DNA of 64,000 bases from the NCBI RefSeq assembly GCF_001636615.1, contig NZ_LGEK01000009.1, positions 1 through 64,000 on the forward strand, read 5' to 3'. Of this stretch, positions 1 through 64,000 are shown in pieces. The position numbers and the translations under genes are program-made. The notes beneath the pieces were generated by a model. That model saw nothing but the letters and a program-made list of their open reading frames with translations. It ran no database searches and had not been told where the DNA came from. This DNA is from Mucilaginibacter sp. L294. Its GTDB lineage: Bacteria; Bacteroidota; Bacteroidia; Sphingobacteriales; Sphingobacteriaceae. Position 1 is the first letter of the stretch. Each line of letters starts with the position of its first letter.

Positions 1-19
1 AGATGTGTATAAGAGACAG
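1..19 (+). other. Sequencing adapter (Tn5/Nextera mosaic end)
   Basis: The first 19 bases are exactly the 19-bp Tn5 mosaic end used in Nextera libraries (AGATGTGTATAAGAGACAG). This is a library artefact left at the contig end, not genomic DNA. It truncates the outer-membrane protein gene that follows, so residues translated from these bases are not real. Confidence 0.97.
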
Positions 20-801
20 TAATAACACTGTTGGGTAACAAATGTGTATGAAATGGTAAAACCTGCAAACATGTAAAAATCACGTGGCCTGTAGTCGCCA
101 CGCTGGGTGCCCGCCTCCCCTATGTAAATTTTTGTTTTTTCGCCAGATCGGTCAGATAATGCCCTCGCGGTTGAGTTTGTAAACTTACTTTTATCAGCAT
201 AGTTGCGGCTTACATCATCCAGGTAATCGGTACGGGTAATACGATAGCCTACATCCGCGGCCAAAGTCCATTTACCGGAAATATTATATTTTATACCCGC
301 ACCAAAAGGCAAAACAAGGGTATACTTTGCATATTCGTTTGGTTGCCCCTCGGTGCGCAGGTACCTTAGCGATACCTGGTTACCATTTATCATTGCCCTT
401 GGCGCAAATGCGGTAATACCACCACCGGCATATATATAAGGTGTGTAAATATTTTTGCCCGCATCGGGTATATAACTCATAAAGTTAAACTCGGCCACCA
501 GGCTCAGTTCTTTTAACGGGGTAGTAAAGCTGAGGTTACGGTCACGAAACTGTTGATAATCTGATGTGCTATCGGCACCGCTTATTTGGCCAAAGGTGTA
601 GCTAAGCTTAGCGGCAATGTACCGGTTAAAGTTGCGCTTTACAAATAAGCCGGCAAAGCCCCCGCTGGGTTTTATGGGGTTGTTAATGTTCAGATCGCCT
701 ATGTAGCCTGCCATACCTGCGCCCCCTCCTATTTCCCAGGTTTGGGCTTGTACATTTAACGAAATGAACAGGATAAATAAAGCAGCAATGTATTTAGGCA
801 T
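20..801 (-). CDS. DUF6089-like outer-membrane beta-barrel protein, 3' end missing
   Basis: Reading the minus strand from the ATG at 801 gives about 260 codons with no stop before the contig edge. The product begins with a signal peptide (MPKYIAALFILFISLNVQAQ) and continues as a glycine- and aromatic-rich barrel: WEIGGGAGMAGYIGDLN near the N-terminus, YIYAGGGITAF in the middle and FYMFAGFTISYTF near the end. This pattern fits the DUF6089 family of Bacteroidota outer-membrane proteins. It starts 10 bp after nadK, so the two are probably cotranscribed. Only a few C-terminal residues should be missing. The function of the family is unknown; the barrel call is inference from pattern. Confidence 0.85.
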
Positions 802-811
802 CAAGGCAAAT

Positions 812-1687
812 TTAATAATTACGGGCGTCTAAACCCCATAATAGCTTTTTCCTTAACGTAGATAAGTAACTTTCATTATTAAGGCGTACCAGGTTGAGCC
901 GGAAACCGGCCTTGTAAACCTTAAACTGCATGGGTTTATCAACAATAACGGTGCGGCTATCGCATGATACGATGTAGTTATTGCCCCGGTAATCAATATC
1001 TAATGTTAAAGTACTGGTATCTGGCAACACAACAGGCCTTACATTTAAATTGTGTGGCGCAACCGGGGTAAGCGCAATACTGTTTGATTGCGGGAATATG
1101 ATAGGCCCGTTACAGCTTAACGAGTAAGCGGTTGAACCTGTAGGCGTAGATATAATGATACCATCGCCCCAGTACGAGTTCAGGAACTCGCCATCTAACG
1201 ATACATGCGTGGTTATCATGGCCGAGTCGTCGCGTTTGTGGATGGTCACATCGTTAAGCGCGAAATTATTATCACCAAAAATCTTTTGTTCTGACTCTAT
1301 CACCAGTAGCTCGCGGCTATCCAGCGTAAATTCCTTATTCACTACCGCGTGTATGGCGGCAGCTATATCGCTTTTGTTTATGCTGGCCAAAAAACCCAGC
1401 CTGCCAAAGTTAATACCGATAACCGGCACGCCCGAGTCGCGGATAACGGTTACCATATCCAGCAGGGTGCCATCGCCCCCAAGGGTTAAAAAAACATCAA
1501 CGTCTTTAGGGTCACTGCAGTTTAATAGTGTGCAGGCTGATGTATCAACATTCCCTTTTAAAAAATCATTTAAAATGGGGTGGATGCAAACTTCAACCTT
1601 ATGCTGCGCAAGGCTGTCAAACACCTGGCGGATGTAGGGGAACACCGATGGATCATTAAACTGCCTGCCGTAAACTGCTATTTTCAT
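812..1687 (-). CDS. nadK: NAD kinase
   Basis: A 291-residue cytoplasmic enzyme that phosphorylates NAD to NADP using ATP or polyphosphate. The diagnostic GGDGTLL motif is at about residues 71-77 and supplies the catalytic Asp. Further on are NDVTIHK and the GDGIIISTPTGSTAYSLS segment typical of the C-terminal NAD-binding domain. Length is normal for the family. The start is the only reasonable ATG (MKIAVYGRQF). The gene precedes the DUF6089 barrel gene by 10 bp on the same strand, a conserved Bacteroidota arrangement. Confidence 0.97.
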   Translation of the reverse strand: MKIAVYGRQFNDPSVFPYIRQVFDSLAQHKVEVCIHPILNDFLKGNVDTSACTLLNCSDPKDVDVFLTLGGDGTLLDMVTVIRDSGVPVIGINFGRLGFLASINKSDIAAAIHAVVNKEFTLDSRELLVIESEQKIFGDNNFALNDVTIHKRDDSAMITTHVSLDGEFLNSYWGDGIIISTPTGSTAYSLSCNGPIIFPQSNSIALTPVAPHNLNVRPVVLPDTSTLTLDIDYRGNNYIVSCDSRTVIVDKPMQFKVYKAGFRLNLVRLNNESYLSTLRKKLLWGLDARNY

Positions 1688-1865
1688 ATATATTTACTAC
1701 GAATATCGAACTTTAAAATAAAGTACAGCAGTATAGTTTCAAATAATACTACTGTTTATAACATATACACCTTACCAAGCCGCAAAAAATACCCAAATGT
1801 GGGTATTTCATTAATGATTTGTTTTGTATTTATTTAGGCAAAATTCAAGTAACAACAAGCAAGCA

Positions 1866-2336
1866 ATGAAAAAAATCAAACATCTTTTGGTACTATTATT
1901 CCTGTTGCTCTCTACAGCCACAGGGTATGCGCAAAACGATCAGGATTATATAGTAGAAAAGCCAACTGTAACAATAGAGCATCTATATAAAAACATAACC
2001 TGCTCTAATCAAAAAAAGTTTCTTGAAGAACAAGGTTTTAAATATGATCGCATGCTTAAAGTAGAGCAGACCAACGCTTACATTTATAGTTTAGAGGATG
2101 ATAATGATGTTAGCATTTTCTTGTACTGTTATAAGAGCGAAGCATTACACATGAGTTTTAACATGGCCGAAGATGTATTTACTGAAGCAAAAAACACAAC
2201 AATTAAAGACAGGGAATTTAAAAAGATAAAGCAAACAAGTGAAGACACCATTTTTACAAAAGGAGCATACGCTTATATTTTCAGCAACAAGAGTCACAGC
2301 ATAGGTATCCGGGTAAAAACACGAGATGATAACTAA
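1866..2336 (+). CDS. Hypothetical secreted protein
   Basis: 156 residues when started at the ATG at 1866, which places a good signal peptide at the N-terminus (MKKIKHLLVLLFLLLSTATG, cleavage probably after YAQ). An ATG-less upstream extension to 1824 would bury that signal and is rejected. The mature part is polar and charged with no motif I recognise. It lies alone on the plus strand between the minus-strand nadK and CBS genes, and its stop is followed by a strong terminator. It was probably inserted into a nadK/CBS neighbourhood. Secretion is supported; function is unknown. Confidence 0.7.
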   Translation: MKKIKHLLVLLFLLLSTATGYAQNDQDYIVEKPTVTIEHLYKNITCSNQKKFLEEQGFKYDRMLKVEQTNAYIYSLEDDNDVSIFLYCYKSEALHMSFNMAEDVFTEAKNTTIKDREFKKIKQTSEDTIFTKGAYAYIFSNKSHSIGIRVKTRDDN

Positions 2337-2359
2337 GCTTAAACAACTGCTAAAACATA

Positions 2360-2398
2360 AAAAAACGCTAACCTATAAAATGGGTTAGCGTTTTTTTA
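2360..2398. terminator. Bidirectional intrinsic terminator
   Basis: The stem AAACGCTAACC / GGGTTAGCGTTT has a short loop, with A-run on the left and T-run on the right. It sits between the convergent genes ending at 2336 (+) and 2418 (-), and can serve both. Confidence 0.9.
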
Positions 2399-2417
2399 TT
2401 GATTAATTATTTAAGTT

Positions 2418-3080
2418 TTACAAGTTCAGGTAATTCATGAATGAATCGAACCTGTCCATCGAATTATCGTTATGGTCGGTAAAGTTAAAGGTGGCCTTAA
2501 CATCGTAGTTATAACGCTGGAATGTGGCCAGGATATTAGAGATATCCTGCTTGTTCACCTTTAGGGTAACCTCCATACGGGTACTATCCGGGAAAGTACG
2601 CGTATATGAGCTCAGGATCTGTGCGTTATCAGACTCTACCACCTGCGACATATGCGCCAGTGAATTATTCTTATTATCAACCTCAAGCACAATAATACCG
2701 CCCGGCTCTGATACCGAAGTAAGCTTGGCGAAGTACTCGTTCATGCTATTGATGGATATTAAGCCCAGGTAATCTTTTTTGATGTTGAGCACAGGAACCA
2801 CGGTTAGCTGGCGCTCATAAAACAAGCGGATAACATCGTAAATATGCTGCTCTTCCAGCACGTATGGGTTAACCAGCGAAAGCGCTATGGCACCAATGGG
2901 CGAATTATAATCGGGCTCCTCTATCAGGTCGTCCTCGCTTACCAGGCCCAAAAATTGTTCTTCGTTTACAATTGGCAGGTGGCTTACCCGAAACTCCGCC
3001 ATACGGTCAAACACCTTCTGTATACTATCAGAGGTATGTACCGGCGGTATCGCGTTAGCTATCAACTCAACTGCAAGCAT
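2418..3080 (-). CDS. CBS-domain protein
   Basis: A 220-residue protein with two tandem CBS domains in the N-terminal 125 residues (HTSDSIQKVFDRMAEFRVSHLPIV, then YDVIRLFYERQLTVVPVLN in the second). These domains usually bind adenosyl ligands as a sensor. The C-terminal part (SEPGGIIVLEVDNKNNSLAH onward) resembles an ACT-like beta-alpha fold. In Bacteroidota a CBS protein of this type sits near nadK and pdxJ. It starts 2 bp after the alpha/beta hydrolase gene stops, so the two form an operon. The ligand and partner cannot be told from sequence. Confidence 0.88.
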   Translation of the reverse strand: MLAVELIANAIPPVHTSDSIQKVFDRMAEFRVSHLPIVNEEQFLGLVSEDDLIEEPDYNSPIGAIALSLVNPYVLEEQHIYDVIRLFYERQLTVVPVLNIKKDYLGLISINSMNEYFAKLTSVSEPGGIIVLEVDNKNNSLAHMSQVVESDNAQILSSYTRTFPDSTRMEVTLKVNKQDISNILATFQRYNYDVKATFNFTDHNDNSMDRFDSFMNYLNL

Positions 3081-3082
3081 AT

Positions 3083-3844
3083 CTATTTTTTTATTTTATC
3101 TAAAAACAGTTTCAGGTACTCATTAAATTCTGCGGGCCGCTCCATCATAGGCGCGTGGCCGCATTTGTCTATCCAATGCAGTTCGGCGTTGGGCAACATT
3201 TCGTTAAACTCAACGGCAACCTCTGGCGGAGTAATTTTATCATCCCTACCCCATATCAAACAAACCGGCATGGTAATTTTGCGCAACTCCTTACTCATGT
3301 TATGGCGAATGGCCGATTTTGCCATAGCCAATATACGGATAACTTTGTGCCTGTCGTTTATCATTACAAAAACATCATTCACCAGTTCATCGGTAGCAAT
3401 TGCAGGGTCGTAAAAAGTATATTGTACTTTTTCTCTTACAAAATCTATACTCTCCCTTTTTGGGAATGATCCGCCAAAGGCATTTTCATACAAACCCGAA
3501 CTGCCTGTTAAAACCAAAGCCTTAACATAACCCGGATGCGCCAATACATATATTAAACCAACATGCCCGCCTAACGAATTACCCAGCAAAATAACGTTGC
3601 TTAGCTTTTTAAATTTTATGAACTTGTGTATAAACTTTGATAACGCCCTTACACCGGTAGTTAACAAAGGCATGTCGTAAATAGGCAATATAGGTAATAT
3701 AACACGGTAATGGGGGCTAAACTCATTAACAACATCCTCCCAGTTGCTTAACGCGCCCATTAAACCATGCAGAAGTAACAGCGTTTCACCTTCACCCGCT
3801 TCGATGTAACTAAAACCTTTTTCTTCTTTAAGCACGTGATCCAT
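3083..3844 (-). CDS. Alpha/beta-fold hydrolase
   Basis: 253 residues with the alpha/beta hydrolase layout: the oxyanion segment LLLHGLMGALSNW near residue 25, the nucleophile elbow GNSLGGH near residue 88 (catalytic Ser), a late acid in WGRDDKITPP, and the catalytic His in KCGHAPMMERP. A lid-like insertion follows the elbow. Substrate is unknown; carboxylesterases and lyases of small esters look alike. The CBS gene follows 2 bp downstream. No signal peptide is visible, so it is probably cytoplasmic. Confidence 0.9.
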   Translation of the reverse strand: MDHVLKEEKGFSYIEAGEGETLLLLHGLMGALSNWEDVVNEFSPHYRVILPILPIYDMPLLTTGVRALSKFIHKFIKFKKLSNVILLGNSLGGHVGLIYVLAHPGYVKALVLTGSSGLYENAFGGSFPKRESIDFVREKVQYTFYDPAIATDELVNDVFVMINDRHKVIRILAMAKSAIRHNMSKELRKITMPVCLIWGRDDKITPPEVAVEFNEMLPNAELHWIDKCGHAPMMERPAEFNEYLKLFLDKIKK

Positions 3845-3974
3845 AGCAGAACTTATATAAATATTGGTTAGCGTAAATATATCAGACCAAATTCAATTTC
3901 AGTCTAAAATGTTGTAAAATTATAATTATAAAAATAGTTAGCGCGGTTTTATCTCAACAATTATTACGGCGCAA

Positions 3975-4424
3975 TTAGCCTAACAGTTGTTTTACCACCT
4001 CAGAAACTGTTTTACCATCGGCGCGGCCGGCAAGCTCTTTATTGGCCACGCCCATTACTCTGCCCATATCTTTAACTGATGTAACACCAAGCCTTTCAAT
4101 CACCTCTTGTATAAAGCCCTCAATTTCAAAGCGGGTCATTTGTTGTGGCAGGTATGGTTCTATTACATACATCTCGGCCATTTCAATATCATACAGGTCT
4201 TGGCGGCCTTGTGTTTGGTAGATGTCTGCAGATTCTTTACGCTGTTTGATCAACCTTTGCAACACCTTTATTTCGGCATCCTGTGTTAATTCTTCGGCAG
4301 CGCCTTTTTCTGTTTTAGCCAGTAGCAAAGCCGATTTTATAGCACGAAGCCCCCTAAGCCTGTCGGCTTGTTTGCTTAACATGGCTTGTTTTATATCCTG
4401 GTCTATTTGGGTTAATAATGACAT
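3975..4424 (-). CDS. GatB/YqeY domain protein
   Basis: 149 residues from the ATG at 4424 (MSLLTQIDQDIKQAML). A longer reading from 4490 adds 22 residues encoded by a local CATCTGCA repeat and is not credible. The family marks are present: LRGLRAIKSALLLAKTEK near residue 20, LIKQRKESADIY in the middle and GRVMGVANKELAGRADGK at the C-terminus. YqeY proteins share the tRNA-binding tail domain of the GatB amidotransferase subunit and are suspected tRNA- or aminoacyl-tRNA-related factors; their exact role is not settled. Confidence 0.93.
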   Translation of the reverse strand: MSLLTQIDQDIKQAMLSKQADRLRGLRAIKSALLLAKTEKGAAEELTQDAEIKVLQRLIKQRKESADIYQTQGRQDLYDIEMAEMYVIEPYLPQQMTRFEIEGFIQEVIERLGVTSVKDMGRVMGVANKELAGRADGKTVSEVVKQLLG

Positions 4425-4465
4425 TCTATTTGTGATTTTAGATTTTATTTCAATTTTAGATTTCT

Positions 4466-4502
4466 CATCTGCACATCTGCATACTTGCACATCTGCACAT
4501 CT
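4466..4502. repeat. Short CATCTGCA-type direct repeat
   Basis: Four imperfect copies of CATCTGCA/CACATCTGCA lie in the gap between two minus-strand genes and reach the stop codon of the SDR gene. It looks like slippage-prone simple sequence and would vary in copy number between strains. Confidence 0.7.
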
Positions 4503-5259
4503 ATTTTCTTACAATATTAGTAGCTGTTGCCTGTGCGGTTGGCATAATAATCAGGTCGCTAATGTTTACATGCGCCGGGCGCGATGCTACAAACCAAATG
4601 GTTTCGGCAACATCATCAGCTACCAGCGGCTCAAAGCCTTCGTATACTTTTTTGGCGCGGTCCTTATCGCCCTTAAAGCGCACTTCCGAGAACTCAGTTT
4701 CTACAGCGCCGGGGTGTATGGCCGTTACGCGTATACCATGCTGTACCAGGTCCATCCGCATCCCTTTATTTAAGGCATCAACCGCATGCTTGGTAGCGCA
4801 ATATACATTCCCGTTAGGGTAAACCTCTTTTCCCGCTATCGATCCTAAGTTAATAATATGCCCGTGACCGTTGCTTATCATCCAGTTTGATACCACGCGG
4901 CTTACATAAAGCAAGCCTTTTATATTGGTATCTATCATGGTTTCCCAATCGTCGTAATTACCGTTCTGAATCGGGTCCAGTCCCTGGCTAAGGCCGGCGT
5001 TGTTTACCAGCACGTTAACCTTTTTCCATTTGGCGGGCAGGCCTTCCAGGTTTTGAATAACCTGCTCACGGTTGCGTACATCAAATGATGATACGGCTAC
5101 CTCAACGTTATATTTTTTATTAAGCTTTTGCGCCAGGGCCTCCAGCCTGTCCATACGGCGGCCGGTAAGTATAAGGTCATATCCCTCGCGTGCAAATGTG
5201 TGGGCACAGGCCTCGCCTATCCCTGCGGTGGCGCCTGTTATTAATGCGATCTTTGCCAT
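4501..5259 (-). CDS. SDR-family oxidoreductase (YdfG-like)
   Basis: 252 residues from the ATG at 5259 (MAKIALITGATAGIGEAC), which puts the Rossmann TGxxxGIG motif at the usual N-terminal place; a longer start at 5280 adds only seven residues. It has the NAG motif (LVNNAGL), the structural IINLGSIAG serine and the catalytic YCATKHAV (YxxxK). Length and the LHPG-like HPGAVETEF motif fit classical short-chain dehydrogenases of the YdfG/serine 3-dehydrogenase type, which use NADP. The true substrate is unknown. The stop codon overlaps a short repeat. Confidence 0.93.
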   Translation of the reverse strand: MAKIALITGATAGIGEACAHTFAREGYDLILTGRRMDRLEALAQKLNKKYNVEVAVSSFDVRNREQVIQNLEGLPAKWKKVNVLVNNAGLSQGLDPIQNGNYDDWETMIDTNIKGLLYVSRVVSNWMISNGHGHIINLGSIAGKEVYPNGNVYCATKHAVDALNKGMRMDLVQHGIRVTAIHPGAVETEFSEVRFKGDKDRAKKVYEGFEPLVADDVAETIWFVASRPAHVNISDLIIMPTAQATATNIVRK

Positions 5260-5470
5260 AGATAAGTTAACTATCGGCAACGAAATTATGTTTTTATGTC
5301 GACTTTATTTGTCTTTTTACGGTAAGGATAGTTTTTGATGGATGATGAGCAGCATGGTACTAATTCTATTTATGTTATTCGTGTGATATAAACATTAAAA
5401 ATATCTTCGAGATTTGATGTATCAGCAAGACACTTTATCATTGTTGAATAACAAAAACATCACACTATAT

Positions 5471-6502
5471 ATGGAATACAGACAATTAGGCGGCTCGGGT
5501 TTACACGTGCCGGTACTTAGTTTCGGTACCGCCACTTTTGGCGGCAAAGGCGATTTTTTTAAAGCATGGGGCGATACCCAACTCGATGATGCTAAAAAGT
5601 TGGTGCGTTTATGCCTCGACGCAGGTGTAAACCTGTTTGATACCGCTAACGTTTACTCGCGCGGGGCTTCTGAAGAAATTTTGGGCCAGGCACTTGAAGG
5701 CTTACGCTCACAGGTTTTGATATCAACCAAAACCACTTTCAGGATGGGCGACGGACCGAATGATTACGGTTCATCAAGATTCAACATCGTACGGTCGGCA
5801 GAGGATAGCCTTCGCCGCTTAAACACCGATTATATCGACATTTACCACATGCATGGCTTTGACGGCGTTACACCCGTTGAAGAAACCCTGCGCGCGCTTG
5901 ATGATCTGATAACAAGCGGAAAAGTGCGATACATTGCATGCTCAAACTTTTCGGGCTGGCACTTAATGAAATCGCTCTCCATATCCGAAAGATATGGCTG
6001 GGCCAAATATATAGCCCACCAGGCATACTACTCGTTATTAGACCGGGAATTTGAATGGGAACTGATGCCTGCCGGGATAGACCAAAACGTTGGCACTATT
6101 GTTTGGAGCCCGCTTGCATCTGGCCAGTTAGGTGGCAAGTATCGCCGCGGCCAGCCTATCCCGCAGGATAACCGCCGCAGCCAGGGTGGCAGCCACGGCC
6201 CGGATACTGATCTGGAACGCCTTTACACCATTGTAGATGCATTGGATGAGGTAGCTGAAGAAACCGGCAGGTCTGTAGCGCAGGTATCTATTAACTGGTT
6301 ACTACAGCGCCCAACAATTGCTAATATTATTATTGGTGCCCGTAACGAGGAACAACTAAAACAAAACCTTGATGCCGTTGGCTGGAACTTAACTACCGAT
6401 CAGGTTAAAAAGCTTGACGCCGCCAGCGACCGCGACCCTATATATCCCTACTGGCACCAACGCCAGGATACAAAGTTGAACCCGCTACCAAAGTTTTATT
6501 AA
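5471..6502 (+). CDS. Aldo/keto reductase
   Basis: 343 residues from the ATG at 5471 (MEYRQLGGSGLHVPVLSFGT), the canonical start of this family; in-frame upstream codons are not needed. The AKR signature is present: LFDTANVYSRGASEEILGQAL with catalytic Asp and Tyr, the Lys in LISTKT, and the His in DIYHMHGFD. The C-terminal NADPH-binding segment IIIGARNEEQLKQNLDAVGW is intact. The sequence is closest in style to the YajO/Kv-beta-like group. A terminator starts at its stop codon, so the gene is monocistronic. Confidence 0.94.
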   Translation: MEYRQLGGSGLHVPVLSFGTATFGGKGDFFKAWGDTQLDDAKKLVRLCLDAGVNLFDTANVYSRGASEEILGQALEGLRSQVLISTKTTFRMGDGPNDYGSSRFNIVRSAEDSLRRLNTDYIDIYHMHGFDGVTPVEETLRALDDLITSGKVRYIACSNFSGWHLMKSLSISERYGWAKYIAHQAYYSLLDREFEWELMPAGIDQNVGTIVWSPLASGQLGGKYRRGQPIPQDNRRSQGGSHGPDTDLERLYTIVDALDEVAEETGRSVAQVSINWLLQRPTIANIIIGARNEEQLKQNLDAVGWNLTTDQVKKLDAASDRDPIYPYWHQRQDTKLNPLPKFY

Positions 6503-6538
6503 TAATAAAGGCCCCGATAAATCGGGGCCTTTATTATT
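6501..6538. terminator. Intrinsic terminator after aldo/keto reductase
   Basis: Near-perfect palindrome: AATAATAAAGGCCCCGAT, a two-base loop, and ATCGGGGCCTTTATTATT. It can work on both strands. Confidence 0.92.
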
Positions 6539-6553
6539 TCACTTCCCCCCGCG

Positions 6554-6646
6554 CGTCATTGCGAGCGATAGCGTGGCAATCTTCGATAGACGAGTCGGCG
6601 ACAAGCATGTCGAAGATTGCCACGTCGCTACGCTTCTCGCAATTAC
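6554..6646. repeat. REP-like palindromic intergenic element (CGTCATTGCGAG family)
   Basis: Left arm 6554-6586 begins CGTCATTGCGAG and ends GGCAATCTTCGA. Right arm 6610-6646 is its imperfect reverse complement (TCGAAGATTGCCACG to CTCGCAATTAC). This CGTCATTGCGAG motif is, from general knowledge, a dispersed repeat in many Bacteroidota genomes. It fills the gap between convergent genes. Confidence 0.85.
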
Positions 6647-6662
6647 TCACGGGGTTAATTGC

Positions 6663-7367
6663 CTAAAGTTGCTTTATCCTGATATTCCTATAATAAGCTT
6701 TGTGCCCATGATCCTGCAGGGCGATATGGCCTATTTTTGATAGGCCGTATTCCGGGTGGTCTTTCCACTTGCCCTCGGCTTTTTTCTTTTTCCAGTCGGC
6801 ATCCCAGGCGGTAAACTCCAGTATTTTTTTGCCGTTTAGCCAATGCTCTACGTGGCCATTGTTAAACACAATACGGCTGGTATTCCACTGGCCTACGGGC
6901 ATCACTTTTTTTAGGTTGTTAGGGATATGCATGGCATAATCGGCACCGGTTTTCTGCCATTCTTCCAGCTTATCGGGTACCCAGCCAATATCATCTATGA
7001 TCTGGTACTCGGGGCCCGTAAGGTACGATGCTTCATACTTCGGTTCTTCAACCACATGGTATAAAACGCCGCTATTACTCCCCTTATCTATCTTCCATTC
7101 CCAGGCCAGTTCAAAATTGCTGAATTGCTTATCGGTAACGATATCGCCGCCTGTATCGGTACCTTTAACAGTACCCAGGCAAACCAGCGCGCCGTTTTCA
7201 ATTTCCCAGTTCTTTACTTCGCCCTTTTTGTTGTAGCCGTGCCAGCCCTTCAGGTTTTTACCATTGAATAGGCTTACCCAGGCAGTTTTTTTGGCCTGCG
7301 CGAAGCTTTGCGAACCTGCAAACGTCATGGCCGCCGCAAGGGTTAGTATTTTAAAGTTTTTGTTCAT
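6663..7367 (-). CDS. DUF1080 (3-keto-disaccharide hydrolase-like) secreted protein
   Basis: 234 residues with a signal peptide (MNKNFKILTLAAAMTFAGSQ, cleaved near SFAQA). The mature protein is one DUF1080 domain: WVSLFNGKNLKGWHGY at the start, FELAWEWKIDKGSNSGVLYH in the middle and GHIALQDHGHKAYYRNIRIK at the end. This concanavalin-like fold is found in periplasmic sugar-cleaving proteins, including 3-keto-glycoside hydrolases. The neighbouring Gfo/Idh/MocA oxidoreductase could make or use 3-keto sugars, so a shared pathway is plausible but not proven. A hairpin repeat lies in its 5' region. Confidence 0.92.
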   Translation of the reverse strand: MNKNFKILTLAAAMTFAGSQSFAQAKKTAWVSLFNGKNLKGWHGYNKKGEVKNWEIENGALVCLGTVKGTDTGGDIVTDKQFSNFELAWEWKIDKGSNSGVLYHVVEEPKYEASYLTGPEYQIIDDIGWVPDKLEEWQKTGADYAMHIPNNLKKVMPVGQWNTSRIVFNNGHVEHWLNGKKILEFTAWDADWKKKKAEGKWKDHPEYGLSKIGHIALQDHGHKAYYRNIRIKQL

Positions 7368-7381
7368 GCTGATAGGATTAA

Positions 7382-7411
7382 CCGCAGGGTCCTCTGCGAG
7401 AGACCCTGCGG
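7382..7411. repeat. Perfect 10-bp inverted repeat in the DUF1080 leader
   Basis: CCGCAGGGTC and GACCCTGCGG are separated by a 10-base loop, just upstream of the DUF1080 start. There is no T-run, so it is a repeat or leader hairpin rather than a terminator. Confidence 0.8.
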
Positions 7412-7582
7412 GAACAATAAATTACTGATAATTAAATATTTACAAATACCAAAAAGTCGATATAGCTGATTATAAGTTAGATACCAGCGTTCACGGGTAC
7501 AAATGGCAGTGAACGTGAACACTTTGCAGTTACTAAGGCCGTTTGAGGGCGTTTAAAGTCGTTTTAATACGTTTTAGGTTGC

Positions 7583-8950
7583 TTATTTCGTAACCTGCTT
7601 CATTTTTTCAGGGTCCCAAAACATCGGGCTATTTTTATAGTAACTATCGTTACACAAAAGTGCCGGTGCTGCCGCGCGGTATCCGAAGATAGCATCCTCG
7701 GTTATTTTACCGTTGTTGCGAATGGCGGTTATCCAGTTGTTCATGTGATCGTACGGGCCACCCAGGTAACCCTTTTCGGCGTTATAGGTGATCTCATCGG
7801 GTGGCAAAATATGCTTACGGCCCGAATCTGTTTGCCCGGCTTTACGCAGTTTTTCGATATAAAAAGGATCGTCGGACTGGATCACTTTATTGCGTTTCAG
7901 CGTAACGCTATCCCACGTAATATCCATTGAGCCTTCGCTGCCTACCAGTTTAAGATAGGTAGTGCCGCTTGTGCCATCTACAAAGTTGCAGCGAAGCGAC
8001 AGGTTGAACGCCGGGTGTGCTACGGTTTTGCCATAATCAAACGTACCTAACAAAACATCAGGCACTTCGCGCCCATCATTCCAATAACGCAAACCACCCG
8101 ATGCATAAATTTTATTTGGCCCCATTGAGCCGGTAATGAAGTGCAGGCTGCTAAACAGGTGGACGAACAAATCGCCCGCCATGCCGGTGCCGTAATCGGT
8201 ATAATTTCTCCAGCGGAAAAATCTTTTTGAATCGTACGGGCGCTTTTGGGTATTGGCTACATAAGTTTCCCAATCAACCGTTTGTGCCGATGCATCCTCA
8301 GGTATTGGGTACTGCCAAACCTCAACCGGTGCGCGGCGCGCCCAAAAACCTTCGGCGTAATTTAGTTCGCCAATGGCCCCGCTTTTTAGCAATTCGTGCG
8401 CTTTTTCGTTCCCTAATGATGACACGCCCTGGCTCCCTACCTGGAAAATTTTCCCGGTTTCCTGTTGTGCTTTTATTACCGCGGGGCCTTCGGCAACCGA
8501 ATGCACCATTGGTTTTTCGCAATACACGTGTTTGCCTGCGTGCATGGCATCAACAGAAATTTGCTGGTGCCAATGGTCGGGCGTAGCAATAATTACCGCG
8601 TCAATATCTTTGCGGTTCAGTATCTCTTTATAAATTTTGGTAGTAAAAATATCGGCGCCCCAGCGTGTTTTGGCATCTTTTAAGCGGCCGTCGTACAAAT
8701 CGCACACCGCAACGAGTTTTACGCCCGGCACCTGCAGGGCAACAATAGCATCCTGCGTACCCATACCGCCGGCGCCTATCAGTGCTATGTTCACCTGATC
8801 ATTAGGGCCGTACTGGTTATACTTTTGTTTTAAGTAATGAAAGCTGTGTTTATCTGCTGCAATTAAACTTGTGCCCGCCGTTACAGCTGCAGCGGTTGTG
8901 GCCAGTTTTTTTAAAAAGCCCCTACGGGATGCTTCCGAATTTTCTTTCAT
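7583..8950 (-). CDS. Tat-exported Gfo/Idh/MocA-family oxidoreductase
   Basis: 455 residues. The N-terminus carries a twin-arginine signal (SRRGFLKKLATTAAAVTAGT), so the folded enzyme with its cofactor is exported. A Rossmann nucleotide site follows (NIALIGAGGMGTQDA), then the family EKP motif (GKHVYCEKPMVHS) and DHWHQ. The C-terminal half is the usual alpha/beta substrate domain (TDYGTGMAGDLFVHLFSSLH). Such periplasmic NAD(P)-dependent enzymes oxidise or epimerise sugars and often sit beside DUF1080 proteins, as here. Substrate is unknown. Confidence 0.93.
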   Translation of the reverse strand: MKENSEASRRGFLKKLATTAAAVTAGTSLIAADKHSFHYLKQKYNQYGPNDQVNIALIGAGGMGTQDAIVALQVPGVKLVAVCDLYDGRLKDAKTRWGADIFTTKIYKEILNRKDIDAVIIATPDHWHQQISVDAMHAGKHVYCEKPMVHSVAEGPAVIKAQQETGKIFQVGSQGVSSLGNEKAHELLKSGAIGELNYAEGFWARRAPVEVWQYPIPEDASAQTVDWETYVANTQKRPYDSKRFFRWRNYTDYGTGMAGDLFVHLFSSLHFITGSMGPNKIYASGGLRYWNDGREVPDVLLGTFDYGKTVAHPAFNLSLRCNFVDGTSGTTYLKLVGSEGSMDITWDSVTLKRNKVIQSDDPFYIEKLRKAGQTDSGRKHILPPDEITYNAEKGYLGGPYDHMNNWITAIRNNGKITEDAIFGYRAAAPALLCNDSYYKNSPMFWDPEKMKQVTK

Positions 8951-9056
8951 AATTGATGCGTTAAGGTATCCTATAAATATGGTTATAAATTAGGTAAACA
9001 GGCAAGGCTGCCCGAAAAGTGAAGATATACTTTTTATGTAATAATTGGAAGGGATT

Positions 9057-9132
9057 TGGACAATAGTCGATAGACCATTGTCCATGGTAATGTAATTTCT
9101 CTATGGACTGTCGACTATGGACTATGGACTAC
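9057..9132. repeat. Palindromic repeat with TGGACTA tandem units
   Basis: TGGACAAT at 9057-9064 pairs with ATTGTCCA at 9077-9084, and 9103-9132 holds tandem copies of TATGGAC that partly complement the left part. It lies just upstream of ubiE and looks like a dispersed intergenic element. Confidence 0.7.
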
Positions 9133-9142
9133 CAAAAAAACT

Positions 9143-9150
9143 TATCTTTG
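9143..9150 (+). promoter_or_regulatory. Possible -7 promoter box for ubiE/porT
   Basis: TATCTTTG matches the Bacteroidota TAnnTTTG -7 box and lies 11 bp before the ubiE ATG, implying a very short leader. No clear -33 TTTG is visible at the right distance. Confidence 0.45.
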
Positions 9151-9161
9151 CCGCCATACTC

Positions 9162-9893
9162 ATGAGCAAAACTGTAACACCATACCAAAACCAGCAGGGC
9201 ACTAAAAAAGAACAGGTGGCCGATATGTTTAACAACATCTCAAAAACTTATGATTTTTTAAACCACTTTATGTCGCTGGGGATAGATATCATCTGGCGCA
9301 AAAAAGCCATTAACGAGCTAAAAAAAGATAAGCCCCAATTAATACTGGATGTGGCTACCGGTACCGGCGATTTTGCTTTTGAGGCTTTGGGCATCCTAAA
9401 GCCGGAGAAGATAATTGGTGTGGATATTTCACAGGGGATGCTTGATATCGCGAAGCAAAAAATTGCCAAACGTGGTTTAAGCGACAAGTTTGAAGTAAAA
9501 CTGGGCGATTCGGAAAAGCTACCTTTTGAAGCCAATGAGTTTGATGCCGTTACCGTTGCTTATGGCGTACGTAACTTTGAGCACCTGGAAACCGGCCTAG
9601 CCGATATCCACCGCGTGTTAAAACCGGGCGGTAAAGCAGTAGTGCTGGAGTTTTCTAAGCCAAAAGTCTTCCCGGTAAAACAGCTCTACGCCTTTTATTT
9701 TAATTACATAACGCCAGGTATTGGTAAGCTTTTTTCTAAGGATGCAAGGGCTTATACTTACCTGCCCGAGTCTGTCGCGGCGTTCCCGGATGGCGAAGCG
9801 TTTACCGGCCTTATGCAAAAAGCAGGTTTTAAAAACACTAAAAGCCGCCCTTTGGCGTTTGGTATCTGTTCAATCTATACCGGCATTAAATGA
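9162..9893 (+). CDS. ubiE: Demethylmenaquinone methyltransferase
   Basis: 243 residues from the ATG at 9162 (MSKTVTPYQNQQGTKKEQVA); an upstream in-frame start lies within the intergenic repeat. It is a class I SAM-dependent methyltransferase with UbiE/MenG marks: MFNNISKTYDFLNHFMSLGI, the SAM motif LDVATGTGDFAFE, and AYGVRNFEHLETGLADIHRVLKPGG in two stretches. It catalyses the last C-methylation in menaquinone synthesis. The menaquinone role is inferred from the phylum, which respires with MK-7. It overlaps the next gene by 4 bp, so the two are translationally coupled. Confidence 0.96.
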   Translation: MSKTVTPYQNQQGTKKEQVADMFNNISKTYDFLNHFMSLGIDIIWRKKAINELKKDKPQLILDVATGTGDFAFEALGILKPEKIIGVDISQGMLDIAKQKIAKRGLSDKFEVKLGDSEKLPFEANEFDAVTVAYGVRNFEHLETGLADIHRVLKPGGKAVVLEFSKPKVFPVKQLYAFYFNYITPGIGKLFSKDARAYTYLPESVAAFPDGEAFTGLMQKAGFKNTKSRPLAFGICSIYTGIK

Positions 9894-10615
9894 TCAAAAA
9901 CCGCCTCTTCATCATATTAATATTGATGGGCTGCAGCAATTTTTTATTTGCGCAGGCATGGGGTGGCGGTGCCGACCAAAACGACCTGAGCTTTGGTTTC
10001 TCATTCTCGTATGTACAAAGCAGTTTTAAGATAGTTAAGCAACCTAACTGGCGCGATCCTTTCTTTGATGCCGATTTGGGCACCAATGCAACTACTCCGT
10101 TAAAAAGCATCAGCTCTAAAAACATGCCGGGCTTTGCCGTGGGTTTTTTAACCCGCTACCGTTTAACAGAGCATTTAGAGGCCCGCGTTACCCCGTCATT
10201 AGTATTTTCAGACCGATCGGTAACCTATACTTTTGAAGATCATGATCAGGACGTTACTAAACCAGTTCAAACCACCACGGTTGATTTCCCTTTGCAGCTT
10301 AAATTAAAATCAGACCGTATTGGTAATATGCGTGCCTACCTGATAGGCGGCCTAAAGTATTCGGGGGCAATTGGCAGTAAAAAAAACGAGCCTAATACCG
10401 CCCCTACAGAATTATTGCTTAGGAATGTAAGGGGCTACTCATCGTATGAGGCAGGCATTGGCTTCGATATCTATTTTGAATTCTTTAAGCTATCGCCCGA
10501 GATAAAACTATCCAATAGTTTTGGTAATATGCTTTTACGCGAAAATACGCCTTATGCCAACCCCATCAGCAAACTATCACTGCATACATTTATGTTTAGT
10601 TTATTTTTTGAGTAG
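9890..10615 (+). CDS. porT: PorT-family outer-membrane beta-barrel protein
   Basis: 241 residues with a signal peptide (MIKNRLFIILILMGCSNFLF, cleaved after AQA). The mature protein is a small beta-barrel with aromatic strand ends (LSFGFSFSYVQSSFKIVKQ, YLIGGLKYSG, HTFMFSLFFE). It resembles PorT/SprT, an outer-membrane protein linked to the type IX secretion system. PorT genes in this phylum commonly follow ubiE, and here they overlap by 4 bp (ATGA). The name is given with moderate certainty because small barrels are poorly conserved. Confidence 0.8.
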   Translation: MIKNRLFIILILMGCSNFLFAQAWGGGADQNDLSFGFSFSYVQSSFKIVKQPNWRDPFFDADLGTNATTPLKSISSKNMPGFAVGFLTRYRLTEHLEARVTPSLVFSDRSVTYTFEDHDQDVTKPVQTTTVDFPLQLKLKSDRIGNMRAYLIGGLKYSGAIGSKKNEPNTAPTELLLRNVRGYSSYEAGIGFDIYFEFFKLSPEIKLSNSFGNMLLRENTPYANPISKLSLHTFMFSLFFE

Positions 10616-10618
10616 CTG

Positions 10619-11122
10619 TTAATCAAGCCTTTTCTCAAAACAAACAAATCTTAATCCCGGCCTAAACTCCAGGGTTATTTCGCCTTTTAAACAATAACCA
10701 AGCTTAGGGAAAAGTTGCTGCGTTGCATGGTTTTGCGTGTTGGTATCGATGCGTAATGTAGCTATCCCACGGTCAATAGCCACCACTTCGGCTTGCTGTA
10801 ATAAGTCGGCAGCTAAACCCCTGCCCCTAAAATGCGGGCTTACGGCTAAGCGATGGGTTACAATAGCGGTTTCATTAATATCCAAACCAACCTGCGCATA
10901 TTCCGGGTATTGCTCGGTGGTAATAGCGGTTACCCCGGCAATCTGGCCGTCAAGCTCGGCCACCCAAAGCTGGCCGGCTTTTATATCTTCTTCAAAAACC
11001 TGCGGGTTGGGGTAAGTATCGTCCCATTGTAAATTACCTGCTGCACGCATAATGGGTACAACATCGGCTATTACCTGCATAATTGCGGGGATATCTGTTA
11101 AAGTGGCAAGGCGTACGCTCAT
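10619..11122 (-). CDS. GNAT-family N-acetyltransferase
   Basis: 167 residues in a single GNAT fold. The acetyl-CoA motif A is in HRLAVSPHFRGRGLAADLLQ (Q/RxxGxG/A form), followed by LRIDTNTQNHATQQLFPKLG, a typical motif B. Substrate is unknown. It is convergent with porT, with only 3 bp between the stops. Confidence 0.9.
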   Translation of the reverse strand: MSVRLATLTDIPAIMQVIADVVPIMRAAGNLQWDDTYPNPQVFEEDIKAGQLWVAELDGQIAGVTAITTEQYPEYAQVGLDINETAIVTHRLAVSPHFRGRGLAADLLQQAEVVAIDRGIATLRIDTNTQNHATQQLFPKLGYCLKGEITLEFRPGLRFVCFEKRLD

Positions 11123-11139
11123 TTATTATTATTTAGATC

Positions 11140-11748
11140 CTAATTTTCATTCTTACAATATCCAAGATAAAATCTTTTAAAACCGTGCTCACGGACTATA
11201 ACCTCTTTATCTCGGGGTATTAAATAACCACTATCTATTAGCAGCCTATGCCCTAATACATCCACAACTTTATTATCATATTTAAGTGTTAAATTATTCC
11301 CTTTTTGTTCCCATTTGCCGGTAAACCATTCATTATAAAAGAAAGCGCCGGTCCAGTGTAACTCAAACGTTTTATCTTCCCTAAAATTGATATAAGCCTG
11401 ATTTTGCGTCCCTTCATAACAAGCGCGAAACTTCACATTGCTTTCAAAATCTTCCGACGAACCGAAAGGTGCTAAAACAACCGATAAGTAAATTAGTAGT
11501 GGCAAAAAACACATTACCGTAAGTGACTTACGTTGTTTAATAATAAAAATTGTTTGTTTAATAACGTTAACAACTATGATGATAAATAATATCGCAATTG
11601 TTAGCATGGCTATGATCAAAAACCACCACGGCGTTAACTTATCTATATGGTAATAAAAAAAGGCAAGTATGAAAAATGCAAAACTAATAATTAATGCCCT
11701 TATAATTCTGCTTTTAAGATTGGTTCGCTTGCTCTTTTCTTCGTTCAT
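11140..11748 (-). CDS. Hypothetical membrane protein
   Basis: 202 residues with three hydrophobic segments in the first 100 residues (IIRALIISFAFFILAFFYYH, WWFLIIAMLTIAILFIIIVV, MCFLPLLIYLSVVLAPF), then a soluble domain of about 100 residues rich in beta-strand character with tryptophans. Its ATG overlaps the stop of the S24 regulator gene (TAATG), so it is made from the same message. The family is not recognised. Coupling to a LexA/cI-like regulator suggests it is part of an SOS-like or phage-derived response. Confidence 0.75.
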   Translation of the reverse strand: MNEEKSKRTNLKSRIIRALIISFAFFILAFFYYHIDKLTPWWFLIIAMLTIAILFIIIVVNVIKQTIFIIKQRKSLTVMCFLPLLIYLSVVLAPFGSSEDFESNVKFRACYEGTQNQAYINFREDKTFELHWTGAFFYNEWFTGKWEQKGNNLTLKYDNKVVDVLGHRLLIDSGYLIPRDKEVIVREHGFKRFYLGYCKNEN

Positions 11749-12443
11749 TAATGGTTATGCTTTTTGTGAATATCCTTCACCAAACACAGTTTTTTTATTT
11801 CATCAATGCGGATGGGGAAAGGAGCATATTTTAGACGGCCTGCAACCAGTTCTGTTACATTATCAGAATGGGCTATTACTTCTTCGGGGTTATCGCTGGC
11901 CAGCAGGCGCTTGTACATGCGGTAATCGCCCCATTCAATATAATACACTTCTCCGGGCAATATCTTTTTATCGCTGATGATTTTCAAGGCTACCCAGCAG
12001 CCGTTTTCCAGGTAAGGGTACATGGAGTGGCCCCAAACAGGCAGGGCGAAATCGCATTCTTCAATCCCCGGGAAATTCATGCGGCCAACCGACTGCGAAT
12101 CATTGATATCATTATATACCTCCACGCCAGATGCGGTAGCAATAATATCATACATCGGGATCCCCTCTTCACGGTGGGCTATTACAGATTTGTCTGCATT
12201 TTTCTTTGTGCCGCCCAGGTATTCGCTGTACTTCTCTTTAAATATCTTCAGCTTCTCAGGGTCGATGTTCTGGCGGCTTTTAATGATCTCGGTAATAGAA
12301 CTTGCCGAGTTAAAGTTTAGCGCCTCTGCCAACTCCGTATTATTATTAAAAGCCCGCCCGCGCAACTGGTTATATAGTATAATAAACTCAAGTGTTTCAG
12401 GGCGTACTGTCTTTATTTTATTTGGTTTTGATAGCTCATCCAT
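11748..12443 (-). CDS. S24/LexA-like HTH transcriptional regulator (cI type)
   Basis: 231 residues. The N-terminal 70 residues form an XRE-like helix-turn-helix (NNTELAEALNFNSASSITEI). The C-terminal half is an S24 peptidase fold: the nucleophile Ser is in GHSMYPYLENG and the general-base Lys in YRMYKRLLA. The alanine-glycine cleavage bond of classic LexA is not evident between the two domains (a candidate region is IATASGVEV), so self-cleavage is possible but unproven. It faces small plus-strand genes across an AT-rich 210-bp gap with repeated TTTCTTTA half-sites, the layout of a phage repressor region. Confidence 0.88.
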   Translation of the reverse strand: MDELSKPNKIKTVRPETLEFIILYNQLRGRAFNNNTELAEALNFNSASSITEIIKSRQNIDPEKLKIFKEKYSEYLGGTKKNADKSVIAHREEGIPMYDIIATASGVEVYNDINDSQSVGRMNFPGIEECDFALPVWGHSMYPYLENGCWVALKIISDKKILPGEVYYIEWGDYRMYKRLLASDNPEEVIAHSDNVTELVAGRLKYAPFPIRIDEIKKLCLVKDIHKKHNH

Positions 12444-12467
12444 GGCAATAAAAAATAATTACATATT

Positions 12468-12503
12468 TTTCTTTATTTTATTAAAGATATTTCTTTATAT
12501 TTG
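12468..12503 (+). promoter_or_regulatory. Operator-like TTTCTTTA repeats with a TAnnTTTG box
   Basis: TTTCTTTA occurs at 12468-12475 and 12490-12497, and the inverted TAAAGATA at 12482-12489. The last copy runs into TATATTTG (12496-12503), a match to the phylum -7 box directed at the small plus-strand genes. It is placed as a cI-type operator would be. The AT-richness lowers certainty. Confidence 0.5.
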
Positions 12504-12654
12504 TTTGTTCAATAATTGCTAATCTACTACTATAAATCAATAGTACAAACATTATGGTTACAGAATTTAAAGAAAGTACTTTATTATACCAGGAATCAGG
12601 TTAGTATTGCTCAACACCATTTACACTCCATTATAAACCGAAATAACTACAACC

Positions 12655-12843
12655 ATGCATATAGCCTACTCTGCCCTGCGCACCAAACAAAAAAAAGGTA
12701 AACCCCAATTATTAAACCAGCAACTAAGCCAGCGCTACGAAGGCTACCAAATCGCATGTAATAAATACCGGGCTGAGATTGCCAATATACAAAAGTATAT
12801 ACCCGGGTGGATGCCTCCTTTCGAGTTGAAAGCTCAAAGTTAA
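12655..12843 (+). CDS. Small hypothetical protein
   Basis: 62 residues, basic and helical (KGKPQLLNQQLSQRYEGYQI). It starts after the same ACAACC-ATG context as the next gene. No family recognised. It lies divergent from the S24 regulator, so it may be one of the genes the regulator represses. Short length keeps confidence modest. Confidence 0.5.
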   Translation: MHIAYSALRTKQKKGKPQLLNQQLSQRYEGYQIACNKYRAEIANIQKYIPGWMPPFELKAQS

Positions 12844-12890
12844 TAGTCGAAACTTCCTGCCTATTCTATAACCGAACTAAAACAACAACC

Positions 12891-13307
12891 ATGATAAAAA
12901 TTGCACAAAAACTAAAAGACCAGCTATGGTGGTTAATTATCACCGTAGATTACAATTACAGCCGTATCAGCATTGCCGATCACGAACTTACCGACGAGAC
13001 CCTTACCCTTTGGCTTGAAGATAAGCACGATTTTAAAAACTCATTGGATGAATGCCTGCAACTGGATATATCTGTAAAGAATTTCGCTAAAGTGATTAAG
13101 GGCGAAAACCTGAACAGCTACGAAGGGCAGCGCTTACACCCCAACAAGCAATTTGTTTATAAAACCCGTGTACAGATCAATGAGGCCATAACCTGGTACA
13201 AGCAGGATGCAACCCTTACAGAGCAGCAATGGGCACGCGAAGCGATGTTAAAAACAATTTTAACACAACTGGTAGAAACAGAAGCCTCGATTGATAAAGG
13301 CTGGTAA
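12891..13307 (+). CDS. Hypothetical protein (phage-module associated)
   Basis: 138 residues from the ATG at 12891 (MIKIAQKLKDQLWWLIITVD), preceded by ACAACC; the longer reading from 12807 overlaps the previous gene and is not favoured. Tryptophan-rich at the N-terminus and charged elsewhere. No domain recognised. It is the second gene divergent from the S24 regulator. Confidence 0.65.
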   Translation: MIKIAQKLKDQLWWLIITVDYNYSRISIADHELTDETLTLWLEDKHDFKNSLDECLQLDISVKNFAKVIKGENLNSYEGQRLHPNKQFVYKTRVQINEAITWYKQDATLTEQQWAREAMLKTILTQLVETEASIDKGW

Positions 13308-13370
13308 AAATTATGCCAATTGGAATTTTAAACATAGTCTATAACATGTTTTTATCTCACTTTATTTTGC

Positions 13371-13455
13371 CATGCTGAACAATAGTGAAGGGGCTATTAA
13401 TGAATTTTTATTCGGAATAAAATAGCAATTAGATGCTTCACTATCGTTCAGCATG
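13371..13455. repeat. CATGCTGAAC-type palindromic repeat
   Basis: Left arm 13371-13390 (CATGCTGAACAATAGTGAAG) and right arm 13436-13455 are inverted copies with one mismatch, enclosing a smaller AT-rich hairpin. CATGCTGAAC palindromes are, from general knowledge, widespread intergenic repeats in Sphingobacteriaceae. The right arm covers the stop and last codons of the 13441-13794 gene. Confidence 0.85.
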
Positions 13456-13794
13456 ACAAAGGCTATTTGTCTTAACCAGATGTTCTTTATCTACCTCTAC
13501 CAGTTCTTCCACTTCGCTTACGGCCTCTGCGGGTGCAGCGGCGTAGTTGAGTTTACGGAAACGCCAGATAGCGAAGGCCGGCTCCTGGAAACGGTTGATC
13601 AGTTTGAAAAATTTGGGGAAGTTGTGTACTTCATCAAGCAGTACGCCGGTAACGATGCCGTTATTATCTAATATCTCGCGGATGGTGTATTCTTTGTCCC
13701 TGGTTATCCAGATCTCAAAATCACGCCTTATCTCCTCGTTCTTATCAGGATCTATCTTATCGTTAACACATATCACTTTATCGCCCGGCTTCAT
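13441..13794 (-). CDS. Hypothetical protein with repeat-encoded tail
   Basis: 117 residues (MKPGDKVICVNDKIDPDKNE). The first half reads like a small SH3/KOW-type beta protein (GDKVICV, KEYTIREI, GIVTGVLLDEV); the middle has WRFRKLNY. The final residues (CHAER) are translated from the palindromic repeat at 13436-13455, so the original stop has probably been replaced. Function unknown. Confidence 0.7.
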   Translation of the reverse strand: MKPGDKVICVNDKIDPDKNEEIRRDFEIWITRDKEYTIREILDNNGIVTGVLLDEVHNFPKFFKLINRFQEPAFAIWRFRKLNYAAAPAEAVSEVEELVEVDKEHLVKTNSLCHAER

Positions 13795-13890
13795 AGTAGG
13801 TCAAAAGTAAAAAATCAAAAATCAAAAAACCTTGCTTTTCTGTATTAATTACATTAAACCAACTTAATATAACCCTGTTTGACTCTTAAC

Positions 13891-15225
13891 TTAATTCCCG
13901 GCGGGCATAGATACAAAAAAGGCCGTGCCTTCTGCGGGGGCGCTTTCAACCCAGATACGACCACCCTGCAGCTCCGTAAATTCCTTACAAAGCAGCAAGC
14001 CAAGTCCCACCCCTTTTTCGTTATCGGTACCAAAGGTTGATTGCGCTTGAAAGGAGAACAATTCGTCTTGCTTTTCGGCACTCATGCCTATACCATTATC
14101 GCGGATGATGAGCCAGCACTCGCTGCCTATTTGCTTGGCCTTAAATGTTATTTGCCCGCCTTGTATGGTAAACTTTATAGCATTGCTTATCAGGTTACGG
14201 ATAACCAGTTGCAACATATCGCTATCGGCGACAATTTTTATATCCCAGTCAAGTTCGGCGGTTAGCGAGATGTCTTTTTTAAGTGCTATAGCCTTTTCAA
14301 GCTCAATAGTGTTGAACAGGGCATCGCGCAGGTTAACATAGCCCAGCTTAACGTTTACGCCATCCATTTGCGCTTTCGACCATACCAGCAATTTACCAAG
14401 CATATCAATGGTACGGCGGGTCACCTTAAGCAGGTCGCCTTCTACCATACGTCGTTCGGCGGTATCCAGTTCGTACTCCGTTACCAGCTCCAGATAATTC
14501 TGAATATTACTTAATGGCGAGCGCAGATCGTGCGCGATGATAGACATTAGCTTGTTCTTTTCTGAATTGATGCGCTCCAGTTCATGGTTTTGCTTGGTTA
14601 TATGGCGGTTCTGTAATTGAATAGCATCCGCTTTTTCGGATGCTGAACGCTTTTCATGATCATAATTGCGCCTGAGATAGGTAATAGTAAAGTATAATAC
14701 TATTACCACCACCACGTAGGCAGATGACAGGTCCCAGAAACGGCTTTCGCGGCTGTTATAACTATTAGGTATCCAATCGGGGTGAAAATACTCTACCAGA
14801 TGCATGCCAATAATGATAGCCAGGTTTACCGCTATCCATAACTTTTGCTGATTTCTGGGCACCACACAAAGCACCAGTAAAATACATAAGCCCATTAGCA
14901 GGTCGGTTGGCCCGTAAGTACCCGAATTATAAACATAGTTTACAGCAAAAAGCATATTACCAATAATGGTAAATACGGTTATAGTGCTTTTTATTTTACC
15001 CAGATAGCGCGACCTGTAATAAAGATACGAGAAGATAATAAGCGTTATCAGGCTAAGTAAAGCAACAAAAGGTAAGCCAATAAGATAATTGAAGGGAACG
15101 TTGTAGGCAAGCGCTACGGTAGCTATAAGGCAAAGGGAATGGAATATCCTAAACTCCAGAGGGAACTCGGTAGTTGAGCCGGTGAGCCGTATCCAAAGCC
15201 TGTTTATATTACCAAAAAGGCGCAA
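13891..15225 (-). CDS. Membrane sensor histidine kinase
   Basis: 444 residues. About six hydrophobic segments occupy residues 20-190 (for example LCLIATVALAYNVPF and LFAVNYVYNSG), followed by a coiled linker (HITKQNHELERINSEKNKLM). The HisKA phosphoacceptor is in SIIAHDLRSPLSNIQNY near residue 235. The ATPase domain shows N-box NLISNAIKFT, G1 DNGIGMS and G2 GVGLGLLLCKE. No response-regulator gene is adjacent, so it is an orphan kinase in this window. The signal is unknown. Confidence 0.92.
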   Translation of the reverse strand: MRLFGNINRLWIRLTGSTTEFPLEFRIFHSLCLIATVALAYNVPFNYLIGLPFVALLSLITLIIFSYLYYRSRYLGKIKSTITVFTIIGNMLFAVNYVYNSGTYGPTDLLMGLCILLVLCVVPRNQQKLWIAVNLAIIIGMHLVEYFHPDWIPNSYNSRESRFWDLSSAYVVVVIVLYFTITYLRRNYDHEKRSASEKADAIQLQNRHITKQNHELERINSEKNKLMSIIAHDLRSPLSNIQNYLELVTEYELDTAERRMVEGDLLKVTRRTIDMLGKLLVWSKAQMDGVNVKLGYVNLRDALFNTIELEKAIALKKDISLTAELDWDIKIVADSDMLQLVIRNLISNAIKFTIQGGQITFKAKQIGSECWLIIRDNGIGMSAEKQDELFSFQAQSTFGTDNEKGVGLGLLLCKEFTELQGGRIWVESAPAEGTAFFVSMPAGN

Positions 15226-15337
15226 TGTGTTAATTAGTTAGGGTTATACAAGGTTACAAATAAATTTTTACAGGGCAAGCCTCACCAATAAAAAGTTTCT
15301 TAAAAATATAAAGATTTTCTCAGATTGTAAAAGGCAT

Positions 15338-15362
15338 AAAAAAAGCCCCGCAGAGCAGGGCT
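15338..15362 (-). terminator. Terminator of the RRM gene
   Basis: Stem AGCCC-GC / GC-GGGCT with a three-base loop. On the minus strand it is followed by seven Ts. It lies 33 bp beyond the RRM stop. Confidence 0.85.
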
Positions 15363-15394
15363 GATCTTATTTCAAAGAAAAATTATTATGGGGC

Positions 15395-15685
15395 TTAATT
15401 ACGGCTAAAACCGCCTTTACCACCACCACCGTTAAAACCAGGACCTTTATCCTCGGCTATATTAACTGTTATGCGTTTGCCATAATAGCTTTGGCCGTTC
15501 ATGCAACGGATGGCTTCTTTAGCTTCTGCTTCATTAACCATCTCTACAAAACCAAAGCCCCTGCTCTCTTTTGTTTCACGATCTTTAACGATCCTGAGGG
15601 ACTTAACAGGCCCAAAATCTCCAAAAACCGCATTTAGTTCGGCCTCACTTACTTCTAACGGAAGGCCTCCAATAAATACTTTCAT
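15395..15685 (-). CDS. RRM RNA-binding protein
   Basis: 96 residues: one RNA-recognition motif with RNP2 (VFIGGLP, residues 3-9) and RNP1 (RGFGFVEM, near residue 43), then a short glycine-rich tail (GFNGGGGKGGFSRN). Bacterial glycine-rich RRM proteins of this kind are abundant RNA chaperones, often induced by cold. Its own terminator follows, so it is monocistronic. Confidence 0.95.
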   Translation of the reverse strand: MKVFIGGLPLEVSEAELNAVFGDFGPVKSLRIVKDRETKESRGFGFVEMVNEAEAKEAIRCMNGQSYYGKRITVNIAEDKGPGFNGGGGKGGFSRN

Positions 15686-15810
15686 TAATCTCCTTTTGTT
15701 TTTCTGTAAAGATACGCAAAATGGGCCGGGTTTTACTGCTTTGGTGGCAAAATGGCGGCTGTGTAAGGTGTTTTTTACAATGGGGTGTCAATACGACACG
15801 AATATGATTT

Positions 15811-16401
15811 TTACTGCTTTTTAAGCTTCAGTTCAAAGGTGCCTTCCACACGGTAAAGCGATGAATTAGGGTCATCATCCTTAGAAAGAAAGGTAAAAAA
15901 AGTGCCCTTGGCGAGTACATCCTTTTGGCGGTATTGCACCAGGTTTATTTTACCTGCATCGCCGGGTTCGGCATATTGTGTAAGTGTATATTGTTTGCTG
16001 TGTATTACATCGGCCATCATTAGCAACTGCCCTCCTGCTACCGGCTTGATAAGGCTATCGGCCGCGGCGCCTTTTGAGCTTACACCAAAACTCATGGTGT
16101 GCTCTTTATTAATAGCGGTAATACCAAAATAACGGTTATCGCCGGCGCTCATATTTACAAACGCAACCGAATCTTTAGCGGCATCAAATGTATAGGTAGT
16201 ATCCTGCATTTTTATGGTAAGGATACCTTCTGTTGCAAGGAAATTATCGGGGGAAGCAGCACTTAAAGCGCTATCGGCACTTAGGGCTATTTTTTTCTGA
16301 TCTACAGCTTGTTCGCCGGTATCTTTTTGGCACGACACGGCCAGCACCGAAAGGAGCAGGACAAGTGAAACATACCAATTAGTAAACCGTTTTGAATTCA
16401 T
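15811..16401 (-). CDS. Hypothetical lipoprotein
   Basis: 196 residues with a lipoprotein signal: a hydrophobic stretch then the lipobox LAVSC, Cys near residue 24. The mature protein is polar and beta-rich with no known motif (LTIKMQDTTYTFDAAKD). Predicted to be anchored in the outer membrane facing the periplasm. Function unknown. Confidence 0.8.
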   Translation of the reverse strand: MNSKRFTNWYVSLVLLLSVLAVSCQKDTGEQAVDQKKIALSADSALSAASPDNFLATEGILTIKMQDTTYTFDAAKDSVAFVNMSAGDNRYFGITAINKEHTMSFGVSSKGAAADSLIKPVAGGQLLMMADVIHSKQYTLTQYAEPGDAGKINLVQYRQKDVLAKGTFFTFLSKDDDPNSSLYRVEGTFELKLKKQ

Positions 16402-16598
16402 AGGTAAATCGATGGTCTAAAATTAGATAAAAAATATTTCATATATGCCTTGCGTGTACTTTAAACACAATTATTTAACATTTTTTAACTATATTATATA
16501 AACGTATCAAAATGTGCAAAGGTTTGCCCGGTTTGTTAAAAAAACAATATTTATTTTAAGGATATATTAAGCGGTTTATCAGTTGAACTGATGCTGCC

Positions 16599-17840
16599 TT
16601 AAAATATCTCACCAACGGTAACAAACACACCCTTAGAGCCTTGGTTACCCATGCCATAATCAACAGCTATATTTGTTTTTGACACCTTGTTTAATTTGAT
16701 GCGCAAACCGGCCCCATAACCGGGCTGTACTTTTTGCAGGGGCGAGCCAGGCGCCGCCGAAAAAGATTCGGCATTGAAGAATGCCACACCGCCAAGCAAA
16801 CCGTTTTTGGTGATGCGATAACGGTACTCGCTTTCCAGGTAAACCATTTGCGCCCCCCTAAACCTGCCCTGTATATACCCCCTGCCTGTGCCGTTATACT
16901 GGTCCCAGGTGTTGGCGGGCAGATCAAGATACGGGGGCTTGCCATTAAGCACTACCCAATTGTAGCTCCAAAAAGCTATTACATTATGTGAAGATGCCGG
17001 CAGCCTGTAATACTTACGTACATCTATGATCAGAGAGCTCCATGCCGAGGTGCTGCCCAAAAAAGTTTTGTTATCCCGGTATTGCACAGCGCCATAAAAG
17101 CCCCTGGTTGGGTTAATAGAATTATCGCGCATATCTACCTGGGCATTCAGGGTGATCCCGGATGAAACGGTACTTGCCTCGCTGCCATACAAAGCATAGT
17201 CAGACACGCTGCCGTCAGGGTTACCCTTTTCGGTTATATTAAAGTGGTTATCGTAAATAAAACCCGCGCCGCCATACAGGTTACCCACAATTCGGGTTAG
17301 TATCGTTTCATGAAAACGGAACAGCGTGTAATCCATCGGGTTCTCATTTGCCGACCTGGAATTGCTTCCTAAGCCAAATGTACTTTGCGGGTATTTATAA
17401 TATTTAAAATCGCCTATAAAATTAAACTTGTTCCCGGCTGTCCAGATGTTTGATTGCAGGGGAATAATGATCTGCTTATTTTGCGTATAGGCCGCGTTTG
17501 ACGATATGGTTGAGATGCGCGAATTATCTGAAATACGGAATGCGATATTACCCGATAAGGTTACCGCCAGTTTGGTTTGCAACGTATACCCTATTGCGGG
17601 CAAAACAGAAAATACAGGCTTAGAGCCTATTACCGTAGTGGCTTTATTATCAACAGTACCCTTTTTATTAAATATGGACCGGATTACATCATACAGGTCT
17701 TTTTGCGCAGAGGTATCCTGCTGTGCAACTACCAGGGTATCGTTCATGCGGCGGCGGGTAAGCGGTACGGTACTTTTATCTTGCGCTTGTATAAGCAACG
17801 GTAACAGAAGAATTGCGATCAGCAGTATGGTTAATTTCAT
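16599..17840 (-). CDS. BamA/TamA-family outer-membrane protein (barrel only)
   Basis: 413 residues with a signal peptide (MKLTILLIAILLLPLLIQAQ). The rest is an Omp85-like surface-antigen barrel: VDMRDNSINPTRGFYGAVQY is the typical DxRDNxxxPxxG strand, followed by RGYIQGRFRGAQMVYLESEY and a C-terminal phenylalanine. No POTRA repeats precede the barrel, so it is a short barrel-only member rather than BamA itself. Cargo or lipid substrate unknown. Confidence 0.88.
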   Translation of the reverse strand: MKLTILLIAILLLPLLIQAQDKSTVPLTRRRMNDTLVVAQQDTSAQKDLYDVIRSIFNKKGTVDNKATTVIGSKPVFSVLPAIGYTLQTKLAVTLSGNIAFRISDNSRISTISSNAAYTQNKQIIIPLQSNIWTAGNKFNFIGDFKYYKYPQSTFGLGSNSRSANENPMDYTLFRFHETILTRIVGNLYGGAGFIYDNHFNITEKGNPDGSVSDYALYGSEASTVSSGITLNAQVDMRDNSINPTRGFYGAVQYRDNKTFLGSTSAWSSLIIDVRKYYRLPASSHNVIAFWSYNWVVLNGKPPYLDLPANTWDQYNGTGRGYIQGRFRGAQMVYLESEYRYRITKNGLLGGVAFFNAESFSAAPGSPLQKVQPGYGAGLRIKLNKVSKTNIAVDYGMGNQGSKGVFVTVGEIF

Positions 17841-17960
17841 TTGCCTGATAGAAGATTTAATGCTGACTTAAGCGCTGTAAAGATATATTTTTTGTAAAAG
17901 GTAGACTACCGCTTTAGGGGATGTGTTACAATTCTAATCGCTTTATAATTATTACAGAAA

Positions 17961-18005
17961 TTTCTTTAATAAAATTGAATATATAAAGAATTAATCGTAT
18001 ATTTG
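17961..18005 (+). promoter_or_regulatory. Terminase promoter with operator-like half-sites
   Basis: TTG at 17975-17977 and TATATTTG at 17998-18005 are 20 bp apart, a good Bacteroidota promoter. Around it are TTTCTTTA (17961-17968) and inverted TAAAGAAT (17984-17991), the same half-site seen beside the S24 regulator at 12.47 kb. Confidence 0.6.
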
Positions 18006-18051
18006 TATATCAATTATGCCAATCGGCATCCTATTCATTAAATGCACTTTC

Positions 18052-18516
18052 ATGAAACACCTAAAAGACCTAAAACAGCTCAAATCATACAGAGCGCGTA
18101 TTAATAAATATTTCACCGTTTTACAAGGAGCTTATCATGTAGAAAAAGTTCCGGTAAAGGGTGCAAAAGATCATACCAATACTATAGATGAAAAGGTATG
18201 GGACCGCGAACCCGAACCTGCTACACTATCAGGGTTGGCATTAGCTATAGGTTTTACCAGTATAACCGAAATGGAGGCTTATGAGCGCGATGGCGAATTT
18301 GCAGATATAGTTAAAAAAGCCAGGTTAAAAGTTGAATCCGAGTATGAGAAAAGGCTTCATTTCCAGTCTGCCACCGGAGCCATGTTTTTTTTAAAGAGCC
18401 TCGGTTGGAATGAAAAGACCGATGACCTATTACAGGATATACCCAAAACTATAAAAATAGAGATTATTGACCCGGGCCCTAAACTGGCAGGCAGCGAGAA
18501 AGAAGTAGACCTTTAA
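18052..18516 (+). CDS. Phage terminase small subunit-like protein
   Basis: 154 residues from the ATG at 18052 (MKHLKDLKQLKSYRARINKY); the start at 18016 adds a poor 12-residue extension. The middle part (ATLSGLALAIGFTSITEMEA) resembles the helix-turn-helix of gp3/Terminase_6-type DNA-packaging subunits, and FQSATGAMFFLKSLGWNEKT is characteristic of the C-terminal half. It would recognise phage DNA and hand it to the large subunit encoded next. Confidence 0.82.
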   Translation: MKHLKDLKQLKSYRARINKYFTVLQGAYHVEKVPVKGAKDHTNTIDEKVWDREPEPATLSGLALAIGFTSITEMEAYERDGEFADIVKKARLKVESEYEKRLHFQSATGAMFFLKSLGWNEKTDDLLQDIPKTIKIEIIDPGPKLAGSEKEVDL

Positions 18517-18553
18517 ACCTTTGTCCTTATTATTCTACCCTTATCCTACCAAT

Positions 18554-19774
18554 ATGCACCCAAAAACCACCACCTTATTTAAACATAACTACCAGGCCAC
18601 CGGCCATGTCGTCATTAACCAGGGCGGCACCAGCTCGGGTAAAACCTATGCTATTGAGCAGGTATTGTTTTGCCTGGCCGCCGAGAACGAGAAACAGGTG
18701 ATCACCGTTGTGGGGCAGGATATCCCAAACCTAAAATCGGGCGCTTTGCGCGATGCGCAGGTTATCCACAGCGAATCGGAGATCCTGAAACGCCTTGTTA
18801 AAAACTTTAACCACACCGACCGCATCTTCCGTTTTAAAAATGGCAGCCTCATCGAGTTTAAAAGCTATGCCAACGCGCAGGATGCGAAGAGTGGAAAGAG
18901 AGATTACCTTTTTGTGAACGAAGCAAACGGCGTTGATTGGAATGTTTATACCGAACTGGCCCTGCGTACCAAAAAACGGATCTTTATCGACTACAACCCA
19001 AATAATGGCTTTTGGGTACATGATAAGCTGATAGGTAAACCGGGGGTGCAACTCTTTATATCCGACCACCGGCACAACCCATTTGCTGACGACCTTATGC
19101 GCCGGAAAATAGAGGCATTAAAAACCGAAGACCTTGAACTATGGAAAGTTTATGCCCGTGGCCTCACCGGCAAAATAACGGGCCTGGTGTTTGATAACTG
19201 GCACATCTGCGAAGCTATCCCACCTGATGCTAAACTGATAGCCGCCGGGCTCGATTTTGGGTTCACCATTGATGAAACCGGCTGCTTGCAGGTTTACAAA
19301 CAAAACGGCGAGCTTTGGATAGATGAGTTGATCTATGAAACACGCCTTACCAATACCGATCTCGCCCGCAGGCTTGCAAGCAGTGGCATCAGCAAATCAA
19401 CAGAGATTATTGCCGATAGTGCCGAACCAAAATCGATAGAGGAGCTAAAGCGCCTGGGCTGGTTTATTACCGGCGCTAAAAAGGGTGCCGACAGCATTAA
19501 AAACTCGATAGATATACTAAAACGCTACAAACTGAACGTAACCCGCAACAGCGTAAATCTGCGCAAGGAACTGGGCAGGTATACATGGAGAACCGACAAA
19601 GACGGACAATCCATCAATCAACCGGTTGACACTTTTAACCACTTGATTGACCCCTTACGTTACGTAGCGTTAAATAAGTTAAATACAAAAGGTGGTAACG
19701 GTGTAAAAAGCAGGTTGCCAGTCCCCCAGCCCCCTAAAGAGGGTACTTTGGACGCGTTTCTTGGGCTTGCCTGA
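18554..19774 (+). CDS. terL: Phage terminase large subunit (PBSX/Terminase_3 type)
   Basis: 406 residues from the ATG at 18554; a TTG start at 18521 is possible. Walker A is NQGGTSSGKTYAIEQ near residue 22, Walker B RDYLFVNEAN follows, and the nuclease half shows GLDFGFTIDETG, IIADSAEPKSIEEL and the late Asp in HLIDPLRYV. It is a powered DNA-packaging motor with headful endonuclease. All catalytic motifs are intact. The usual portal and capsid genes do not follow, so it is an isolated packaging module. Confidence 0.93.
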   Translation: MHPKTTTLFKHNYQATGHVVINQGGTSSGKTYAIEQVLFCLAAENEKQVITVVGQDIPNLKSGALRDAQVIHSESEILKRLVKNFNHTDRIFRFKNGSLIEFKSYANAQDAKSGKRDYLFVNEANGVDWNVYTELALRTKKRIFIDYNPNNGFWVHDKLIGKPGVQLFISDHRHNPFADDLMRRKIEALKTEDLELWKVYARGLTGKITGLVFDNWHICEAIPPDAKLIAAGLDFGFTIDETGCLQVYKQNGELWIDELIYETRLTNTDLARRLASSGISKSTEIIADSAEPKSIEELKRLGWFITGAKKGADSIKNSIDILKRYKLNVTRNSVNLRKELGRYTWRTDKDGQSINQPVDTFNHLIDPLRYVALNKLNTKGGNGVKSRLPVPQPPKEGTLDAFLGLA

Positions 19775-19946
19775 GAGATAAAGCCCTGTAGGGATTTTGG
19801 GTTGGTAGCAATATAATCAACCAAACCAGGCTTTCCTATCGGAACGCTTGATATCCATAATGTTTTGCTACCAACCAGTTGTGCCGCTGGCACAAGAGAA
19901 CTATTCAAACAATCAGTGTAATCAATAAATCGGTGTAATAAAAAAC

Positions 19947-20522
19947 ATGATAGAAAAAACACTTATAACCACACATGGTAAACTGCGGGTAAACATCCCA
20001 TCGCAATTAAATGAAGTTACGCTGGGGCAAATGATGGCTTTGCAGGATGCTTCTGACCTGGGCGATCTGGATGCCATCAGCATTCTATCGGGCGTACCCG
20101 TTCCCGACCTGCAATCGGTACGTGATGCCGGCGATTTTATGCAATTTGCAGATACGGTGCTGGCGTTGTCGCACCAGATAAAATATTTGTATAACAGCGA
20201 TGAGATCCCCAAAAGCATTACCGTTAAAATTGATGGGGAACCTGTCAAATTAGATGTTATCCGTAACCTATCGGTAGAACCCGCCGGGGCATTTATGGCC
20301 GCCCGTGATGTTATTGCCGATGAAATTGCCGACCACATCAAAATATACGGCGACGAAAACTGGCAGGACTATTTTAACCCATCGCTCACTGCATGCTGCA
20401 AAGTACTCGCCTACTATTTTTACTGCCGCGTAACCGGTAACAAGTATGATGAATATGCTGCCGCCGCTTTTACCGAAACCATTAAACAACTTAGGGTAAC
20501 GGAGGCACTGCCCATAGCATAG
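19947..20522 (+). CDS. Hypothetical protein of the phage-like module
   Basis: 191 residues, acidic and helical, no signal peptide (MIEKTLITTHGKLRVNIPSQ). It contains FYCRVTGNKYDEYAAAAFTE near the C-terminus, which loosely recalls small phage tail-assembly proteins, but I cannot assign a family. It follows terL by 170 bp in the same direction. The gap between them holds no visible gene. Confidence 0.7.
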   Translation: MIEKTLITTHGKLRVNIPSQLNEVTLGQMMALQDASDLGDLDAISILSGVPVPDLQSVRDAGDFMQFADTVLALSHQIKYLYNSDEIPKSITVKIDGEPVKLDVIRNLSVEPAGAFMAARDVIADEIADHIKIYGDENWQDYFNPSLTACCKVLAYYFYCRVTGNKYDEYAAAAFTETIKQLRVTEALPIA

Positions 20523-20533
20523 TTACGTCTGTA

Positions 20534-20695
20534 ATGGCCTCCTACTTCCAACTGCGGAGCGACATAAGCGAGGTTAAAGTACAGCAAGAAGCTCAAACCA
20601 GGATCAATGAAGTACGCCTTCGCGTTTTAGAGGGACAAGTAACTGTATTACAGCGCGAAGTAGAGGATATCAAATCAGTAAAAAACAAACAATAA
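20534..20695 (+). CDS. Small coiled-coil protein
   Basis: 53 residues: MASYFQLRSDISEVKVQQ, then heptad-like LRVLEGQVTVLQREVEDIKS, so a short coiled coil. It lies between two phage-module genes, 11 bp after one stop and 3 bp before the next start, which supports it being real. Function unknown; small coiled coils in phage operons are often lysis or tail accessories. Confidence 0.6.
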   Translation: MASYFQLRSDISEVKVQQEAQTRINEVRLRVLEGQVTVLQREVEDIKSVKNKQ

Positions 20696-20698
20696 TAT

Positions 20699-21154
20699 AT
20701 GAGTATAAAATCATTCTTAACCAAATTATGGAAAACTATAAAGTCATTATTTAATAGCTTTCCAGACAAACTAAAAGCAGCCGTACATATTGGTATTATC
20801 ATTACAGAAAACATAAAAACTATTGTCGACTCCCCTATCGCTGATATACTGACCGCCATAATTCCCGGCGAAGTTGATGATAAAATAAAGCAGGCTTTGC
20901 GTGTTGGCATACCTGTTATATTAACTGATTTAAAGCTTACCGATCAATGCAGCAACCTGACAGATCCGCAGGAGATAACAAAATGTGCTGTAGAAACTTT
21001 AAAAACCCTGGATGGCGACATCAAAAGCGCGTTTTTGCATAATTTATCGATATTAATTGCACAAGTAGCTGCAGATGGGAAATTAAGCTGGACTGATGGC
21101 GTTTGCATCCTGGAGTGGTACTACCAAAACAAATTCAAACCTACAAGCAATTGA
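20699..21154 (+). CDS. Hypothetical phage-module protein
   Basis: 151 residues. The N-terminal part is helical and amphipathic (LTKLWKTIKSLFNSFPDKLK) and followed by a hydrophobic stretch (AAVHIGIIITENIKTIV); the C-terminal part has DQCSNLTDPQEITKCAVETL with two Cys. It starts 3 bp after the coiled-coil gene. A holin-like or membrane-associated role is conceivable but not shown. It ends 13 bp before the 3' end of a tRNA-Leu gene. Confidence 0.65.
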   Translation: MSIKSFLTKLWKTIKSLFNSFPDKLKAAVHIGIIITENIKTIVDSPIADILTAIIPGEVDDKIKQALRVGIPVILTDLKLTDQCSNLTDPQEITKCAVETLKTLDGDIKSAFLHNLSILIAQVAADGKLSWTDGVCILEWYYQNKFKPTSN

Positions 21155-21167
21155 TTTAGAAGGTGTG

Positions 21168-21251
21168 TGCCCGGAACGAGATTCGAACTCGTACATCCTT
21201 ACGAATGCCACCCCCTCAAGATGGTGCGTCTACCAATTTCGCCACCCGGGC
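21168..21251 (-). tRNA. tRNA-Leu (GAG)
   Basis: On the minus strand it folds as a class II tRNA: acceptor GCCCGGG/TCCGGGC, anticodon stem CCATC/GGTGG with loop TTGAGGG (anticodon GAG), a long variable arm, and T-arm ACGAG-TTCGAAT-CTCGT. CCA is not encoded. The 3' end faces the phage-like module. Confidence 0.95.
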
Positions 21252-21330
21252 TTTTATCAAATACAAAGTCTTAAGTCAAAAGCCCTAACCTACCGGCTTT
21301 GAACTATAGACTTAAGACTTTTAATGGATG

Positions 21331-21414
21331 TGCCCGAAGAGAGACTCGAACTCTCAAGAGACAATTCTCAACGGCTTCTGAGACCGCAACGTTTACCAAT
21401 TTCGCCATCCGGGC
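21331..21414 (-). tRNA. tRNA-Leu (CAG)
   Basis: Class II tRNA on the minus strand: acceptor GCCCGGA/TTCGGGC, D-arm AAATTGGTAAACG, anticodon stem GCGGT/GCCGT with loop CTCAGAA (anticodon CAG), long variable arm, T-loop TTCGAGT. CCA is not encoded. It lies 80 bp from the GAG tRNA, so the pair is probably cotranscribed. Confidence 0.95.
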
Positions 21415-21537
21415 ATTTTATGAGGTTGCAAATATAATTGTTTTATGCAATGCGGCTAAAATAAATGCAAAAAATAAGCGTCATATTGGCAAACCCAATT
21501 TCAAAAGGTAACTTAGGATATCAATTATAAAAAATTC

Positions 21538-21972
21538 ATGGTCAAAAAAATCTGTTTTGCAATAGCTATAGCATTATGTTCAATATCGGCATCTGCCCAA
21601 AATGCTGATGCCATATTAGGTAAATGGTTAAGTGCAACCGGCGAAGGTCAGATCCAGATCTATAAAAAAGAAAGCAAATTCTTCGGTAGGCTTTCATGGA
21701 TAAAGGCACCTAATAACGATAGCGGCAAACCTAAATTAGATGATCATAATCCCGACAAAAATTTGCAGTTGCGGCCTATACTCGGCATCGAATTATTAAA
21801 AAATTTCACCTTTGATGGCGATAACGTATATGAAGATGGTACTATTTATGACCCCAAAAGTGGCAAAACCTACAGTTGCAAAATGACGCTTAAAGGCGAT
21901 GTATTAAAAATACGCGGTTACATAGGGATATCTTTACTAGGCCGAAGCGAAAACTGGACCAGAGTAAAATGA
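21538..21972 (+). CDS. DUF2147-family secreted protein
   Basis: 144 residues with a signal peptide (MVKKICFAIAIALCSISASA). The DUF2147 pattern is clear: ILGKWLSATGEGQIQIYKKE, then GRLSWIKAP, YEDGTIYDPKSGKTYSCKMT and LKIRGYIGISLLGRSENWTR. It is a periplasmic or secreted lipocalin-like small beta protein of unknown function. It overlaps the next gene by 4 bp. Confidence 0.92.
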   Translation: MVKKICFAIAIALCSISASAQNADAILGKWLSATGEGQIQIYKKESKFFGRLSWIKAPNNDSGKPKLDDHNPDKNLQLRPILGIELLKNFTFDGDNVYEDGTIYDPKSGKTYSCKMTLKGDVLKIRGYIGISLLGRSENWTRVK

Positions 21973-22982
21973 AATTAAAACGTATCACTTGTATACTAAT
22001 ATGCCTGCTGGCTTATTCAATAAAAGCAAATGCGCAAACTGTTATGCCTATACAACAAAATAAACCTATTAGCATGCGTGGCTTATCTGTAGTTGACGAT
22101 AAAACAGCATGGGTAAGCGGCACCAAAGGCACAATTGGTATTACAACAGATGGCGGCGTTAACTGGGCGTGGCAACAAATTAAAGGGTTTGAGAAATCGG
22201 ATTTTAGAGATATCGAAGCATTTTCGGCTAAAGAAGCCGTAATTATTGCATCTGGCTCGCCGGCTTACATTTTAAAAACCACCGATGGCGGTGCTCACTG
22301 GGAAACTAAATTCCAACAAACAGACAGTACTTACTTTTTAGATGCTATGGATTTTTCAGACCGGCAACATGGCTTTGTTCTAGGAGACCCGATTGGTGGT
22401 AAATTTTTATTGTTAGAAACAGCAGATGGTGGAGAAACCTGGAACCCATCAAAAAAACCTCCTGTTGCATTAAAAGATGAGGCGGCTTTTGCCGCAAGTG
22501 GCACCTGCCTGCGTATCAATACCTCAATTACTATAGTTACCGGTGGCAGCATTAGCCGCATGCTTGTTTCGCCAATAGGAAAAAGGGAGTGGACCAGCCG
22601 GGCTTTACCACTTACCAATGGCGCTGCGAGCAGTGGTGGATTTTCAATTGCTTATGGTAATAACCAAACAATAATTGTTGGTGGCAATTATGCAAAAGAT
22701 AAGCAAACGGATTCGGTCGCTTATCTTATTCCTAAATCAAAAGCAAAGTTTAAAAAGAATATTCCTGTCGCTGGCCCTGCGGGGTATCAATCATGCGTTG
22801 AATATATAAATGATGATATTTTCCTTTCAACTGGCACCTCCGGAACTAATATCACCACAGACGGCGGTAAAACATGGCGCAAAATTGATGGGGTTAGTTA
22901 TAACGTTTGCGCCAAGGCAAAGCATGGGAACTTGATTTTACTTGCGGGAGACAGAGGCAAATTAGGTTTTTTTAAATTTTAA
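21969..22982 (+). CDS. YCF48-like beta-propeller protein
   Basis: 337 residues with a signal peptide (MKLKRITCILICLLAYSIKA). Repeated Asp-box blades are visible: GITTDGGVNW, LKTTDGGAHWETKF, LETADGGETWNPS and ITTDGGKTWRKIDG. This matches the photosystem II assembly factor YCF48/BNR-repeat fold, common in secreted Bacteroidota proteins annotated as oxidoreductases. Function unknown. Translationally coupled to the DUF2147 gene. Confidence 0.9.
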   Translation: MKLKRITCILICLLAYSIKANAQTVMPIQQNKPISMRGLSVVDDKTAWVSGTKGTIGITTDGGVNWAWQQIKGFEKSDFRDIEAFSAKEAVIIASGSPAYILKTTDGGAHWETKFQQTDSTYFLDAMDFSDRQHGFVLGDPIGGKFLLLETADGGETWNPSKKPPVALKDEAAFAASGTCLRINTSITIVTGGSISRMLVSPIGKREWTSRALPLTNGAASSGGFSIAYGNNQTIIVGGNYAKDKQTDSVAYLIPKSKAKFKKNIPVAGPAGYQSCVEYINDDIFLSTGTSGTNITTDGGKTWRKIDGVSYNVCAKAKHGNLILLAGDRGKLGFFKF

Positions 22983-23034
22983 ATTTGTGTGTGTGAAGCA
23001 CTTATTGTAAAGTTTACAATTTATTAAAAATAGG

Positions 23035-23066
23035 TTTGCAGGCAATTATAAATAATCCTATATTTG
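23035..23066 (+). promoter_or_regulatory. Promoter of tRNA-Lys
   Basis: TTTG at 23035-23038 and TATATTTG at 23059-23066, separated by 20 bp, match the Bacteroidota promoter consensus exactly. The tRNA begins 48 bp downstream. Confidence 0.85.
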
Positions 23067-23113
23067 CACCACTTTAAACGGAAACGATAACAGTATCGAA
23101 AAAGTTAAAAGTT

Positions 23114-23186
23114 GATTCCGTAGCTCAGCTGGTAGAGCATAACACTTTTAATGTTGGGGTCCTGGGTTCGAATCCCAGCGGGATCA
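23114..23186 (+). tRNA. tRNA-Lys (TTT)
   Basis: 73 bases forming a full cloverleaf: acceptor GATTCCG/CGGGATC, D-arm GCTCAGCTGGTAGAGC, anticodon stem TAACA/TGTTG with loop CTTTTAA (anticodon TTT), T-arm CTGGG-TTCGAAT-CCCAG, discriminator A, CCA not encoded. It is the boundary of the integrative element to its right. Confidence 0.97.
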
Positions 23187-24708
23187 CCCCTTGGGACAAG
23201 TTAGAGAAATCTATACTTGTCCCTTTTTTTTTGCCCATTAACTCCTTATCAATCAGGGAAATAATCCTTACCGCTTCATTGATCCGAATGGTTCGATGTC
23301 GTGTTCCGTCAAAAACCATTTTTTCAGGGAACATCGAACCAATTATCTGACGCTTTTCTTCAATATCACCTTCCTTATAGGCAATATCTAGTTTTGAAAG
23401 ATTAGAAATTGCCATATCCCACAACGGAGATAAATCAGGCTGGTCATTTGTTGTTGAGAACAATTTGTTTTCTAATTCTTCAATTTTAGATTCACATCCG
23501 GCTTTTATTGCTCGAAAATCATCTGCTCCTATCGCATCAGAAAGTAACAAATCTCTTGCCTTTGTGAGTTTGTTATTGGTTTCTTCCAATTGAAACTTTA
23601 GGGTTTTAATCATTTGCCGCTCATGGCTAGTCTGGTTTTTGTAAGTAATACTTATAGCTTCTTTATATAATGAAAGTGCAGGAAACTTAATTACATACTT
23701 TTGTATTTCTTTTTCTATTTCATTATTTGCGATTTCAGCCTTGTGTCTAACCCCACATTCGGAAGAACAATGATAATAATGATAATATTGATTTCTTCCT
23801 TTTGAAGCACTTCCTGTAAGCATCCTTCCACACTTCGGGCATATCAGATACCCCCTCAAAGGCAGGTTCTCATCACTTACCTGTTTGGGTCTCATCACTT
23901 TTTTCCTTCCATCCAGTACCATTTGAACCTCGTTGAACAAAGATTCAGAAATCAATGGTTCATGCTGCCCCAGAACCAAATGCGCTTCTTCGTTTTTAAA
24001 TTTTGGAACAAATATTTTTCCGCAGTAAAGTGGGTTTCTGATTGCGACCCAAAAATTGTTTTTACTTCCCCTGGTAAGACCCTTTGATCTCGCGGCCCGC
24101 CATATTTGTTCCGTATTGGTACGCCCAGAAGCAATCTCAGTAAATGCCCAGCGTAGGATATCTCCTTCACCTTCCCTTATCGCGATATATTTCGTCTTAC
24201 CATCATCGGAATGACGGTTAATATAGCCTATGGGTGCAGTAGAAACATATCTCCCTTCTTTCCTTGCTCTACGTTGACCATAAAAAACATTTAATGCGCG
24301 ACGATCATTCTCGACTTCAGGGCCAGCTAAATAAACAGCAAGCATTAATTTGCTTTCAGGTATTTCCATATCAAGGGGCTGCTCGATAGCTTGTGGCTCA
24401 ACCCCACTTCTGTGAAGGAGACTTATCATTTGATATGCATATGCTATATTTCGGCTAAACCTATCCCACTTTGTAAAAAGTATTAAATTCGTTTTACTAT
24501 TTCTTTTCTTTAATTCCAGAAGCATTTTTGCCCATTCCGGACGCTTGAAATTTTTTGCAGAATGATCTTCAAAAATGACCTTGGCAATTTCAATATTATT
24601 TATCTCACAGTATCGTGTCAGACGCTCTGCCTGATCCCGTTGCGAAAATCCTTTCTCGGCCTGTTCATCTGTACTTACTCGTATATATAGATATGCAGTT
24701 CTTTTCAT
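23125..24708 (-). CDS. Large serine recombinase (integrase)
   Basis: 527 residues. The N-terminal resolvase domain begins AYLYIRVSTDEQAEKGFSQR (catalytic Ser in RVSTDEQ), then the arginine-rich FTKWDRFSRN segment. The central recombinase domain has NPLYCGKI. A zinc ribbon follows (CPKCGRMLTG and HCSSECG), then a long coiled coil (FQLEETNNKLTKARDLLL). It would carry out site-specific integration and excision without supercoiling or homology. The last 25 or so residues come from the antisense of the terminator and tRNA-Lys, so its true C-terminus depends on the integrated state. Monocistronic, with a terminator upstream separating it from the 57-residue gene. Confidence 0.94.
   Translation of the reverse strand: MKRTAYLYIRVSTDEQAEKGFSQRDQAERLTRYCEINNIEIAKVIFEDHSAKNFKRPEWAKMLLELKKRNSKTNLILFTKWDRFSRNIAYAYQMISLLHRSGVEPQAIEQPLDMEIPESKLMLAVYLAGPEVENDRRALNVFYGQRRARKEGRYVSTAPIGYINRHSDDGKTKYIAIREGEGDILRWAFTEIASGRTNTEQIWRAARSKGLTRGSKNNFWVAIRNPLYCGKIFVPKFKNEEAHLVLGQHEPLISESLFNEVQMVLDGRKKVMRPKQVSDENLPLRGYLICPKCGRMLTGSASKGRNQYYHYYHCSSECGVRHKAEIANNEIEKEIQKYVIKFPALSLYKEAISITYKNQTSHERQMIKTLKFQLEETNNKLTKARDLLLSDAIGADDFRAIKAGCESKIEELENKLFSTTNDQPDLSPLWDMAISNLSKLDIAYKEGDIEEKRQIIGSMFPEKMVFDGTRHRTIRINEAVRIISLIDKELMGKKKGTSIDFSNLSQGVIPLGFEPRTPTLKVLCSTS
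23150..23192. other. Inferred attachment site (attL) at the tRNA-Lys 3' half
   Basis: The serine recombinase gene runs from the right straight into the antisense of this tRNA, the usual layout for an element inserted at a tRNA 3' end. Its last residues (GVIPLGFEPRTPTLKV) are the antisense reading of the tRNA. The exact core cannot be set without the right junction, which is outside the window. Confidence 0.55.
23193..23232 (+). terminator. Strong terminator after tRNA-Lys
   Basis: GGGACAAGT-TAGA pairs with TCTA-ACTTGTCCC, followed by nine Ts. It ends the tRNA transcript and lies inside the antisense recombinase reading frame. Confidence 0.93.
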
Positions 24709-24736
24709 CTCATTTTGGTTGAGGTAATTAATAAAA

Positions 24737-24779
24737 CAGTGCGCTACAACCCTTTATGACAAAGGATTACAGCACACTG
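24737..24779 (-). terminator. Hairpin terminator upstream of recombinase
   Basis: CAGTG-GCT pairs with AGC-CACTG, and CCTTT with AAAGG inside it. On the minus strand it is followed by TTTTATTAATT. It separates the 57-residue gene from the recombinase gene. Confidence 0.7.
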
Positions 24780-24813
24780 CAATTTACTAAATTAATTAGT
24801 AACGTTAACGGTT

Positions 24814-24987
24814 TTACTTACTTTTTTGTGATTTTCTAAGATATTGTGAAACCACTATTCCCGCCATAGTCATGAGGAAATCAAGAATACATTTCGCCTG
24901 TTCCTCATTGACAATAATGCCATCTTTTTTCAATAATGCTATGGCTTTATCCAGGGAGATTTTTTCATCATTCACACCTTCCAGCAT
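24814..24987 (-). CDS. Small conserved-type protein beside recombinase
   Basis: 57 residues (MLEGVNDEKISLDKAIALLK, then KDGIIVNEEQAKCILDFLMT and MAGIVVSQYLRKSQ). Two amphipathic helices are joined by a short turn. I recall small proteins with the pattern LLxxxGIxVxxEEAxxILDFL beside integrases and mobile-element regulators of Bacteroidota, but their role is not known. It reads like a small DNA-binding or partner protein. Clean start and stop between two genes on the same strand support it. Confidence 0.7.
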   Translation of the reverse strand: MLEGVNDEKISLDKAIALLKKDGIIVNEEQAKCILDFLMTMAGIVVSQYLRKSQKSK

Positions 24988-25016
24988 ACAACTCCTGTTT
25001 ATAGTATTGCCATTAA

Positions 25017-25304
25017 TTAATGACTTAAAATAAAAATTTCACTTGCGGTATCTTTAAAAAATGATGGACGGTATTCAATGATGCCATAAGCTGCTAAATC
25101 GCGGATCAATTTATGATAGGTAGCACAGCTAGATATTTTAGCGCAAATCATTACTTGGGCTGCATACGCCTTTATTGGGCCATCCATACCTTGCTCAGAC
25201 CACATTTGAAGCAATGAGGCATATAGCCCGATATGGGCAATGCCGATCCTAGCGTCAGTGGATGCCTTACCAAAAAAGAATGTGAGTAAAGCCAGCATAT
25301 CCAT
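25017..25304 (-). CDS. Winged-helix-like small protein of mobile elements
   Basis: 95 residues. IGLYASLLQMW, then EVM-like QVMICAKISSCATYHKLIRD and LAAYGIIEYRPS give the look of a winged-helix DNA-binding domain. Its ATG overlaps the stop of the preceding gene (TAATG), so they are coupled. Similar short proteins accompany DUF3945-type genes in Bacteroidota elements; a regulatory role is inferred. Confidence 0.75.
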   Translation of the reverse strand: MDMLALLTFFFGKASTDARIGIAHIGLYASLLQMWSEQGMDGPIKAYAAQVMICAKISSCATYHKLIRDLAAYGIIEYRPSFFKDTASEIFILSH

Positions 25305-26341
25305 TATCTAACTTTTAAGGATTTGACTTTTGATTCCTGTTGCTCACTGCTATTTTTAGGAATCAGCTGTTTTACGTTGCTCTTTCTTATTCCACCTGCC
25401 TTTAACTGCTCTTTGTTAATGCGTAGCCCTGTTTCATCATAAACTGCCATTTCCCTTTTATGCGGATCAGCAGATATCGAATACATCGCTTCCTTATTGT
25501 TTACAGACATTGCTACAGCTACTTTTTCGCCGCTCCTCAATTGTTCTAACAGGCGATCCATTTGGGAATCTCTCAATGGCAATTCGCGAACAGCTTTCTC
25601 TAAATCGAAACCATAGTTTTGCGGGAAATTCTTATGTCGGTAATTCCCGTTGGCTTCTTTGTCATTAAAGTCAAACTGTGACCAGGTTCTTCCATCTGCG
25701 GCCTGAACCGCCCTTCCTGCCAATAGCTGATAAGCTTTGTTTGTATCATAAGCTTCGGTTTCCAGCATGGAAAACATATGCTTTCTTGGGCCACCCTTTT
25801 CTAAGTCAGAATGTAACGTAGCGTTATAACTTTCAAAATGATACTTGTTATCATCATCCTTTTTAAAGTTCATTTGCAAGAACATCTTTTCATGCTCATT
25901 TACATGATAAGAAACAGGTAGGGAAAATTCCCTGTTACCCTGTTTCATTTGATTTTGCACCTGTTGGTAATAATTGCCCAAACCAGCTTTCGATAAAGCA
26001 TTACAAATATCTGAACCGTTGACAACTGCTTCCTTACGAACCTTCGCAACTTTCCGATTCAGGGTTAATGCCCGAAGTATTCTATTCAAGATTTGGCGTA
26101 TCGCACTTGGATAGAGTTGTTTTTCCAGTTTACGTTTTTCGGAATGAAATACCCGCATACCAAATTGTTCCCGATTAGAAGACGAAGCAATAACCCTTGC
26201 ATGGACTTTCTCGTAATGTTTCAATTTATCTTTGAGTAGCTCACGGGTATTCAAAATAGAAGTCGAAAACACCGCCACATAGCGTTGCTCCGCCTCCTTC
26301 CATTGCCTCATTCCAATTTTTACTTCGCTTTCAGATGCCAT
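25304..26341 (-). CDS. DUF3945-like mobile-element protein A
   Basis: 345 residues, highly charged. The N-terminal 120 residues look helical (KEAEQRYVAVFSTSILNTRE; LKHYEKVHARVIASSSN). The C-terminal part (YNATLHSDLEKGGPRKHMFS; LLAGRAVQAADGRTWSQFDF; VREL) is shared with the neighbouring protein B, so they are paralogues. The DUF3945/DUF4099 naming is a recollection of similar proteins in this phylum's elements. Possibly helps mobilisation or replication. Confidence 0.65.
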   Translation of the reverse strand: MASESEVKIGMRQWKEAEQRYVAVFSTSILNTRELLKDKLKHYEKVHARVIASSSNREQFGMRVFHSEKRKLEKQLYPSAIRQILNRILRALTLNRKVAKVRKEAVVNGSDICNALSKAGLGNYYQQVQNQMKQGNREFSLPVSYHVNEHEKMFLQMNFKKDDDNKYHFESYNATLHSDLEKGGPRKHMFSMLETEAYDTNKAYQLLAGRAVQAADGRTWSQFDFNDKEANGNYRHKNFPQNYGFDLEKAVRELPLRDSQMDRLLEQLRSGEKVAVAMSVNNKEAMYSISADPHKREMAVYDETGLRINKEQLKAGGIRKSNVKQLIPKNSSEQQESKVKSLKVR

Positions 26342-26378
26342 AGTAATGCTTAATTATTATTATTAATACTATACCGGT

Positions 26379-27293
26379 TTAAGAAACGCCATGAACTTTT
26401 CGTTTAGCAGGTTTCTTTTTCATGGTTTCAGCAGGCCCATCATCCTGTTCCGCATTTTGCTTGGCTTCTATTCCGGAAGATCGTGCCTGATCCTGCTTTT
26501 CGGATTTTGAGGTATCGCCTTTTTCAGCAACATTATGTCCCTTTTCCTTTGAGTTGCTAAGGCGCTGTTCATTTTGATCGTATAACCTAATGGTTTTGAA
26601 TTCCGGTTTGACAGTCATGGTGCGTTTGTATTCCATATCAGCATTGGCCATGGTAACCACCTGTGCATTCCCTTTTTGCAAGGATTCTAGTAACTGTTTT
26701 TTACTGTCAGGATTAGAAAGTATATATTCCAACCCCTTGAATTCAGATAGCTTTGCCTCAAGATCAAAAGCAGGGATCTTTTTGATTTCATAATTGCCGT
26801 ATCTGTCTGTGTTGCCAAAATCCAGTTTATTCCACGCCTGGTATTTTTCCCCTTCTTTATTTACAAAATCCTTCAAAACAGCGCGTCCCTCTCCATTGGT
26901 ATTCACGTCCATCATATTGTAGGCCTCCTTCAATGTAAAATTGCTGTTGACACGTTCCTTCATCTCTTTACCTTCGGTGTCCAATTTTGGATTGTTATTT
27001 TCATCCCTTACGGTAGCTTCCTTTGGTGAATAGAGATTGAATGTTTGTGTTAGCGAAGGCTGGTTCTCTTTGTTTACTTCCAGGTCATACTTATTGAAAA
27101 AATAATTGCCCTGTTCAGATTGCCTGAAATGCAGTGTTGCCTCAGCCTGTCCATTGCCAAACTCCGGTTTATGTTTTAATTGGAATTCAGGCTGGTTCTT
27201 CGCCACATTTTCCCTGATCTCAAATTCAAGGGAGCTACCAAAGCCAGTGTACTTTACCTGGTCAGACAGGTATTTCAAATTGTTCGCGTTCAT
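26379..27293 (-). CDS. DUF3945-like mobile-element protein B
   Basis: 304 residues. The middle shares with protein A a repeated layout: a TLKEAYNM-type helix, GRAVLKDFVNKEG, a WNKLDFGNTDRYGN segment matching WSQFDFNDKEANGN, and a late RLYDQNEQRL matching AVYDETGLRI. The last 60 residues are low-complexity Lys/Glu/Gln-rich. Function unknown. It heads the DUF3945 pair, with the traN stop 26 bp upstream. Confidence 0.65.
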   Translation of the reverse strand: MNANNLKYLSDQVKYTGFGSSLEFEIRENVAKNQPEFQLKHKPEFGNGQAEATLHFRQSEQGNYFFNKYDLEVNKENQPSLTQTFNLYSPKEATVRDENNNPKLDTEGKEMKERVNSNFTLKEAYNMMDVNTNGEGRAVLKDFVNKEGEKYQAWNKLDFGNTDRYGNYEIKKIPAFDLEAKLSEFKGLEYILSNPDSKKQLLESLQKGNAQVVTMANADMEYKRTMTVKPEFKTIRLYDQNEQRLSNSKEKGHNVAEKGDTSKSEKQDQARSSGIEAKQNAEQDDGPAETMKKKPAKRKVHGVS

Positions 27294-27319
27294 GACTATT
27301 TATTTAGATGATTAATAAA

Positions 27320-28162
27320 TCAATTGATTGCTTTTGCCTTCACCAATAATTTGTTCTTGATGTCCAGTTCCAGATGCCTGCCACCCTTGCTTTCCATCAG
27401 TTGAATAGCAAGGAATTTCTGGTCAGGTATCGTAAATTTTGGTAGTGTGACGACTATCGTCTGTTGGGACTGGCCGCGTATGATTTGGGCATTACCGGTA
27501 AGCTGTTCCGGTTGCAGTTCCGTTTCCTGCGAGGCGGTACGTTTTGCTTTTTTTGCATCCCTTATATAGAAGCGCAACTGGTCAATATCATAGCCGATAT
27601 TGGAACTGTTGCTCAGATTGATCTGGAAATAAAGTTTGTGGTCACGGATATAGATACCATCAAGTTGCATGGCAATATCGAACTTGCTATCGTGTATCTT
27701 TTTGAGTACCGGCTTTTTGAGTGCTACCTGTTCAGCGATGTCCTGGATGCTTGCTTCGTTATCACCGGTTATGGAAAACTTTGCATCAGTTGTATGGATG
27801 CCCGGCGCAGGATCAACCTTAATGTTCAGCTTGGATGGCCGTTCGTTATATCCTACTACATAGGAATACAATTTGCCATCGGCAGTAATTACGGTAAGGT
27901 TCGTTTCCATAAAGCCCTGTACGGCTGCTTTAACCTGCAAAATATTCTCCACACCCTTTGCTACTTGTACCAGCAAGTCTTTACTGCCTTTATCAACGCT
28001 TTTGATGGCATAGGGGAAAATGAGGTTGACGGTCTTGGTAAAGGTGACATCCAATAGCTGTGGCTGGATGGTTTCTGATGTTTTCTGATTGGTCTGGGCA
28101 TTCGCAAATGCACCCGTTAAAAGGATAATCCCTGTTATCCATGCTACACTGATCTTTTTCAC
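27320..28162 (-). CDS. traN: Conjugative transposon protein TraN (VirB9-like)
   Basis: 280 residues with a signal peptide (MKKISVAWITGIILLTGAFA, cleaved after NAQ). DUF4138-like beta protein: VTFTKTVNLIFPYAIKSVDK near the N-terminus, LYFQINLSNSSNIGYDIDQL and FYIRDAKKAKRTASQE. TraN is the periplasmic partner of TraM in the CTnDOT transfer apparatus. Last tra gene of the run seen here (TraO, P and Q are absent). Confidence 0.9.
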   Translation of the reverse strand: MKKISVAWITGIILLTGAFANAQTNQKTSETIQPQLLDVTFTKTVNLIFPYAIKSVDKGSKDLLVQVAKGVENILQVKAAVQGFMETNLTVITADGKLYSYVVGYNERPSKLNIKVDPAPGIHTTDAKFSITGDNEASIQDIAEQVALKKPVLKKIHDSKFDIAMQLDGIYIRDHKLYFQINLSNSSNIGYDIDQLRFYIRDAKKAKRTASQETELQPEQLTGNAQIIRGQSQQTIVVTLPKFTIPDQKFLAIQLMESKGGRHLELDIKNKLLVKAKAIN

Positions 28163-28192
28163 TACAAGGAAATTAAATGGTTAATAAATCGG

Positions 28193-29467
28193 TTACTGTG
28201 ATGCTTTTTGAGAATCGTCACGCAACAGGACTTTATAGCCTGCTTTTACCATGACTTTGATGAGTTTTATTTTTTTACTGAGAAAGCTTTTAGCGGCTTC
28301 AATGCCCGCTCCGGCGGCTTGTGCGCCGAGTGATTGGTCAAATGAGCTAATGCCAAGTGTCTGAATGGATCGGTCGGCAGAAGACTTGGCAACGTCACGG
28401 GCAATTGCACCGGGAATATATATGCCATCCAAGCCGTCGATATCGAAAACAGAAAGTTTTACCGGGAACAGTGACTTCTTATACCGAAGACTGCTGATCT
28501 TTACTGTCAGCCGTTCCCCATCGAGAGATACGGTGCCATAAATGAAGTTATCTTTCGGAACGATCTTGCCTTTCACGTTTATGTCGTCCAATAGCCGAAG
28601 CTTTACCGTGGAGCCATTTACTAATGTCTGGTCTTCATGCACGACCGCCTCAATTGCATTCTGATCATTGTCTGACGAAGCAGTATCACCAAGCCCAAAG
28701 AAGCCATTGCCTTGCTGATCCTGCTCATTTGTAGCCGTTGTACTTGTATTATCCAACAAAGAGATCCGCTCCTTCCTACCGACATGCCCAACCGCATAAA
28801 CCTGTCCTCTCCTCATAGCTTCTGATGCCTTGATCTTTTCCTGTACCATTTCCGGATGTTGGATATCCAGAATCCTTTCCAGCATCCCATTAAGTTGTTT
28901 GGTTTCGGGATCATCGCCCGTATCCTTGTTTTGCATGGCCTGCATCATCTTTTCCAAACGGTCAATATCTATAGAGCTCCCAGGTTGCTGTTGATAGGGA
29001 TTTGAAGGAGTGCTATATGCGGGATAGCTGGCGGTTTGCGGCGGCTGATGTAATGTCTGGTTCAATTGCCCAAGCTTTTCATATACCCTGGCTTCGTTAG
29101 GATCATGGTAGGCAAGGCCATTATTGACGTTCCCATATTGTCCCTGAGCCTGTAATCCGCTTCCTGAATCGTTATGTGCCGTGGGCTGTTGGCTTTGTTG
29201 GTAATAAGGATCGTTCCTTCCCCTTTCTTTTTGTTTCAGCGAATCGGCGGCAGCCTGGTTATAATAGCTCATCTTGTCCATCGGATCGGTTGCATTGTGG
29301 GCGTCAGGTAATTTCAGGTTGAGACCCTTGTCGATAGCTACTTTATTTTCGGCATTCACCTGACCACCACCCAGCGCCCAGAAAGCAAGGGTCAGAAACG
29401 GCAGTACAAGGAATGGTAGTGCTACAAGCAATTTACGGCTGCTTGCCTTTGATGTTTGTGTGTTCAT
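28193..29467 (-). CDS. traM: Conjugative transposon protein TraM (VirB10-like)
   Basis: 424 residues from the ATG at 29467 (MNTQTSKASSRKLLVALPFL); the longer reading from 29512 runs into the previous gene. One transmembrane helix near the N-terminus, a long Gln/Pro-rich linker (YYQQSQQPTAHND; PYQQQPGSS), then a conserved C-terminal domain (GSTVKLRLLDDINVKGKIVP; FSVFDIDGLDGIYIPGA-like LSVFDIDGLDGIYIPGA). It spans the periplasm, like VirB10. Confidence 0.9.
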   Translation of the reverse strand: MNTQTSKASSRKLLVALPFLVLPFLTLAFWALGGGQVNAENKVAIDKGLNLKLPDAHNATDPMDKMSYYNQAAADSLKQKERGRNDPYYQQSQQPTAHNDSGSGLQAQGQYGNVNNGLAYHDPNEARVYEKLGQLNQTLHQPPQTASYPAYSTPSNPYQQQPGSSIDIDRLEKMMQAMQNKDTGDDPETKQLNGMLERILDIQHPEMVQEKIKASEAMRRGQVYAVGHVGRKERISLLDNTSTTATNEQDQQGNGFFGLGDTASSDNDQNAIEAVVHEDQTLVNGSTVKLRLLDDINVKGKIVPKDNFIYGTVSLDGERLTVKISSLRYKKSLFPVKLSVFDIDGLDGIYIPGAIARDVAKSSADRSIQTLGISSFDQSLGAQAAGAGIEAAKSFLSKKIKLIKVMVKAGYKVLLRDDSQKASQ

Positions 29468-29486
29468 TTTACTTTGTTTTTTTGAG

Positions 29487-29954
29487 TTACTTACTGCAAT
29501 AAATGTTTTCAATCATCCGGATACTATCGAGTAGGCCGGGCCTGCGACGCAGGATGCTGTCGCGGATTATTCTCCCATCTGCTGATTGACCGAGGCTGTC
29601 GAGGTACTGCCTGAATCCTTTGATACGTTTGATAAATGCTGGTTCACCTGATGGGATATGATCAGTTTGGCCGATCGCTACAGGCTTGATAATAGCAACC
29701 GGTTTAATCATAATGGAACCGACTTTATTAAAACCATTTACCACCAGGATGGAACAATATGCTACCATCAAAAAGCTGGTAACAAAAAGCACTACTTTCC
29801 TCGCGACGGGACTTAACTTTGAGAAAAGTTTTTCCATCCCTTTTACCCAATAACCCTGAACCTTCAGAATAGCACTTGCTATCCATCCGGCGACCCTATC
29901 ACTGCCTGCACTGGCATGATCATTTTTGCTGTTTTTGTCTTTAAAGATTTTCAT
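29487..29954 (-). CDS. Conjugation operon protein in TraL position
   Basis: 155 residues with one transmembrane helix (KVVLFVTSFLMVAYCSILVV). The C-terminal part has FRQYLDSLGQSADGRIIRDS and ILRRRPGLLDSIR. Position between traK and traM matches traL, but the sequence is too short and variable for me to name it with certainty. Its stop overlaps the region before the traM start. Confidence 0.65.
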   Translation of the reverse strand: MKIFKDKNSKNDHASAGSDRVAGWIASAILKVQGYWVKGMEKLFSKLSPVARKVVLFVTSFLMVAYCSILVVNGFNKVGSIMIKPVAIIKPVAIGQTDHIPSGEPAFIKRIKGFRQYLDSLGQSADGRIIRDSILRRRPGLLDSIRMIENIYCSK

Positions 29955-29955
29955 A

Positions 29956-30573
29956 TTATCTGTTTTTTACACTGAGGTCTTTATTTTCAATGATGCGCCA
30001 CTTTTCGATCAGGAAGCCGTGTGGGTTATTGTCACTTTGGTCCACCCTTCGCAGGTAACCTTCCGTTACCAGGCTGCGTGTGACAACCGTTGTTGACCGG
30101 GTAATTTCCTCTTTGCCATAATACCGGAAATAGAAAGGCTGTTTATCGGTCTGTAACTCAATGCTGTCCTTAGTGACGGTCTGGCTAACATTACCTGAAA
30201 TGATATTGCTGTAATAATTACCTTCCTTCAGATCATCATACACGCGCTTTGCGGATTCGTCCGCGAGATAAAGGGCTTGGGTGATACCGGCCTGTATCTG
30301 TTTATCATCCGGAGTAAGCGTAAAGAAATATTGGTGAAACATCTTGATATGGTCACGGGCTTCGACGGGAAGCTTGCTTCCCCTGTCTGCTGCCAATGCA
30401 ATCAGGGCCTTGCCATCCGAAAGCACATAAATCTTGTTCTGCGCGTTCGATGAAATCTTAAAGGCTGTGTAGTAGCCATAACTACAGAGAATAATAATGC
30501 AGACAATCGCTATGATAAAAAAACTGCGCGTCTGGCGAAAAGCCATATCGATATTTTTTGCTTTTGTGAACAT
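29956..30573 (-). CDS. traK: Conjugative transposon protein TraK (VirB8-like)
   Basis: 205 residues: a short cytoplasmic tail (KNIDMAFRQTRSFF), one transmembrane helix (FIIAIVCIIILCSYGYY), then a periplasmic domain (DHIKMFHQYFFTLTPDDKQI; VVTRSLVTEGYLRRVDQSDN). This is the TraK/VirB8-like architecture of Bacteroidota CTns. The start follows traJ by 30 bp. Confidence 0.9.
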   Translation of the reverse strand: MFTKAKNIDMAFRQTRSFFIIAIVCIIILCSYGYYTAFKISSNAQNKIYVLSDGKALIALAADRGSKLPVEARDHIKMFHQYFFTLTPDDKQIQAGITQALYLADESAKRVYDDLKEGNYYSNIISGNVSQTVTKDSIELQTDKQPFYFRYYGKEEITRSTTVVTRSLVTEGYLRRVDQSDNNPHGFLIEKWRIIENKDLSVKNR

Positions 30574-30602
30574 TGCTTATAAATTTTATAGATCGTTTGG
30601 AA

Positions 30603-31805
30603 TTATTTTGAGGATTCACCGGAGATATTGTTCTGCATATAGTTTTTGTATTCGTCTTTAAATGGAGATGAACCAGCACCACCCAAAATGCGCTTTCCAA
30701 GACCTGCAGAACCGGAGGCTGCCATACTGCCTGCCTGATGCGCCCCGCCTATGGTTGTCCTTCCGGTGGATACGCTCAGGTTTGTAACCTTTTGAAGCAT
30801 GGCACCCAGCCCGCCGGCATGGACTATAGAATTTGCAACGGAAGGAACGGTAGTATAGCCAACAATGCCAATGATCATAAAAACGAGGTACCCAAGATCT
30901 GTCGAACTGAAAAACGTAGTTCCTGTATCTGCAATCTGGCTAAGGTCAAGCTGGAGCATTTGGGCCTGTATTTCCCCGATGATAGCTCCGAAAATATTGC
31001 AGACCGGAAGCCAAAGGAATATATTGATATAGCGAGCGATCCATGCAGTAAGGGTATGCTGGAAACCATCGAATACGGCAATGCCAAAAACCAGCGGGCC
31101 AAGTATAGCAAGGACGATCAACTGGAAAGTCCTTAGAGTATTGATACATAGAGCCGCTGCCTGGAAGATTACTTGTAAGACTTCACTCATAAACTGTTTG
31201 ATGGAGTTCTGCACCTTGTAGGCGAACTTTTCCATACCAAAACGCATGTCATTGCCGACACTTTCAAATACGCCCTGATCATCAGAGTCAGCACCCTCAT
31301 GGGTATATTTATACCACCGGTCTTTGTCACCATTGCCATCATCGCCGATATACATCTTCCATACATCACTGTTCTTAACAGCATCTTCCTTTTTCTTCAA
31401 AAGCTCAGCGACGGCCTTATCGGTACCCTGAACCATGTGGGCCGTACCGGAAACCGTTGGCTGCATGACGCCATTAATCATAGCGATCACTGAAGGAAAG
31501 ATGACGATACAGAAGCCTAAAACAAATGGCCTGAATAAAGGATAAAAATCAATTGGCTCTGCATTAGCAAGGTGGCGCCAAACGCGGGATGCGATATACC
31601 ATATTGCAGCAAAACCCGCTATACCCCTGCCAACACCGATTAACTGGCTGCACATCGGCATCATCTTATTATACAAATTATCAAGCACGCTTTGCAGACC
31701 ACCGATACCACCTGCCAAACCACCGCCACTATCCTGCGCCTGGCTCAAAAAAGGAAATAACATCCCCACTGCCGCAAGTATTGCGGCCTTTCTCCACTTT
31801 CCCAT
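30603..31805 (-). CDS. traJ: Conjugative transposon protein TraJ (VirB6-like)
   Basis: 400 residues with a signal sequence (MGKWRKAAILAAVGMLFPFL) and several membrane helices (FVLGFCIVIFPSVIAMINGV; TFQLIVLAILGPLVFGIAVF; AWIARYINIFLWLPVCNIFG; LGYLVFMIIGIVGYTTVPSV). TraJ forms part of the inner-membrane channel. C-terminal tail glycine/serine-rich. Length and order between traI and traK are normal. Confidence 0.93.
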   Translation of the reverse strand: MGKWRKAAILAAVGMLFPFLSQAQDSGGGLAGGIGGLQSVLDNLYNKMMPMCSQLIGVGRGIAGFAAIWYIASRVWRHLANAEPIDFYPLFRPFVLGFCIVIFPSVIAMINGVMQPTVSGTAHMVQGTDKAVAELLKKKEDAVKNSDVWKMYIGDDGNGDKDRWYKYTHEGADSDDQGVFESVGNDMRFGMEKFAYKVQNSIKQFMSEVLQVIFQAAALCINTLRTFQLIVLAILGPLVFGIAVFDGFQHTLTAWIARYINIFLWLPVCNIFGAIIGEIQAQMLQLDLSQIADTGTTFFSSTDLGYLVFMIIGIVGYTTVPSVANSIVHAGGLGAMLQKVTNLSVSTGRTTIGGAHQAGSMAASGSAGLGKRILGGAGSSPFKDEYKNYMQNNISGESSK

Positions 31806-31820
31806 TATTATGTTGTTTTG

Positions 31821-32453
31821 TTAGTTTAAACCATAGAGCTTTTTAACTGAGTTCGCATCGCCCCGCGCTTTCTGTCTTTGAAGCGCAAGCACTGATGTGG
31901 AATTATTGAAGGTGCGCAGGAACTGAAGCTTATCTTCCATATCGGCGTTAATCCGGTCTATGGCCTTGATGCGCTCATCATCGCTCATCCTGAGTTTGTT
32001 TGCTGTGATGACACTCGCAAGATCATCGAGGTTTCGGAGGCTTTGTTTAAAGAGGTTATCGTAAACAGAGCCGATATAGTTAATCTCGTCTGGCCTGAAT
32101 AGGTTATTTGCCTTAAATCGGTTGAACGCCCCTTTATATTCCTTAACAAGTAAAACCTGGTTGTTCATAATATCGGCTATCCGCCCGTATTGCCTTACTG
32201 TGGGGCTGACTGCCCAGAGGCCATCGAGGAAGAGTTCATGCATATTGAAATTACCTTCGGAAATATCCTTGATCGACTTGTAGCCTTTGTCTAAAATCTG
32301 GTAACCATCTTTCATATCACTTAAGATCCCCTTGAACTGGCTCAGCTTTTCTACATTGAGCAAAAGTTGGGCGATCTCGTTGGCCTGGGCATTGGCTTTG
32401 CCTATAAAGCCGATGGAAAGCAGTAGCAACGTTGCAAAAATTATCTTTTTCAT
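31821..32453 (-). CDS. TraI-like / TerB-like conjugation protein (copy 3)
   Basis: 210 residues from the ATG at 32453 (MKKIIFATLLLLSIGFIGKA), which restores a signal peptide; the longer reading from 32501 is rejected. It shares with copies 1 and 2 a late MxxxERIKAIDRI-type segment (DDERIKAIDRINADMEDKLQ) and a C-terminal LYGLN. Such proteins are sometimes labelled TerB-family in databases. Function in transfer unknown. Confidence 0.7.
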   Translation of the reverse strand: MKKIIFATLLLLSIGFIGKANAQANEIAQLLLNVEKLSQFKGILSDMKDGYQILDKGYKSIKDISEGNFNMHELFLDGLWAVSPTVRQYGRIADIMNNQVLLVKEYKGAFNRFKANNLFRPDEINYIGSVYDNLFKQSLRNLDDLASVITANKLRMSDDERIKAIDRINADMEDKLQFLRTFNNSTSVLALQRQKARGDANSVKKLYGLN

Positions 32454-32460
32454 ATCCCTT

Positions 32461-33102
32461 TTATTGGATGCCGTATAATGTACGGGCAGTTTGTAAATCA
32501 TTTTGTTCTTTGGTTTTCTCTGCGATCAACAGCAGGATATCATTGCCAAATGATTTGGCAAATCCATATTGGCTCTGGCTTTCAGCGTAAAGCCGGTCGA
32601 TCCTTTGCAACCGCTCATCATCTTTCATTTCCAACTTACCAGACGTGGTTATGGCTTCCAGTTCATTTAGAGTTTGGAGGCAATTGCTATTTAGCCTGCC
32701 ATATACGCGGTTGAAATAATCCTTTTGTTCGGAAGTAAACTCTTTTGCTTCCGAGGCTTTTGTTTTCCCTGACTGACAAAGCAATCTTGTTTTTTCCTGT
32801 AGGCTTAAGATATCTGCCACCCGTGGATATTTGGCAACTTCGGGGTTAACCGCTTTTAGCGAATTGAAATAAGTGGAGTGCAGGCCAAAGTCACCGTTTT
32901 TAATATCGCTTATGGCTGTCAGGCCATCATGGGCAATATTGTAACCCTTTTTTAGAAAACCAGCATACACCTTCAGGGCAGCAATCTGTTCGATCAGGTA
33001 TTTTTTCTGTGTCTTATTTTGGGCGAACCACTCCGAAAATGTCTGTGCCTTAGTTGTGTTTATCAGGCAGCATATAAATAGTATCAGTAGAATCTTTTTC
33101 AT
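32461..33102 (-). CDS. TraI-like / TerB-like conjugation protein (copy 2)
   Basis: 213 residues with a signal peptide (MKKILLILFICCLINTTKAQ). The middle has GYNIAHDGLTAISDIKNGDF, paralleling GYKSIKDISEGNFNMHELF of copy 3, and the end is DDERLQRIDRLYAESQ followed by LYGIQ. Predicted periplasmic. A divergent paralogue of its neighbours. Confidence 0.7.
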   Translation of the reverse strand: MKKILLILFICCLINTTKAQTFSEWFAQNKTQKKYLIEQIAALKVYAGFLKKGYNIAHDGLTAISDIKNGDFGLHSTYFNSLKAVNPEVAKYPRVADILSLQEKTRLLCQSGKTKASEAKEFTSEQKDYFNRVYGRLNSNCLQTLNELEAITTSGKLEMKDDERLQRIDRLYAESQSQYGFAKSFGNDILLLIAEKTKEQNDLQTARTLYGIQ

Positions 33103-33117
33103 TTGTTGAGTTTTAAA

Positions 33118-33792
33118 CTATGGAAGGCCATACAATACTTTAATAGATTTGATCTCTGCCTCGCTCTTTGACCTTTGCAGGCTGAGTATTTCGTTTTGTT
33201 GAGAGAACATTTGCAGATCGGCATAATTTCTTTCCACCCGGTCAGCAGCATGATTAATAATCTCCAGCCTTTTTGCATCTGTCATCTGTGTCTTAAAGGA
33301 ATTAACAACCAGCATCATTTGGTCTATATTCTTTACGGTTTCATCAAGGATGCCGCTATAAACCTTACCCATATAGGCCACTTCATCTGGAGTGAAATGC
33401 TTATCATTACGAAGCAGGCCCCAGGCGCGGTCATATTCTTGTATCAGTCTCACCTGCTTTTCGCTGATATCCCTGATCCGCTGGTAATAGGCGATGATAT
33501 CCTTTACCTTTTTAAGTTCATCGAAGTACTTGCCATACAAATCCTTTTGTTTTTGCGTCCAATCAGAGATTTCCTGAAGCTTTAATTTCGATAAGGCATT
33601 CTCCAATTCTTTCTGCGCATTCTGCAACCAGATCACTTTATTCTGCTGTCTTTGAATTTGCAGGTCAACGGCGCGGATCACTTTTTTAATGCCTGCTTTG
33701 ATAATCTCAATAATGGCAATCTGTGCCTGTGCCTTTTGGCAATACAGGGTCGAGGCAAGAAACAGGGTTAGTATAAAAACTATCTTTTTCAT
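33118..33792 (-). CDS. traI: Conjugative transposon protein TraI
   Basis: 224 residues with a signal peptide (MKKIVFILTLFLASTLYCQK). The canonical TraI pattern follows: AQIAIIEIIKAGIKKVIRAV, DLQIQRQQNKVIWLQNAQKE, LQEISDWTQKQKDLYGKYFD, DKHFTPDEVAYMGKVYSGIL. Predicted periplasmic and helical. First of three tandem TraI-like genes. It overlaps the upstream 135-residue gene by 4 bp. Confidence 0.9.
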   Translation of the reverse strand: MKKIVFILTLFLASTLYCQKAQAQIAIIEIIKAGIKKVIRAVDLQIQRQQNKVIWLQNAQKELENALSKLKLQEISDWTQKQKDLYGKYFDELKKVKDIIAYYQRIRDISEKQVRLIQEYDRAWGLLRNDKHFTPDEVAYMGKVYSGILDETVKNIDQMMLVVNSFKTQMTDAKRLEIINHAADRVERNYADLQMFSQQNEILSLQRSKSEAEIKSIKVLYGLP

Positions 33793-34196
33793 TGGGTATC
33801 GTTTAAAACTTCATTATAGATTTCAACTTTTTTTTCACCCGCACCATCGTCATAATATTCGAGGTAGAGCTGTTTACGGGCGGGATTAAAAATGCAATAC
33901 CGGTACCCGCCAATCTCCATCAAGTGACCATTAGAGTGCCATCCGTAGGTAGCGTGCCAGTAGGCTTCCCGCTGTAGTTCATCCTTTAAGTAATAATGTT
34001 GACTCACAATGTAGAAGCTGCCGTAAGGGGTGAAACGTAACAACACCGATGTATAACCATTGTCCACGGTATCACCTGCCCATTGCCTTGTAAAAACTTT
34101 ACTTAAGGCTGCTTTGCTTGCTGCATGTTGCGATACGTAATGGATTACAATACCAACAAATGCCTTGATCCTACTTAATAAACTTTCCTTTTTCAT
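33789..34196 (-). CDS. Hypothetical protein in tra operon
   Basis: 135 residues, mostly beta with aromatics (YGSFYIVSQHYYLKDELQRE; YWHATYGWHSNGHLMEIGGY). A hydrophobic stretch near the N-terminus (IKAFVGIVIHYVSQH) may be a membrane anchor. No family recognised. It lies between traG and traI and overlaps traI by 4 bp, so it belongs to the operon. Confidence 0.7.
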   Translation of the reverse strand: MKKESLLSRIKAFVGIVIHYVSQHAASKAALSKVFTRQWAGDTVDNGYTSVLLRFTPYGSFYIVSQHYYLKDELQREAYWHATYGWHSNGHLMEIGGYRYCIFNPARKQLYLEYYDDGAGEKKVEIYNEVLNDTQ

Positions 34197-34216
34197 CCTG
34201 CACTTATCCTTTCTAA

Positions 34217-36691
34217 TTATTTATTTCTTTCTTCCGCAACCAATGCCGCAATACCTTTCTCTATGCTTCCAAACCTGGCCGCATATTCGGCTACCTTCAC
34301 CTTTTCGGTCTGCTCTGTGGTATATGCATAATATTCTTCCGGCGAGACTTCCGTTCGGTAAACTTTGGAGAGCATACCGCCAAGACTGATAAATACTTCT
34401 TTGTATTTGCGGAGCGGGTCATTGGCTTTGTTGACAGAAAGCACAAGCGCCTTTTCCTTATCGGTAAGCCCAAGTAGTTCCTGTATGGCGTCAAACTTGT
34501 TCTGGTACTTGCTTTGGTCAAGCAGGATCTTGCAATCGCTGTTATTGACAATGGCCTGCTTAACCACCTGTGAGCTGATGATATCTTCTATTTCCTGTGT
34601 AACTACAATAGCCTCACCAAAGAATTTACGCACAGTCTTAAACAGGTACTTGATGTATTCTGCGAAACCCTCTTTCATCAGGGCTTTCCAGGCTTCTTCA
34701 ATCAGGATCATTTTTCGGATGCCTTTCAGCTTCCGCATCTTATTGATAAAAACTTCCATGATAATGATCGTTACCACCGGAAAGAGGATCGGATGGTCCT
34801 TAATATTATCCAGCTCAAATACAATAAGCCTTTCAGCAAGCAGGTTAAGATTTTCATGGGCATTTAATAAGTAATCGAATTCGCCGCCTTTATAATACGG
34901 CCTGAGTACATAGAGAAAATTATTGATGTCAAAATCGCGGTCTTTGACATTATCTGATTTAAGTACTGTTACAAATTCATCCTTCAGGAATTCATAGAAG
35001 GAATCAAAACAAGGGAACAGGGTCGCATCCTTATCCAGCTTCTCAAAGTATAGTTGTATTGCGTTTGACAAAGCCACGTATTCACTACGCTTAAATTCTT
35101 CGTCGTCTTTTTTCCAAAGGGCCAACAGCAGTGTTTTGATACTTTCTTTCTTCTCCGTATCCAGGCTATCGCCTTCCCCGATATAAAATGGATTGAATTT
35201 GATCGGGTTATTTTCTTCATAGGTGAAGTAATAGCCCTTTACCATATCACACAACCCTTTATAGCTATGGCCTACATCCACCAACACGACATGTGTTCCC
35301 TGCTCATAATAACTTCTTACCATATGATTGGTATAAAAAGATTTTCCGCTACCGGAGGGGCCGAGAATGAACTTATTGCGATTAGTGCAGATACCAAGCT
35401 GCATAGGTTCGTCGCTGATATCGACATGTACCGGCTTTCCCGTCTGACGGTCACCAAGCCGTATGCCCACCGGACTAAGGGAGGTGCGGTAACCTGTCTC
35501 CAGGTTAAAAAAGCAGGTGGCCTGTTCTGCAAAGGTGTCAAAGCTGTCATTCATCGGGAAATCGGCTTCATTACCCGGTATGCCTGCCCAAAAGATCTGC
35601 GGAGCGCCGAAGGTTTCCTGTTTGGCAACGGCGTCCATTTGGGCAAGCGCCGAACTAACCATGTTCTTCAGGTCTTTGAGCTTTTCTTTATCATCAGTCC
35701 ATACCAATAAGTTATAATGCGCCTTGATGGGTTGCTTTTGATCTCCAATAGCTTCATTTAAGAAATCATTGGTGGCGTCACGGGCAATACTGTTCTCCCG
35801 GCTATAGGCAGAAAGTGATTGCAGGCGTAGCCTTTTACTCTCCAGTTTCTGAATCGTCTTTTGAGCGTCTTCGATGAAAATGTATTGATTGTAGATATGG
35901 TTGCATGGTAACAGTTGGCCGAGCGTACTTGCAAAACCAATAGAGAACTTCGTTTTATCGGTACAATACTTATCATAGTTGATGCGGCTGCCACACAGCG
36001 ATGGCATATCGGCAGCATCCCCTAATGTATAGAGTTGGCAATGTTGACCACCGACCTGTATCTTATCGCCGGAGAACTGCATATCCTTGACAATGAAGTT
36101 ATCCTGCTCTTCTGCCAGGTAACAATACCTTTCCAGTACGCCCATTGTCCGTTTATGGCTATAGAGATCATCTTCACGTAGCCTTTGTAACTTTACAAAG
36201 CCACTGTCTTCCATGATTTGCCTGAACTGACCACAGCTATCTATAAAATCCTGTAGCATATTGTCGTTCAGGGTTTGTGCAGGTACAATCGTCCTTCTGA
36301 GCAGGTTGGAAAACAAAGAGCTTCCGTCTTTACGTTTGGCCGGCTTCTTTGTTATAAAGAGGTAACAGTCATGATTTAAAAACGGCCTTTCATTAAAGAA
36401 CCTTTCACTGCTTCGCGATAGGAAGCTGGTATCCTTACCGCTAAAGTCCGGCTTATATTTACTGTCAATAAACCAATCCTGTTTATGCAGGATACTATGT
36501 TTAGGAAGCACCTTGATGGCTTTAACCCAGGCCTGGTGAAAGGCTTCATATTCATGATCCGATAAGGTAAAGACTTCGGGAAGTGTTGCTTTAAAGGCAA
36601 GCGTTATATCGCCCTGCTTACTTAATATACAATCGTGTTCGATTCCCAGAATAGGGAACATATCATCTAACCACTTTTCCATACTGCACAA
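34217..36691 (-). CDS. traG: Conjugation ATPase TraG (VirB4-like)
   Basis: 824 residues. Walker A is LGPSGSGKSFYTNHMV near residue 440 and Walker B RKMILIEEAW near residue 660. N-terminal region includes FSLSDHEY-like TLSDHEYEAFHQAWVKAIKV and the TrbE/VirB4 pattern; AIVVTQEIEDIISSQVVKQA follows Walker B. It powers transfer-apparatus assembly and DNA movement. This is the TraG of Bacteroidota CTns, not the plasmid coupling protein of the same name. Length normal and motifs intact. Confidence 0.95.
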   Translation of the reverse strand: MCSMEKWLDDMFPILGIEHDCILSKQGDITLAFKATLPEVFTLSDHEYEAFHQAWVKAIKVLPKHSILHKQDWFIDSKYKPDFSGKDTSFLSRSSERFFNERPFLNHDCYLFITKKPAKRKDGSSLFSNLLRRTIVPAQTLNDNMLQDFIDSCGQFRQIMEDSGFVKLQRLREDDLYSHKRTMGVLERYCYLAEEQDNFIVKDMQFSGDKIQVGGQHCQLYTLGDAADMPSLCGSRINYDKYCTDKTKFSIGFASTLGQLLPCNHIYNQYIFIEDAQKTIQKLESKRLRLQSLSAYSRENSIARDATNDFLNEAIGDQKQPIKAHYNLLVWTDDKEKLKDLKNMVSSALAQMDAVAKQETFGAPQIFWAGIPGNEADFPMNDSFDTFAEQATCFFNLETGYRTSLSPVGIRLGDRQTGKPVHVDISDEPMQLGICTNRNKFILGPSGSGKSFYTNHMVRSYYEQGTHVVLVDVGHSYKGLCDMVKGYYFTYEENNPIKFNPFYIGEGDSLDTEKKESIKTLLLALWKKDDEEFKRSEYVALSNAIQLYFEKLDKDATLFPCFDSFYEFLKDEFVTVLKSDNVKDRDFDINNFLYVLRPYYKGGEFDYLLNAHENLNLLAERLIVFELDNIKDHPILFPVVTIIIMEVFINKMRKLKGIRKMILIEEAWKALMKEGFAEYIKYLFKTVRKFFGEAIVVTQEIEDIISSQVVKQAIVNNSDCKILLDQSKYQNKFDAIQELLGLTDKEKALVLSVNKANDPLRKYKEVFISLGGMLSKVYRTEVSPEEYYAYTTEQTEKVKVAEYAARFGSIEKGIAALVAEERNK

Positions 36692-36710
36692 TTCTTTTGA
36701 TGATTATTAC

Positions 36711-37175
36711 TTACAGATGCCTGCCGCGTTTTTTCTTTGGTTGCTCTTTCTGTTCTTCTTTCTCTATTTGATTTGTCTCACGGGAGAATACTTTATCATT
36801 AGGCTTTTTCACTTCTTCCATTGAATCCAAATTATTTTCATCAACTTCTTCCTTAAGCCGGCTCTCTTTTAAGTCAACGATTTCGGCGTAAATAACGAGT
36901 ATGGTATGCTTTGATTCTAAAAGCTCGCGATCTGATGGAATGGAAAAGGCTACAATACCTTCAGGCAAATCCTTTAAGTTCTCAGGCGGGATATAAAGAC
37001 ATTTATTTAGGAGATCATAATATCCATGCCTTTCCCATTCATGGTCGATTGCAATATCCAATTCACCAACCTGAATAATGGACAAGTCCTTATCCACTGG
37101 TATTAAGTTCATCGATGAATCTATGTGATAACGGTTGCCAACGATATCAATCTGTAACACACTATTTTCTTCCAT
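36711..37175 (-). CDS. Hypothetical tra-operon protein, IDI-G-H-D motif
   Basis: 154 residues, no signal peptide. The N-terminus reads LQIDIVGNRYHIDSSMNLIP, which matches the layout of the gene at 37963 (EIDIAGTLFHVDIVKLEF). The C-terminal 45 residues are charged and lysine-rich (KKKRGRHL). Family unknown. It overlaps traF by 14 bp. Proteins of this size sit beside traF in similar elements but I cannot name them. Confidence 0.7.
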   Translation of the reverse strand: MEENSVLQIDIVGNRYHIDSSMNLIPVDKDLSIIQVGELDIAIDHEWERHGYYDLLNKCLYIPPENLKDLPEGIVAFSIPSDRELLESKHTILVIYAEIVDLKESRLKEEVDENNLDSMEEVKKPNDKVFSRETNQIEKEEQKEQPKKKRGRHL

Positions 37176-37500
37176 CTTGAATGTTCTTTGTTTTTAAAAA
37201 TATCTTCCTGCTATTGCACTTTACCACCTTTGGGATGCTGCGTTTAGCAAGGGTTTTCATCATCCCATGTTCGCCGTACCTGTTGCTCATACCATAAATC
37301 TTGTAAACCAATCCTGAGCCACAACTCAGGATTATAACCATGCAGAAATATTGATTGACGCCAATGATAAAAAGCACAGCGAAAAGGATAAGTAACCCAA
37401 GTATGCCCGCGCCGAGATACCAGATGTATTGTGCCTTTAGCCCTTTGAATTCAATGCTTTTATTGATCCCCTTATTAATTTGATATACACTGTTTGCCAT
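37162..37500 (-). CDS. traF: Conjugative transposon protein TraF
   Basis: 112 residues with two membrane helices (YIWYLGAGILGLLILFAVLF; YFCMVIILSCGSGLVYKIYG) and a basic C-terminus (RSIPKVVKCNSRKIFLKTKN). N-terminus MANSVYQINKGINKSIEFKG is typical of TraF/DUF4133. An inner-membrane, VirB3-like part of the channel. Confidence 0.9.
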   Translation of the reverse strand: MANSVYQINKGINKSIEFKGLKAQYIWYLGAGILGLLILFAVLFIIGVNQYFCMVIILSCGSGLVYKIYGMSNRYGEHGMMKTLAKRSIPKVVKCNSRKIFLKTKNIQDGRK

Positions 37501-37508
37501 GCTTATTT

Positions 37509-37937
37509 TTAATTAAGATATTCGCTGATGATCGCAATGACTGCATGTCGTAATAAGTTGTCACCTTCGCTGTCCTGGTTAAATGGAAAGTTGTCAAGTA
37601 GTTCTTTGCCGGCTTCTATAAGGTTGATCGTCTCATACGTTAATACACCGGCTTTTTTGAATGATTGGTACTCCCTCGGAAAATCTTCTTCCAGGATAGT
37701 TTGCAGGTAATGAAACCGGGAAGGCCGCAACTCATCTGTTATCTCAGTCATGGCAAGTTCTTCGATCACATAACCTGGTTTATCTTCTTCCAGCAGCCGC
37801 ATCACTGTTGGCATGGCCTTGCTGACCTTATCTTCGAGATATTGCGTCAGCGAAAAGCTTTCCTGTAGCTTAATGAGCAGCTCCGGGTTATTTTCCTGTA
37901 TATAGGATCTGAGTTTTTCTTTCAGGATATTATGCAT
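37509..37937 (-). CDS. Hypothetical tra-operon protein
   Basis: 142 residues, helical and acidic (MHNILKEKLRSYIQENNPEL; DKVSKAMPTVMRLLEEDKPG; LLDNFPFNQDSEGDNLLRHA). Resembles small DUF1896-like proteins of mobile elements in general style, but I would not insist. It lies between traE-linked genes and traF. Confidence 0.65.
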   Translation of the reverse strand: MHNILKEKLRSYIQENNPELLIKLQESFSLTQYLEDKVSKAMPTVMRLLEEDKPGYVIEELAMTEITDELRPSRFHYLQTILEEDFPREYQSFKKAGVLTYETINLIEAGKELLDNFPFNQDSEGDNLLRHAVIAIISEYLN

Positions 37938-37962
37938 CTTTTTATGATTTCGTCAATATGAA

Positions 37963-38406
37963 TTAAAGCCTTGGTGACCTTGATTTTCGCTTATCATCCC
38001 CTTGCTTTGTTTCTTTTGAAAATGAGGTAAGTGCCTGCCTTGATTCCATTCTTCTGCTATGGAAATTATCGGTCAATCCCTGTTGCCTTGCAAGGCCAAT
38101 GGGATCTAATTCTTTTAATGGTGGCAGCAATATGATCCTAACATGGTCTGGTATGCCGATCTTCATATCTTCTTTGCCTGCAAACAAGTTTTTGGCATGG
38201 GTATCAAAGAAGAAATGAGAAAAGCCCATTTCTTCTTTTGCCCCTATGATAGGCATCCGGTTAAGCGGATTGCCTACTTCCCTGAATTCAAGCTTTACAA
38301 TATCCACATGGAATAAGGTTCCTGCGATGTCAATTTCAGGCAATAACCTTTGTTGCCTTTGCTCTGCTTCCTTCGCCTGGTAGCCCATGTACTTTTCCAT
38401 GCCCAT
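37963..38406 (-). CDS. Hypothetical tra-operon protein, paralogue of the 36711 gene
   Basis: 147 residues. EIDIAGTLFHVDIVKLEFRE near residue 24 parallels IDIVGNRYHIDSSMNLIPV of the 36711 gene. Further on: FSHFFFDTHAKNLFAGKEDM and VRIILLPPLKELDPIGLARQ. C-terminal tail polar. It follows traE by 3 bp. No function known. Confidence 0.7.
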   Translation of the reverse strand: MGMEKYMGYQAKEAEQRQQRLLPEIDIAGTLFHVDIVKLEFREVGNPLNRMPIIGAKEEMGFSHFFFDTHAKNLFAGKEDMKIGIPDHVRIILLPPLKELDPIGLARQQGLTDNFHSRRMESRQALTSFSKETKQGDDKRKSRSPRL

Positions 38407-38408
38407 AG

Positions 38409-38750
38409 CTATACACCGAAGAAGGATTTAATAACTGTTGCTACCACTACAAGGAAAATACAGCTACCGAACCATGCGGCGGCAACCTTACTGGTATCAG
38501 GATCGCCGGCATTCCATTTCTGGTACACTTTCACAGCGCCAATCAAACCCAATATGGCGCCTACTGCATACATCAATTGGGTGCCTGATTCGAAATACCC
38601 ACGGACTTTTTGGTTTGCTTCATTAATGCCTGCGTTGCCATCCTGAGCGCGGCTATAAATTGATACGGCCATTACTGCGGCCAGCGTAAGGGCATACTTC
38701 ACCCTGCGGGATGATCTTTCAATCCCCAACTTCACTTTTTCCATCTCCAC
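38409..38750 (-). CDS. traE: Conjugative transposon protein TraE
   Basis: 113 residues with two membrane helices (VKYALTLAAVMAVSIYSRAQ; FGSCIFLVVVATVIKSFFGV) and GTQLMYAVGAILGLIGAVKV. DUF4134/TraE (VirB2-like pilin candidate). It is the first gene of the tra run reading on the minus strand. Confidence 0.9.
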   Translation of the reverse strand: MEMEKVKLGIERSSRRVKYALTLAAVMAVSIYSRAQDGNAGINEANQKVRGYFESGTQLMYAVGAILGLIGAVKVYQKWNAGDPDTSKVAAAWFGSCIFLVVVATVIKSFFGV

Positions 38751-38777
38751 TATGCTTTGTTATGTAATTGCTTGAAA

Positions 38778-38838
38778 AATACCGGAGCGTGCCAACCAAC
38801 CACTCCAATCACGTCCCACATCCGGCACGCCCGGTATT
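38778..38838 (-). terminator. Inverted repeat ahead of traE, terminator-like on the minus strand
   Basis: AATACCGGAGCGTGCC (38778-38793) and GGCACGCCCGGTATT (38824-38838) are inverted copies with one extra base and a 30-base loop; the minus strand continues with TTTTTC. It sits 28 bp before the traE start, so it could end the upstream transcript or attenuate traE expression. Confidence 0.65.
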
Positions 38839-38848
38839 TGTTTTTTTA

Positions 38849-38905
38849 TTTGCCGGCCACCCTGCCTGTCAGGACAGGGGGCGGGCAAATGGCCGGAGGA
38901 TCATC
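38849..38905. repeat. GC-rich palindrome upstream of traE
   Basis: TTTGCC...CCCTGCCTGTC pairs with GACAGGGGGCGGGCAAA, a hairpin with a two-base loop, and the flanks hold complementary CCGG. Together with the preceding inverted repeat it fills the 193-bp gap before traE. Confidence 0.75.
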
Positions 38906-38943
38906 AACACATCAGTCCTACTACTTCACCCTCCGGCAGTCCT

Positions 38944-39387
38944 TTAGCGGGGCAGCGTCTCCCATGCCTCGTCCAGTTCTTCTTCGCTAAACGCCACCCC
39001 GCATATGCTTTCCCCATATTGGATAATAAAATTGTTTAAGGCAACCCGGAAGGCAGGCTGGCGTAACCCGCCATAGTTTGCCAATCTGTTCATAAGCTGG
39101 GTAAGCAGCTCATCTTTGTTGGCTTTGTTGCCTGCCTCCTCCAGGATGCTATGCCTGATATCGGTCACGATGCCTTCGAGTTCCTCGAAGCTGTGATCCT
39201 CCTTATTGTCTTCGTTTGTTTCTACTTCGGCAGGGTTCGCCTTTTTTCGGATAGGGAATTTGTATTTGCCTTTTAAGAAGTCTGATATTTCTTTTCTGTA
39301 AAAGGCAAGAGCGATGATGCCATACCATATGGCTGCTAGGATGGCGACTGCCGTAAAATAATCTGTCCAGGAAATTGATTTGAGCAT
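38944..39387 (-). CDS. Hypothetical membrane-anchored protein
   Basis: 147 residues: an N-terminal membrane helix (WTDYFTAVAILAAIWYGIIA) then a soluble acidic part (NEDNKEDHSFEELEGIVTDI; EEELDEAWETLPR). No family recognised. It lies upstream of traE on the same strand, separated by two hairpins. Confidence 0.7.
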   Translation of the reverse strand: MLKSISWTDYFTAVAILAAIWYGIIALAFYRKEISDFLKGKYKFPIRKKANPAEVETNEDNKEDHSFEELEGIVTDIRHSILEEAGNKANKDELLTQLMNRLANYGGLRQPAFRVALNNFIIQYGESICGVAFSEEELDEAWETLPR

Positions 39388-39915
39388 GGCTGTAATTTTT
39401 TATTGTTCGTCACGCCGGGAAACCGCTTCCCTTTGTTGATGAAGCAAAATTGCAGTGCTTTTGGAGGCTGTATTGACAACCATGACTAAGCTTATAGAAA
39501 TTCTTTTTTGTGAAAAATGAGCTAAAATTGGAGGACTTTTTGCAGGCGATATCTGCTCAAGTTATTGGGGGAGGATAAATCAACGTTATATTCTAAATAA
39601 GGGCTAACAGGTTGATTTTTTTTTGAGAAAAACTATAAGCCGTATCAAGCTTATAGTTTTGTATTTAGAGGCGTTTTCTTTTAAATTTCTGTTAATGAGG
39701 GGTTAGATGGATAATATTTTTACTGGGATGAGGCTAAATGAAAGCAAGAGAATTTGACCTAAAACATTTATTGTTGACCCCAATAAGATGCTTAAGGCAG
39801 CGAAGCTGCTGTTACGGACAACCTACTAGAACGCAATCAGTGGGATTTTTATAATTGCTTTAGTGAACAAGTCTTTGAGGTTATACGTATTATTCTTGGA
39901 ACCACACTTTTGCAT
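39388..39915. other. Divergent intergenic region with 12-bp hairpin
   Basis: No gene is visible in these 528 bases. A perfect 12-bp inverted repeat (AAAACTATAAGC / GCTTATAGTTTT, 39629-39660, loop of 8) lies in the middle, and AAGCTTATAG occurs again near 39487. A weaker hairpin GCAGCGAAGCTGC is near 39798. The region separates the tra genes from the plus-strand 39916 gene and probably holds their promoters. Confidence 0.5.
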
Positions 39916-40356
39916 ATGCTGATTATAAAAGAGGAATTACTGAGTATAATGATAGAAGAATATCCCAATTGGTTAACAACCCCGGAGAATTTTCTGAACT
40001 TTATTCTGCTAATGGATCAGCTTTCGGAATTGGACGCCGAGGTATATGGCACCGACCGATCGGCGCGTGATGAATTCGCGGAGGATCTTGCGGCGTTGCT
40101 GATCCGGGAATTGCATATTGATCTCCTGCCTTACAGAGACTTTCGTGATTTGAAGACTAACGGTCCAGTACAGGACGACCAGATGCAAATGCTGGAACGC
40201 ATTTCACAGAAAATGAAAGAAGATGATAGGGTCTTCGACCTTACACTTGAAACTGGCATTATGCCGAGCGAAGAAACCATGCTTACGGATATTGCAAAAG
40301 ATTTCTTCGCCCGGTATGTTATTGAAAGGCTACGGCCTTATGTGGATTTCAGGTAA
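39916..40356 (+). CDS. Hypothetical protein next to rteC
   Basis: 146 residues from the ATG at 39916 (MLIIKEELLSIMIEEYPNWL); the earlier TTG codon at 39910 is not needed. Helical, acidic, no signal (SELDAEVYGTDRSARDEFAE; AKDFFARYVIERLRPYVDFR). Family unknown. It converges on rteC with 5 bp between stops. Confidence 0.7.
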   Translation: MLIIKEELLSIMIEEYPNWLTTPENFLNFILLMDQLSELDAEVYGTDRSARDEFAEDLAALLIRELHIDLLPYRDFRDLKTNGPVQDDQMQMLERISQKMKEDDRVFDLTLETGIMPSEETMLTDIAKDFFARYVIERLRPYVDFR

Positions 40357-40361
40357 TCAGG

Positions 40362-41195
40362 TCATTCGTCTTTCTCGTCAAGTTTATTTTCAAGTGAGCC
40401 GATAAGGTTATGCAGGTAAGGCGTTCGAATCTTTTTCCTGATGCCCATACCGAGTAAAACGGTATAAACGTTACCAAGCCGGATATTGAAAAAGCACTCC
40501 ATATCTGCCACTAATTGCTTGATAGTAATATTGCCAAAATTGACAGAGCCTTTGGCATGGATAGCGTAAATGAGTTCTATTAGTGCCGCCTTTGAATCCG
40601 TCCAAGTCGTATTTCTTTTTTCTTTTTCAGTAGCATCCATTTGTCCCTGCTTTTCATTTGATATTACACGAAGCAAGTATTCCCTTAAATGCTCATAAGC
40701 CTGTATCTGGCCTAACATATAACTGTAAGGCGTTGAAAATTCCGGGTCTAAGTCCTGGGTATAAACCGGGTTTAAAGGCACACCCACAGCTTTTCTCACA
40801 AAATAATTTTCATCTGAATAAACCTGCCCTGTGCGGTAGTAGTTATACAATTGCTGGTTACGGTCAAAGAAGACTTCAATGGTCATAAGGTATTGTTCAA
40901 AATAAACCTTTTGTTTAGCCTCACTTCCAAGTGGCTTTCCGGCCTCTATGTAAAAGACCTCTGAGAAATAAATCAATTCTTTTAGGAACTGCGGCTTTAT
41001 TTCTTTGAAAAAGCGAATCTCCTCTTCGCTCGTCCCAAAGGAATAGGTTGAAATGAATTCCTTCAGTTTTTGTATATGTTGTTCTACAACATTAAATGAT
41101 TTTTCTGCCTGTTGTAATTTATCATCAATTTCAACGGCGGTCTTTTGAAGTTCCAGGTGCATAGCCGCAAGCAAACTCTCTGTGATTTTATCCAT
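40362..41195 (-). CDS. rteC: RteC-family regulator
   Basis: 277 residues, helical throughout (QQAEKSFNVVEQHIQKLKEF; LKELIYFSEVFYIEAGKPLG), with the RteC-type C-terminal segment NFGNITIKQLVADMECFFNI. RteC proteins activate excision genes of CTnDOT-type elements. Its presence beside tra genes is what a conjugative transposon carries. RteA/RteB kinase-regulator genes are not seen nearby. Confidence 0.9.
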   Translation of the reverse strand: MDKITESLLAAMHLELQKTAVEIDDKLQQAEKSFNVVEQHIQKLKEFISTYSFGTSEEEIRFFKEIKPQFLKELIYFSEVFYIEAGKPLGSEAKQKVYFEQYLMTIEVFFDRNQQLYNYYRTGQVYSDENYFVRKAVGVPLNPVYTQDLDPEFSTPYSYMLGQIQAYEHLREYLLRVISNEKQGQMDATEKEKRNTTWTDSKAALIELIYAIHAKGSVNFGNITIKQLVADMECFFNIRLGNVYTVLLGMGIRKKIRTPYLHNLIGSLENKLDEKDE

Positions 41196-41503
41196 ATTCG
41201 TGTTGTCTTGGTATTGTTAAGTTTAATTAGATTACGTTTTTGAACAGCACAAACGTAATGGCACTTAACTGTTGATTGATTATGTAGAAGTATGGATTAT
41301 AGCTGAAGCAGGTTAATTTTAGGATGAAGTACTTCACCGAAAAATGAAGTAGAAACTGTTTAAGATTGCTGTTAATAAATATTGATTAACGTAAAGATAA
41401 CCAGGGTGCGTTATTACAAATAGTATTTATATTTATTTTAAAATAACTTTATTATTGTTTTAGATAATCGAAGCATAAATTTATAAACTCACCCTATAAA
41501 AGC
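41196..41503. other. Upstream region of rteC with TGAAGTACTTCA palindrome
   Basis: This 308-base AT-rich gap between divergent genes has no convincing gene. A perfect 12-bp palindrome TGAAGTACTTCA is at 41325-41336, with a further half-site TGAAGTA at 41347-41353, a possible binding site for a regulator of rteC or of the plus-strand gene. Confidence 0.5.
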
Positions 41504-42001
41504 GTGAAATACCCTGCATTTAACTTTGGTTTTGAGAAAAATGAAGAGGATTGGGATTTCGGGTTCCTTACGATGGATCTGATGTTTTTCTTTTTCCTGT
41601 TGCCCGAAAAGGCTTTTGATTACGATGAAGGAGTTATGCTATGGGATAAATATAAGCTTCAGCAACTAGCCCATGCTTTTCTTGGCGGGAAAGCTACCTT
41701 GGATCGTGAACAGGCCAATCTATTCCTGGATGGAACAGACGCGATATGTCGGATGTTGCTTACAGGAGATAAGAGACTTAAAGAGGAAATATTTTATAAA
41801 GTTCAATTGAAGGCCAGCCGCTTTTTAACTCTGAATGAATTTGAGGCTTATTATCTGCACCATGCAACAAAGCTGTTGAATAAAGTAAAAGAGTTTTGCG
41901 GCCAAAATGAAGAATTCATGTCCTTTTATCAAAACCTCTTTAAGCGAGGTCGGGATAATTTTTCCTATGCTGAATGGAAAAAAGGATTGAAGATTTCCTA
42001 A
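41504..42001 (+). CDS. Hypothetical protein between rteC and lanB
   Basis: 165 residues with a GTG start (KYPAFNFGFEKNEEDWDFGF). Phe/Asp/Glu-rich, helical, no signal or membrane helix (LMFFFFLLPEKAFDYDEGVM; FCGQNEEFMSFYQNLFKRGR). Family not recognised. It could be the last gene of the conjugative module. Confidence 0.65.
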   Translation: MKYPAFNFGFEKNEEDWDFGFLTMDLMFFFFLLPEKAFDYDEGVMLWDKYKLQQLAHAFLGGKATLDREQANLFLDGTDAICRMLLTGDKRLKEEIFYKVQLKASRFLTLNEFEAYYLHHATKLLNKVKEFCGQNEEFMSFYQNLFKRGRDNFSYAEWKKGLKIS

Positions 42002-42195
42002 TTCATTCATTTTAACAAACCGCAGTAGATTGCATTTATTCGTTTATATTTTTACCTGATTAATTTTTAGTGGAACAATTCCCGATTATAACGTTTGCTT
42101 CATCCCCTTCATGCCGTCAATTCCGCCGTTCGGGTAAAAGTTTATCTTCTTAGGTATTTTGGATGCTAATTTTCGGACACCCAATCACTAAATTA

Positions 42196-44982
42196 ATGAA
42201 GATTACCCTGCATCCAAAAATCATTTTCCGTGTACCAAGATTTTCCGTTAATGCCGTATTAGATAAAAGTTGGGAAGACCTGAAAGCCGCAATTGCTTTG
42301 TCTTCTAACGAATTCTATGATATCATCAAGAATGTACCGGCCTCCGAAATTGAAAAGCTACCGATCCGGGTCAAACAAACTATATGGAAATATTTTAACC
42401 GCGCGAAATACAGGGCAACTCCCTATGGTGGTTTTGCAGGTTTCGGAATATGCGATGTTACAAATGCATCGGATAATAAGTTGGTGTTTGCGAATCAGTT
42501 CTTACTCCACTCTTATTCTGACTGGACGTTAAAAGATGAACTTCATTTTTCTTTTGAAGACCTTTTATCTAAAAATGCATCCCTTTTTTCAAATAGTAGT
42601 TTCTACCAGGTTGATGATTGTGTTCGTTTCGTAGCATTAATTGACGGGCAGTTTCAATTGGCCGAAATAGAATACAGTCCGGATATAAAATCGATATTGC
42701 AGTTATGCCAAAACCCGCTTGAAGTATCTAAATTAAAAGACACACTCAACGACGCAATTGAAGCCGGCAATATCTTCGAACTTTTAGTTTACCTGCTGGA
42801 AAACCAGCTTCTGTTTTCCGATAACCATCCCAATATTATTGGTCAAGATTATTTCAAACGCTTGGCTATCCCCCATAATCCAAAAAAGAAACAATACATT
42901 ATTGCAGAACGGACTTTAATTCAGGGGCAACTCCAATCTCAATTATTCCGGTATGTTCCGCAATTGGTTGAAAAGCTTCAAAAAATAATGCAGCCTGCTG
43001 AGCAAAAAATGCTGGAAAGTTTTAAGACGCTTTTTCTTCAGAAATTCGAGCAGCGGGAAGTCCCCATCATGGTGGCTTTAGATCCCGAATTGGGCGTTGC
43101 TTATGATAACCTGGCTCAAATTACGGATGATGAATTTATAACAAAACTGGTGTTGGATGATAAATCAAAAAACATTTCTGAGAGCAGCAAAAGCGTTTTG
43201 TTAAAAACATTGATGGGTGGGCTTTCCAACGAATTGCCATTCTTCGATCTTGAAAAACTCGAATTTGAACAAGGGAAAGACACCCGTCAAATCGCGAACA
43301 CATTTAGTATGATTTGTACCGTAGTAGATGACAGGGTGTTTATAGAATCATTTGGTGGTAACAGCGCCAATACTTTACTAGGGAGATTTTCACTCGCAAA
43401 TGATGATATACTAAATTGTTGTCAGAGTTTAGCGGCAATTGAGAGAACGGCCAATCCTGGAGTGCTATTCTTTGATGTGGGCTATATGGCTGAGGGTTCT
43501 GTTGACAATATTAATCGCAGGCAATCTGTGAATGATTTACAGCTCAATATTTTGGCCTATGATACTTCTCCAAATCCGCTAACTATGGACGATATTTATC
43601 TTTCTGTCCGTCAAGGAGAATTAATACTCCGATCCAAAAAACTGAATAAGCGGCTTATACCGCGTATCGCATCTGCCTATAATCATCTGCGGTCAGATCT
43701 TCCGGTTTACCGGTTGCTGTGGGAATTGCAAAACCAGGGCCTTCAGACCGATCTTAATTTTTCAATTAAAAACATATTTCCAGGTTGGAATTATTATCCA
43801 GAAGTGCGTTTTAAAAATCTTTGCGTTTCGCCGCGTTGCTGGAAAGTGAAAATCCCAACTAATATAAAAGAGCCAAATGATTTTAAAAAATGGCTATCGA
43901 ACACCGGAGTTAGTCAACATTTCAAAACGGGAAAAAGTGACCAAACGCTGACTTTTAACCGGGAAAAGGAGGAGGATCTTTCGGTATTGATGGATATTTT
44001 GCGCAAGGAGCATTCGGTATTTTTGGAAGAAGTCCAGCTACCCAAACAATATCTGGCAACCGATGGTAACGAACTCCCTTATCATAGCCAGTTCGTAATG
44101 AGTTTTACACATTCAAAAAGTGCCTATCAACCGCTTACTTCTATTGAATTGCCTGTACTTGAAAATCAGGATTCAATTATTGCTATTGGTTCAGACTGGC
44201 TTTACTTCGAGATCTATTGCCATGCAACAAGGGCTGACCGTTTGCTTACTGAAAAGATTAGTAATTATCTGGAATCAAATAAGGGCTATATCGTAAAATG
44301 GTTTTTTATTCGCTATAATGAAGGCGGCAGCCACTTGCGGTTGCGACTACACCTTTACCAGAATGATACCTTACCAATACTTATGTCGGGCTTATCGGAG
44401 ACATTAGCCAAAGAGATTATTAGCGGCATAGTATCCGATGTTCGAATCCGCAATTATCGGAAAGAAACAGAACGGTATGGCATTTCTGGAATGGAAGCGG
44501 TGGAGAACCATTTTCACAAGGACAGTACTTATGTTTTGCGCATCCTGGCTATGCAATTGGATGTTTTGGCGAAATATAGACTATGCCTGGATTTATTAAT
44601 TCGGGTTCGCTCTTCAGCAGTTTTTGATGATCAATCATTCTTAAAACTTATTAATCATTTCAGCAACGCTTTTATAAAAGAACACCAGTTTGGGGTAACA
44701 GAATACAAAGCGCTTAATGAGCAATACCGGTCTTTTCAGCAATTGCCATTTTTAAATTCAATTACTTTACACACTGATTTAAATAGCCTGGCGGCGTCTA
44801 TGATACAGACTTTGCAACAGTGTCCTGAGCTTCACCGTGGCAACCTTTTAGCTGATCTCTTACATATGCATGTAAACCGCCTCTTTAGCAACAACCAGCG
44901 GTTACACGAATCTGTGATATATTACTTTGCAGTCAAAGGATTCCTACGAGATTCCAAACTGGCAAGCTTACAACGGGCCTAA
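42196..44982 (+). CDS. lanB: Lantibiotic dehydratase (LanB), full length
   Basis: 928 residues from the ATG at 42196 (MKITLHPKIIFRVPRFSVNA); an upstream ATG at 42163 adds 11 residues. The N-terminal glutamylation domain carries the family hallmark RATPYGGFAGFGIC near residue 73 and extends to about residue 640. The C-terminal elimination domain has LYFEIYCHATRADRLLTEKI, WFFIRYNEGGSHLRLRLHLY and a late HVNRLFSNNQ. LanB uses glutamyl-tRNA to dehydrate Ser/Thr in a leader-bearing precursor, giving dehydroalanine/dehydrobutyrine. No LanC cyclase or exporter is seen within the window. The Bacteroidota pinensin system instead splits this enzyme, so a fused form here is notable. Confidence 0.93.
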   Translation: MKITLHPKIIFRVPRFSVNAVLDKSWEDLKAAIALSSNEFYDIIKNVPASEIEKLPIRVKQTIWKYFNRAKYRATPYGGFAGFGICDVTNASDNKLVFANQFLLHSYSDWTLKDELHFSFEDLLSKNASLFSNSSFYQVDDCVRFVALIDGQFQLAEIEYSPDIKSILQLCQNPLEVSKLKDTLNDAIEAGNIFELLVYLLENQLLFSDNHPNIIGQDYFKRLAIPHNPKKKQYIIAERTLIQGQLQSQLFRYVPQLVEKLQKIMQPAEQKMLESFKTLFLQKFEQREVPIMVALDPELGVAYDNLAQITDDEFITKLVLDDKSKNISESSKSVLLKTLMGGLSNELPFFDLEKLEFEQGKDTRQIANTFSMICTVVDDRVFIESFGGNSANTLLGRFSLANDDILNCCQSLAAIERTANPGVLFFDVGYMAEGSVDNINRRQSVNDLQLNILAYDTSPNPLTMDDIYLSVRQGELILRSKKLNKRLIPRIASAYNHLRSDLPVYRLLWELQNQGLQTDLNFSIKNIFPGWNYYPEVRFKNLCVSPRCWKVKIPTNIKEPNDFKKWLSNTGVSQHFKTGKSDQTLTFNREKEEDLSVLMDILRKEHSVFLEEVQLPKQYLATDGNELPYHSQFVMSFTHSKSAYQPLTSIELPVLENQDSIIAIGSDWLYFEIYCHATRADRLLTEKISNYLESNKGYIVKWFFIRYNEGGSHLRLRLHLYQNDTLPILMSGLSETLAKEIISGIVSDVRIRNYRKETERYGISGMEAVENHFHKDSTYVLRILAMQLDVLAKYRLCLDLLIRVRSSAVFDDQSFLKLINHFSNAFIKEHQFGVTEYKALNEQYRSFQQLPFLNSITLHTDLNSLAASMIQTLQQCPELHRGNLLADLLHMHVNRLFSNNQRLHESVIYYFAVKGFLRDSKLASLQRA

Positions 44983-44998
44983 TGAAAAATATCAGGTT

Positions 44999-45778
44999 TC
45001 AGTTCATATTTATTGGATCAGATTTGTCTTTCAAGTTCCTTTTGGTTCTAATAGACACGCCCTCGAATTCTTCCCTGAAGATTTTCTTATAAGTTTTGCC
45101 AACATAAATATTTCTGTCGTCTTCCATTGTAAGCATATAATTGGCATTGCACTTTGACTTTATGTGGTCAATGTTTACTATACAAGAACGGCTTATACGT
45201 AAGTAGCTGGGATGGCTTGCCTCTTCTTCTACTTCTGAAATTTGCAGATAAGTAATAATTGGCTTTCCTTGGATAAGAACGATTTTAACATACTTTTCAA
45301 GGGCCTCAATATAAATTACCTGGTCTTTAAACACTTTAATATCGACTTTTGAATTTCGGGGAACAAAGAAATAAGGCTTACTTTCAATGGTATTGTTCGG
45401 CTGCCTGCTTAGCTTTTGCCTGACTTTAGCAATGCAATCGTTAAATGCACTAATGTCAACCGGTTTGACCAAAAAATAAAAAGCCTCCTTTGTGTAGGAT
45501 TCTGCGCCATAATCCATATAAGCAGTAACATAGACGACTTCAGTATAATCACTGATCTTTGGCCCGAGTTCAAACCCATCCATTTCCGGCATCTGAATAT
45601 CAATAAAGGCAATGTCCACCTCAATATCACCACTTGTGATTATTTTCTCGGCCTCATGTGGATCAGTTGTATAACTAACGAGTTCTAATTCATCGCCACA
45701 TATATCGATCAGCTTTTTAAGCTCGCGTATATAACGCTTATCGTCATCCACAATGAGGCACCTTATCTTCCTTTTCAT
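44999..45778 (-). CDS. LytTR response regulator
   Basis: 259 residues. Receiver domain with phosphoacceptor Asp in DIAFIDIQMPEMDGFELG and the switch Lys in YFLVKPVD; then a LytTR DNA-binding domain (VDIKVFKDQVIYIEALEKYV; YLRISRSCIVNIDHIKSKCN). It overlaps the kinase gene by 4 bp, so the two form a two-component pair. It would bind direct repeats, for which a candidate lies before the peptide gene at 46812. Confidence 0.95.
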   Translation of the reverse strand: MKRKIRCLIVDDDKRYIRELKKLIDICGDELELVSYTTDPHEAEKIITSGDIEVDIAFIDIQMPEMDGFELGPKISDYTEVVYVTAYMDYGAESYTKEAFYFLVKPVDISAFNDCIAKVRQKLSRQPNNTIESKPYFFVPRNSKVDIKVFKDQVIYIEALEKYVKIVLIQGKPIITYLQISEVEEEASHPSYLRISRSCIVNIDHIKSKCNANYMLTMEDDRNIYVGKTYKKIFREEFEGVSIRTKRNLKDKSDPINMN

Positions 45779-46767
45779 AAGTAAATAATGAGATTTAGAA
45801 TGTAATGGGTATCGTTGTTTTCAATATCGAGCTTAAACCGATTCCCATAAGTTTGTAATAATCTTTGTCTTGTATTTTCAATGCCAAAGTGCTCACCCCT
45901 AAAAGCTGCCTTATAGCGTTTTGCATTTACAAAACGGAAACGGATCAATTTATCGTCTGCCGTAAGGTCGATTAGCGCAGGGTCACCCGGGTTCTTAAAA
46001 TTGCCGTGCTTGAACATATTTTCGACCAGGTTAACCAGAAGTAAAGACGGTATCTCCACCTGACCTAAATGATCTTTCATATTGGTGACAAAATCGATGT
46101 AAAACCCTTCCTCACTAAGCATTTGGTGCAATTGGATATACCTTTTCATCTGTTCCATTTCTTCGTTTATCGATGCTTTATGTGTAACCTTAGATTGCCT
46201 TAAAGCATAACGCATGATATCTGACAATATGAGTAACGCTGCCGCTTGCTTTGGCTGGGCGTCTCTTATTTCATAGTATACAAAGTTTAAGGTATTGAAG
46301 AGTAGATGGGGATTTAACAACGCACGTTGATAAGCTTGTTCCAATTGTCTTGCTTGCATCTCTTTGCTTATAGCTAAATTTTGAAAAAAGAAAATGAATG
46401 CAAGACCCAGCAAATAGATTCCTCGCCAAAGGGTGAAAAAAATAATTTCATTTGAAACCCTTAGAGCCGGTAGTAGTAGGAAATAATTTCTAAGTGAACT
46501 TACCATGATTGATAATAACAGGAAGGCTAAAAGAGAAAGTGGAAGAAGTAAAAGCCACCAAATGCTCCAGTGATGCTTTTCAATTGTGGGCAGCAATACG
46601 TACCGACAAACATAAAAGAAGCTGATAAATAAAGAATATGCAATGCCTACGACGGGAATCAGATGCGGCATTGATAAAGGGAAAACAATTGGTATTTCAT
46701 AGCCCATAAACAGGCAGATAATAGCAACATGGATAAGTATTTTAAGAAGTTGGGATTTTGAAATCAT
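45775..46767 (-). CDS. LytS-type sensor histidine kinase
   Basis: 330 residues. Several membrane helices in the first 130 residues (LLKILIHVAIICLFMGYEIP; WLLLLPLSLLAFLLLSIMVS), then the His_kinase segment with NPHLLFNTLNFVYYEIRDA and a late ATPase (LVNLVENMFKHGN; FGIENTRQRLLQTYG). Partner of the LytTR regulator. It starts 154 bp from the divergent peptide gene, so the pair and the peptide share a promoter region. Confidence 0.93.
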   Translation of the reverse strand: MISKSQLLKILIHVAIICLFMGYEIPIVFPLSMPHLIPVVGIAYSLFISFFYVCRYVLLPTIEKHHWSIWWLLLLPLSLLAFLLLSIMVSSLRNYFLLLPALRVSNEIIFFTLWRGIYLLGLAFIFFFQNLAISKEMQARQLEQAYQRALLNPHLLFNTLNFVYYEIRDAQPKQAAALLILSDIMRYALRQSKVTHKASINEEMEQMKRYIQLHQMLSEEGFYIDFVTNMKDHLGQVEIPSLLLVNLVENMFKHGNFKNPGDPALIDLTADDKLIRFRFVNAKRYKAAFRGEHFGIENTRQRLLQTYGNRFKLDIENNDTHYILNLIIYL

Positions 46768-46811
46768 AAAATTATTTATTTAGAACACTTATTATAACTG
46801 ATATTAATGTG

Positions 46812-46881
46812 AGCGTTCATGCCGTTTTAGCTGCCCTTCATGGAATAGAATTTCTCATGTAAAATGACAGATGTAAATTTG
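46812..46881 (+). promoter_or_regulatory. Candidate promoter and LytTR site for the peptide gene
   Basis: TAAATTTG (46874-46881) matches the TAnnTTTG -7 box, 40 bp before the peptide ATG; the -33 element is only TTTC. Upstream at 46812-46829 two adjacent 9-mers (AGCGTTCAT and GCCGTTTTA) resemble LytTR half-sites, the first strongly, the second weakly. Confidence 0.4.
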
Positions 46882-46920
46882 AATTATTAAAAAATCACAG
46901 TATTATTTATCCTTAATAAC

Positions 46921-47073
46921 ATGAAAAGAACTACAAACAAGCAAGGTTTAAAAGCGTCAAAGACTGCGTTTTTCTTTAAGTCACAAAGAAGGGAAATGGT
47001 TGGCTTATGTACTGATCCAATCAACTCTACTGCACTCACTCCAACAACTGGCAGTTTAAATTGCACAGTTTAA
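46921..47073 (+). CDS. Candidate lanthipeptide precursor peptide
   Basis: A 50-residue open frame: leader-like part MKRTTNKQGLKASKTAFFFK then SQRREMVG, followed by a 22-residue core LCTDPINSTALTPTTGSLNC with TV at the end. The core has eight Ser/Thr and two Cys, and the leader has no Cys and is basic, the classic shape of a class I lanthipeptide precursor. It is divergent from the LytS/LytTR pair and 1.9 kb from LanB. A short hairpin follows the stop. No homologue is known to me. It is absent from standard length-limited ORF lists. Confidence 0.7.
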   Translation: MKRTTNKQGLKASKTAFFFKSQRREMVGLCTDPINSTALTPTTGSLNCTV

Positions 47074-47106
47074 TGAGTGACTGTATGCCTTTCAATGTCT
47101 TTAATG

Positions 47107-47125
47107 TGCCGGGTCAAAACCGGCA
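47107..47125 (+). terminator. Small hairpin after the peptide gene
   Basis: TGCCGG and CCGGCA around a 7-base loop, then TATTATT. A weak terminator or attenuator 34 bp past the peptide stop. Confidence 0.5.
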
Positions 47126-47485
47126 TATTATTACAAGAAAATAATTTGGCCTGTAAAAAAAGATTTCTCTTTCTTATATCCTGTTCAATAATTATTATAG
47201 AATTTTTATTTTATTTAATGTATTGTTACTTTTTCATAATGGTTTTTTTAGTTTCAATCTTTCGACATCACTGTTCCTAAAATGTACTTGTCTAACCAAC
47301 CTGTTAGCGAAACTTCTTAACTTCTATATCGCCATTTCTGAACACCTGCTGATTTGCTTTAAAATAAAAGCTCCTTAGCAAACGGATATAAGGCACCAGC
47401 ACTTGGCCGCCCCGTCCGGCATAGGCTTATGTAAAAGGGACAATAGGGTGCAAAAACCTATAATAAATAACATCAAACAATTTTT
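47126..47485. other. Gap between the two plus-strand peptide genes
   Basis: No gene, repeat or clear promoter is visible. One open frame (47077-47280) is a hydrophobic run from a GTG start overlapping the hairpin and is not credible. The final 60 bases presumably hold the promoter of the 47486 gene. Confidence 0.4.
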
Positions 47486-47818
47486 ATGAAAAAAGGATTC
47501 TTAACCTTAGCCGCTATTGCCGCTATTTTTTCTGCAACAAATGCAGCAACCCCAAAAACTGATGCTAAAGACGCATCTGCCACAACAAATAAAGTTGAAG
47601 GTAAAGCCAAGCTTGCCAACACTTATTATGTTACCGGTGAAACTCTTGGAGGTCAATACATTCTGTCGGACATGCCCCCTGCTGATGGAATCTGTAAAGA
47701 CACTGGTGTGTTACCTTGTCAAATTTCATCAGACGAGGAATTGAGCTCACCAATTGACAAAGAAGATGTTACCAACAATCCAGATGTAACTGTCGAAAAA
47801 CACAGGGATTCATTTTAA
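47486..47818 (+). CDS. DUF6520-like small secreted protein
   Basis: 110 residues with a signal peptide (MKKGFLTLAAIAAIFSATNA). The mature part has a Cys pair spaced as CKDTGVLPC near residue 70, after YYVTGETLGGQYILSDMPPA. It has the look of DUF6520 proteins, small exported Bacteroidota proteins of unknown role that often stand beside TlpA and SusC/D genes, as here. It could be a target of the thiol protein next door. A terminator follows. Confidence 0.72.
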   Translation: MKKGFLTLAAIAAIFSATNAATPKTDAKDASATTNKVEGKAKLANTYYVTGETLGGQYILSDMPPADGICKDTGVLPCQISSDEELSSPIDKEDVTNNPDVTVEKHRDSF

Positions 47819-47824
47819 TCATTT

Positions 47825-47862
47825 TATGGAAAAGGGAGGTAATCCCTTTTCCATATTTTATT
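47825..47862. terminator. Bidirectional terminator
   Basis: TATGGAAAAGGGA pairs perfectly with TCCCTTTTCCATA around a five-base loop, then TTTTATT. It separates convergent genes. Confidence 0.92.
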
Positions 47863-49345
47863 ATAATTTCTCTATTGCTTTGACCAATGAATCGTAATCT
47901 CTGAGTGAATAGCTATTAAAGTCCTCTATTAGTCCTTTTTTATTTAAGAGAATAATTGTGGGCGCACCGTCGATAGCGTAATTTAAAAACATAGGGTGTC
48001 GCAAGCCTTCTCCATTTGTATAAATATTAACCGCACCTTTTCCTGTATAAACATTCGCTGAGATACTACGCTTCCAAATTTCTTTATTTCTGTCAGCAGA
48101 AATTGAGAGGATAGTAAAATCCTTTTTTGCTGCGTATTTTTCTTCAATTTTTGATAATACATTTTTATAGTAAATCCCGCAATATCCACACCCAGTAAAC
48201 CAAATGTCAATAAGCACAGCTTTATCTTTGAAATCTGATATTTTCACTTCCTTTCCCTCAGTATCAGTGAATTTATAATCGGCCAGGTAAGTATTGGGAA
48301 GACTATTAAGTTTATTTTCAATAGCCGCTTTTCTGCCGGGATCAGAAATTACGTTCACAGCCTTATTATAAAACGAACGCGCTTCCTGAGATCGTGCAAC
48401 TTTGGAAAAAAATGAAACTAACATCTGTTCACGAACTTCCCCTGAACAATTTGCCATAATTGTCCCAAACACTGATCGGTTGTTATACGTTTCCTTAATA
48501 GTTACAGCAAAGCTGCACAATTTGGAAATATAATTTAGGTAGCCTTTTGAATTCGCAAGAGACTTGTCTGGTATCGCATAATTTTTTACTGGGAAAAGAA
48601 CGGCCATGAATTTTAGAGCATATTCTCCTTCACCATTCCTTCCTTTGATATTTTTGTAATAATAGTCAGTGATACTATTGAGGTTGTCGCTTAAAACTAT
48701 AGCAATTAAATCTGCCTTTATAATGAAAAAGACATCCGGACTTATTGACGATTTATAGCTGTCCAGAATTTCAAATTTCTTTATTATCAAAGTACCCAGG
48801 TTCTCCGGAAGTCCACCAAAAATATTTCCGTCATATCTTTTCTCCGGAATGTCAATTTTTATTTTAGTTTTTAATAATGCCTCCTTCGCTGTGTATTTTT
48901 CAGATCCTTTTCCGGAATATATTGCAGTTGTATAAATGCCGATATTAGTGTCTTTATGATCTATTTTTATGTCAATACTATCACCTGATTCCCACAATTG
49001 AGGATAGAGCAAATCCACGTCTCTATTAGTTGCTGAGCCTCGTTTTCTTTTTAACGTAAAATATCCTATCCGGCCCTTTACAGGAAGGTCAAATTCAAAG
49101 ACACCTTTTGAATTGCAAGTGGCAAAAGCATCTTTCCCTTCTGTAACAAATAAAAGCGCATTATTAACTGATAATTCTAAAGTATCCCCAGGTGCAGCTT
49201 GGAGGTAATTAATAGATAATTTAATTCTAGAATCGGATTGTATTTTAGAAAGCAGTGCTGCACTGGCAATACGATGTGAAAATAAAGTTGATGCCAAAAC
49301 AATAATAAAGAGATAACATCTTTTAAGTCCTAATTTCGTTTTCAT
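47861..49345 (-). CDS. TlpA-like thioredoxin-fold protein
   Basis: 494 residues with a signal peptide (MKTKLGLKRCYLFIIVLAST). A large N-terminal beta domain is followed at about residue 355 by a TlpA/AhpC-TSA fold: VLIDIWFTGCGYCGIYYKNV, with CGYC as the redox pair, then APTIILLNKKGLIEDFNS (cis-Pro). It would reduce or isomerise disulfides or peptides in the periplasm. Such proteins accompany SusCD sets in Bacteroidota. It is the last gene of the fecR-susC-susD run. Confidence 0.88.
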   Translation of the reverse strand: MKTKLGLKRCYLFIIVLASTLFSHRIASAALLSKIQSDSRIKLSINYLQAAPGDTLELSVNNALLFVTEGKDAFATCNSKGVFEFDLPVKGRIGYFTLKRKRGSATNRDVDLLYPQLWESGDSIDIKIDHKDTNIGIYTTAIYSGKGSEKYTAKEALLKTKIKIDIPEKRYDGNIFGGLPENLGTLIIKKFEILDSYKSSISPDVFFIIKADLIAIVLSDNLNSITDYYYKNIKGRNGEGEYALKFMAVLFPVKNYAIPDKSLANSKGYLNYISKLCSFAVTIKETYNNRSVFGTIMANCSGEVREQMLVSFFSKVARSQEARSFYNKAVNVISDPGRKAAIENKLNSLPNTYLADYKFTDTEGKEVKISDFKDKAVLIDIWFTGCGYCGIYYKNVLSKIEEKYAAKKDFTILSISADRNKEIWKRSISANVYTGKGAVNIYTNGEGLRHPMFLNYAIDGAPTIILLNKKGLIEDFNSYSLRDYDSLVKAIEKL

Positions 49346-49364
49346 AATGAATCTTTATAGCTGA

Positions 49365-50762
49365 TTACCTTGGATTTTGTTCTAAACCACTTATCTGGAT
49401 TTCTTGATCAGGTATAGGAAGTACATACCTTGGATCATTGGGGGGCAATTCAATAACCACATTATTAACTGTCCGTTTTATTGTGGTTTGAAAACGTGTG
49501 TCACCGTTTAATCTCCGCAAATCTTCCCAACGGAGATTTCCGACCTCAGGTAATTCCTTCCTGCGTTCCATTAGTATCAAACGTAATGCCCCTTCTGCAT
49601 CCGCTGTATTCAAATCGGTAAAAGTCCCGGTCTTGAAGCGTTTAACAAGAAGCGTATTAAGGTCTTTTAATGCTCCGTCCTTATCCCCTTCACGTGCCTT
49701 GGATTCTGCCCTTATCAAATACGTTTCATTAATCGCCAAACCGCAAAATGGAGTATAACTTCCCGTGTAGCTTGCGACAAGATTTTTGTATGTCCCGGTT
49801 CCACCATATAAGGTACTTTTCCTGAGATCATTTCCATCATAAGTTTGGTATAGGTCAGGATTAACATAGCCTGGGCTACTTAGCAAAGCATTTAATGAAC
49901 TATACATGTCACCTTTGGCAAAAAATAAAATTTCCGGATTATTTTTACCATCTGGTGGAAACTTATATGCAAATGCCGAAGAAACAAGACTTGAATTATT
50001 ATAATCCAAAAGGGTGTTATGGTTTGCAATTACCAAATCGGTGTATTTAACCGTATTTACATAATCTCCCATAATGAAATAAATCTTTGCTATAAGCGCT
50101 TGTGCAGCAGATTTGGAAGGCCGCTGTAAATAAGTCTGACTTTCATTCAACAAGCGCTCTGCCGTTAATCCATCTGCAATGATCAGGTTGTACAATTCCT
50201 TTAATGACGATCTCTGTACAAGGATGTTTACATCTGATGTTTTCCTTATCGGTAACCCTAGATCAGAAGTTGCAGTTGCTGGGTTGTAAGGTTTGCAAAA
50301 TAATTGCGCTAAATTATAATATGCCATAGCCCGATGAAAATACGCTTGACCTTTTAGATTATCATACCCTAATTCTGAAACGTTGATTTTTCCCAAACCT
50401 TCAATTGCAATGTTTGCAAATTCTATCTTGGAATAAAAAAAATTCCAGTCATAAGAAAGCCCCCCCTGCCAGACTTGCTTGTTCCAAGTATAGAGATTCC
50501 TTTCAGATTCTGTGAGGGTTCCCAAATTAGTGTCATTGATATAAATATTATCTGCCCCAACAAGTCCTGCACTCGAAAACTGACCATTCATAATAGTGGT
50601 ATTATCAAGAATGGCTTGAAAATCCTTAATAGTCTCAGGTACAACACTGGCTTTATTGGATTTAATATCCAGCCAATCATTTTGCTTATCACAGCTACAG
50701 GTCATTGCCACTATGATTAAGGTTAGTATTACCTGGTAATAATTATGTTTGAATATTTTCAT
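49365..50762 (-). CDS. RagB/SusD-family nutrient-binding lipoprotein
   Basis: 465 residues with a lipobox (VAMTCSC, Cys near residue 24) and the SusD fold: YDNLKGQAYFHRAMAYYNLA (TPR), GLPIRKTSDVNILVQRSSLK, RAESKAREGDKDGALKDLNT and LRWEDLRRLNGDTRFQ near the end. It would bind a ligand at the cell surface for the SusC channel. Ligand unknown. It starts 5 bp after the susC stop. Confidence 0.95.
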   Translation of the reverse strand: MKIFKHNYYQVILTLIIVAMTCSCDKQNDWLDIKSNKASVVPETIKDFQAILDNTTIMNGQFSSAGLVGADNIYINDTNLGTLTESERNLYTWNKQVWQGGLSYDWNFFYSKIEFANIAIEGLGKINVSELGYDNLKGQAYFHRAMAYYNLAQLFCKPYNPATATSDLGLPIRKTSDVNILVQRSSLKELYNLIIADGLTAERLLNESQTYLQRPSKSAAQALIAKIYFIMGDYVNTVKYTDLVIANHNTLLDYNNSSLVSSAFAYKFPPDGKNNPEILFFAKGDMYSSLNALLSSPGYVNPDLYQTYDGNDLRKSTLYGGTGTYKNLVASYTGSYTPFCGLAINETYLIRAESKAREGDKDGALKDLNTLLVKRFKTGTFTDLNTADAEGALRLILMERRKELPEVGNLRWEDLRRLNGDTRFQTTIKRTVNNVVIELPPNDPRYVLPIPDQEIQISGLEQNPR

Positions 50763-50767
50763 GGTGC

Positions 50768-53700
50768 TTATTTAAAATTTGCATTTAATCCTATAGAAAA
50801 AGAACGAGGGTCAATGTATTGGGTCGTCGCTTCAGGGTCTATGCCCAACTTATTTTTCCTCCAAATGATGCCTACATTATTGGCATAAGCATAAAGCTGC
50901 ACTTTTTCAAAAAACTTACTTTTCAATAAAGTCGCTGGAAGGTCGTAACTCAGTCTAATGTCCTGAAGACGTATATTATCGCCTTTGATAATTAGTGCAT
51001 CGGAGTACTGATAAAAATTATTACGGTTCGTGTTATTTGGATAGATAAGAGAAGGCACATTTGTTGTCCGTTCATCCCCCGGCTTTTGCCACCGAAGGGC
51101 GTAATCTGAATTTGCACCGGTGGTGAGGACACTTGTATAATTGAGATTTACGGAAGAACGACGGGTTACGAATCCAAAACTATATCGCATGTTCACAGAT
51201 AACCCGAAACCTTTATAATAGAAATCATTCCTGAATGCCCCGAATACCGTGGGGCGGCTTGAACCTGCATATACCAAGCTATCCGGATTGAAATTATTAA
51301 CAATACCTGTGTAATCCTGACTTACTTTACCATTCAGATAACCTTGTGGCGCACCGGTCTGTGGGTCAAGGCCTGCCCATTTATAAGCATATATTGCAAA
51401 TAACGGCTTGCCGACTACGCCTCCGAAATTACTGATGCTGGTTGATGTGCGGGGTGCGTCGTAACGAATTACTCTATCTTTAATAGCACTAAACAGCAAT
51501 GTGGTACTCCATTTCAATCCCCTGTTAAAATTTTGGCTGGTGAGGGTAATATCCCAACCAGTGGTATGCGTGTTGGCAGTATTGGCTGTGTACGTTAGAA
51601 AACCTGTTTGAGGCGCAAGCACTGTCGGTTGAATCAGGTCTTTGCCGTCTTTTTGATAAAATTCAATACTACCTTTCAAAATACTTTTGGCGAATTCAAA
51701 GTCAATTCCGAAGTTTATGTTCCTTATTTTCTCCCACTGTAATTCGGGATTGGGCGCAGTGACATTCGCGATATCCTGTGCGCCTGTGGTACCATCAGTA
51801 AAATAGCGGCCAGTCAGGAACGCAGAACCGTTTTCATAAACATTACCATTAAAACCATAGGTTGCCCTTAACTGTAAATAAGGAATGAGTGCAAAATGGT
51901 AAAACTCTTCCCTGCTTGCATTCCAGCCTAAACCCGCTGACCATAACGGGGTAATCTTGTCGTTCACTTTGGCACCAAACAGGTTCGCGCCGTCTTTTCT
52001 TCCACTTAGGTTTAAAGTATATCTATTATCATAGCTATACGCGATATTGGTGTAATAAGAAACGTAGCGGTTAAGGACACCTGAAACGGAACCTCCAATG
52101 TCAGGTAATCGGGAAGAGCCGGAAGGATTTGTAGGATAAGTTGTATTATAATTAAGCGCTGTGTTAGATGTACCAAACTGATCATCGTAACCAAAAAGCG
52201 TCTGGCCTATTCCTGTCGTTTGTAATTCCCTGATCTCCGCCCCTGCGATCGCCGTAATATTATGCTTATTAAACGCCTGGTCGTAATTAAACTGTCCCCG
52301 CAAATTGTTAGAATGCCAATCGTAATTTGATTGAGTAAGAATGCCACCTAATGGGAAATTATAGGTAAAAGTACTGTTGGATGCATTGTAAACGGAATAT
52401 TTATTAATTAGATTCCGAACGTAATAGGTGGATTGACTCTGGTTATTTTGTGTGGTTATTTGTTGATGTTCATTCTGATAATTGATCTCTGCTGATAATT
52501 GCGGAATGATTTTGTATTTAATTCCAAACCGGGTAAGAAGGTCATTTATTTTGGTGGTATTATCTGCAAATGCAATTTCATCCAATGGCCTGTTATGCCA
52601 ATCCAGGAAACCTTTACTTTCTGCATCGTTTAAATAAGAATCCCGGATCGGGGTAGAAACGGCAAGTGGGCTTCCGTTAGCATCAGCAAGTTGCGCATAA
52701 GGAAAGAGATATCCATATTTCCCGCCGACAGAATAAGCATCGTAAGCAAATGAGTTGTTACGCAATGTAGTATTCTGGCTGTAATTAATACCTGCTGTTA
52801 ACTCAATATTTTTGGTAAGGCTGTAAGTATTCAATGAATTCAGTGAAATACGGTTATAGCCATTGCGGATCAAATTTGACCTGTCCTTATCAATGCCACC
52901 ACTTAGGGAATAGGTAAGTTTATCTGTTCCGCCACGCAACCCTAAAGAATATTGCTGGTTTATGGCTTTTTGATAGACGTACTTTGTATAATCATTACGA
53001 ACGTCAATATTCCTTAAAATATCCAATTGCGAATTAGCATCATCAGCTGTAATGGTTCCGGCTTTCAATTTTGCCATTATTTCAACGGCGGGACTAATGA
53101 TTGGCCTTGTCGTAGTGTTTTTTAAATCGGAATCAAAAAAACCGTTGTTAAACAAGTATTGCTCTGCTTCGATATAATCCTTTGAGTTCAAAAATCCAAG
53201 GTCATAGGATAAGTCCGGTTTATTGGCGATGGTAATATTACTATTGAAATTGATTTTCATAGCCTGATTTTTACGGCCCTTTTTTGTTGTAATAATGATT
53301 ACACCATTTCCAGACCTTGCACCCCATATCGAAGCTGCTGCTGCATCTTTCAATATGGTAATGGATTCGACATCATTAGGATTGATGTTAGCGATCTCTC
53401 CTTCGTATGGGAAGTTATCCAGCACGATCAATGGTTCTGTTGAGGACATAAAGGTGCTTACACCACGAACCGTAATACCGGTATTTTTAGAAGTTGGAGA
53501 GGTAGCTATAGCAGGAGTTACTCTCCGAAAGGCAACACCTGTAGTAATACCATTTAAGCGGTCAAGGACATTGGTAGAAACGCTGCGATTGAATAAGGAG
53601 TTGTTGATTTGGAGAAAGGAACCAGTTGAACGTTCTTTGGGTAAATTCTGATAACCATTATTGACGACACTTACTTCCTGTAGCGCATTTATTAAGGCAG

Positions 53701-54337
53701 ATAGCACTACATCTACAATTCCACCTTTATTAGCCGCAACCGGATGCTCTTGATTTGTGAAACCGAGAATGCTATATACCAGATCACCATCCTCAGGTAT
53801 TTTGATAAAGCGATAAAATCCAGAGGCATCCGTCAGTGCTATCCGGTTTGTCCCTTTAAGCCTAATGGTAACACCCTGTAATGGTTTACCAAGCGTGTCA
53901 GTAACCCTTCCGGTAATTGTTGTATCAATCAATTGCTTATCGGGTGGCACATAGGAATGTGTCTGTGGTTTCGCCTTTAGTAAGATTGTCTTTCCTGTCA
54001 CTTCATAAATTACCGGTTGGCCTTTGAAACACTGTTCCAGTGCCTTTTGTACAGTGGCGTTCTTTAGGGTAAGTGTTACATTATGGATGTTATCTAATAG
54101 ATGATCTTCGGCTATAAGACTGTAGCCGCTTTGCTTTTTGATCTCATCCAGTACCTTTTCTATAGGCGCATCCTTTACATTAATACTGATCTGCTGGGCA
54201 TATACATTGGCCGTTACTTTCAGGCAGGATAGTAGGGTGAGTAAGATGATCAGCCGCATGATGAGAAACGTTTTAGGGTTCAATATGCCGCGCGTTTTTT
54301 CGACCATAGGTGGCCCCACGCATGGTTTTAAATTCAT
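50768..54337 (-). CDS. SusC-family TonB-dependent receptor with STN domain
   Basis: 1189 residues from the ATG at 54337 (MNLKPCVGPPMVEKTRGILN). After the signal peptide comes an STN domain (ISINVKDAPIEKVLDEIKKQ), a carboxypeptidase-like domain (TITGRVTDTLGKPLQGVTIR), the plug (IKDAAAASIWGARSGNGVII) and a 22-strand-type barrel ending in GLNANFK. The STN domain marks it as a signal-transducing receptor that talks to FecR. Substrate unknown; SusD lies next. Confidence 0.95.
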   Translation of the reverse strand: MNLKPCVGPPMVEKTRGILNPKTFLIMRLIILLTLLSCLKVTANVYAQQISINVKDAPIEKVLDEIKKQSGYSLIAEDHLLDNIHNVTLTLKNATVQKALEQCFKGQPVIYEVTGKTILLKAKPQTHSYVPPDKQLIDTTITGRVTDTLGKPLQGVTIRLKGTNRIALTDASGFYRFIKIPEDGDLVYSILGFTNQEHPVAANKGGIVDVVLSALINALQEVSVVNNGYQNLPKERSTGSFLQINNSLFNRSVSTNVLDRLNGITTGVAFRRVTPAIATSPTSKNTGITVRGVSTFMSSTEPLIVLDNFPYEGEIANINPNDVESITILKDAAAASIWGARSGNGVIIITTKKGRKNQAMKINFNSNITIANKPDLSYDLGFLNSKDYIEAEQYLFNNGFFDSDLKNTTTRPIISPAVEIMAKLKAGTITADDANSQLDILRNIDVRNDYTKYVYQKAINQQYSLGLRGGTDKLTYSLSGGIDKDRSNLIRNGYNRISLNSLNTYSLTKNIELTAGINYSQNTTLRNNSFAYDAYSVGGKYGYLFPYAQLADANGSPLAVSTPIRDSYLNDAESKGFLDWHNRPLDEIAFADNTTKINDLLTRFGIKYKIIPQLSAEINYQNEHQQITTQNNQSQSTYYVRNLINKYSVYNASNSTFTYNFPLGGILTQSNYDWHSNNLRGQFNYDQAFNKHNITAIAGAEIRELQTTGIGQTLFGYDDQFGTSNTALNYNTTYPTNPSGSSRLPDIGGSVSGVLNRYVSYYTNIAYSYDNRYTLNLSGRKDGANLFGAKVNDKITPLWSAGLGWNASREEFYHFALIPYLQLRATYGFNGNVYENGSAFLTGRYFTDGTTGAQDIANVTAPNPELQWEKIRNINFGIDFEFAKSILKGSIEFYQKDGKDLIQPTVLAPQTGFLTYTANTANTHTTGWDITLTSQNFNRGLKWSTTLLFSAIKDRVIRYDAPRTSTSISNFGGVVGKPLFAIYAYKWAGLDPQTGAPQGYLNGKVSQDYTGIVNNFNPDSLVYAGSSRPTVFGAFRNDFYYKGFGLSVNMRYSFGFVTRRSSVNLNYTSVLTTGANSDYALRWQKPGDERTTNVPSLIYPNNTNRNNFYQYSDALIIKGDNIRLQDIRLSYDLPATLLKSKFFEKVQLYAYANNVGIIWRKNKLGIDPEATTQYIDPRSFSIGLNANFK

Positions 54338-54401
54338 ACTTTTGTTTGTTGGGTTTAAATAAATCAATCAAGGTTTGTTGGGAGTCATTCCCCCCGATGT
54401 T

Positions 54402-54436
54402 GCCGAAAGTGCTGGTACACTTTCGGCTTTTTCTTT
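54402..54436 (+). terminator. Hairpin between fecR and susC
   Basis: GCCGAAAGTG and CACTTTCGGC (perfect 10-bp stem, loop of 6), followed by TTTTTCTTT on the plus strand. No plus-strand gene precedes it, so it may instead be an mRNA-processing or attenuating hairpin in the minus-strand leader of susC. Confidence 0.6.
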
Positions 54437-54528
54437 GCTGGGGGTCATTAACTATGTCTTATAAACTGCTTTCTTATTTATACCATACGCAAAAGGGTTA
54501 ATTGGTTTATGAATTGGGTTGATTGGTT

Positions 54529-55722
54529 TTAATTGGTGATAATAAGTTTACGTTCTTGCTGTACAAAATGCACGTTGTAGAAACTTAGCATCTTTAGCAT
54601 GACCGATAGGTCTGCATCCATTGAGGCATCTCCGGAGATAGAGATATCCGGCACTTTGCCCACATACTCTACATCAATGTTGTACCATCGTGAGATTTGG
54701 CGGAGGACGCTTTTCAAATCAGTATGGACAAAGGCCATTTGCCCGTCTTTCCAGGCAGTTGCCAAATGAATATCTGCTTTCGATATTTGAATGTTGTTAT
54801 CATTAATGGCCGATTGTTCACCCGGCTTTAATAATGCCTGTTTATCACCCGAGATCACTCGCACAGAGCCTTCCAGCAAAGTGGTATTAATTTTCGCTTC
54901 ATCTTTATAAGCATTGATATTAAAGTGGGTACCAAGTACAGTAACCTTTTGTCCGGCGCTGGTTACTGTAAATGGCTTATGCTTATCTTTCGCTACTTCA
55001 AAATAAGCTTCCCCATTAAGTTCTACATCCCTTGTATTGCCATTAAATGCAATAGGATAATGCAATGAGGATGCAGAGTTCAGCCAAACGTTCGTACCAT
55101 CGGGTAATTGAACTTTATACCTACCTGCTTTAGGAGTTTCGATGGTATTATAACCAATGATAGCATTGCTTTCGAGTCGACTATTTTTTGAATAAATGAG
55201 TTGGCCGTTAACTGTGCTTTGGATTTGTGTTCCCTCTTGTGTGGCAATAATGCCTTTAGTACCAGCATCAATATTTATTTGCGTTCCATCGGCAAGTGTG
55301 AGGATGGCTTTATTAGAACCAGGCGGGATGTACTGTGGATGTGGCTTTAAGTTTGTGACAATGGTGTAATTTGCCTTATGCCCGTTATAGAAAAAGAGCA
55401 TCACGCCGATGAGGATTGTGAAGCATGCGACTGCCAGTAACTTCTGCCAAATAAAAGGAATGACTTTTCCTTTGGCCTTATTCTTCTCAATAGTCAGTTT
55501 GATCTTTTCTAAACTGCCTTTAGTATCATAGCGCTGCATCTCGCGGATGGCCCCGCTTTGACTTTCCTTGTCAATCAATTCCTGAAATAGATTTTCGTTA
55601 CTTGGCTTTTCTTTTCGCCAGCTATCCAATTCTTGCAGTTCTGTAAAATCAATGCTACCATCTATGTAATGGCTGATCAAATAAATGATCCTTTGCGCTT
55701 TTGGAAAGTCTTGTTGTGCCAT
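54529..55722 (-). CDS. FecR-family anti-sigma factor
   Basis: 397 residues: a cytoplasmic N-terminal part (HYIDGSIDFTELQELDSWRK), one membrane helix (FIWQKLLAVACFTILIGVML) and a periplasmic FecR domain (GSNKAILTLADGTQINIDAG; NAIIGYNTIETPKAGRYKVQ; HYPIAFNGNTRDVELNGEAY) with the DUF4974 tail. It normally holds an ECF sigma factor until the STN domain of its receptor signals. No sigma gene lies upstream; the next gene at 56569 is a phosphoesterase. Confidence 0.95.
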   Translation of the reverse strand: MAQQDFPKAQRIIYLISHYIDGSIDFTELQELDSWRKEKPSNENLFQELIDKESQSGAIREMQRYDTKGSLEKIKLTIEKNKAKGKVIPFIWQKLLAVACFTILIGVMLFFYNGHKANYTIVTNLKPHPQYIPPGSNKAILTLADGTQINIDAGTKGIIATQEGTQIQSTVNGQLIYSKNSRLESNAIIGYNTIETPKAGRYKVQLPDGTNVWLNSASSLHYPIAFNGNTRDVELNGEAYFEVAKDKHKPFTVTSAGQKVTVLGTHFNINAYKDEAKINTTLLEGSVRVISGDKQALLKPGEQSAINDNNIQISKADIHLATAWKDGQMAFVHTDLKSVLRQISRWYNIDVEYVGKVPDISISGDASMDADLSVMLKMLSFYNVHFVQQERKLIITN

Positions 55723-55798
55723 ACTTAACGCTGTATTTATATTGAATACACCGGAAGCTTTAAAAAGTACCTATTGAGTTTATAGTTTATTCACAATT

Positions 55799-55850
55799 TG
55801 TAAATAACAAGAGATGATGCCACACTATTAACAAAAGATAGTGCCACACT
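55799..55850. mobile_element. Candidate left end of the Tni/arsenic transposon
   Basis: Two 22-bp direct repeats in tandem (55805-55826 and 55829-55850, consensus TAACAAxAGATxxTGCCACACT, 19 of 22 bases identical, 24-bp period) follow a TGT at 55799. Tn7 and Tn5053-type ends start TGT and hold tandem transposase-binding sites of about this size. No other copy is seen in the window. The exact end is not proven. Confidence 0.6.
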
Positions 55851-55867
55851 TTCAGATCGATTTTACA

Positions 55868-55900
55868 AAAAAGCCCCTTGCTAATTGCGCAAAGGGCTTT
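55868..55900 (-). terminator. Terminator of the arsenic operon
   Basis: AAAAGCCCCTTGC / GCGCAAAGGGCTTT hairpin, followed on the minus strand by TTTTTT. It ends the run of genes transcribed from arsR. Confidence 0.85.
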
Positions 55901-55924
55901 AGTATGAAATGGGTGTTTTGTTTA

Positions 55925-56569
55925 TCAAAAGGCTTTTCTTAAACGATCCGCCAGCTCGTCCGGCAAAGGGCTTGCCTCAATCGCCGTTGCAGCTTTTTCT
56001 ACATCGTAAGGGAATCGTATAAACTCAACTTTGATTTGCTCGTCAATGTTTATTATCACATAGCATCCTTCAGGATTGCCATCTTTAGGTTTCCCAACCG
56101 AACCTATATTGATAACGTGCTTTTCACCAATTATCCGGTGGTAAGGTAAATGTGAATGCCCAACGCAAAGCACATCTGCTTTGGCCTCAGCCATCATATC
56201 CAGTACATAGGCTTCGTCCAGTTCTTCGAGTACATATTCGTTAATGCTCCGTGTGCTACCGTGTGCTAATACGATATTGAGGTTTTGGTACTCCAGTTTA
56301 ATATGCGCAGGTAAGGAATTTAGATAAGTCCTATTATCTGCTGACACTAATTCATAAGCATAGCCTTTTGTTTTTTGGTCATGGTTGCCCATCAGCGCGG
56401 CAATGCCGCGCCTGCGTGTTTCGGTGATGATTTCATTCGGCCAGATATTATAGCCGATCATATCGCCTAAGCAATAAACTGCATCAACCTTGCGGTTGTC
56501 CATGTCAGCAAGGAATGCTTCAAATGCCGGTAGGTTGGCATGTACATCAGAAAAAAGTGCGATCCTCAT
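55925..56569 (-). CDS. Metallophosphoesterase A of the arsenic operon
   Basis: 214 residues with the calcineurin-like motifs: DVHANLPAF near residue 8, LGDMIGYN near 34, GNHDQ near 61, LAHGS, and GHSHLPYH at about 139. The family (MJ0936/YfcE-type) hydrolyses phosphodiesters with two metals. Very similar to the neighbour B (for example CLGD-IGYNIWPNE and EKAA-A-E-SPLP near the end). Why two sit in an arsenic operon is not known. Confidence 0.9.
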   Translation of the reverse strand: MRIALFSDVHANLPAFEAFLADMDNRKVDAVYCLGDMIGYNIWPNEIITETRRRGIAALMGNHDQKTKGYAYELVSADNRTYLNSLPAHIKLEYQNLNIVLAHGSTRSINEYVLEELDEAYVLDMMAEAKADVLCVGHSHLPYHRIIGEKHVINIGSVGKPKDGNPEGCYVIINIDEQIKVEFIRFPYDVEKAATAIEASPLPDELADRLRKAF

Positions 56570-56570
56570 A

Positions 56571-57329
56571 TTATCCGTTTCTTAGCATGTCAGCATATTC
56601 ATTGGGTAGTGGGCTATCCTCAACCGCCTTAGCTGCCTTTTCTATATCATAGTCAAAGCGAATGAACTCCACTTGTATGCTGTCTTTATCTGTTTTAGAA
56701 CTGTTTTCATTGATGTGTAATAACACATAACCACCGCGTGGGTCTTTATCTTTTGGCTTGCCAACCGAACCGATATTGATCGCATGGAAGAACTGGCCTT
56801 TATCAGAAAGTACCCTGTGATAAGGTTGATGGGTATGGCCAAAGCACATGACATCCGCATCGGCCTGTTCCATAATGCGCAACATGCTTTTTTCATCCCT
56901 ATCTTCAAACAGGTACTCGTTTACTTTACGGGGACTGCCGTGTACAAAAAGCACATTGAGTTTATCGTTGTTTAACTGAAATTCTAAACGGATATGGGCT
57001 GGCAGGGTACGCAAATAAGCCCGCTGTTCCTCTTTTACCACCTCGTTGGTATAAGCAATAGATATTTTGCCTAATGCCTTTTCCTCGTCTGTTTTATAGG
57101 CACAGCCGCAGTCATCACTATGGCGACCTATACCGAAGTCATAATTACCGGTAATGCATGGGATGTTGCGTTTGCGGATCTCATCAATGACTTCATTCGG
57201 CCAAATATTGTAGCCAACCAAGTCACCAAGGCAATATATAGCGTCCGGCTTTTGGGTTTCCACATCGGTAAAGAATGCTTCCAATGCGGGCAGATTCGCA
57301 TGTATATCTGAAAAAAGAGCGATCTTCAT
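56571..57329 (-). CDS. Metallophosphoesterase B of the arsenic operon
   Basis: 252 residues with the same motifs as A, but GNYDFG replaces GNHD (His to Tyr in the third motif), and a 30-residue insertion follows with a CGC pair (HSDDCGCAYKTDEEKALGKI). GHTHQPYH is intact. Its ATG overlaps the ACR3 stop (TAATG), so translation is coupled. The CGC could bind As(III), or be structural. Paralogue of A; a tandem duplication. Confidence 0.9.
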   Translation of the reverse strand: MKIALFSDIHANLPALEAFFTDVETQKPDAIYCLGDLVGYNIWPNEVIDEIRKRNIPCITGNYDFGIGRHSDDCGCAYKTDEEKALGKISIAYTNEVVKEEQRAYLRTLPAHIRLEFQLNNDKLNVLFVHGSPRKVNEYLFEDRDEKSMLRIMEQADADVMCFGHTHQPYHRVLSDKGQFFHAINIGSVGKPKDKDPRGGYVLLHINENSSKTDKDSIQVEFIRFDYDIEKAAKAVEDSPLPNEYADMLRNG

Positions 57330-58414
57330 TATTGAACAGTTTTTAGTGTTTTTGCGGTATAATATTTCTTACGGAAGTAAAAGGCCAGATTGACCAATGC
57401 GATCAATGCAGGTACTTCTACCAATGGGCCGATCACACCGGCAAAAGCTTCACCGGAGTTGATACCAAACACACCGATGGCAACAGCAATCGCCAGTTCA
57501 AAGTTGTTGCCGGTGGCGGTAAAAGCGATGGATGTTGAACGGGAATAGTCTGCACCAAATGCTTTGCCGATAAAGAAGCTCAACACAAACATAATGGTAA
57601 AGTAGATCACCAATGGGATAGCGATACGCAGTACATCAAATGGTATTTGCACGATCAGGTTACCCTTTAAGCTGAACATCACTACGATGGTAAACAATAA
57701 AGCGATCAGCGTTATGGGTGATATGAATGGCACATATTTCGTTTGGAACCATTGCTCGCCTTTAAGCTTTATTAAAGTGTAGCGACTGATCACACCGGCA
57801 GCAAACGGAACGCCCAGATAGATACCTACACTTTTGGCGATCTCACCGATGGTGATATTTACAGCCAATCCTTTTAAGCCGAATAAGGGCGGCAGAACGG
57901 TAATAAACAGATATGCATATACACTGTATAATAACACCTGAAATATGCTGTTCAAAGCAATTAGCCCGGCTGCATATTCCCGGTTACCCTCGGCCAGCTC
58001 ATTCCAAACGACCACCATCGCGATACAGCGGGCAAGCCCGATCAGTATTAAGCCAACCATATAGGCAGGATGGTCACGTAATAGTGTGATGGCCAATACA
58101 AACATTAATACTGGCCCGATGATCCAATTAAGGATGAGCGAAGCGCTCAATACTTTTGTATCCTTGAATACCTCGCCCATGTTCTCGTATTTCACTTTAG
58201 CCAGTGGTGGATACATCATTAAGATCAAACCAATCGCTAAAGGGATATTGGTCGTTCCGCTGGAAAAAGAGTTGATAAAGCCCGATGATGAGGGGATAAA
58301 GTAGCCAATTCCTACACCAAAGGCCATCGCCAGGAATATCCACAGGGTTAGATAGCGATCGAGGAAGCTTAGTTTTTTACGTTCGGCCACCGGGGCACAG
58401 TTGTTTGCTGACAT
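57329..58414 (-). CDS. acr3: ACR3-family arsenite efflux permease
   Basis: 361 residues with ten hydrophobic segments. Family motif [19 protein letters not shown] holds the essential Cys of the fourth helix; [20 protein letters not shown] and [18 protein letters not shown] are typical ends. It exports As(OH)3 using the proton gradient. Some labs use the symbol arsB for this position, but the sequence is ACR3, not the true ArsB family. Confidence 0.96.
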
Positions 58415-58457
58415 AATTAGTTGCGTATATCGTGTTTTAATGTGAATTGAGTATAAA

Positions 58458-59084
58458 CTACTTCCAGTTTTCTTTGAATTTAATGGCGGAAAAAAGCATT
58501 TCCGCTGTGATTAGTTTGGCTTGCGCATCATACTGTTCGTCAGTTGCACCAGCCGGTAATGGTTGATATTTCAATTTAACTGCAAACTTGTCGGGGTTGG
58601 TGAGTAAGGATGCGGCACTTTCCTGTACCAATACATGGATGGCCTGTGGGTTTGATGGTGATGTTTCAAAAGTTACTGAACCGCCCTGGTCATTATATTT
58701 AGCTTCTTCTCCGCTTGTTTTGAAACCAAGTTTGGCGAGTACCACTGCGACTTTAGGAGAAGTTGCTGTCCCGACTACAAATATTTTCACGTCATTGATG
58801 CCGTATCCAGCCAGCGCAGTTTTTAGCACCGCCTTAGCAACTTGCGCGCTAAAGCCGTCGTTACCTTCAAACTCTACGATCACCGGAAGTTTTTTGCCTT
58901 TGGTCACAATACCTAACTGCTGTATACCCCCAAGTTCATCCTGTCGGGCATCGGTGATCGGAGTACTCTTTTTAAGTAGTTTGAAAGTTTGTGCCAATTC
59001 AGGATAAACAGGATCAGCCGCAGGAGCAAAAGCCGAACTTACGACCAGTAAGCCAGCCAAGAAAAGAAGGGATAAATGTTTCAT
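58458..59084 (-). CDS. Secreted LMW-phosphatase-like protein lacking the catalytic loop
   Basis: 208 residues with a signal peptide ([20 protein letters not shown]). The layout ([25 protein letters not shown]; a beta strand [38 protein letters not shown]) tracks secreted Bacteroidota low-molecular-weight tyrosine-phosphatase/arsenate-reductase homologues, which have CxxNxRRS after that strand. Here the segment is [13 protein letters not shown], with no Cys or Arg, so the protein should be inactive. The comparison is from memory. Between acr3 and arsC. Confidence 0.72.
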
Positions 59085-59147
59085 GATTTTAAGTTTTATA
59101 GTTCAATTGGTTTATTGCTATTTAACGATAGATAAGCTCAAAAAAAG

Positions 59148-59564
59148 TTAGCTGACGTGTTGGCTTACAAAGCCAGCTGCATAGACTTTGATCATATCCC
59201 GCACCCTGCGAAACTCACCCAGCACTTCATCTGGCGTACCTGTTGCTTTCGCCGGATCAGGGAAATTCTCGTGGAAACGTTCCACCTTACCCGCAAAGAA
59301 CGGGCAGGCTTCGTTCGCATTATCGCAAACTGTTATTACCTGATCAAAAGAGATAGCGCCATATTCATCCACATGATTTGAAGTATGACCGGATATATCG
59401 ATATGGTCTTCAGCCATTACTTGTATGGCTTTCGGGTTTACGCCGTGTGTTTCGATTCCTGCACTGTAAACGTTGGCTTTGTCGCCCGCAAAGAAACGTA
59501 AGTAACCTTCTGCCAATTGGCTGCGGCAACTATTGCCGGTACACAGGACTAATATATTTTTCAT
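59148..59564 (-). CDS. arsC: Arsenate reductase (LMW-PTP type)
   Basis: 138 residues. LVLCTGNSCRSQLAEGYLRF has the CX5R phosphate loop at residues 8-14, and a late Cys pair is in VCDNANEACPF. This is the thioredoxin-coupled ArsC that reduces arsenate to arsenite for export by ACR3. Complete, normal length. Confidence 0.96.
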   Translation of the reverse strand: MKNILVLCTGNSCRSQLAEGYLRFFAGDKANVYSAGIETHGVNPKAIQVMAEDHIDISGHTSNHVDEYGAISFDQVITVCDNANEACPFFAGKVERFHENFPDPAKATGTPDEVLGEFRRVRDMIKVYAAGFVSQHVS

Positions 59565-59568
59565 TTTT

Positions 59569-59994
59569 TTAGATTGACTTTTTCATAACGATAGCCGACA
59601 TCGGGCAAACATGGCTGAACTCAGATGATTGCTGAACCTCAACGGGTACTTCTTCCCTCGTTATAGGATTATAATTCTTGTGTTTGAAGTAGGCAGGTGC
59701 GGTTTCTGTTAACAAATATAGTTCGGACAGTCCTTTTTGCTTACTTATACTGTCCAGCCGTGAAAGCAGTTTACCTGCTATTCCTGCACCTCTGTGTTCA
59801 GAATGAACAGCCAAAGACCGCAGCAGGCCATAGTTTCCATAAACCTCAACACCACCTACACCAATGACTCTACCATTTTGAATGGCCACAATAAAGTTAT
59901 CCAGGGTTTCCGGCAGGTCGGTTACCGGCAGCTTTTCAGTTGCCAGCAATTCGACGATTTGAGTTCTGTAAGGCTGAGCCTGGTCTATGATCAT
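59569..59994 (-). CDS. GNAT acetyltransferase of the arsenic operon (ArsN2-like)
   Basis: 141 residues from the ATG at 59994 (MIIDQAQPYRTQIVELLATE); the longer reading overlaps the upstream gene and is rejected. Motif A is SLAVHSEHRGAGIAGKLLSR. Position right after arsC matches arsN2-type GNATs found in arsenic operons. It may acetylate an arsenic-containing amino acid such as AST; this is inferred from place only. Confidence 0.88.
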   Translation of the reverse strand: MIIDQAQPYRTQIVELLATEKLPVTDLPETLDNFIVAIQNGRVIGVGGVEVYGNYGLLRSLAVHSEHRGAGIAGKLLSRLDSISKQKGLSELYLLTETAPAYFKHKNYNPITREEVPVEVQQSSEFSHVCPMSAIVMKKSI

Positions 59995-60005
59995 GGTTGT
60001 ATTCT

Positions 60006-60572
60006 TTAGCAGCAGCCACCGCCCGGTGTGCAAGCTTCCGCAGGCGCAGCCAGGTTCACTAATTGTACTTTTGGTTTTTCAGCTACAGCGGGTGTACAGC
60101 ATTCTTCACCTTTATCATTTGTACCGCAACTACCGCCACGTGTGATCGCCTTACATTGCACCGCATCTGGGCGCAGGTCAATGGTTAAGGCATTGCCGTC
60201 CACAATCATTTCATTGGGAAACATCTGGCGGGTATCGAATTCAGAGTTGCCAAATTCGATCTTTACTGTCCCATTAGGGTTAAGCGGCAACATTTTTTCT
60301 ACAATATCTACAATAGATAAAGCCTTGCCTACTTTCATCGAGCGCTCCTGCTGTTCGCCTTCCGGTACCCAAAGTTGCACGATGATCTCTGTCCAGGCAT
60401 TCATTACGCCACCACAATCTACCGAGGTGATCGGTGCCTGTTTGATCTCCGTAATATGGTATGCTGCATCTACCAGTTTGCCTTCTGCATATTGGAATTG
60501 CAGGTCAAGGTCGGGATGCTGTAATAAGGTGTCTTTAAAGGTTTTCCAATTGATCGCTTCTACTTTATTCAT
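60006..60572 (-). CDS. DUF6428-family protein with Cys-rich tail
   Basis: 188 residues. Body beta-alpha mixed (INWKTFKDTLLQHPDLDLQF; GKALSIVDIVEKMLPLNPNG). The C-terminal 50 residues hold GGSCGTNDKGEECC and EACTPGGGCC, eight or so Cys, a plausible As(III) trap or chaperone. Proteins like this (DUF6428) stand in Bacteroidota arsenic operons. An ArsR operator-like palindrome precedes it. Confidence 0.85.
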   Translation of the reverse strand: MNKVEAINWKTFKDTLLQHPDLDLQFQYAEGKLVDAAYHITEIKQAPITSVDCGGVMNAWTEIIVQLWVPEGEQQERSMKVGKALSIVDIVEKMLPLNPNGTVKIEFGNSEFDTRQMFPNEMIVDGNALTIDLRPDAVQCKAITRGGSCGTNDKGEECCTPAVAEKPKVQLVNLAAPAEACTPGGGCC

Positions 60573-60592
60573 AGCTCTGTGATTATTATTTT

Positions 60593-60609
60593 AATTGCAA
60601 TATTGCGAT
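60593..60609. promoter_or_regulatory. Second ArsR operator-like palindrome
   Basis: AATTGCAATATTGCGAT with a perfect core GCAATATTGC (60597-60606) lies between arsR and the DUF6428 gene. It shares GCAATATT with the site in front of arsR. Confidence 0.65.
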
Positions 60610-60628
60610 GGGTTTACTCAAATTTTTT

Positions 60629-60958
60629 TTAGCAGCAGTCAGCTTTATCCTGGTACATGCTAAAGAAGCTATTCAGGTTTTGCTGCAATAACTTCCAGGC
60701 TTTCGGCTCGATGCAGTAGCATACGCTCACCCCATCAATAGTGCCTTGTATCAATCCCGCATTTTTCAGCTCTTTCAAATGTTGTGATATCGTAGGTTGC
60801 GCCAAACCCAATTCGGTAACAAGGTCGCCGCAAATACAAGCATTGGCTTTAATAATTTCCTGCAAGATCGCAATGCGTGCAGGATGCGCCATAGCTTTCA
60901 GCATAACAGCTAACCTGTTTTGCTCTTCGGTGAATATTTCTGTTTTAGTTAAGCCCAT
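60629..60958 (-). CDS. arsR: ArsR-family repressor
   Basis: 109 residues: winged helix of the ArsR/SmtB type (AMAHPARIAILQEIIKANAC; LGLAQPTISQHLKELKNAGL). CICGDL near residue 45 is the family metal-binding site (ELCVCDL type), and the protein ends in CC. It should release DNA when As(III) binds. First gene of the operon. Confidence 0.96.
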   Translation of the reverse strand: MGLTKTEIFTEEQNRLAVMLKAMAHPARIAILQEIIKANACICGDLVTELGLAQPTISQHLKELKNAGLIQGTIDGVSVCYCIEPKAWKLLQQNLNSFFSMYQDKADCC

Positions 60959-60962
60959 AATG

Positions 60963-61005
60963 ATATTGCAATATTACGATTAATGTCTTTATACTTCCAA
61001 ATTTA
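60963..61005 (-). promoter_or_regulatory. arsR promoter and operator
   Basis: On the minus strand TAAATTTG (61005-60998) fits the TAnnTTTG -7 box, and ATATTGCAATAT, a perfect 12-bp palindrome, lies at 60963-60974 between it and the arsR start. No -33 TTTG at the ideal spacing. Confidence 0.65.
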
Positions 61006-61011
61006 TTTTGG

Positions 61012-61644
61012 CTAATGTTGATACCAGCCTTCCATATCGCGCATTTGGCTGTATAACACACCCGCTTTCCTGCACCGGTAAGTAGCATGGTAAGGGTCAA
61101 CTTCGGGTAACTGGAAGCCGTCCATATCAATGCTGTAGAAACTGTCATCGGCATCATAATCATACAAAAACCGGTTTAACCGCTCGTCCCTAATCCTGAG
61201 AACCGATCTATCAAGCTCTTTTTCTTCGTGATAAACTTCCGGTACTCTGTATTTATTACGATCCAGTTCGTCAAAAACTGGTTGCCAGAACCATTCCGGC
61301 GCATTTTTAAAGTAGCGCAGGATTTCTTCGCTATGTAAACGGTGATCCTGACAAAGATTGATAAAACGGTTTGGCCATTGTTCCAGCAACCAATGTGCCA
61401 TATAAAACACGCCAGCCCTTTGCTTAATAGGCAGTTCGTGTACATCCTGACGGAACTCGTGACGGTTTAACAACGGCACCTGATGGGTATGATATACATC
61501 TCTAATCAAGCCGAACAGCGTATTTTCTTTTGACTTGCTCAATAACAAAACGACCATTTGATAAAGTACACCAAAGTAACTTGCTGAACTTATTTTGCCT
61601 TTTCCGGGCTCATGCTCCATGATATGATACAGTTGCTTTTGCAT
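61012..61644 (-). CDS. TniQ C-terminal-like protein (second part of a split TniQ)
   Basis: 210 residues, helical, no known motif (AGVFYMAHWLLEQWPNRFIN; YFKNAPEWFWQPVFDELDRN). It starts 1 bp after the zinc-ribbon TniQ gene stops. TniQ of Tn5053 is about 405 residues and the two parts together total 425, so it is probably the C-terminal half of TniQ made as a separate polypeptide. Confidence 0.7.
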   Translation of the reverse strand: MQKQLYHIMEHEPGKGKISSASYFGVLYQMVVLLLSKSKENTLFGLIRDVYHTHQVPLLNRHEFRQDVHELPIKQRAGVFYMAHWLLEQWPNRFINLCQDHRLHSEEILRYFKNAPEWFWQPVFDELDRNKYRVPEVYHEEKELDRSVLRIRDERLNRFLYDYDADDSFYSIDMDGFQLPEVDPYHATYRCRKAGVLYSQMRDMEGWYQH

Positions 61645-61645
61645 T

Positions 61646-62293
61646 TTAATCAGGTTGTTCCGGCGCTACTTCTGCCATGCACTGGCTAATGTCTTCCTGG
61701 CACTGGTGGCAGGCAAGTAGGTATTCATCTATCGTTTTGTCTAAAGATTCCTTTAGCTTCATACACCTTGATGAACCGCCGGACTTACAATGCGGGCAGG
61801 TTTCTTTCAGGTAACAACCACAGCCGGGGCAAACAAATGAAATAGCTAACCGCCATTGTTTGCGGAAGTAAACCGGCCGGTTCGGTCTTGATAAGCATCC
61901 CGGACAAAAGAACAACCCCGAATGTTCTTTATGTACCTTGGGACAAACTTTTTTGCTGGTATGCTTTTTAGGTGTCCAGGTTGAGGGTACCATTGATTTC
62001 GACTGCGGTTCATAAAGCCTGTTTTCATATGATAATAACGTGGTATTTTTGATCTCGTCAGGGCTGCAATTGGTATAGGCAGCCAAAGCGGCAACCTGTT
62101 CATCATTGAAGGAACGGTCAACATGCCAGTTATTAGTATCCTTTTTATCCAACAGCATTTTAAGTAGGCGGGCATTATTCAGCCCATGATCAAAAGATAG
62201 CCGAGTGAGCCAACTGCTTAGTATTTCATCAGGATAAGGTTTGCTGAAAGCCGGCAGCAGCCTGCTTTTATTGCCGAATACAGAAAAGCTCAT
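61646..62293 (-). CDS. tniQ: TniQ-family protein, N-terminal half
   Basis: 215 residues. Family start FSKPYPDEILSSWLTRLSFD, then HGLNNARLLKMLLDKK. Zinc-ribbon pairs follow: FFCPGCLS, FVCPGCGCYLKETCPHCKSG, ACHQCQED. TniQ/TnsD proteins guide target choice. It ends early compared with Tn5053 TniQ, and a second ORF continues. Overlaps tniB by 4 bp. Confidence 0.88.
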   Translation of the reverse strand: MSFSVFGNKSRLLPAFSKPYPDEILSSWLTRLSFDHGLNNARLLKMLLDKKDTNNWHVDRSFNDEQVAALAAYTNCSPDEIKNTTLLSYENRLYEPQSKSMVPSTWTPKKHTSKKVCPKVHKEHSGLFFCPGCLSRPNRPVYFRKQWRLAISFVCPGCGCYLKETCPHCKSGGSSRCMKLKESLDKTIDEYLLACHQCQEDISQCMAEVAPEQPD

Positions 62294-63180
62294 AGTAACA
62301 TACTTTCATATTGCCTTTGCCTGTGGGCGGGGCCAACATAATTGATTTTGGTTAATAGCGAAAGGTCTATCATTTCCTTGCCAGTCTTGATAGCCAGCAC
62401 AGCTGCTTTTTTCAGGATCATAGATATTTCACCGATGGTGCCACCTGACATGCTGAGTACTTTGATAGCTACTTCTTCTTTGGTAAGGTTAGACTTTTGA
62501 TGTAGTGGGAACATGGCTTCAAAGCTGCTTAGCAGCCGGAAGTATTCTGCATCAGGTCTCCATGTTGGAAGTACCGCAGGTTCAAAACGGTTTGCCAACT
62601 GTTTATCAGTATTGATGGCGCTGAAAGCATCACGGATGCCTGAGCCAATAATAACGATCTGCAATTCATTGGACAGGTATTTAATCAGGTTTAGGAAAGC
62701 CCGCTGGCTAAGGTAAGAACCGGCCAGGATATGGTGTATCTCATCAATGATCAGGATCTTTGTTTGTACTTTTCTCAAAATACGGATAACCTGATATTGT
62801 AACATGGCCGCTGTATTATTAGGCAGGTATGGTGCGTTTAGCGAACTAAGGATATTGCAATAAAAAGCCTTTTCATTGGGTATAGGCGGTGCCTGCACAT
62901 ATAGCACCGGGATAAAAGTTTGTTGGGTTTCGGGTGTAATAACCGGTTTATAAGCATCAAAGAACTTTTGCAGCAGGATGGTTTTGCCATTATTGGTTGG
63001 TGCAACCAGCAACATATTGGGCATCCGGTAAGTACGCGGATGATGCATCAGTTCTTCCATTGTTTGCAGGATGGCCTTTGCCCTGGGATAACCTATCCAG
63101 CGGTCGGAAAGGATGTATTCGATACGTTCTTCATTGGTGATTGGATTAGTAGATGGCTTTGTTTCTGTTAAAAGGATCAT
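62290..63180 (-). CDS. tniB: TniB/TnsC-like AAA+ ATPase
   Basis: 296 residues. Walker A LLVAPTNNGKTILLQKF near residue 57, Walker B TKILIIDEIHHILAG near 135, and a sensor segment IVIIGSGIRDAFSAI. It regulates the transposase and marks targets. It overlaps tniA by 35 bp and tniQ by 4 bp. Confidence 0.93.
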   Translation of the reverse strand: MILLTETKPSTNPITNEERIEYILSDRWIGYPRAKAILQTMEELMHHPRTYRMPNMLLVAPTNNGKTILLQKFFDAYKPVITPETQQTFIPVLYVQAPPIPNEKAFYCNILSSLNAPYLPNNTAAMLQYQVIRILRKVQTKILIIDEIHHILAGSYLSQRAFLNLIKYLSNELQIVIIGSGIRDAFSAINTDKQLANRFEPAVLPTWRPDAEYFRLLSSFEAMFPLHQKSNLTKEEVAIKVLSMSGGTIGEISMILKKAAVLAIKTGKEMIDLSLLTKINYVGPAHRQRQYESMLL

Positions 63181-64000
63181 GTTCTAAGTCTTCAAATGGT
63201 AGGTAGATTTCATTAGGGTCATATTTGAAATCAGTTTCCAACACCGCCGCCCCATCTTCACTAAACTGGTTTTTGATACTTCTTTTTATCGCTTGCTGTT
63301 TGCGGGCCCTGTTTCGTTGCCGCCTCGCTGCGGCGGTTATGGTAGTGGCGTTATCCTCGATCCACCGTAAGCGGTCATAGGCATCAAAGATGATGTCCTC
63401 ATTGATCATCGCAACGCCTTGTGTATTCAGGTCACGCACGATCCGCCGGTATTCCCAAATCGTCATGGCGGGGTGGCCGGTGTTACGGTAAGGGATCATA
63501 AAGTACTGCTCCAAATCAGGCTCCCAAAAGTAGATCGCGCTGATGTCACGGGGATCTTGTTTGAAGGCAAACTTTCTCAGCACCTTGTGACGCGCATTAG
63601 GGTTTTCATAGGCATGAACCCATTTGCGTAATACATCATGGTAATAGCTTACATGGTCGATCACCACACCATACCGCTGTATCGTTCTTTCTACGAACGG
63701 CATAAAGTCGAGCTTGAGCTTTAACTCATTTTCAATTGGGTCGCTCTGGCCGATACCGATCTGTTTATCATTTCCTGTAATCCCCTGCATGTAGCGGGTA
63801 TGGGGTGATGTGCCGATTCCGCTATGCGTTTTTTGATGATAAACATTGACAATATAGATAGCCAGCCATTGTTCAAGTTCTTTCATCGTAAAGCAGGCTT
63901 TACCTTCGGAATCGTAATATTTACGGTCTTTAACATTGGAAAAAGTAGTGCCTGGCAACGCATGCACTTCCCTCAGTACGGTGCCTAACAACCTTTCAAT
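63146..64000 (-). CDS. tniA: TniA transposase (C-terminal part; start outside window)
   Basis: The frame is open to the window edge, giving about 284 codons. The catalytic core end (IERLLGTVLREVHALPGTTF), then YHQKTHSGIGTSPHTRYMQG, and the Mu-type beta barrel (VSYYHDVLRKWVHAYENPNA) are visible. It belongs to the DDE transposases of Tn7/Tn5053 type. The Asp residues of the catalytic triad lie outside the window. Confidence 0.9.
   Translation of the reverse strand: MERLLGTVLREVHALPGTTFSNVKDRKYYDSEGKACFTMKELEQWLAIYIVNVYHQKTHSGIGTSPHTRYMQGITGNDKQIGIGQSDPIENELKLKLDFMPFVERTIQRYGVVIDHVSYYHDVLRKWVHAYENPNARHKVLRKFAFKQDPRDISAIYFWEPDLEQYFMIPYRNTGHPAMTIWEYRRIVRDLNTQGVAMINEDIIFDAYDRLRWIEDNATTITAAARRQRNRARKQQAIKRSIKNQFSEDGAAVLETDFKYDPNEIYLPFEDLEHDPFNRNKAIY

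Follow-up and report, generated by a model that had tools for sequence, protein, structure and literature searches.

The window, a stretch of 64,000 nucleotides from the genome of Mucilaginibacter sp. L294, carries a genuine gene for a 50-residue peptide next to the genes of a full-length LanB, a LytS-type histidine kinase and a LytTR-type response regulator, and we consider it probable that these genes constitute a LanB-only RiPP system equipped with a two-component switch of its own. The peptide gene (46921–47073, forward strand) lies beside the gene for the membrane-bound kinase (45775–46767, reverse strand; PF06580; hydropathy shows four hydrophobic segments among residues 1–126), which is followed by the regulator gene (44999–45778, reverse strand; PF00072 and PF04397) and by lanB (42196–44982, forward strand), encoding a protein of 928 residues with PF04738 (Lant_dehydr_N, 3.9e-53) and PF14028 (Lant_dehydr_C, 4.2e-51). 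An alternative lanB start, the ATG at 42163, is less likely, as most relatives align from 42196. The initial annotation had described the link between the full-length LanB and the LytS/LytTR pair, a peptide frame with eight Ser/Thr and two Cys in its last 22 residues (LCTDPINSTALTPTTGSLNCTV), the lack of an adjacent LanC, protease or exporter, and the location on a conjugative island, and all of this was borne out: the locus adjoins tra genes and a gene for RteC, a regulator of CTnDOT-like conjugative transposons (40362–41195, reverse strand; PF09357, 1.1e-64), which likewise adjoins lanB at the loci L067, L068 and L070.

The same annotation had regarded the locus as a distinct and unusual system, but the combination of LanB, peptide, LytS and LytTR is rather a common LanB architecture in Mucilaginibacter that is seen in Pedobacter too. 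As the peptides are too divergent for pairwise searches (60 relatives searched with the window peptide as a single sequence gave weak matches only), a profile was required, which matches the window peptide with 1e-10 to 3e-13, the window peptide being itself one row of that profile. Of 400 sampled Sphingobacteriaceae genomes, 154 carry a member of the precursor family. Among 34 profile matches fetched from 150 Mucilaginibacter genomes, a few of which have a locus or species in common with the seed set, 32 adjoin a LanB, nearly all together with a LytS kinase and a LytTR regulator, and both matches without LanB are weak. Twenty further fetched family loci all possess kinase and regulator, with LanB recognised within the fetched stretch in 18 of them, and the seed LanBs are accompanied by a kinase in 24/26 and by a regulator in 25/26 cases; these family counts are not all independent, because some species recur in different genome sets and are thus occasionally counted twice. 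The exceptions in the seed set are L068, which has no kinase and a short regulator frame, and L073, which lacks kinase, regulator and a recognisable peptide. With about 17 LytTR matches in the 5.25-Mb window genome, the chance that a random gene falls within 3 kb of such a match is about 2%. Neither Pfam nor NCBIfam yielded anything useful when all 23 seed peptides were scanned, and no model matches the family; a plasmid search returned distant LanBs only, and no description of the peptides was found in the literature, with subscription journals largely outside coverage. The family is widespread in soil and water bacteria and so far apparently undescribed.

Beyond the leader, Cys is absent from most members of the family (79 of 91 distinct peptides). 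The LanB phylogeny follows the peptide type, and all eight Cys-type LanBs fall into one 13-member clade (support 0.97), which includes that of the two-Cys window peptide and contains copies on conjugative elements; it is also the clade associated with a SusCD module. In the window, this module is encoded on the reverse strand and comprises a TlpA-like thioredoxin-fold protein (47861–49345; PF13905/PF08534), which adjoins most Cys-type loci, a SusD-like lipoprotein (49365–50762; PF14322, PF07980) and a SusC-like TonB-dependent outer-membrane transporter (50768–54367), the latter two with counterparts in 8/8 Cys-type loci. We rejected the idea that SusCD belongs to every member of the family, since the module accompanies 8/8 Cys-type versus only 2/12 Cys-free loci, some of the latter with shorter flanks, and its proximity could be partly due to chance, given how many SusCD genes these genomes contain. 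In the Cys-type branch, the handling of the peptide at the outer membrane may fall to the SusCD–thioredoxin module. Between the peptide gene and this module, the window encodes a small secreted protein with two Cys (47486–47818, forward strand; no Pfam family, phmmer matches in L070 and L069) that is kept beside some island-type relatives.

The regulation of the system is suggested by repeats upstream of both genes. A 10-bp direct repeat with exactly the 21-bp spacing expected for a LytTR dimer precedes lanB (TTCATGCCGT-N11-TTCGGGTAAA, 42108–42138, forward strand) and the peptide gene (TTCATGCCGT-N11-TTCATGGAAT, 46816–46846, forward strand), and the string TTCATGCCGT-N11-TTC (TTCATGCCGTN11TTC) occurs exactly twice in the 5.25-Mb genome, namely at these two positions. 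A spacing of 21 bp is the sole enriched one upstream of lanB (z 6.0, 23 loci) and of the peptide genes, and it was again the sole peak in 38 further loci outside the discovery set. The -7 promoter box of Bacteroidota has the consensus TAnnTTTG, and a putative promoter box that fits it, TAAATTTG, is found 27 bp past the repeat at 46874–46881 (forward strand). It is likely that the LytTR regulator controls both the peptide gene and lanB; it would bind the repeats and activate both genes, resulting in a closed, autoregulated unit. The proposal that the system is signal-controlled is judged probable.

By analogy to the LytTR-controlled peptide systems of Gram-positive bacteria, the mature peptide is most likely either the cue for the adjacent kinase or controlled by that cue. 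We suggest only tentatively that the peptide is the kinase's own signal. More speculatively still, the family may represent a Gram-negative quorum-sensing system of the Sphingobacteriaceae, partly spread by conjugation, in which LanB generates a lanthionine-free, dehydrobutyrine-rich ligand of LytS, and LytTR drives the expression of peptide and lanB. A secreted signal needs an exporter and a protease, and none that is conserved with the system was found within about 8 kb, C39-ABC genes being near only a few loci; also, the kinase could detect another cue. A serious alternative, to which we would give somewhat less than an even chance, is that the LanB-modified peptide acts as an effector, such as an antimicrobial, whose production is turned on by the regulator when the kinase senses envelope stress, nutrients or the like. 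Bacteriocin genes are commonly under two-component control, the 21-bp repeats indicate co-regulation and not the cue of the kinase, the cores differ between species, and tandem arrays would suit a high production. However, the system lacks a conserved immunity gene as well, and the Pedobacter arrays, in which five to six near-identical peptides are encoded between kinase and regulator with core dN/dS values of at most 0.05, are at least equally consistent with a ligand bound by a receptor.

The designation as a lanthipeptide-like locus holds insofar as a genuine precursor is tied to a LanB, but the term lanthipeptide does not fit the family, since most members have neither Cys nor LanC. Among 150 listed Mucilaginibacter LanBs, a stand-alone LanC lies within 12 kb in 14 cases and a family peptide within 7 kb in 49 cases, and both occur together only once (G177). 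The product is likely a LanB-dehydrated peptide without a lanthionine ring, and we are fairly confident that it has no rings made by LanC. The typical product would be linear, as most relatives do not have the Cys for ring closure, whereas the window peptide with its two Cys may contain a thioether, at most by non-enzymatic formation, or a disulfide. An ordinary class I lanthipeptide, with these two Cys closed by an unlinked cyclase, is improbable: the window peptide does have two Cys and many Thr/Ser, and a few Mucilaginibacter LanBs are near a LanC, among them that of G177 with its family peptide, but no Cys could be cyclised in the Cys-free majority of relatives, and 36 of 59 system-bearing genomes contain no LanC domain at all. 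The initial annotation had recommended a search for lanC in the rest of the island. In the entire window genome, there is a single LANC_like domain, and it sits in a class II LanM from a different contig, which rules out a stand-alone LanC acting in trans in this genome.

As to the enzyme itself, the domains for glutamylation and elimination are both present in one LanB protein. Its residues Y66, R69, R73 and H890/H892 align with Y80, R83, R87 and the H961 region of NisB and are invariant in 14 relatives; the HLRLR and ExxRYG motifs are invariant too. The peptide is very probably the substrate of this LanB, which would bind the leader, glutamylate Ser and Thr residues of the core from Glu-tRNA and eliminate the glutamate, giving Dhb and Dha. 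PEARLs (TglB-type relatives of LanB) are LanB-like enzymes without LanC that have no elimination domain, unlike the window LanB, in which this domain and its conserved residues are kept. It is thus very unlikely that the LanB extends the peptide as such a peptide aminoacyl-tRNA ligase instead of dehydrating it, even though enzymes annotated as lantibiotic dehydratases include PEARLs, which also function without LanC (PMC11212132, PMC11962472).

The peptide consists of a leader (about residues 1–25, MKRTTNKQGLKASKTAFFFKSQRRE), which has a hydrophobic strand at its end, and a Thr/Ser-rich putative core (about residues 29–50, LCTDPINSTALTPTTGSLNCTV). This strand reads K-T-A-F-F-F-K in the window peptide and K-x-T-L-F-V-Y/F-K in the family, whose leader consensus is MKxKxFKIxxxTLFVF/Y; neither an FxLD nor an LxLxKx5L motif is present in the window leader MKRTTNKQGLKASKTAFFFK. 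The closest relative, L145 from another Mucilaginibacter genome, has CxDPxNSxALTPTTGxLNCTV in common with the window peptide, with a core dN/dS of 0.17 at high dS. Conservation of the frame had been named as a check, and the profile finds relatives in other genomes whose codon changes are mainly synonymous, with dN/dS values mostly of 0.06–0.30 for whole peptides where measurable, indicating purifying selection. A chance ORF can be dismissed, although the frame is short, has no database family and is opposed by an antisense frame of 59 residues, because conserved relatives occupy the same relative position next to LanB, are under purifying selection and have the regulatory repeats in common.

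Several known systems resemble this one in part. As in the nisin-type autoinduced lantibiotics (NisRK), LanB and a two-component pair form a single regulatory unit, but the family has LytTR and LytS in place of NisRK, and no LanC, LanT, LanP or immunity genes. As in the Gram-positive LytTR peptide-pheromone systems (agr, com/blp), the peptide gene adjoins a membrane kinase and a LytTR regulator, and paired direct repeats, here candidate sites, precede the controlled promoters; differences are the Gram-negative host, the LytS/PF06580 kinase, the LanB modifying enzyme and the lack of an apparent dedicated exporter. Pinensins are produced with a LanC and contain Cys. LanB-type dehydration in Bacteroidota, predicted for our family, is common to both, but the pinensin LanB is split (PMC7268733), in contrast to the single LanB of the window. 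The initial annotation had considered split dehydratases typical of Bacteroidota and a full-length LanB unusual, which is contradicted by the frequent occurrence in this phylum of class I lanthipeptides with LanB (PMC7268733), some of which have been produced heterologously (PMC9993889); pinensin-type enzymes are thus not the rule. These class I lanthipeptides have LxLxKx5L leaders, often with GG, and are encoded with LanB, LanC and a C39 protease (PMC7268733). Our family resembles them in the full-length LanB, the short precursor, the hydrophobic leader motif and the Thr/Ser-rich core, but it has no LanC, conserved GG site or conserved C39 exporter, its cores are usually free of Cys, LytS/LytTR are regularly paired with it, and the leader motif is TLFVY/F. 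As the survey used LanC as seed and discarded Cys-free cores (PMC7268733), the family would escape such mining.

In conclusion, most of the examined Mucilaginibacter LanB genes belong to LanB–peptide–LytS–LytTR units without LanC and not to the usual lanthipeptide clusters, and annotations as lantibiotic dehydratase in Bacteroidota should be read differently. The analysis exposes a precursor family that LanC-seeded, Cys-requiring approaches throw out. LanB-modified peptide pheromones are, to our knowledge, not established in Gram-negative bacteria, and the system described here is a compact and testable candidate for peptide signalling in these organisms.

In the window, the 928-aa LanB (42196-44982, plus strand), which comprises glutamylation and elimination domains, is encoded convergently with a LytTR regulator (44999-45778, minus strand), and a PF06580 kinase gene (45775-46767, minus strand) lies between this regulator and a divergent 50-codon peptide frame (46921-47073, plus strand). 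Beyond the peptide frame follow genes for a small secreted protein, a TlpA-like thioredoxin, SusD, SusC and FecR; the small protein (47486-47818) has two Cys, matched no Pfam family, and has homologues beside the TlpA-like gene in the related loci L070 and L069. RteC and tra genes occupy the opposite flank of the LanB unit. At 57329-63991, translations alone indicate arsenic-type genes (ACR3-like, low-molecular-weight phosphatase-like, ArsR-like) and, after them, tniQ/tniB/transposase-like genes.

The initial annotation regarded the peptide frame as an overlooked precursor gene next to LanB and a LytS/LytTR pair, and our comparisons bear this out. Among 26 LanB relatives from the genera Mucilaginibacter, Pedobacter, Taibaiella and Chitinophaga, 24 have the kinase and 25 the regulator beside LanB. 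The gaps between the genes of these loci nearly always contain a frame of 39-57 aa that was not listed as a gene; these frames share a leader and have a Thr-rich core, e.g., MKQKHFKIPDTTLFVYKPQNSLKNVTETEGTDPTTSMITMTKTGVFNAGRSN. No such frame was found when the gaps of L073 were read. A profile built from these peptides, with which entire genomes were searched independently of LanB, matched in 41 of 150 Mucilaginibacter genomes, and 32 of the 34 fetched matches adjoin LanB, nearly all of them also with the LytS kinase and LytTR regulator. With a wider profile, 154 of 400 Sphingobacteriaceae genomes matched and few others in the phylum; all 20 loci fetched from these matches (mostly Pedobacter) have kinase and regulator, 18 a LanB recognised within the fetched stretch, and in four the peptide occurs as an array of five or six nearly identical copies. 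The nearest relative of the window peptide (L145) retains the core CxDPxNSxALTPTTGxLNCTV, and dN/dS over the whole peptide is 0.06-0.30 for close pairs where dS was measurable.

In the Pedobacter loci L212-L215, the space between kinase and regulator is filled by five to six near-identical precursors in tandem (e.g., L215, 4270-5202); the core STDPTANTILMTQSS[ML]SNIFNK is retained across species while leaders differ slightly. On the minus strand of L060 (G008:C70, about 6650-6960), a break close to a run of A puts the start and the core of the peptide in different frames, so that the gene is disrupted or the assembly is wrong at this point.

The term "lanthipeptide-like" is only partly appropriate. 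It is supported by a LanB with both domains, which looks intact: the positions that align with NisB Y80, R83, R87 and the H961 region do not vary among the relatives. The window peptide has two Cys, but Cys after the leader is absent in 79 of 91 distinct peptides. The lanC gene that might have lain elsewhere was not found: the window's genome has no stand-alone gene, its sole LANC domain being part of a class II LanM, and 36 of 59 genomes with the system have no LanC domain anywhere. Among 150 listed Mucilaginibacter LanBs, a stand-alone LanC occurs within 12 kb in 14, a family peptide within 7 kb in 49, and both in one. A LytS/LytTR pair is close to 19 of 20 sampled LanBs having neither (more distant in the remaining one, L251), and in 14 of the 20 a Thr/Ser-rich short frame, nearly always Cys-free, lies by the kinase; the profile therefore misses divergent members. 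No conserved exporter or protease was found among the family loci. The product of the peptide system is probably no conventional lanthipeptide.

We found no published description of the family in the literature searched, which included few subscription papers; an earlier mention is possible. The main published survey was LanC-seeded and discarded Cys-less cores (PMC7268733), which accounts for the gap. LanB chemistry is already known; what appears to be new is a family of Cys-poor precursors that goes without LanC and is coupled to a LytS/LytTR pair.

Upstream of both peptide and lanB, 10-bp direct repeats with 21-bp spacing stand out among spacings of 11-40 (z 5.6 and 6.0, respectively), a level equalled in about 1/1000 resamples of the upstream regions of 199 other genes from the same loci. 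The same single spacing peak was seen in 38 loci outside the discovery set (7.05 versus 5.9-6.4; shuffles, 6.07 +/- 0.15). TTCATGCCGT-N11-TTC occurs exactly twice in the window's 5.25-Mb genome, with about 0.16 occurrences expected from base counts; the copy at 42108 precedes lanB and the one at 46816 precedes the peptide gene. AgrA and similar LytTR proteins bind paired direct repeats adjoining activated promoters (PMC4227749), and the window's LytTR regulator may bind these candidate repeats.

Other RiPP genes were also encountered. The window's genome encodes a second LanB (L065, G000:C231:82977-101744; 1088 aa, 7977-11243, minus strand) neighboured by SusD, SusC and TlpA-like genes, with no LanC, kinase or regulator within the fetched stretch, and a class II LanM-type protein with DUF4135 and LANC_like domains (L066, G000:C253, 6234-9035, plus strand), followed by apparent response regulator and histidine kinase genes. 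Clusters of 65-73 aa peptides in L056 (11128-16599), L060 (2283-3385) and L064 (651-1687) probably represent a separate RiPP system; the L056 cluster, an example peptide of which has a GG site, adjoins a radical SAM protein and a C39-peptidase ABC transporter near the LanB unit.

A C-terminal Cys motif is present in eight loci (the window, L067-L070, L145, L149 and L221), whose LanBs all fall within one 13-member clade (support 0.97), and therefore enzyme and core type travel together. SusD and SusC adjoin all eight, thioredoxin most, and RteC four of them. It is possible that this branch became mobile and gained an outer-membrane peptide-handling module.
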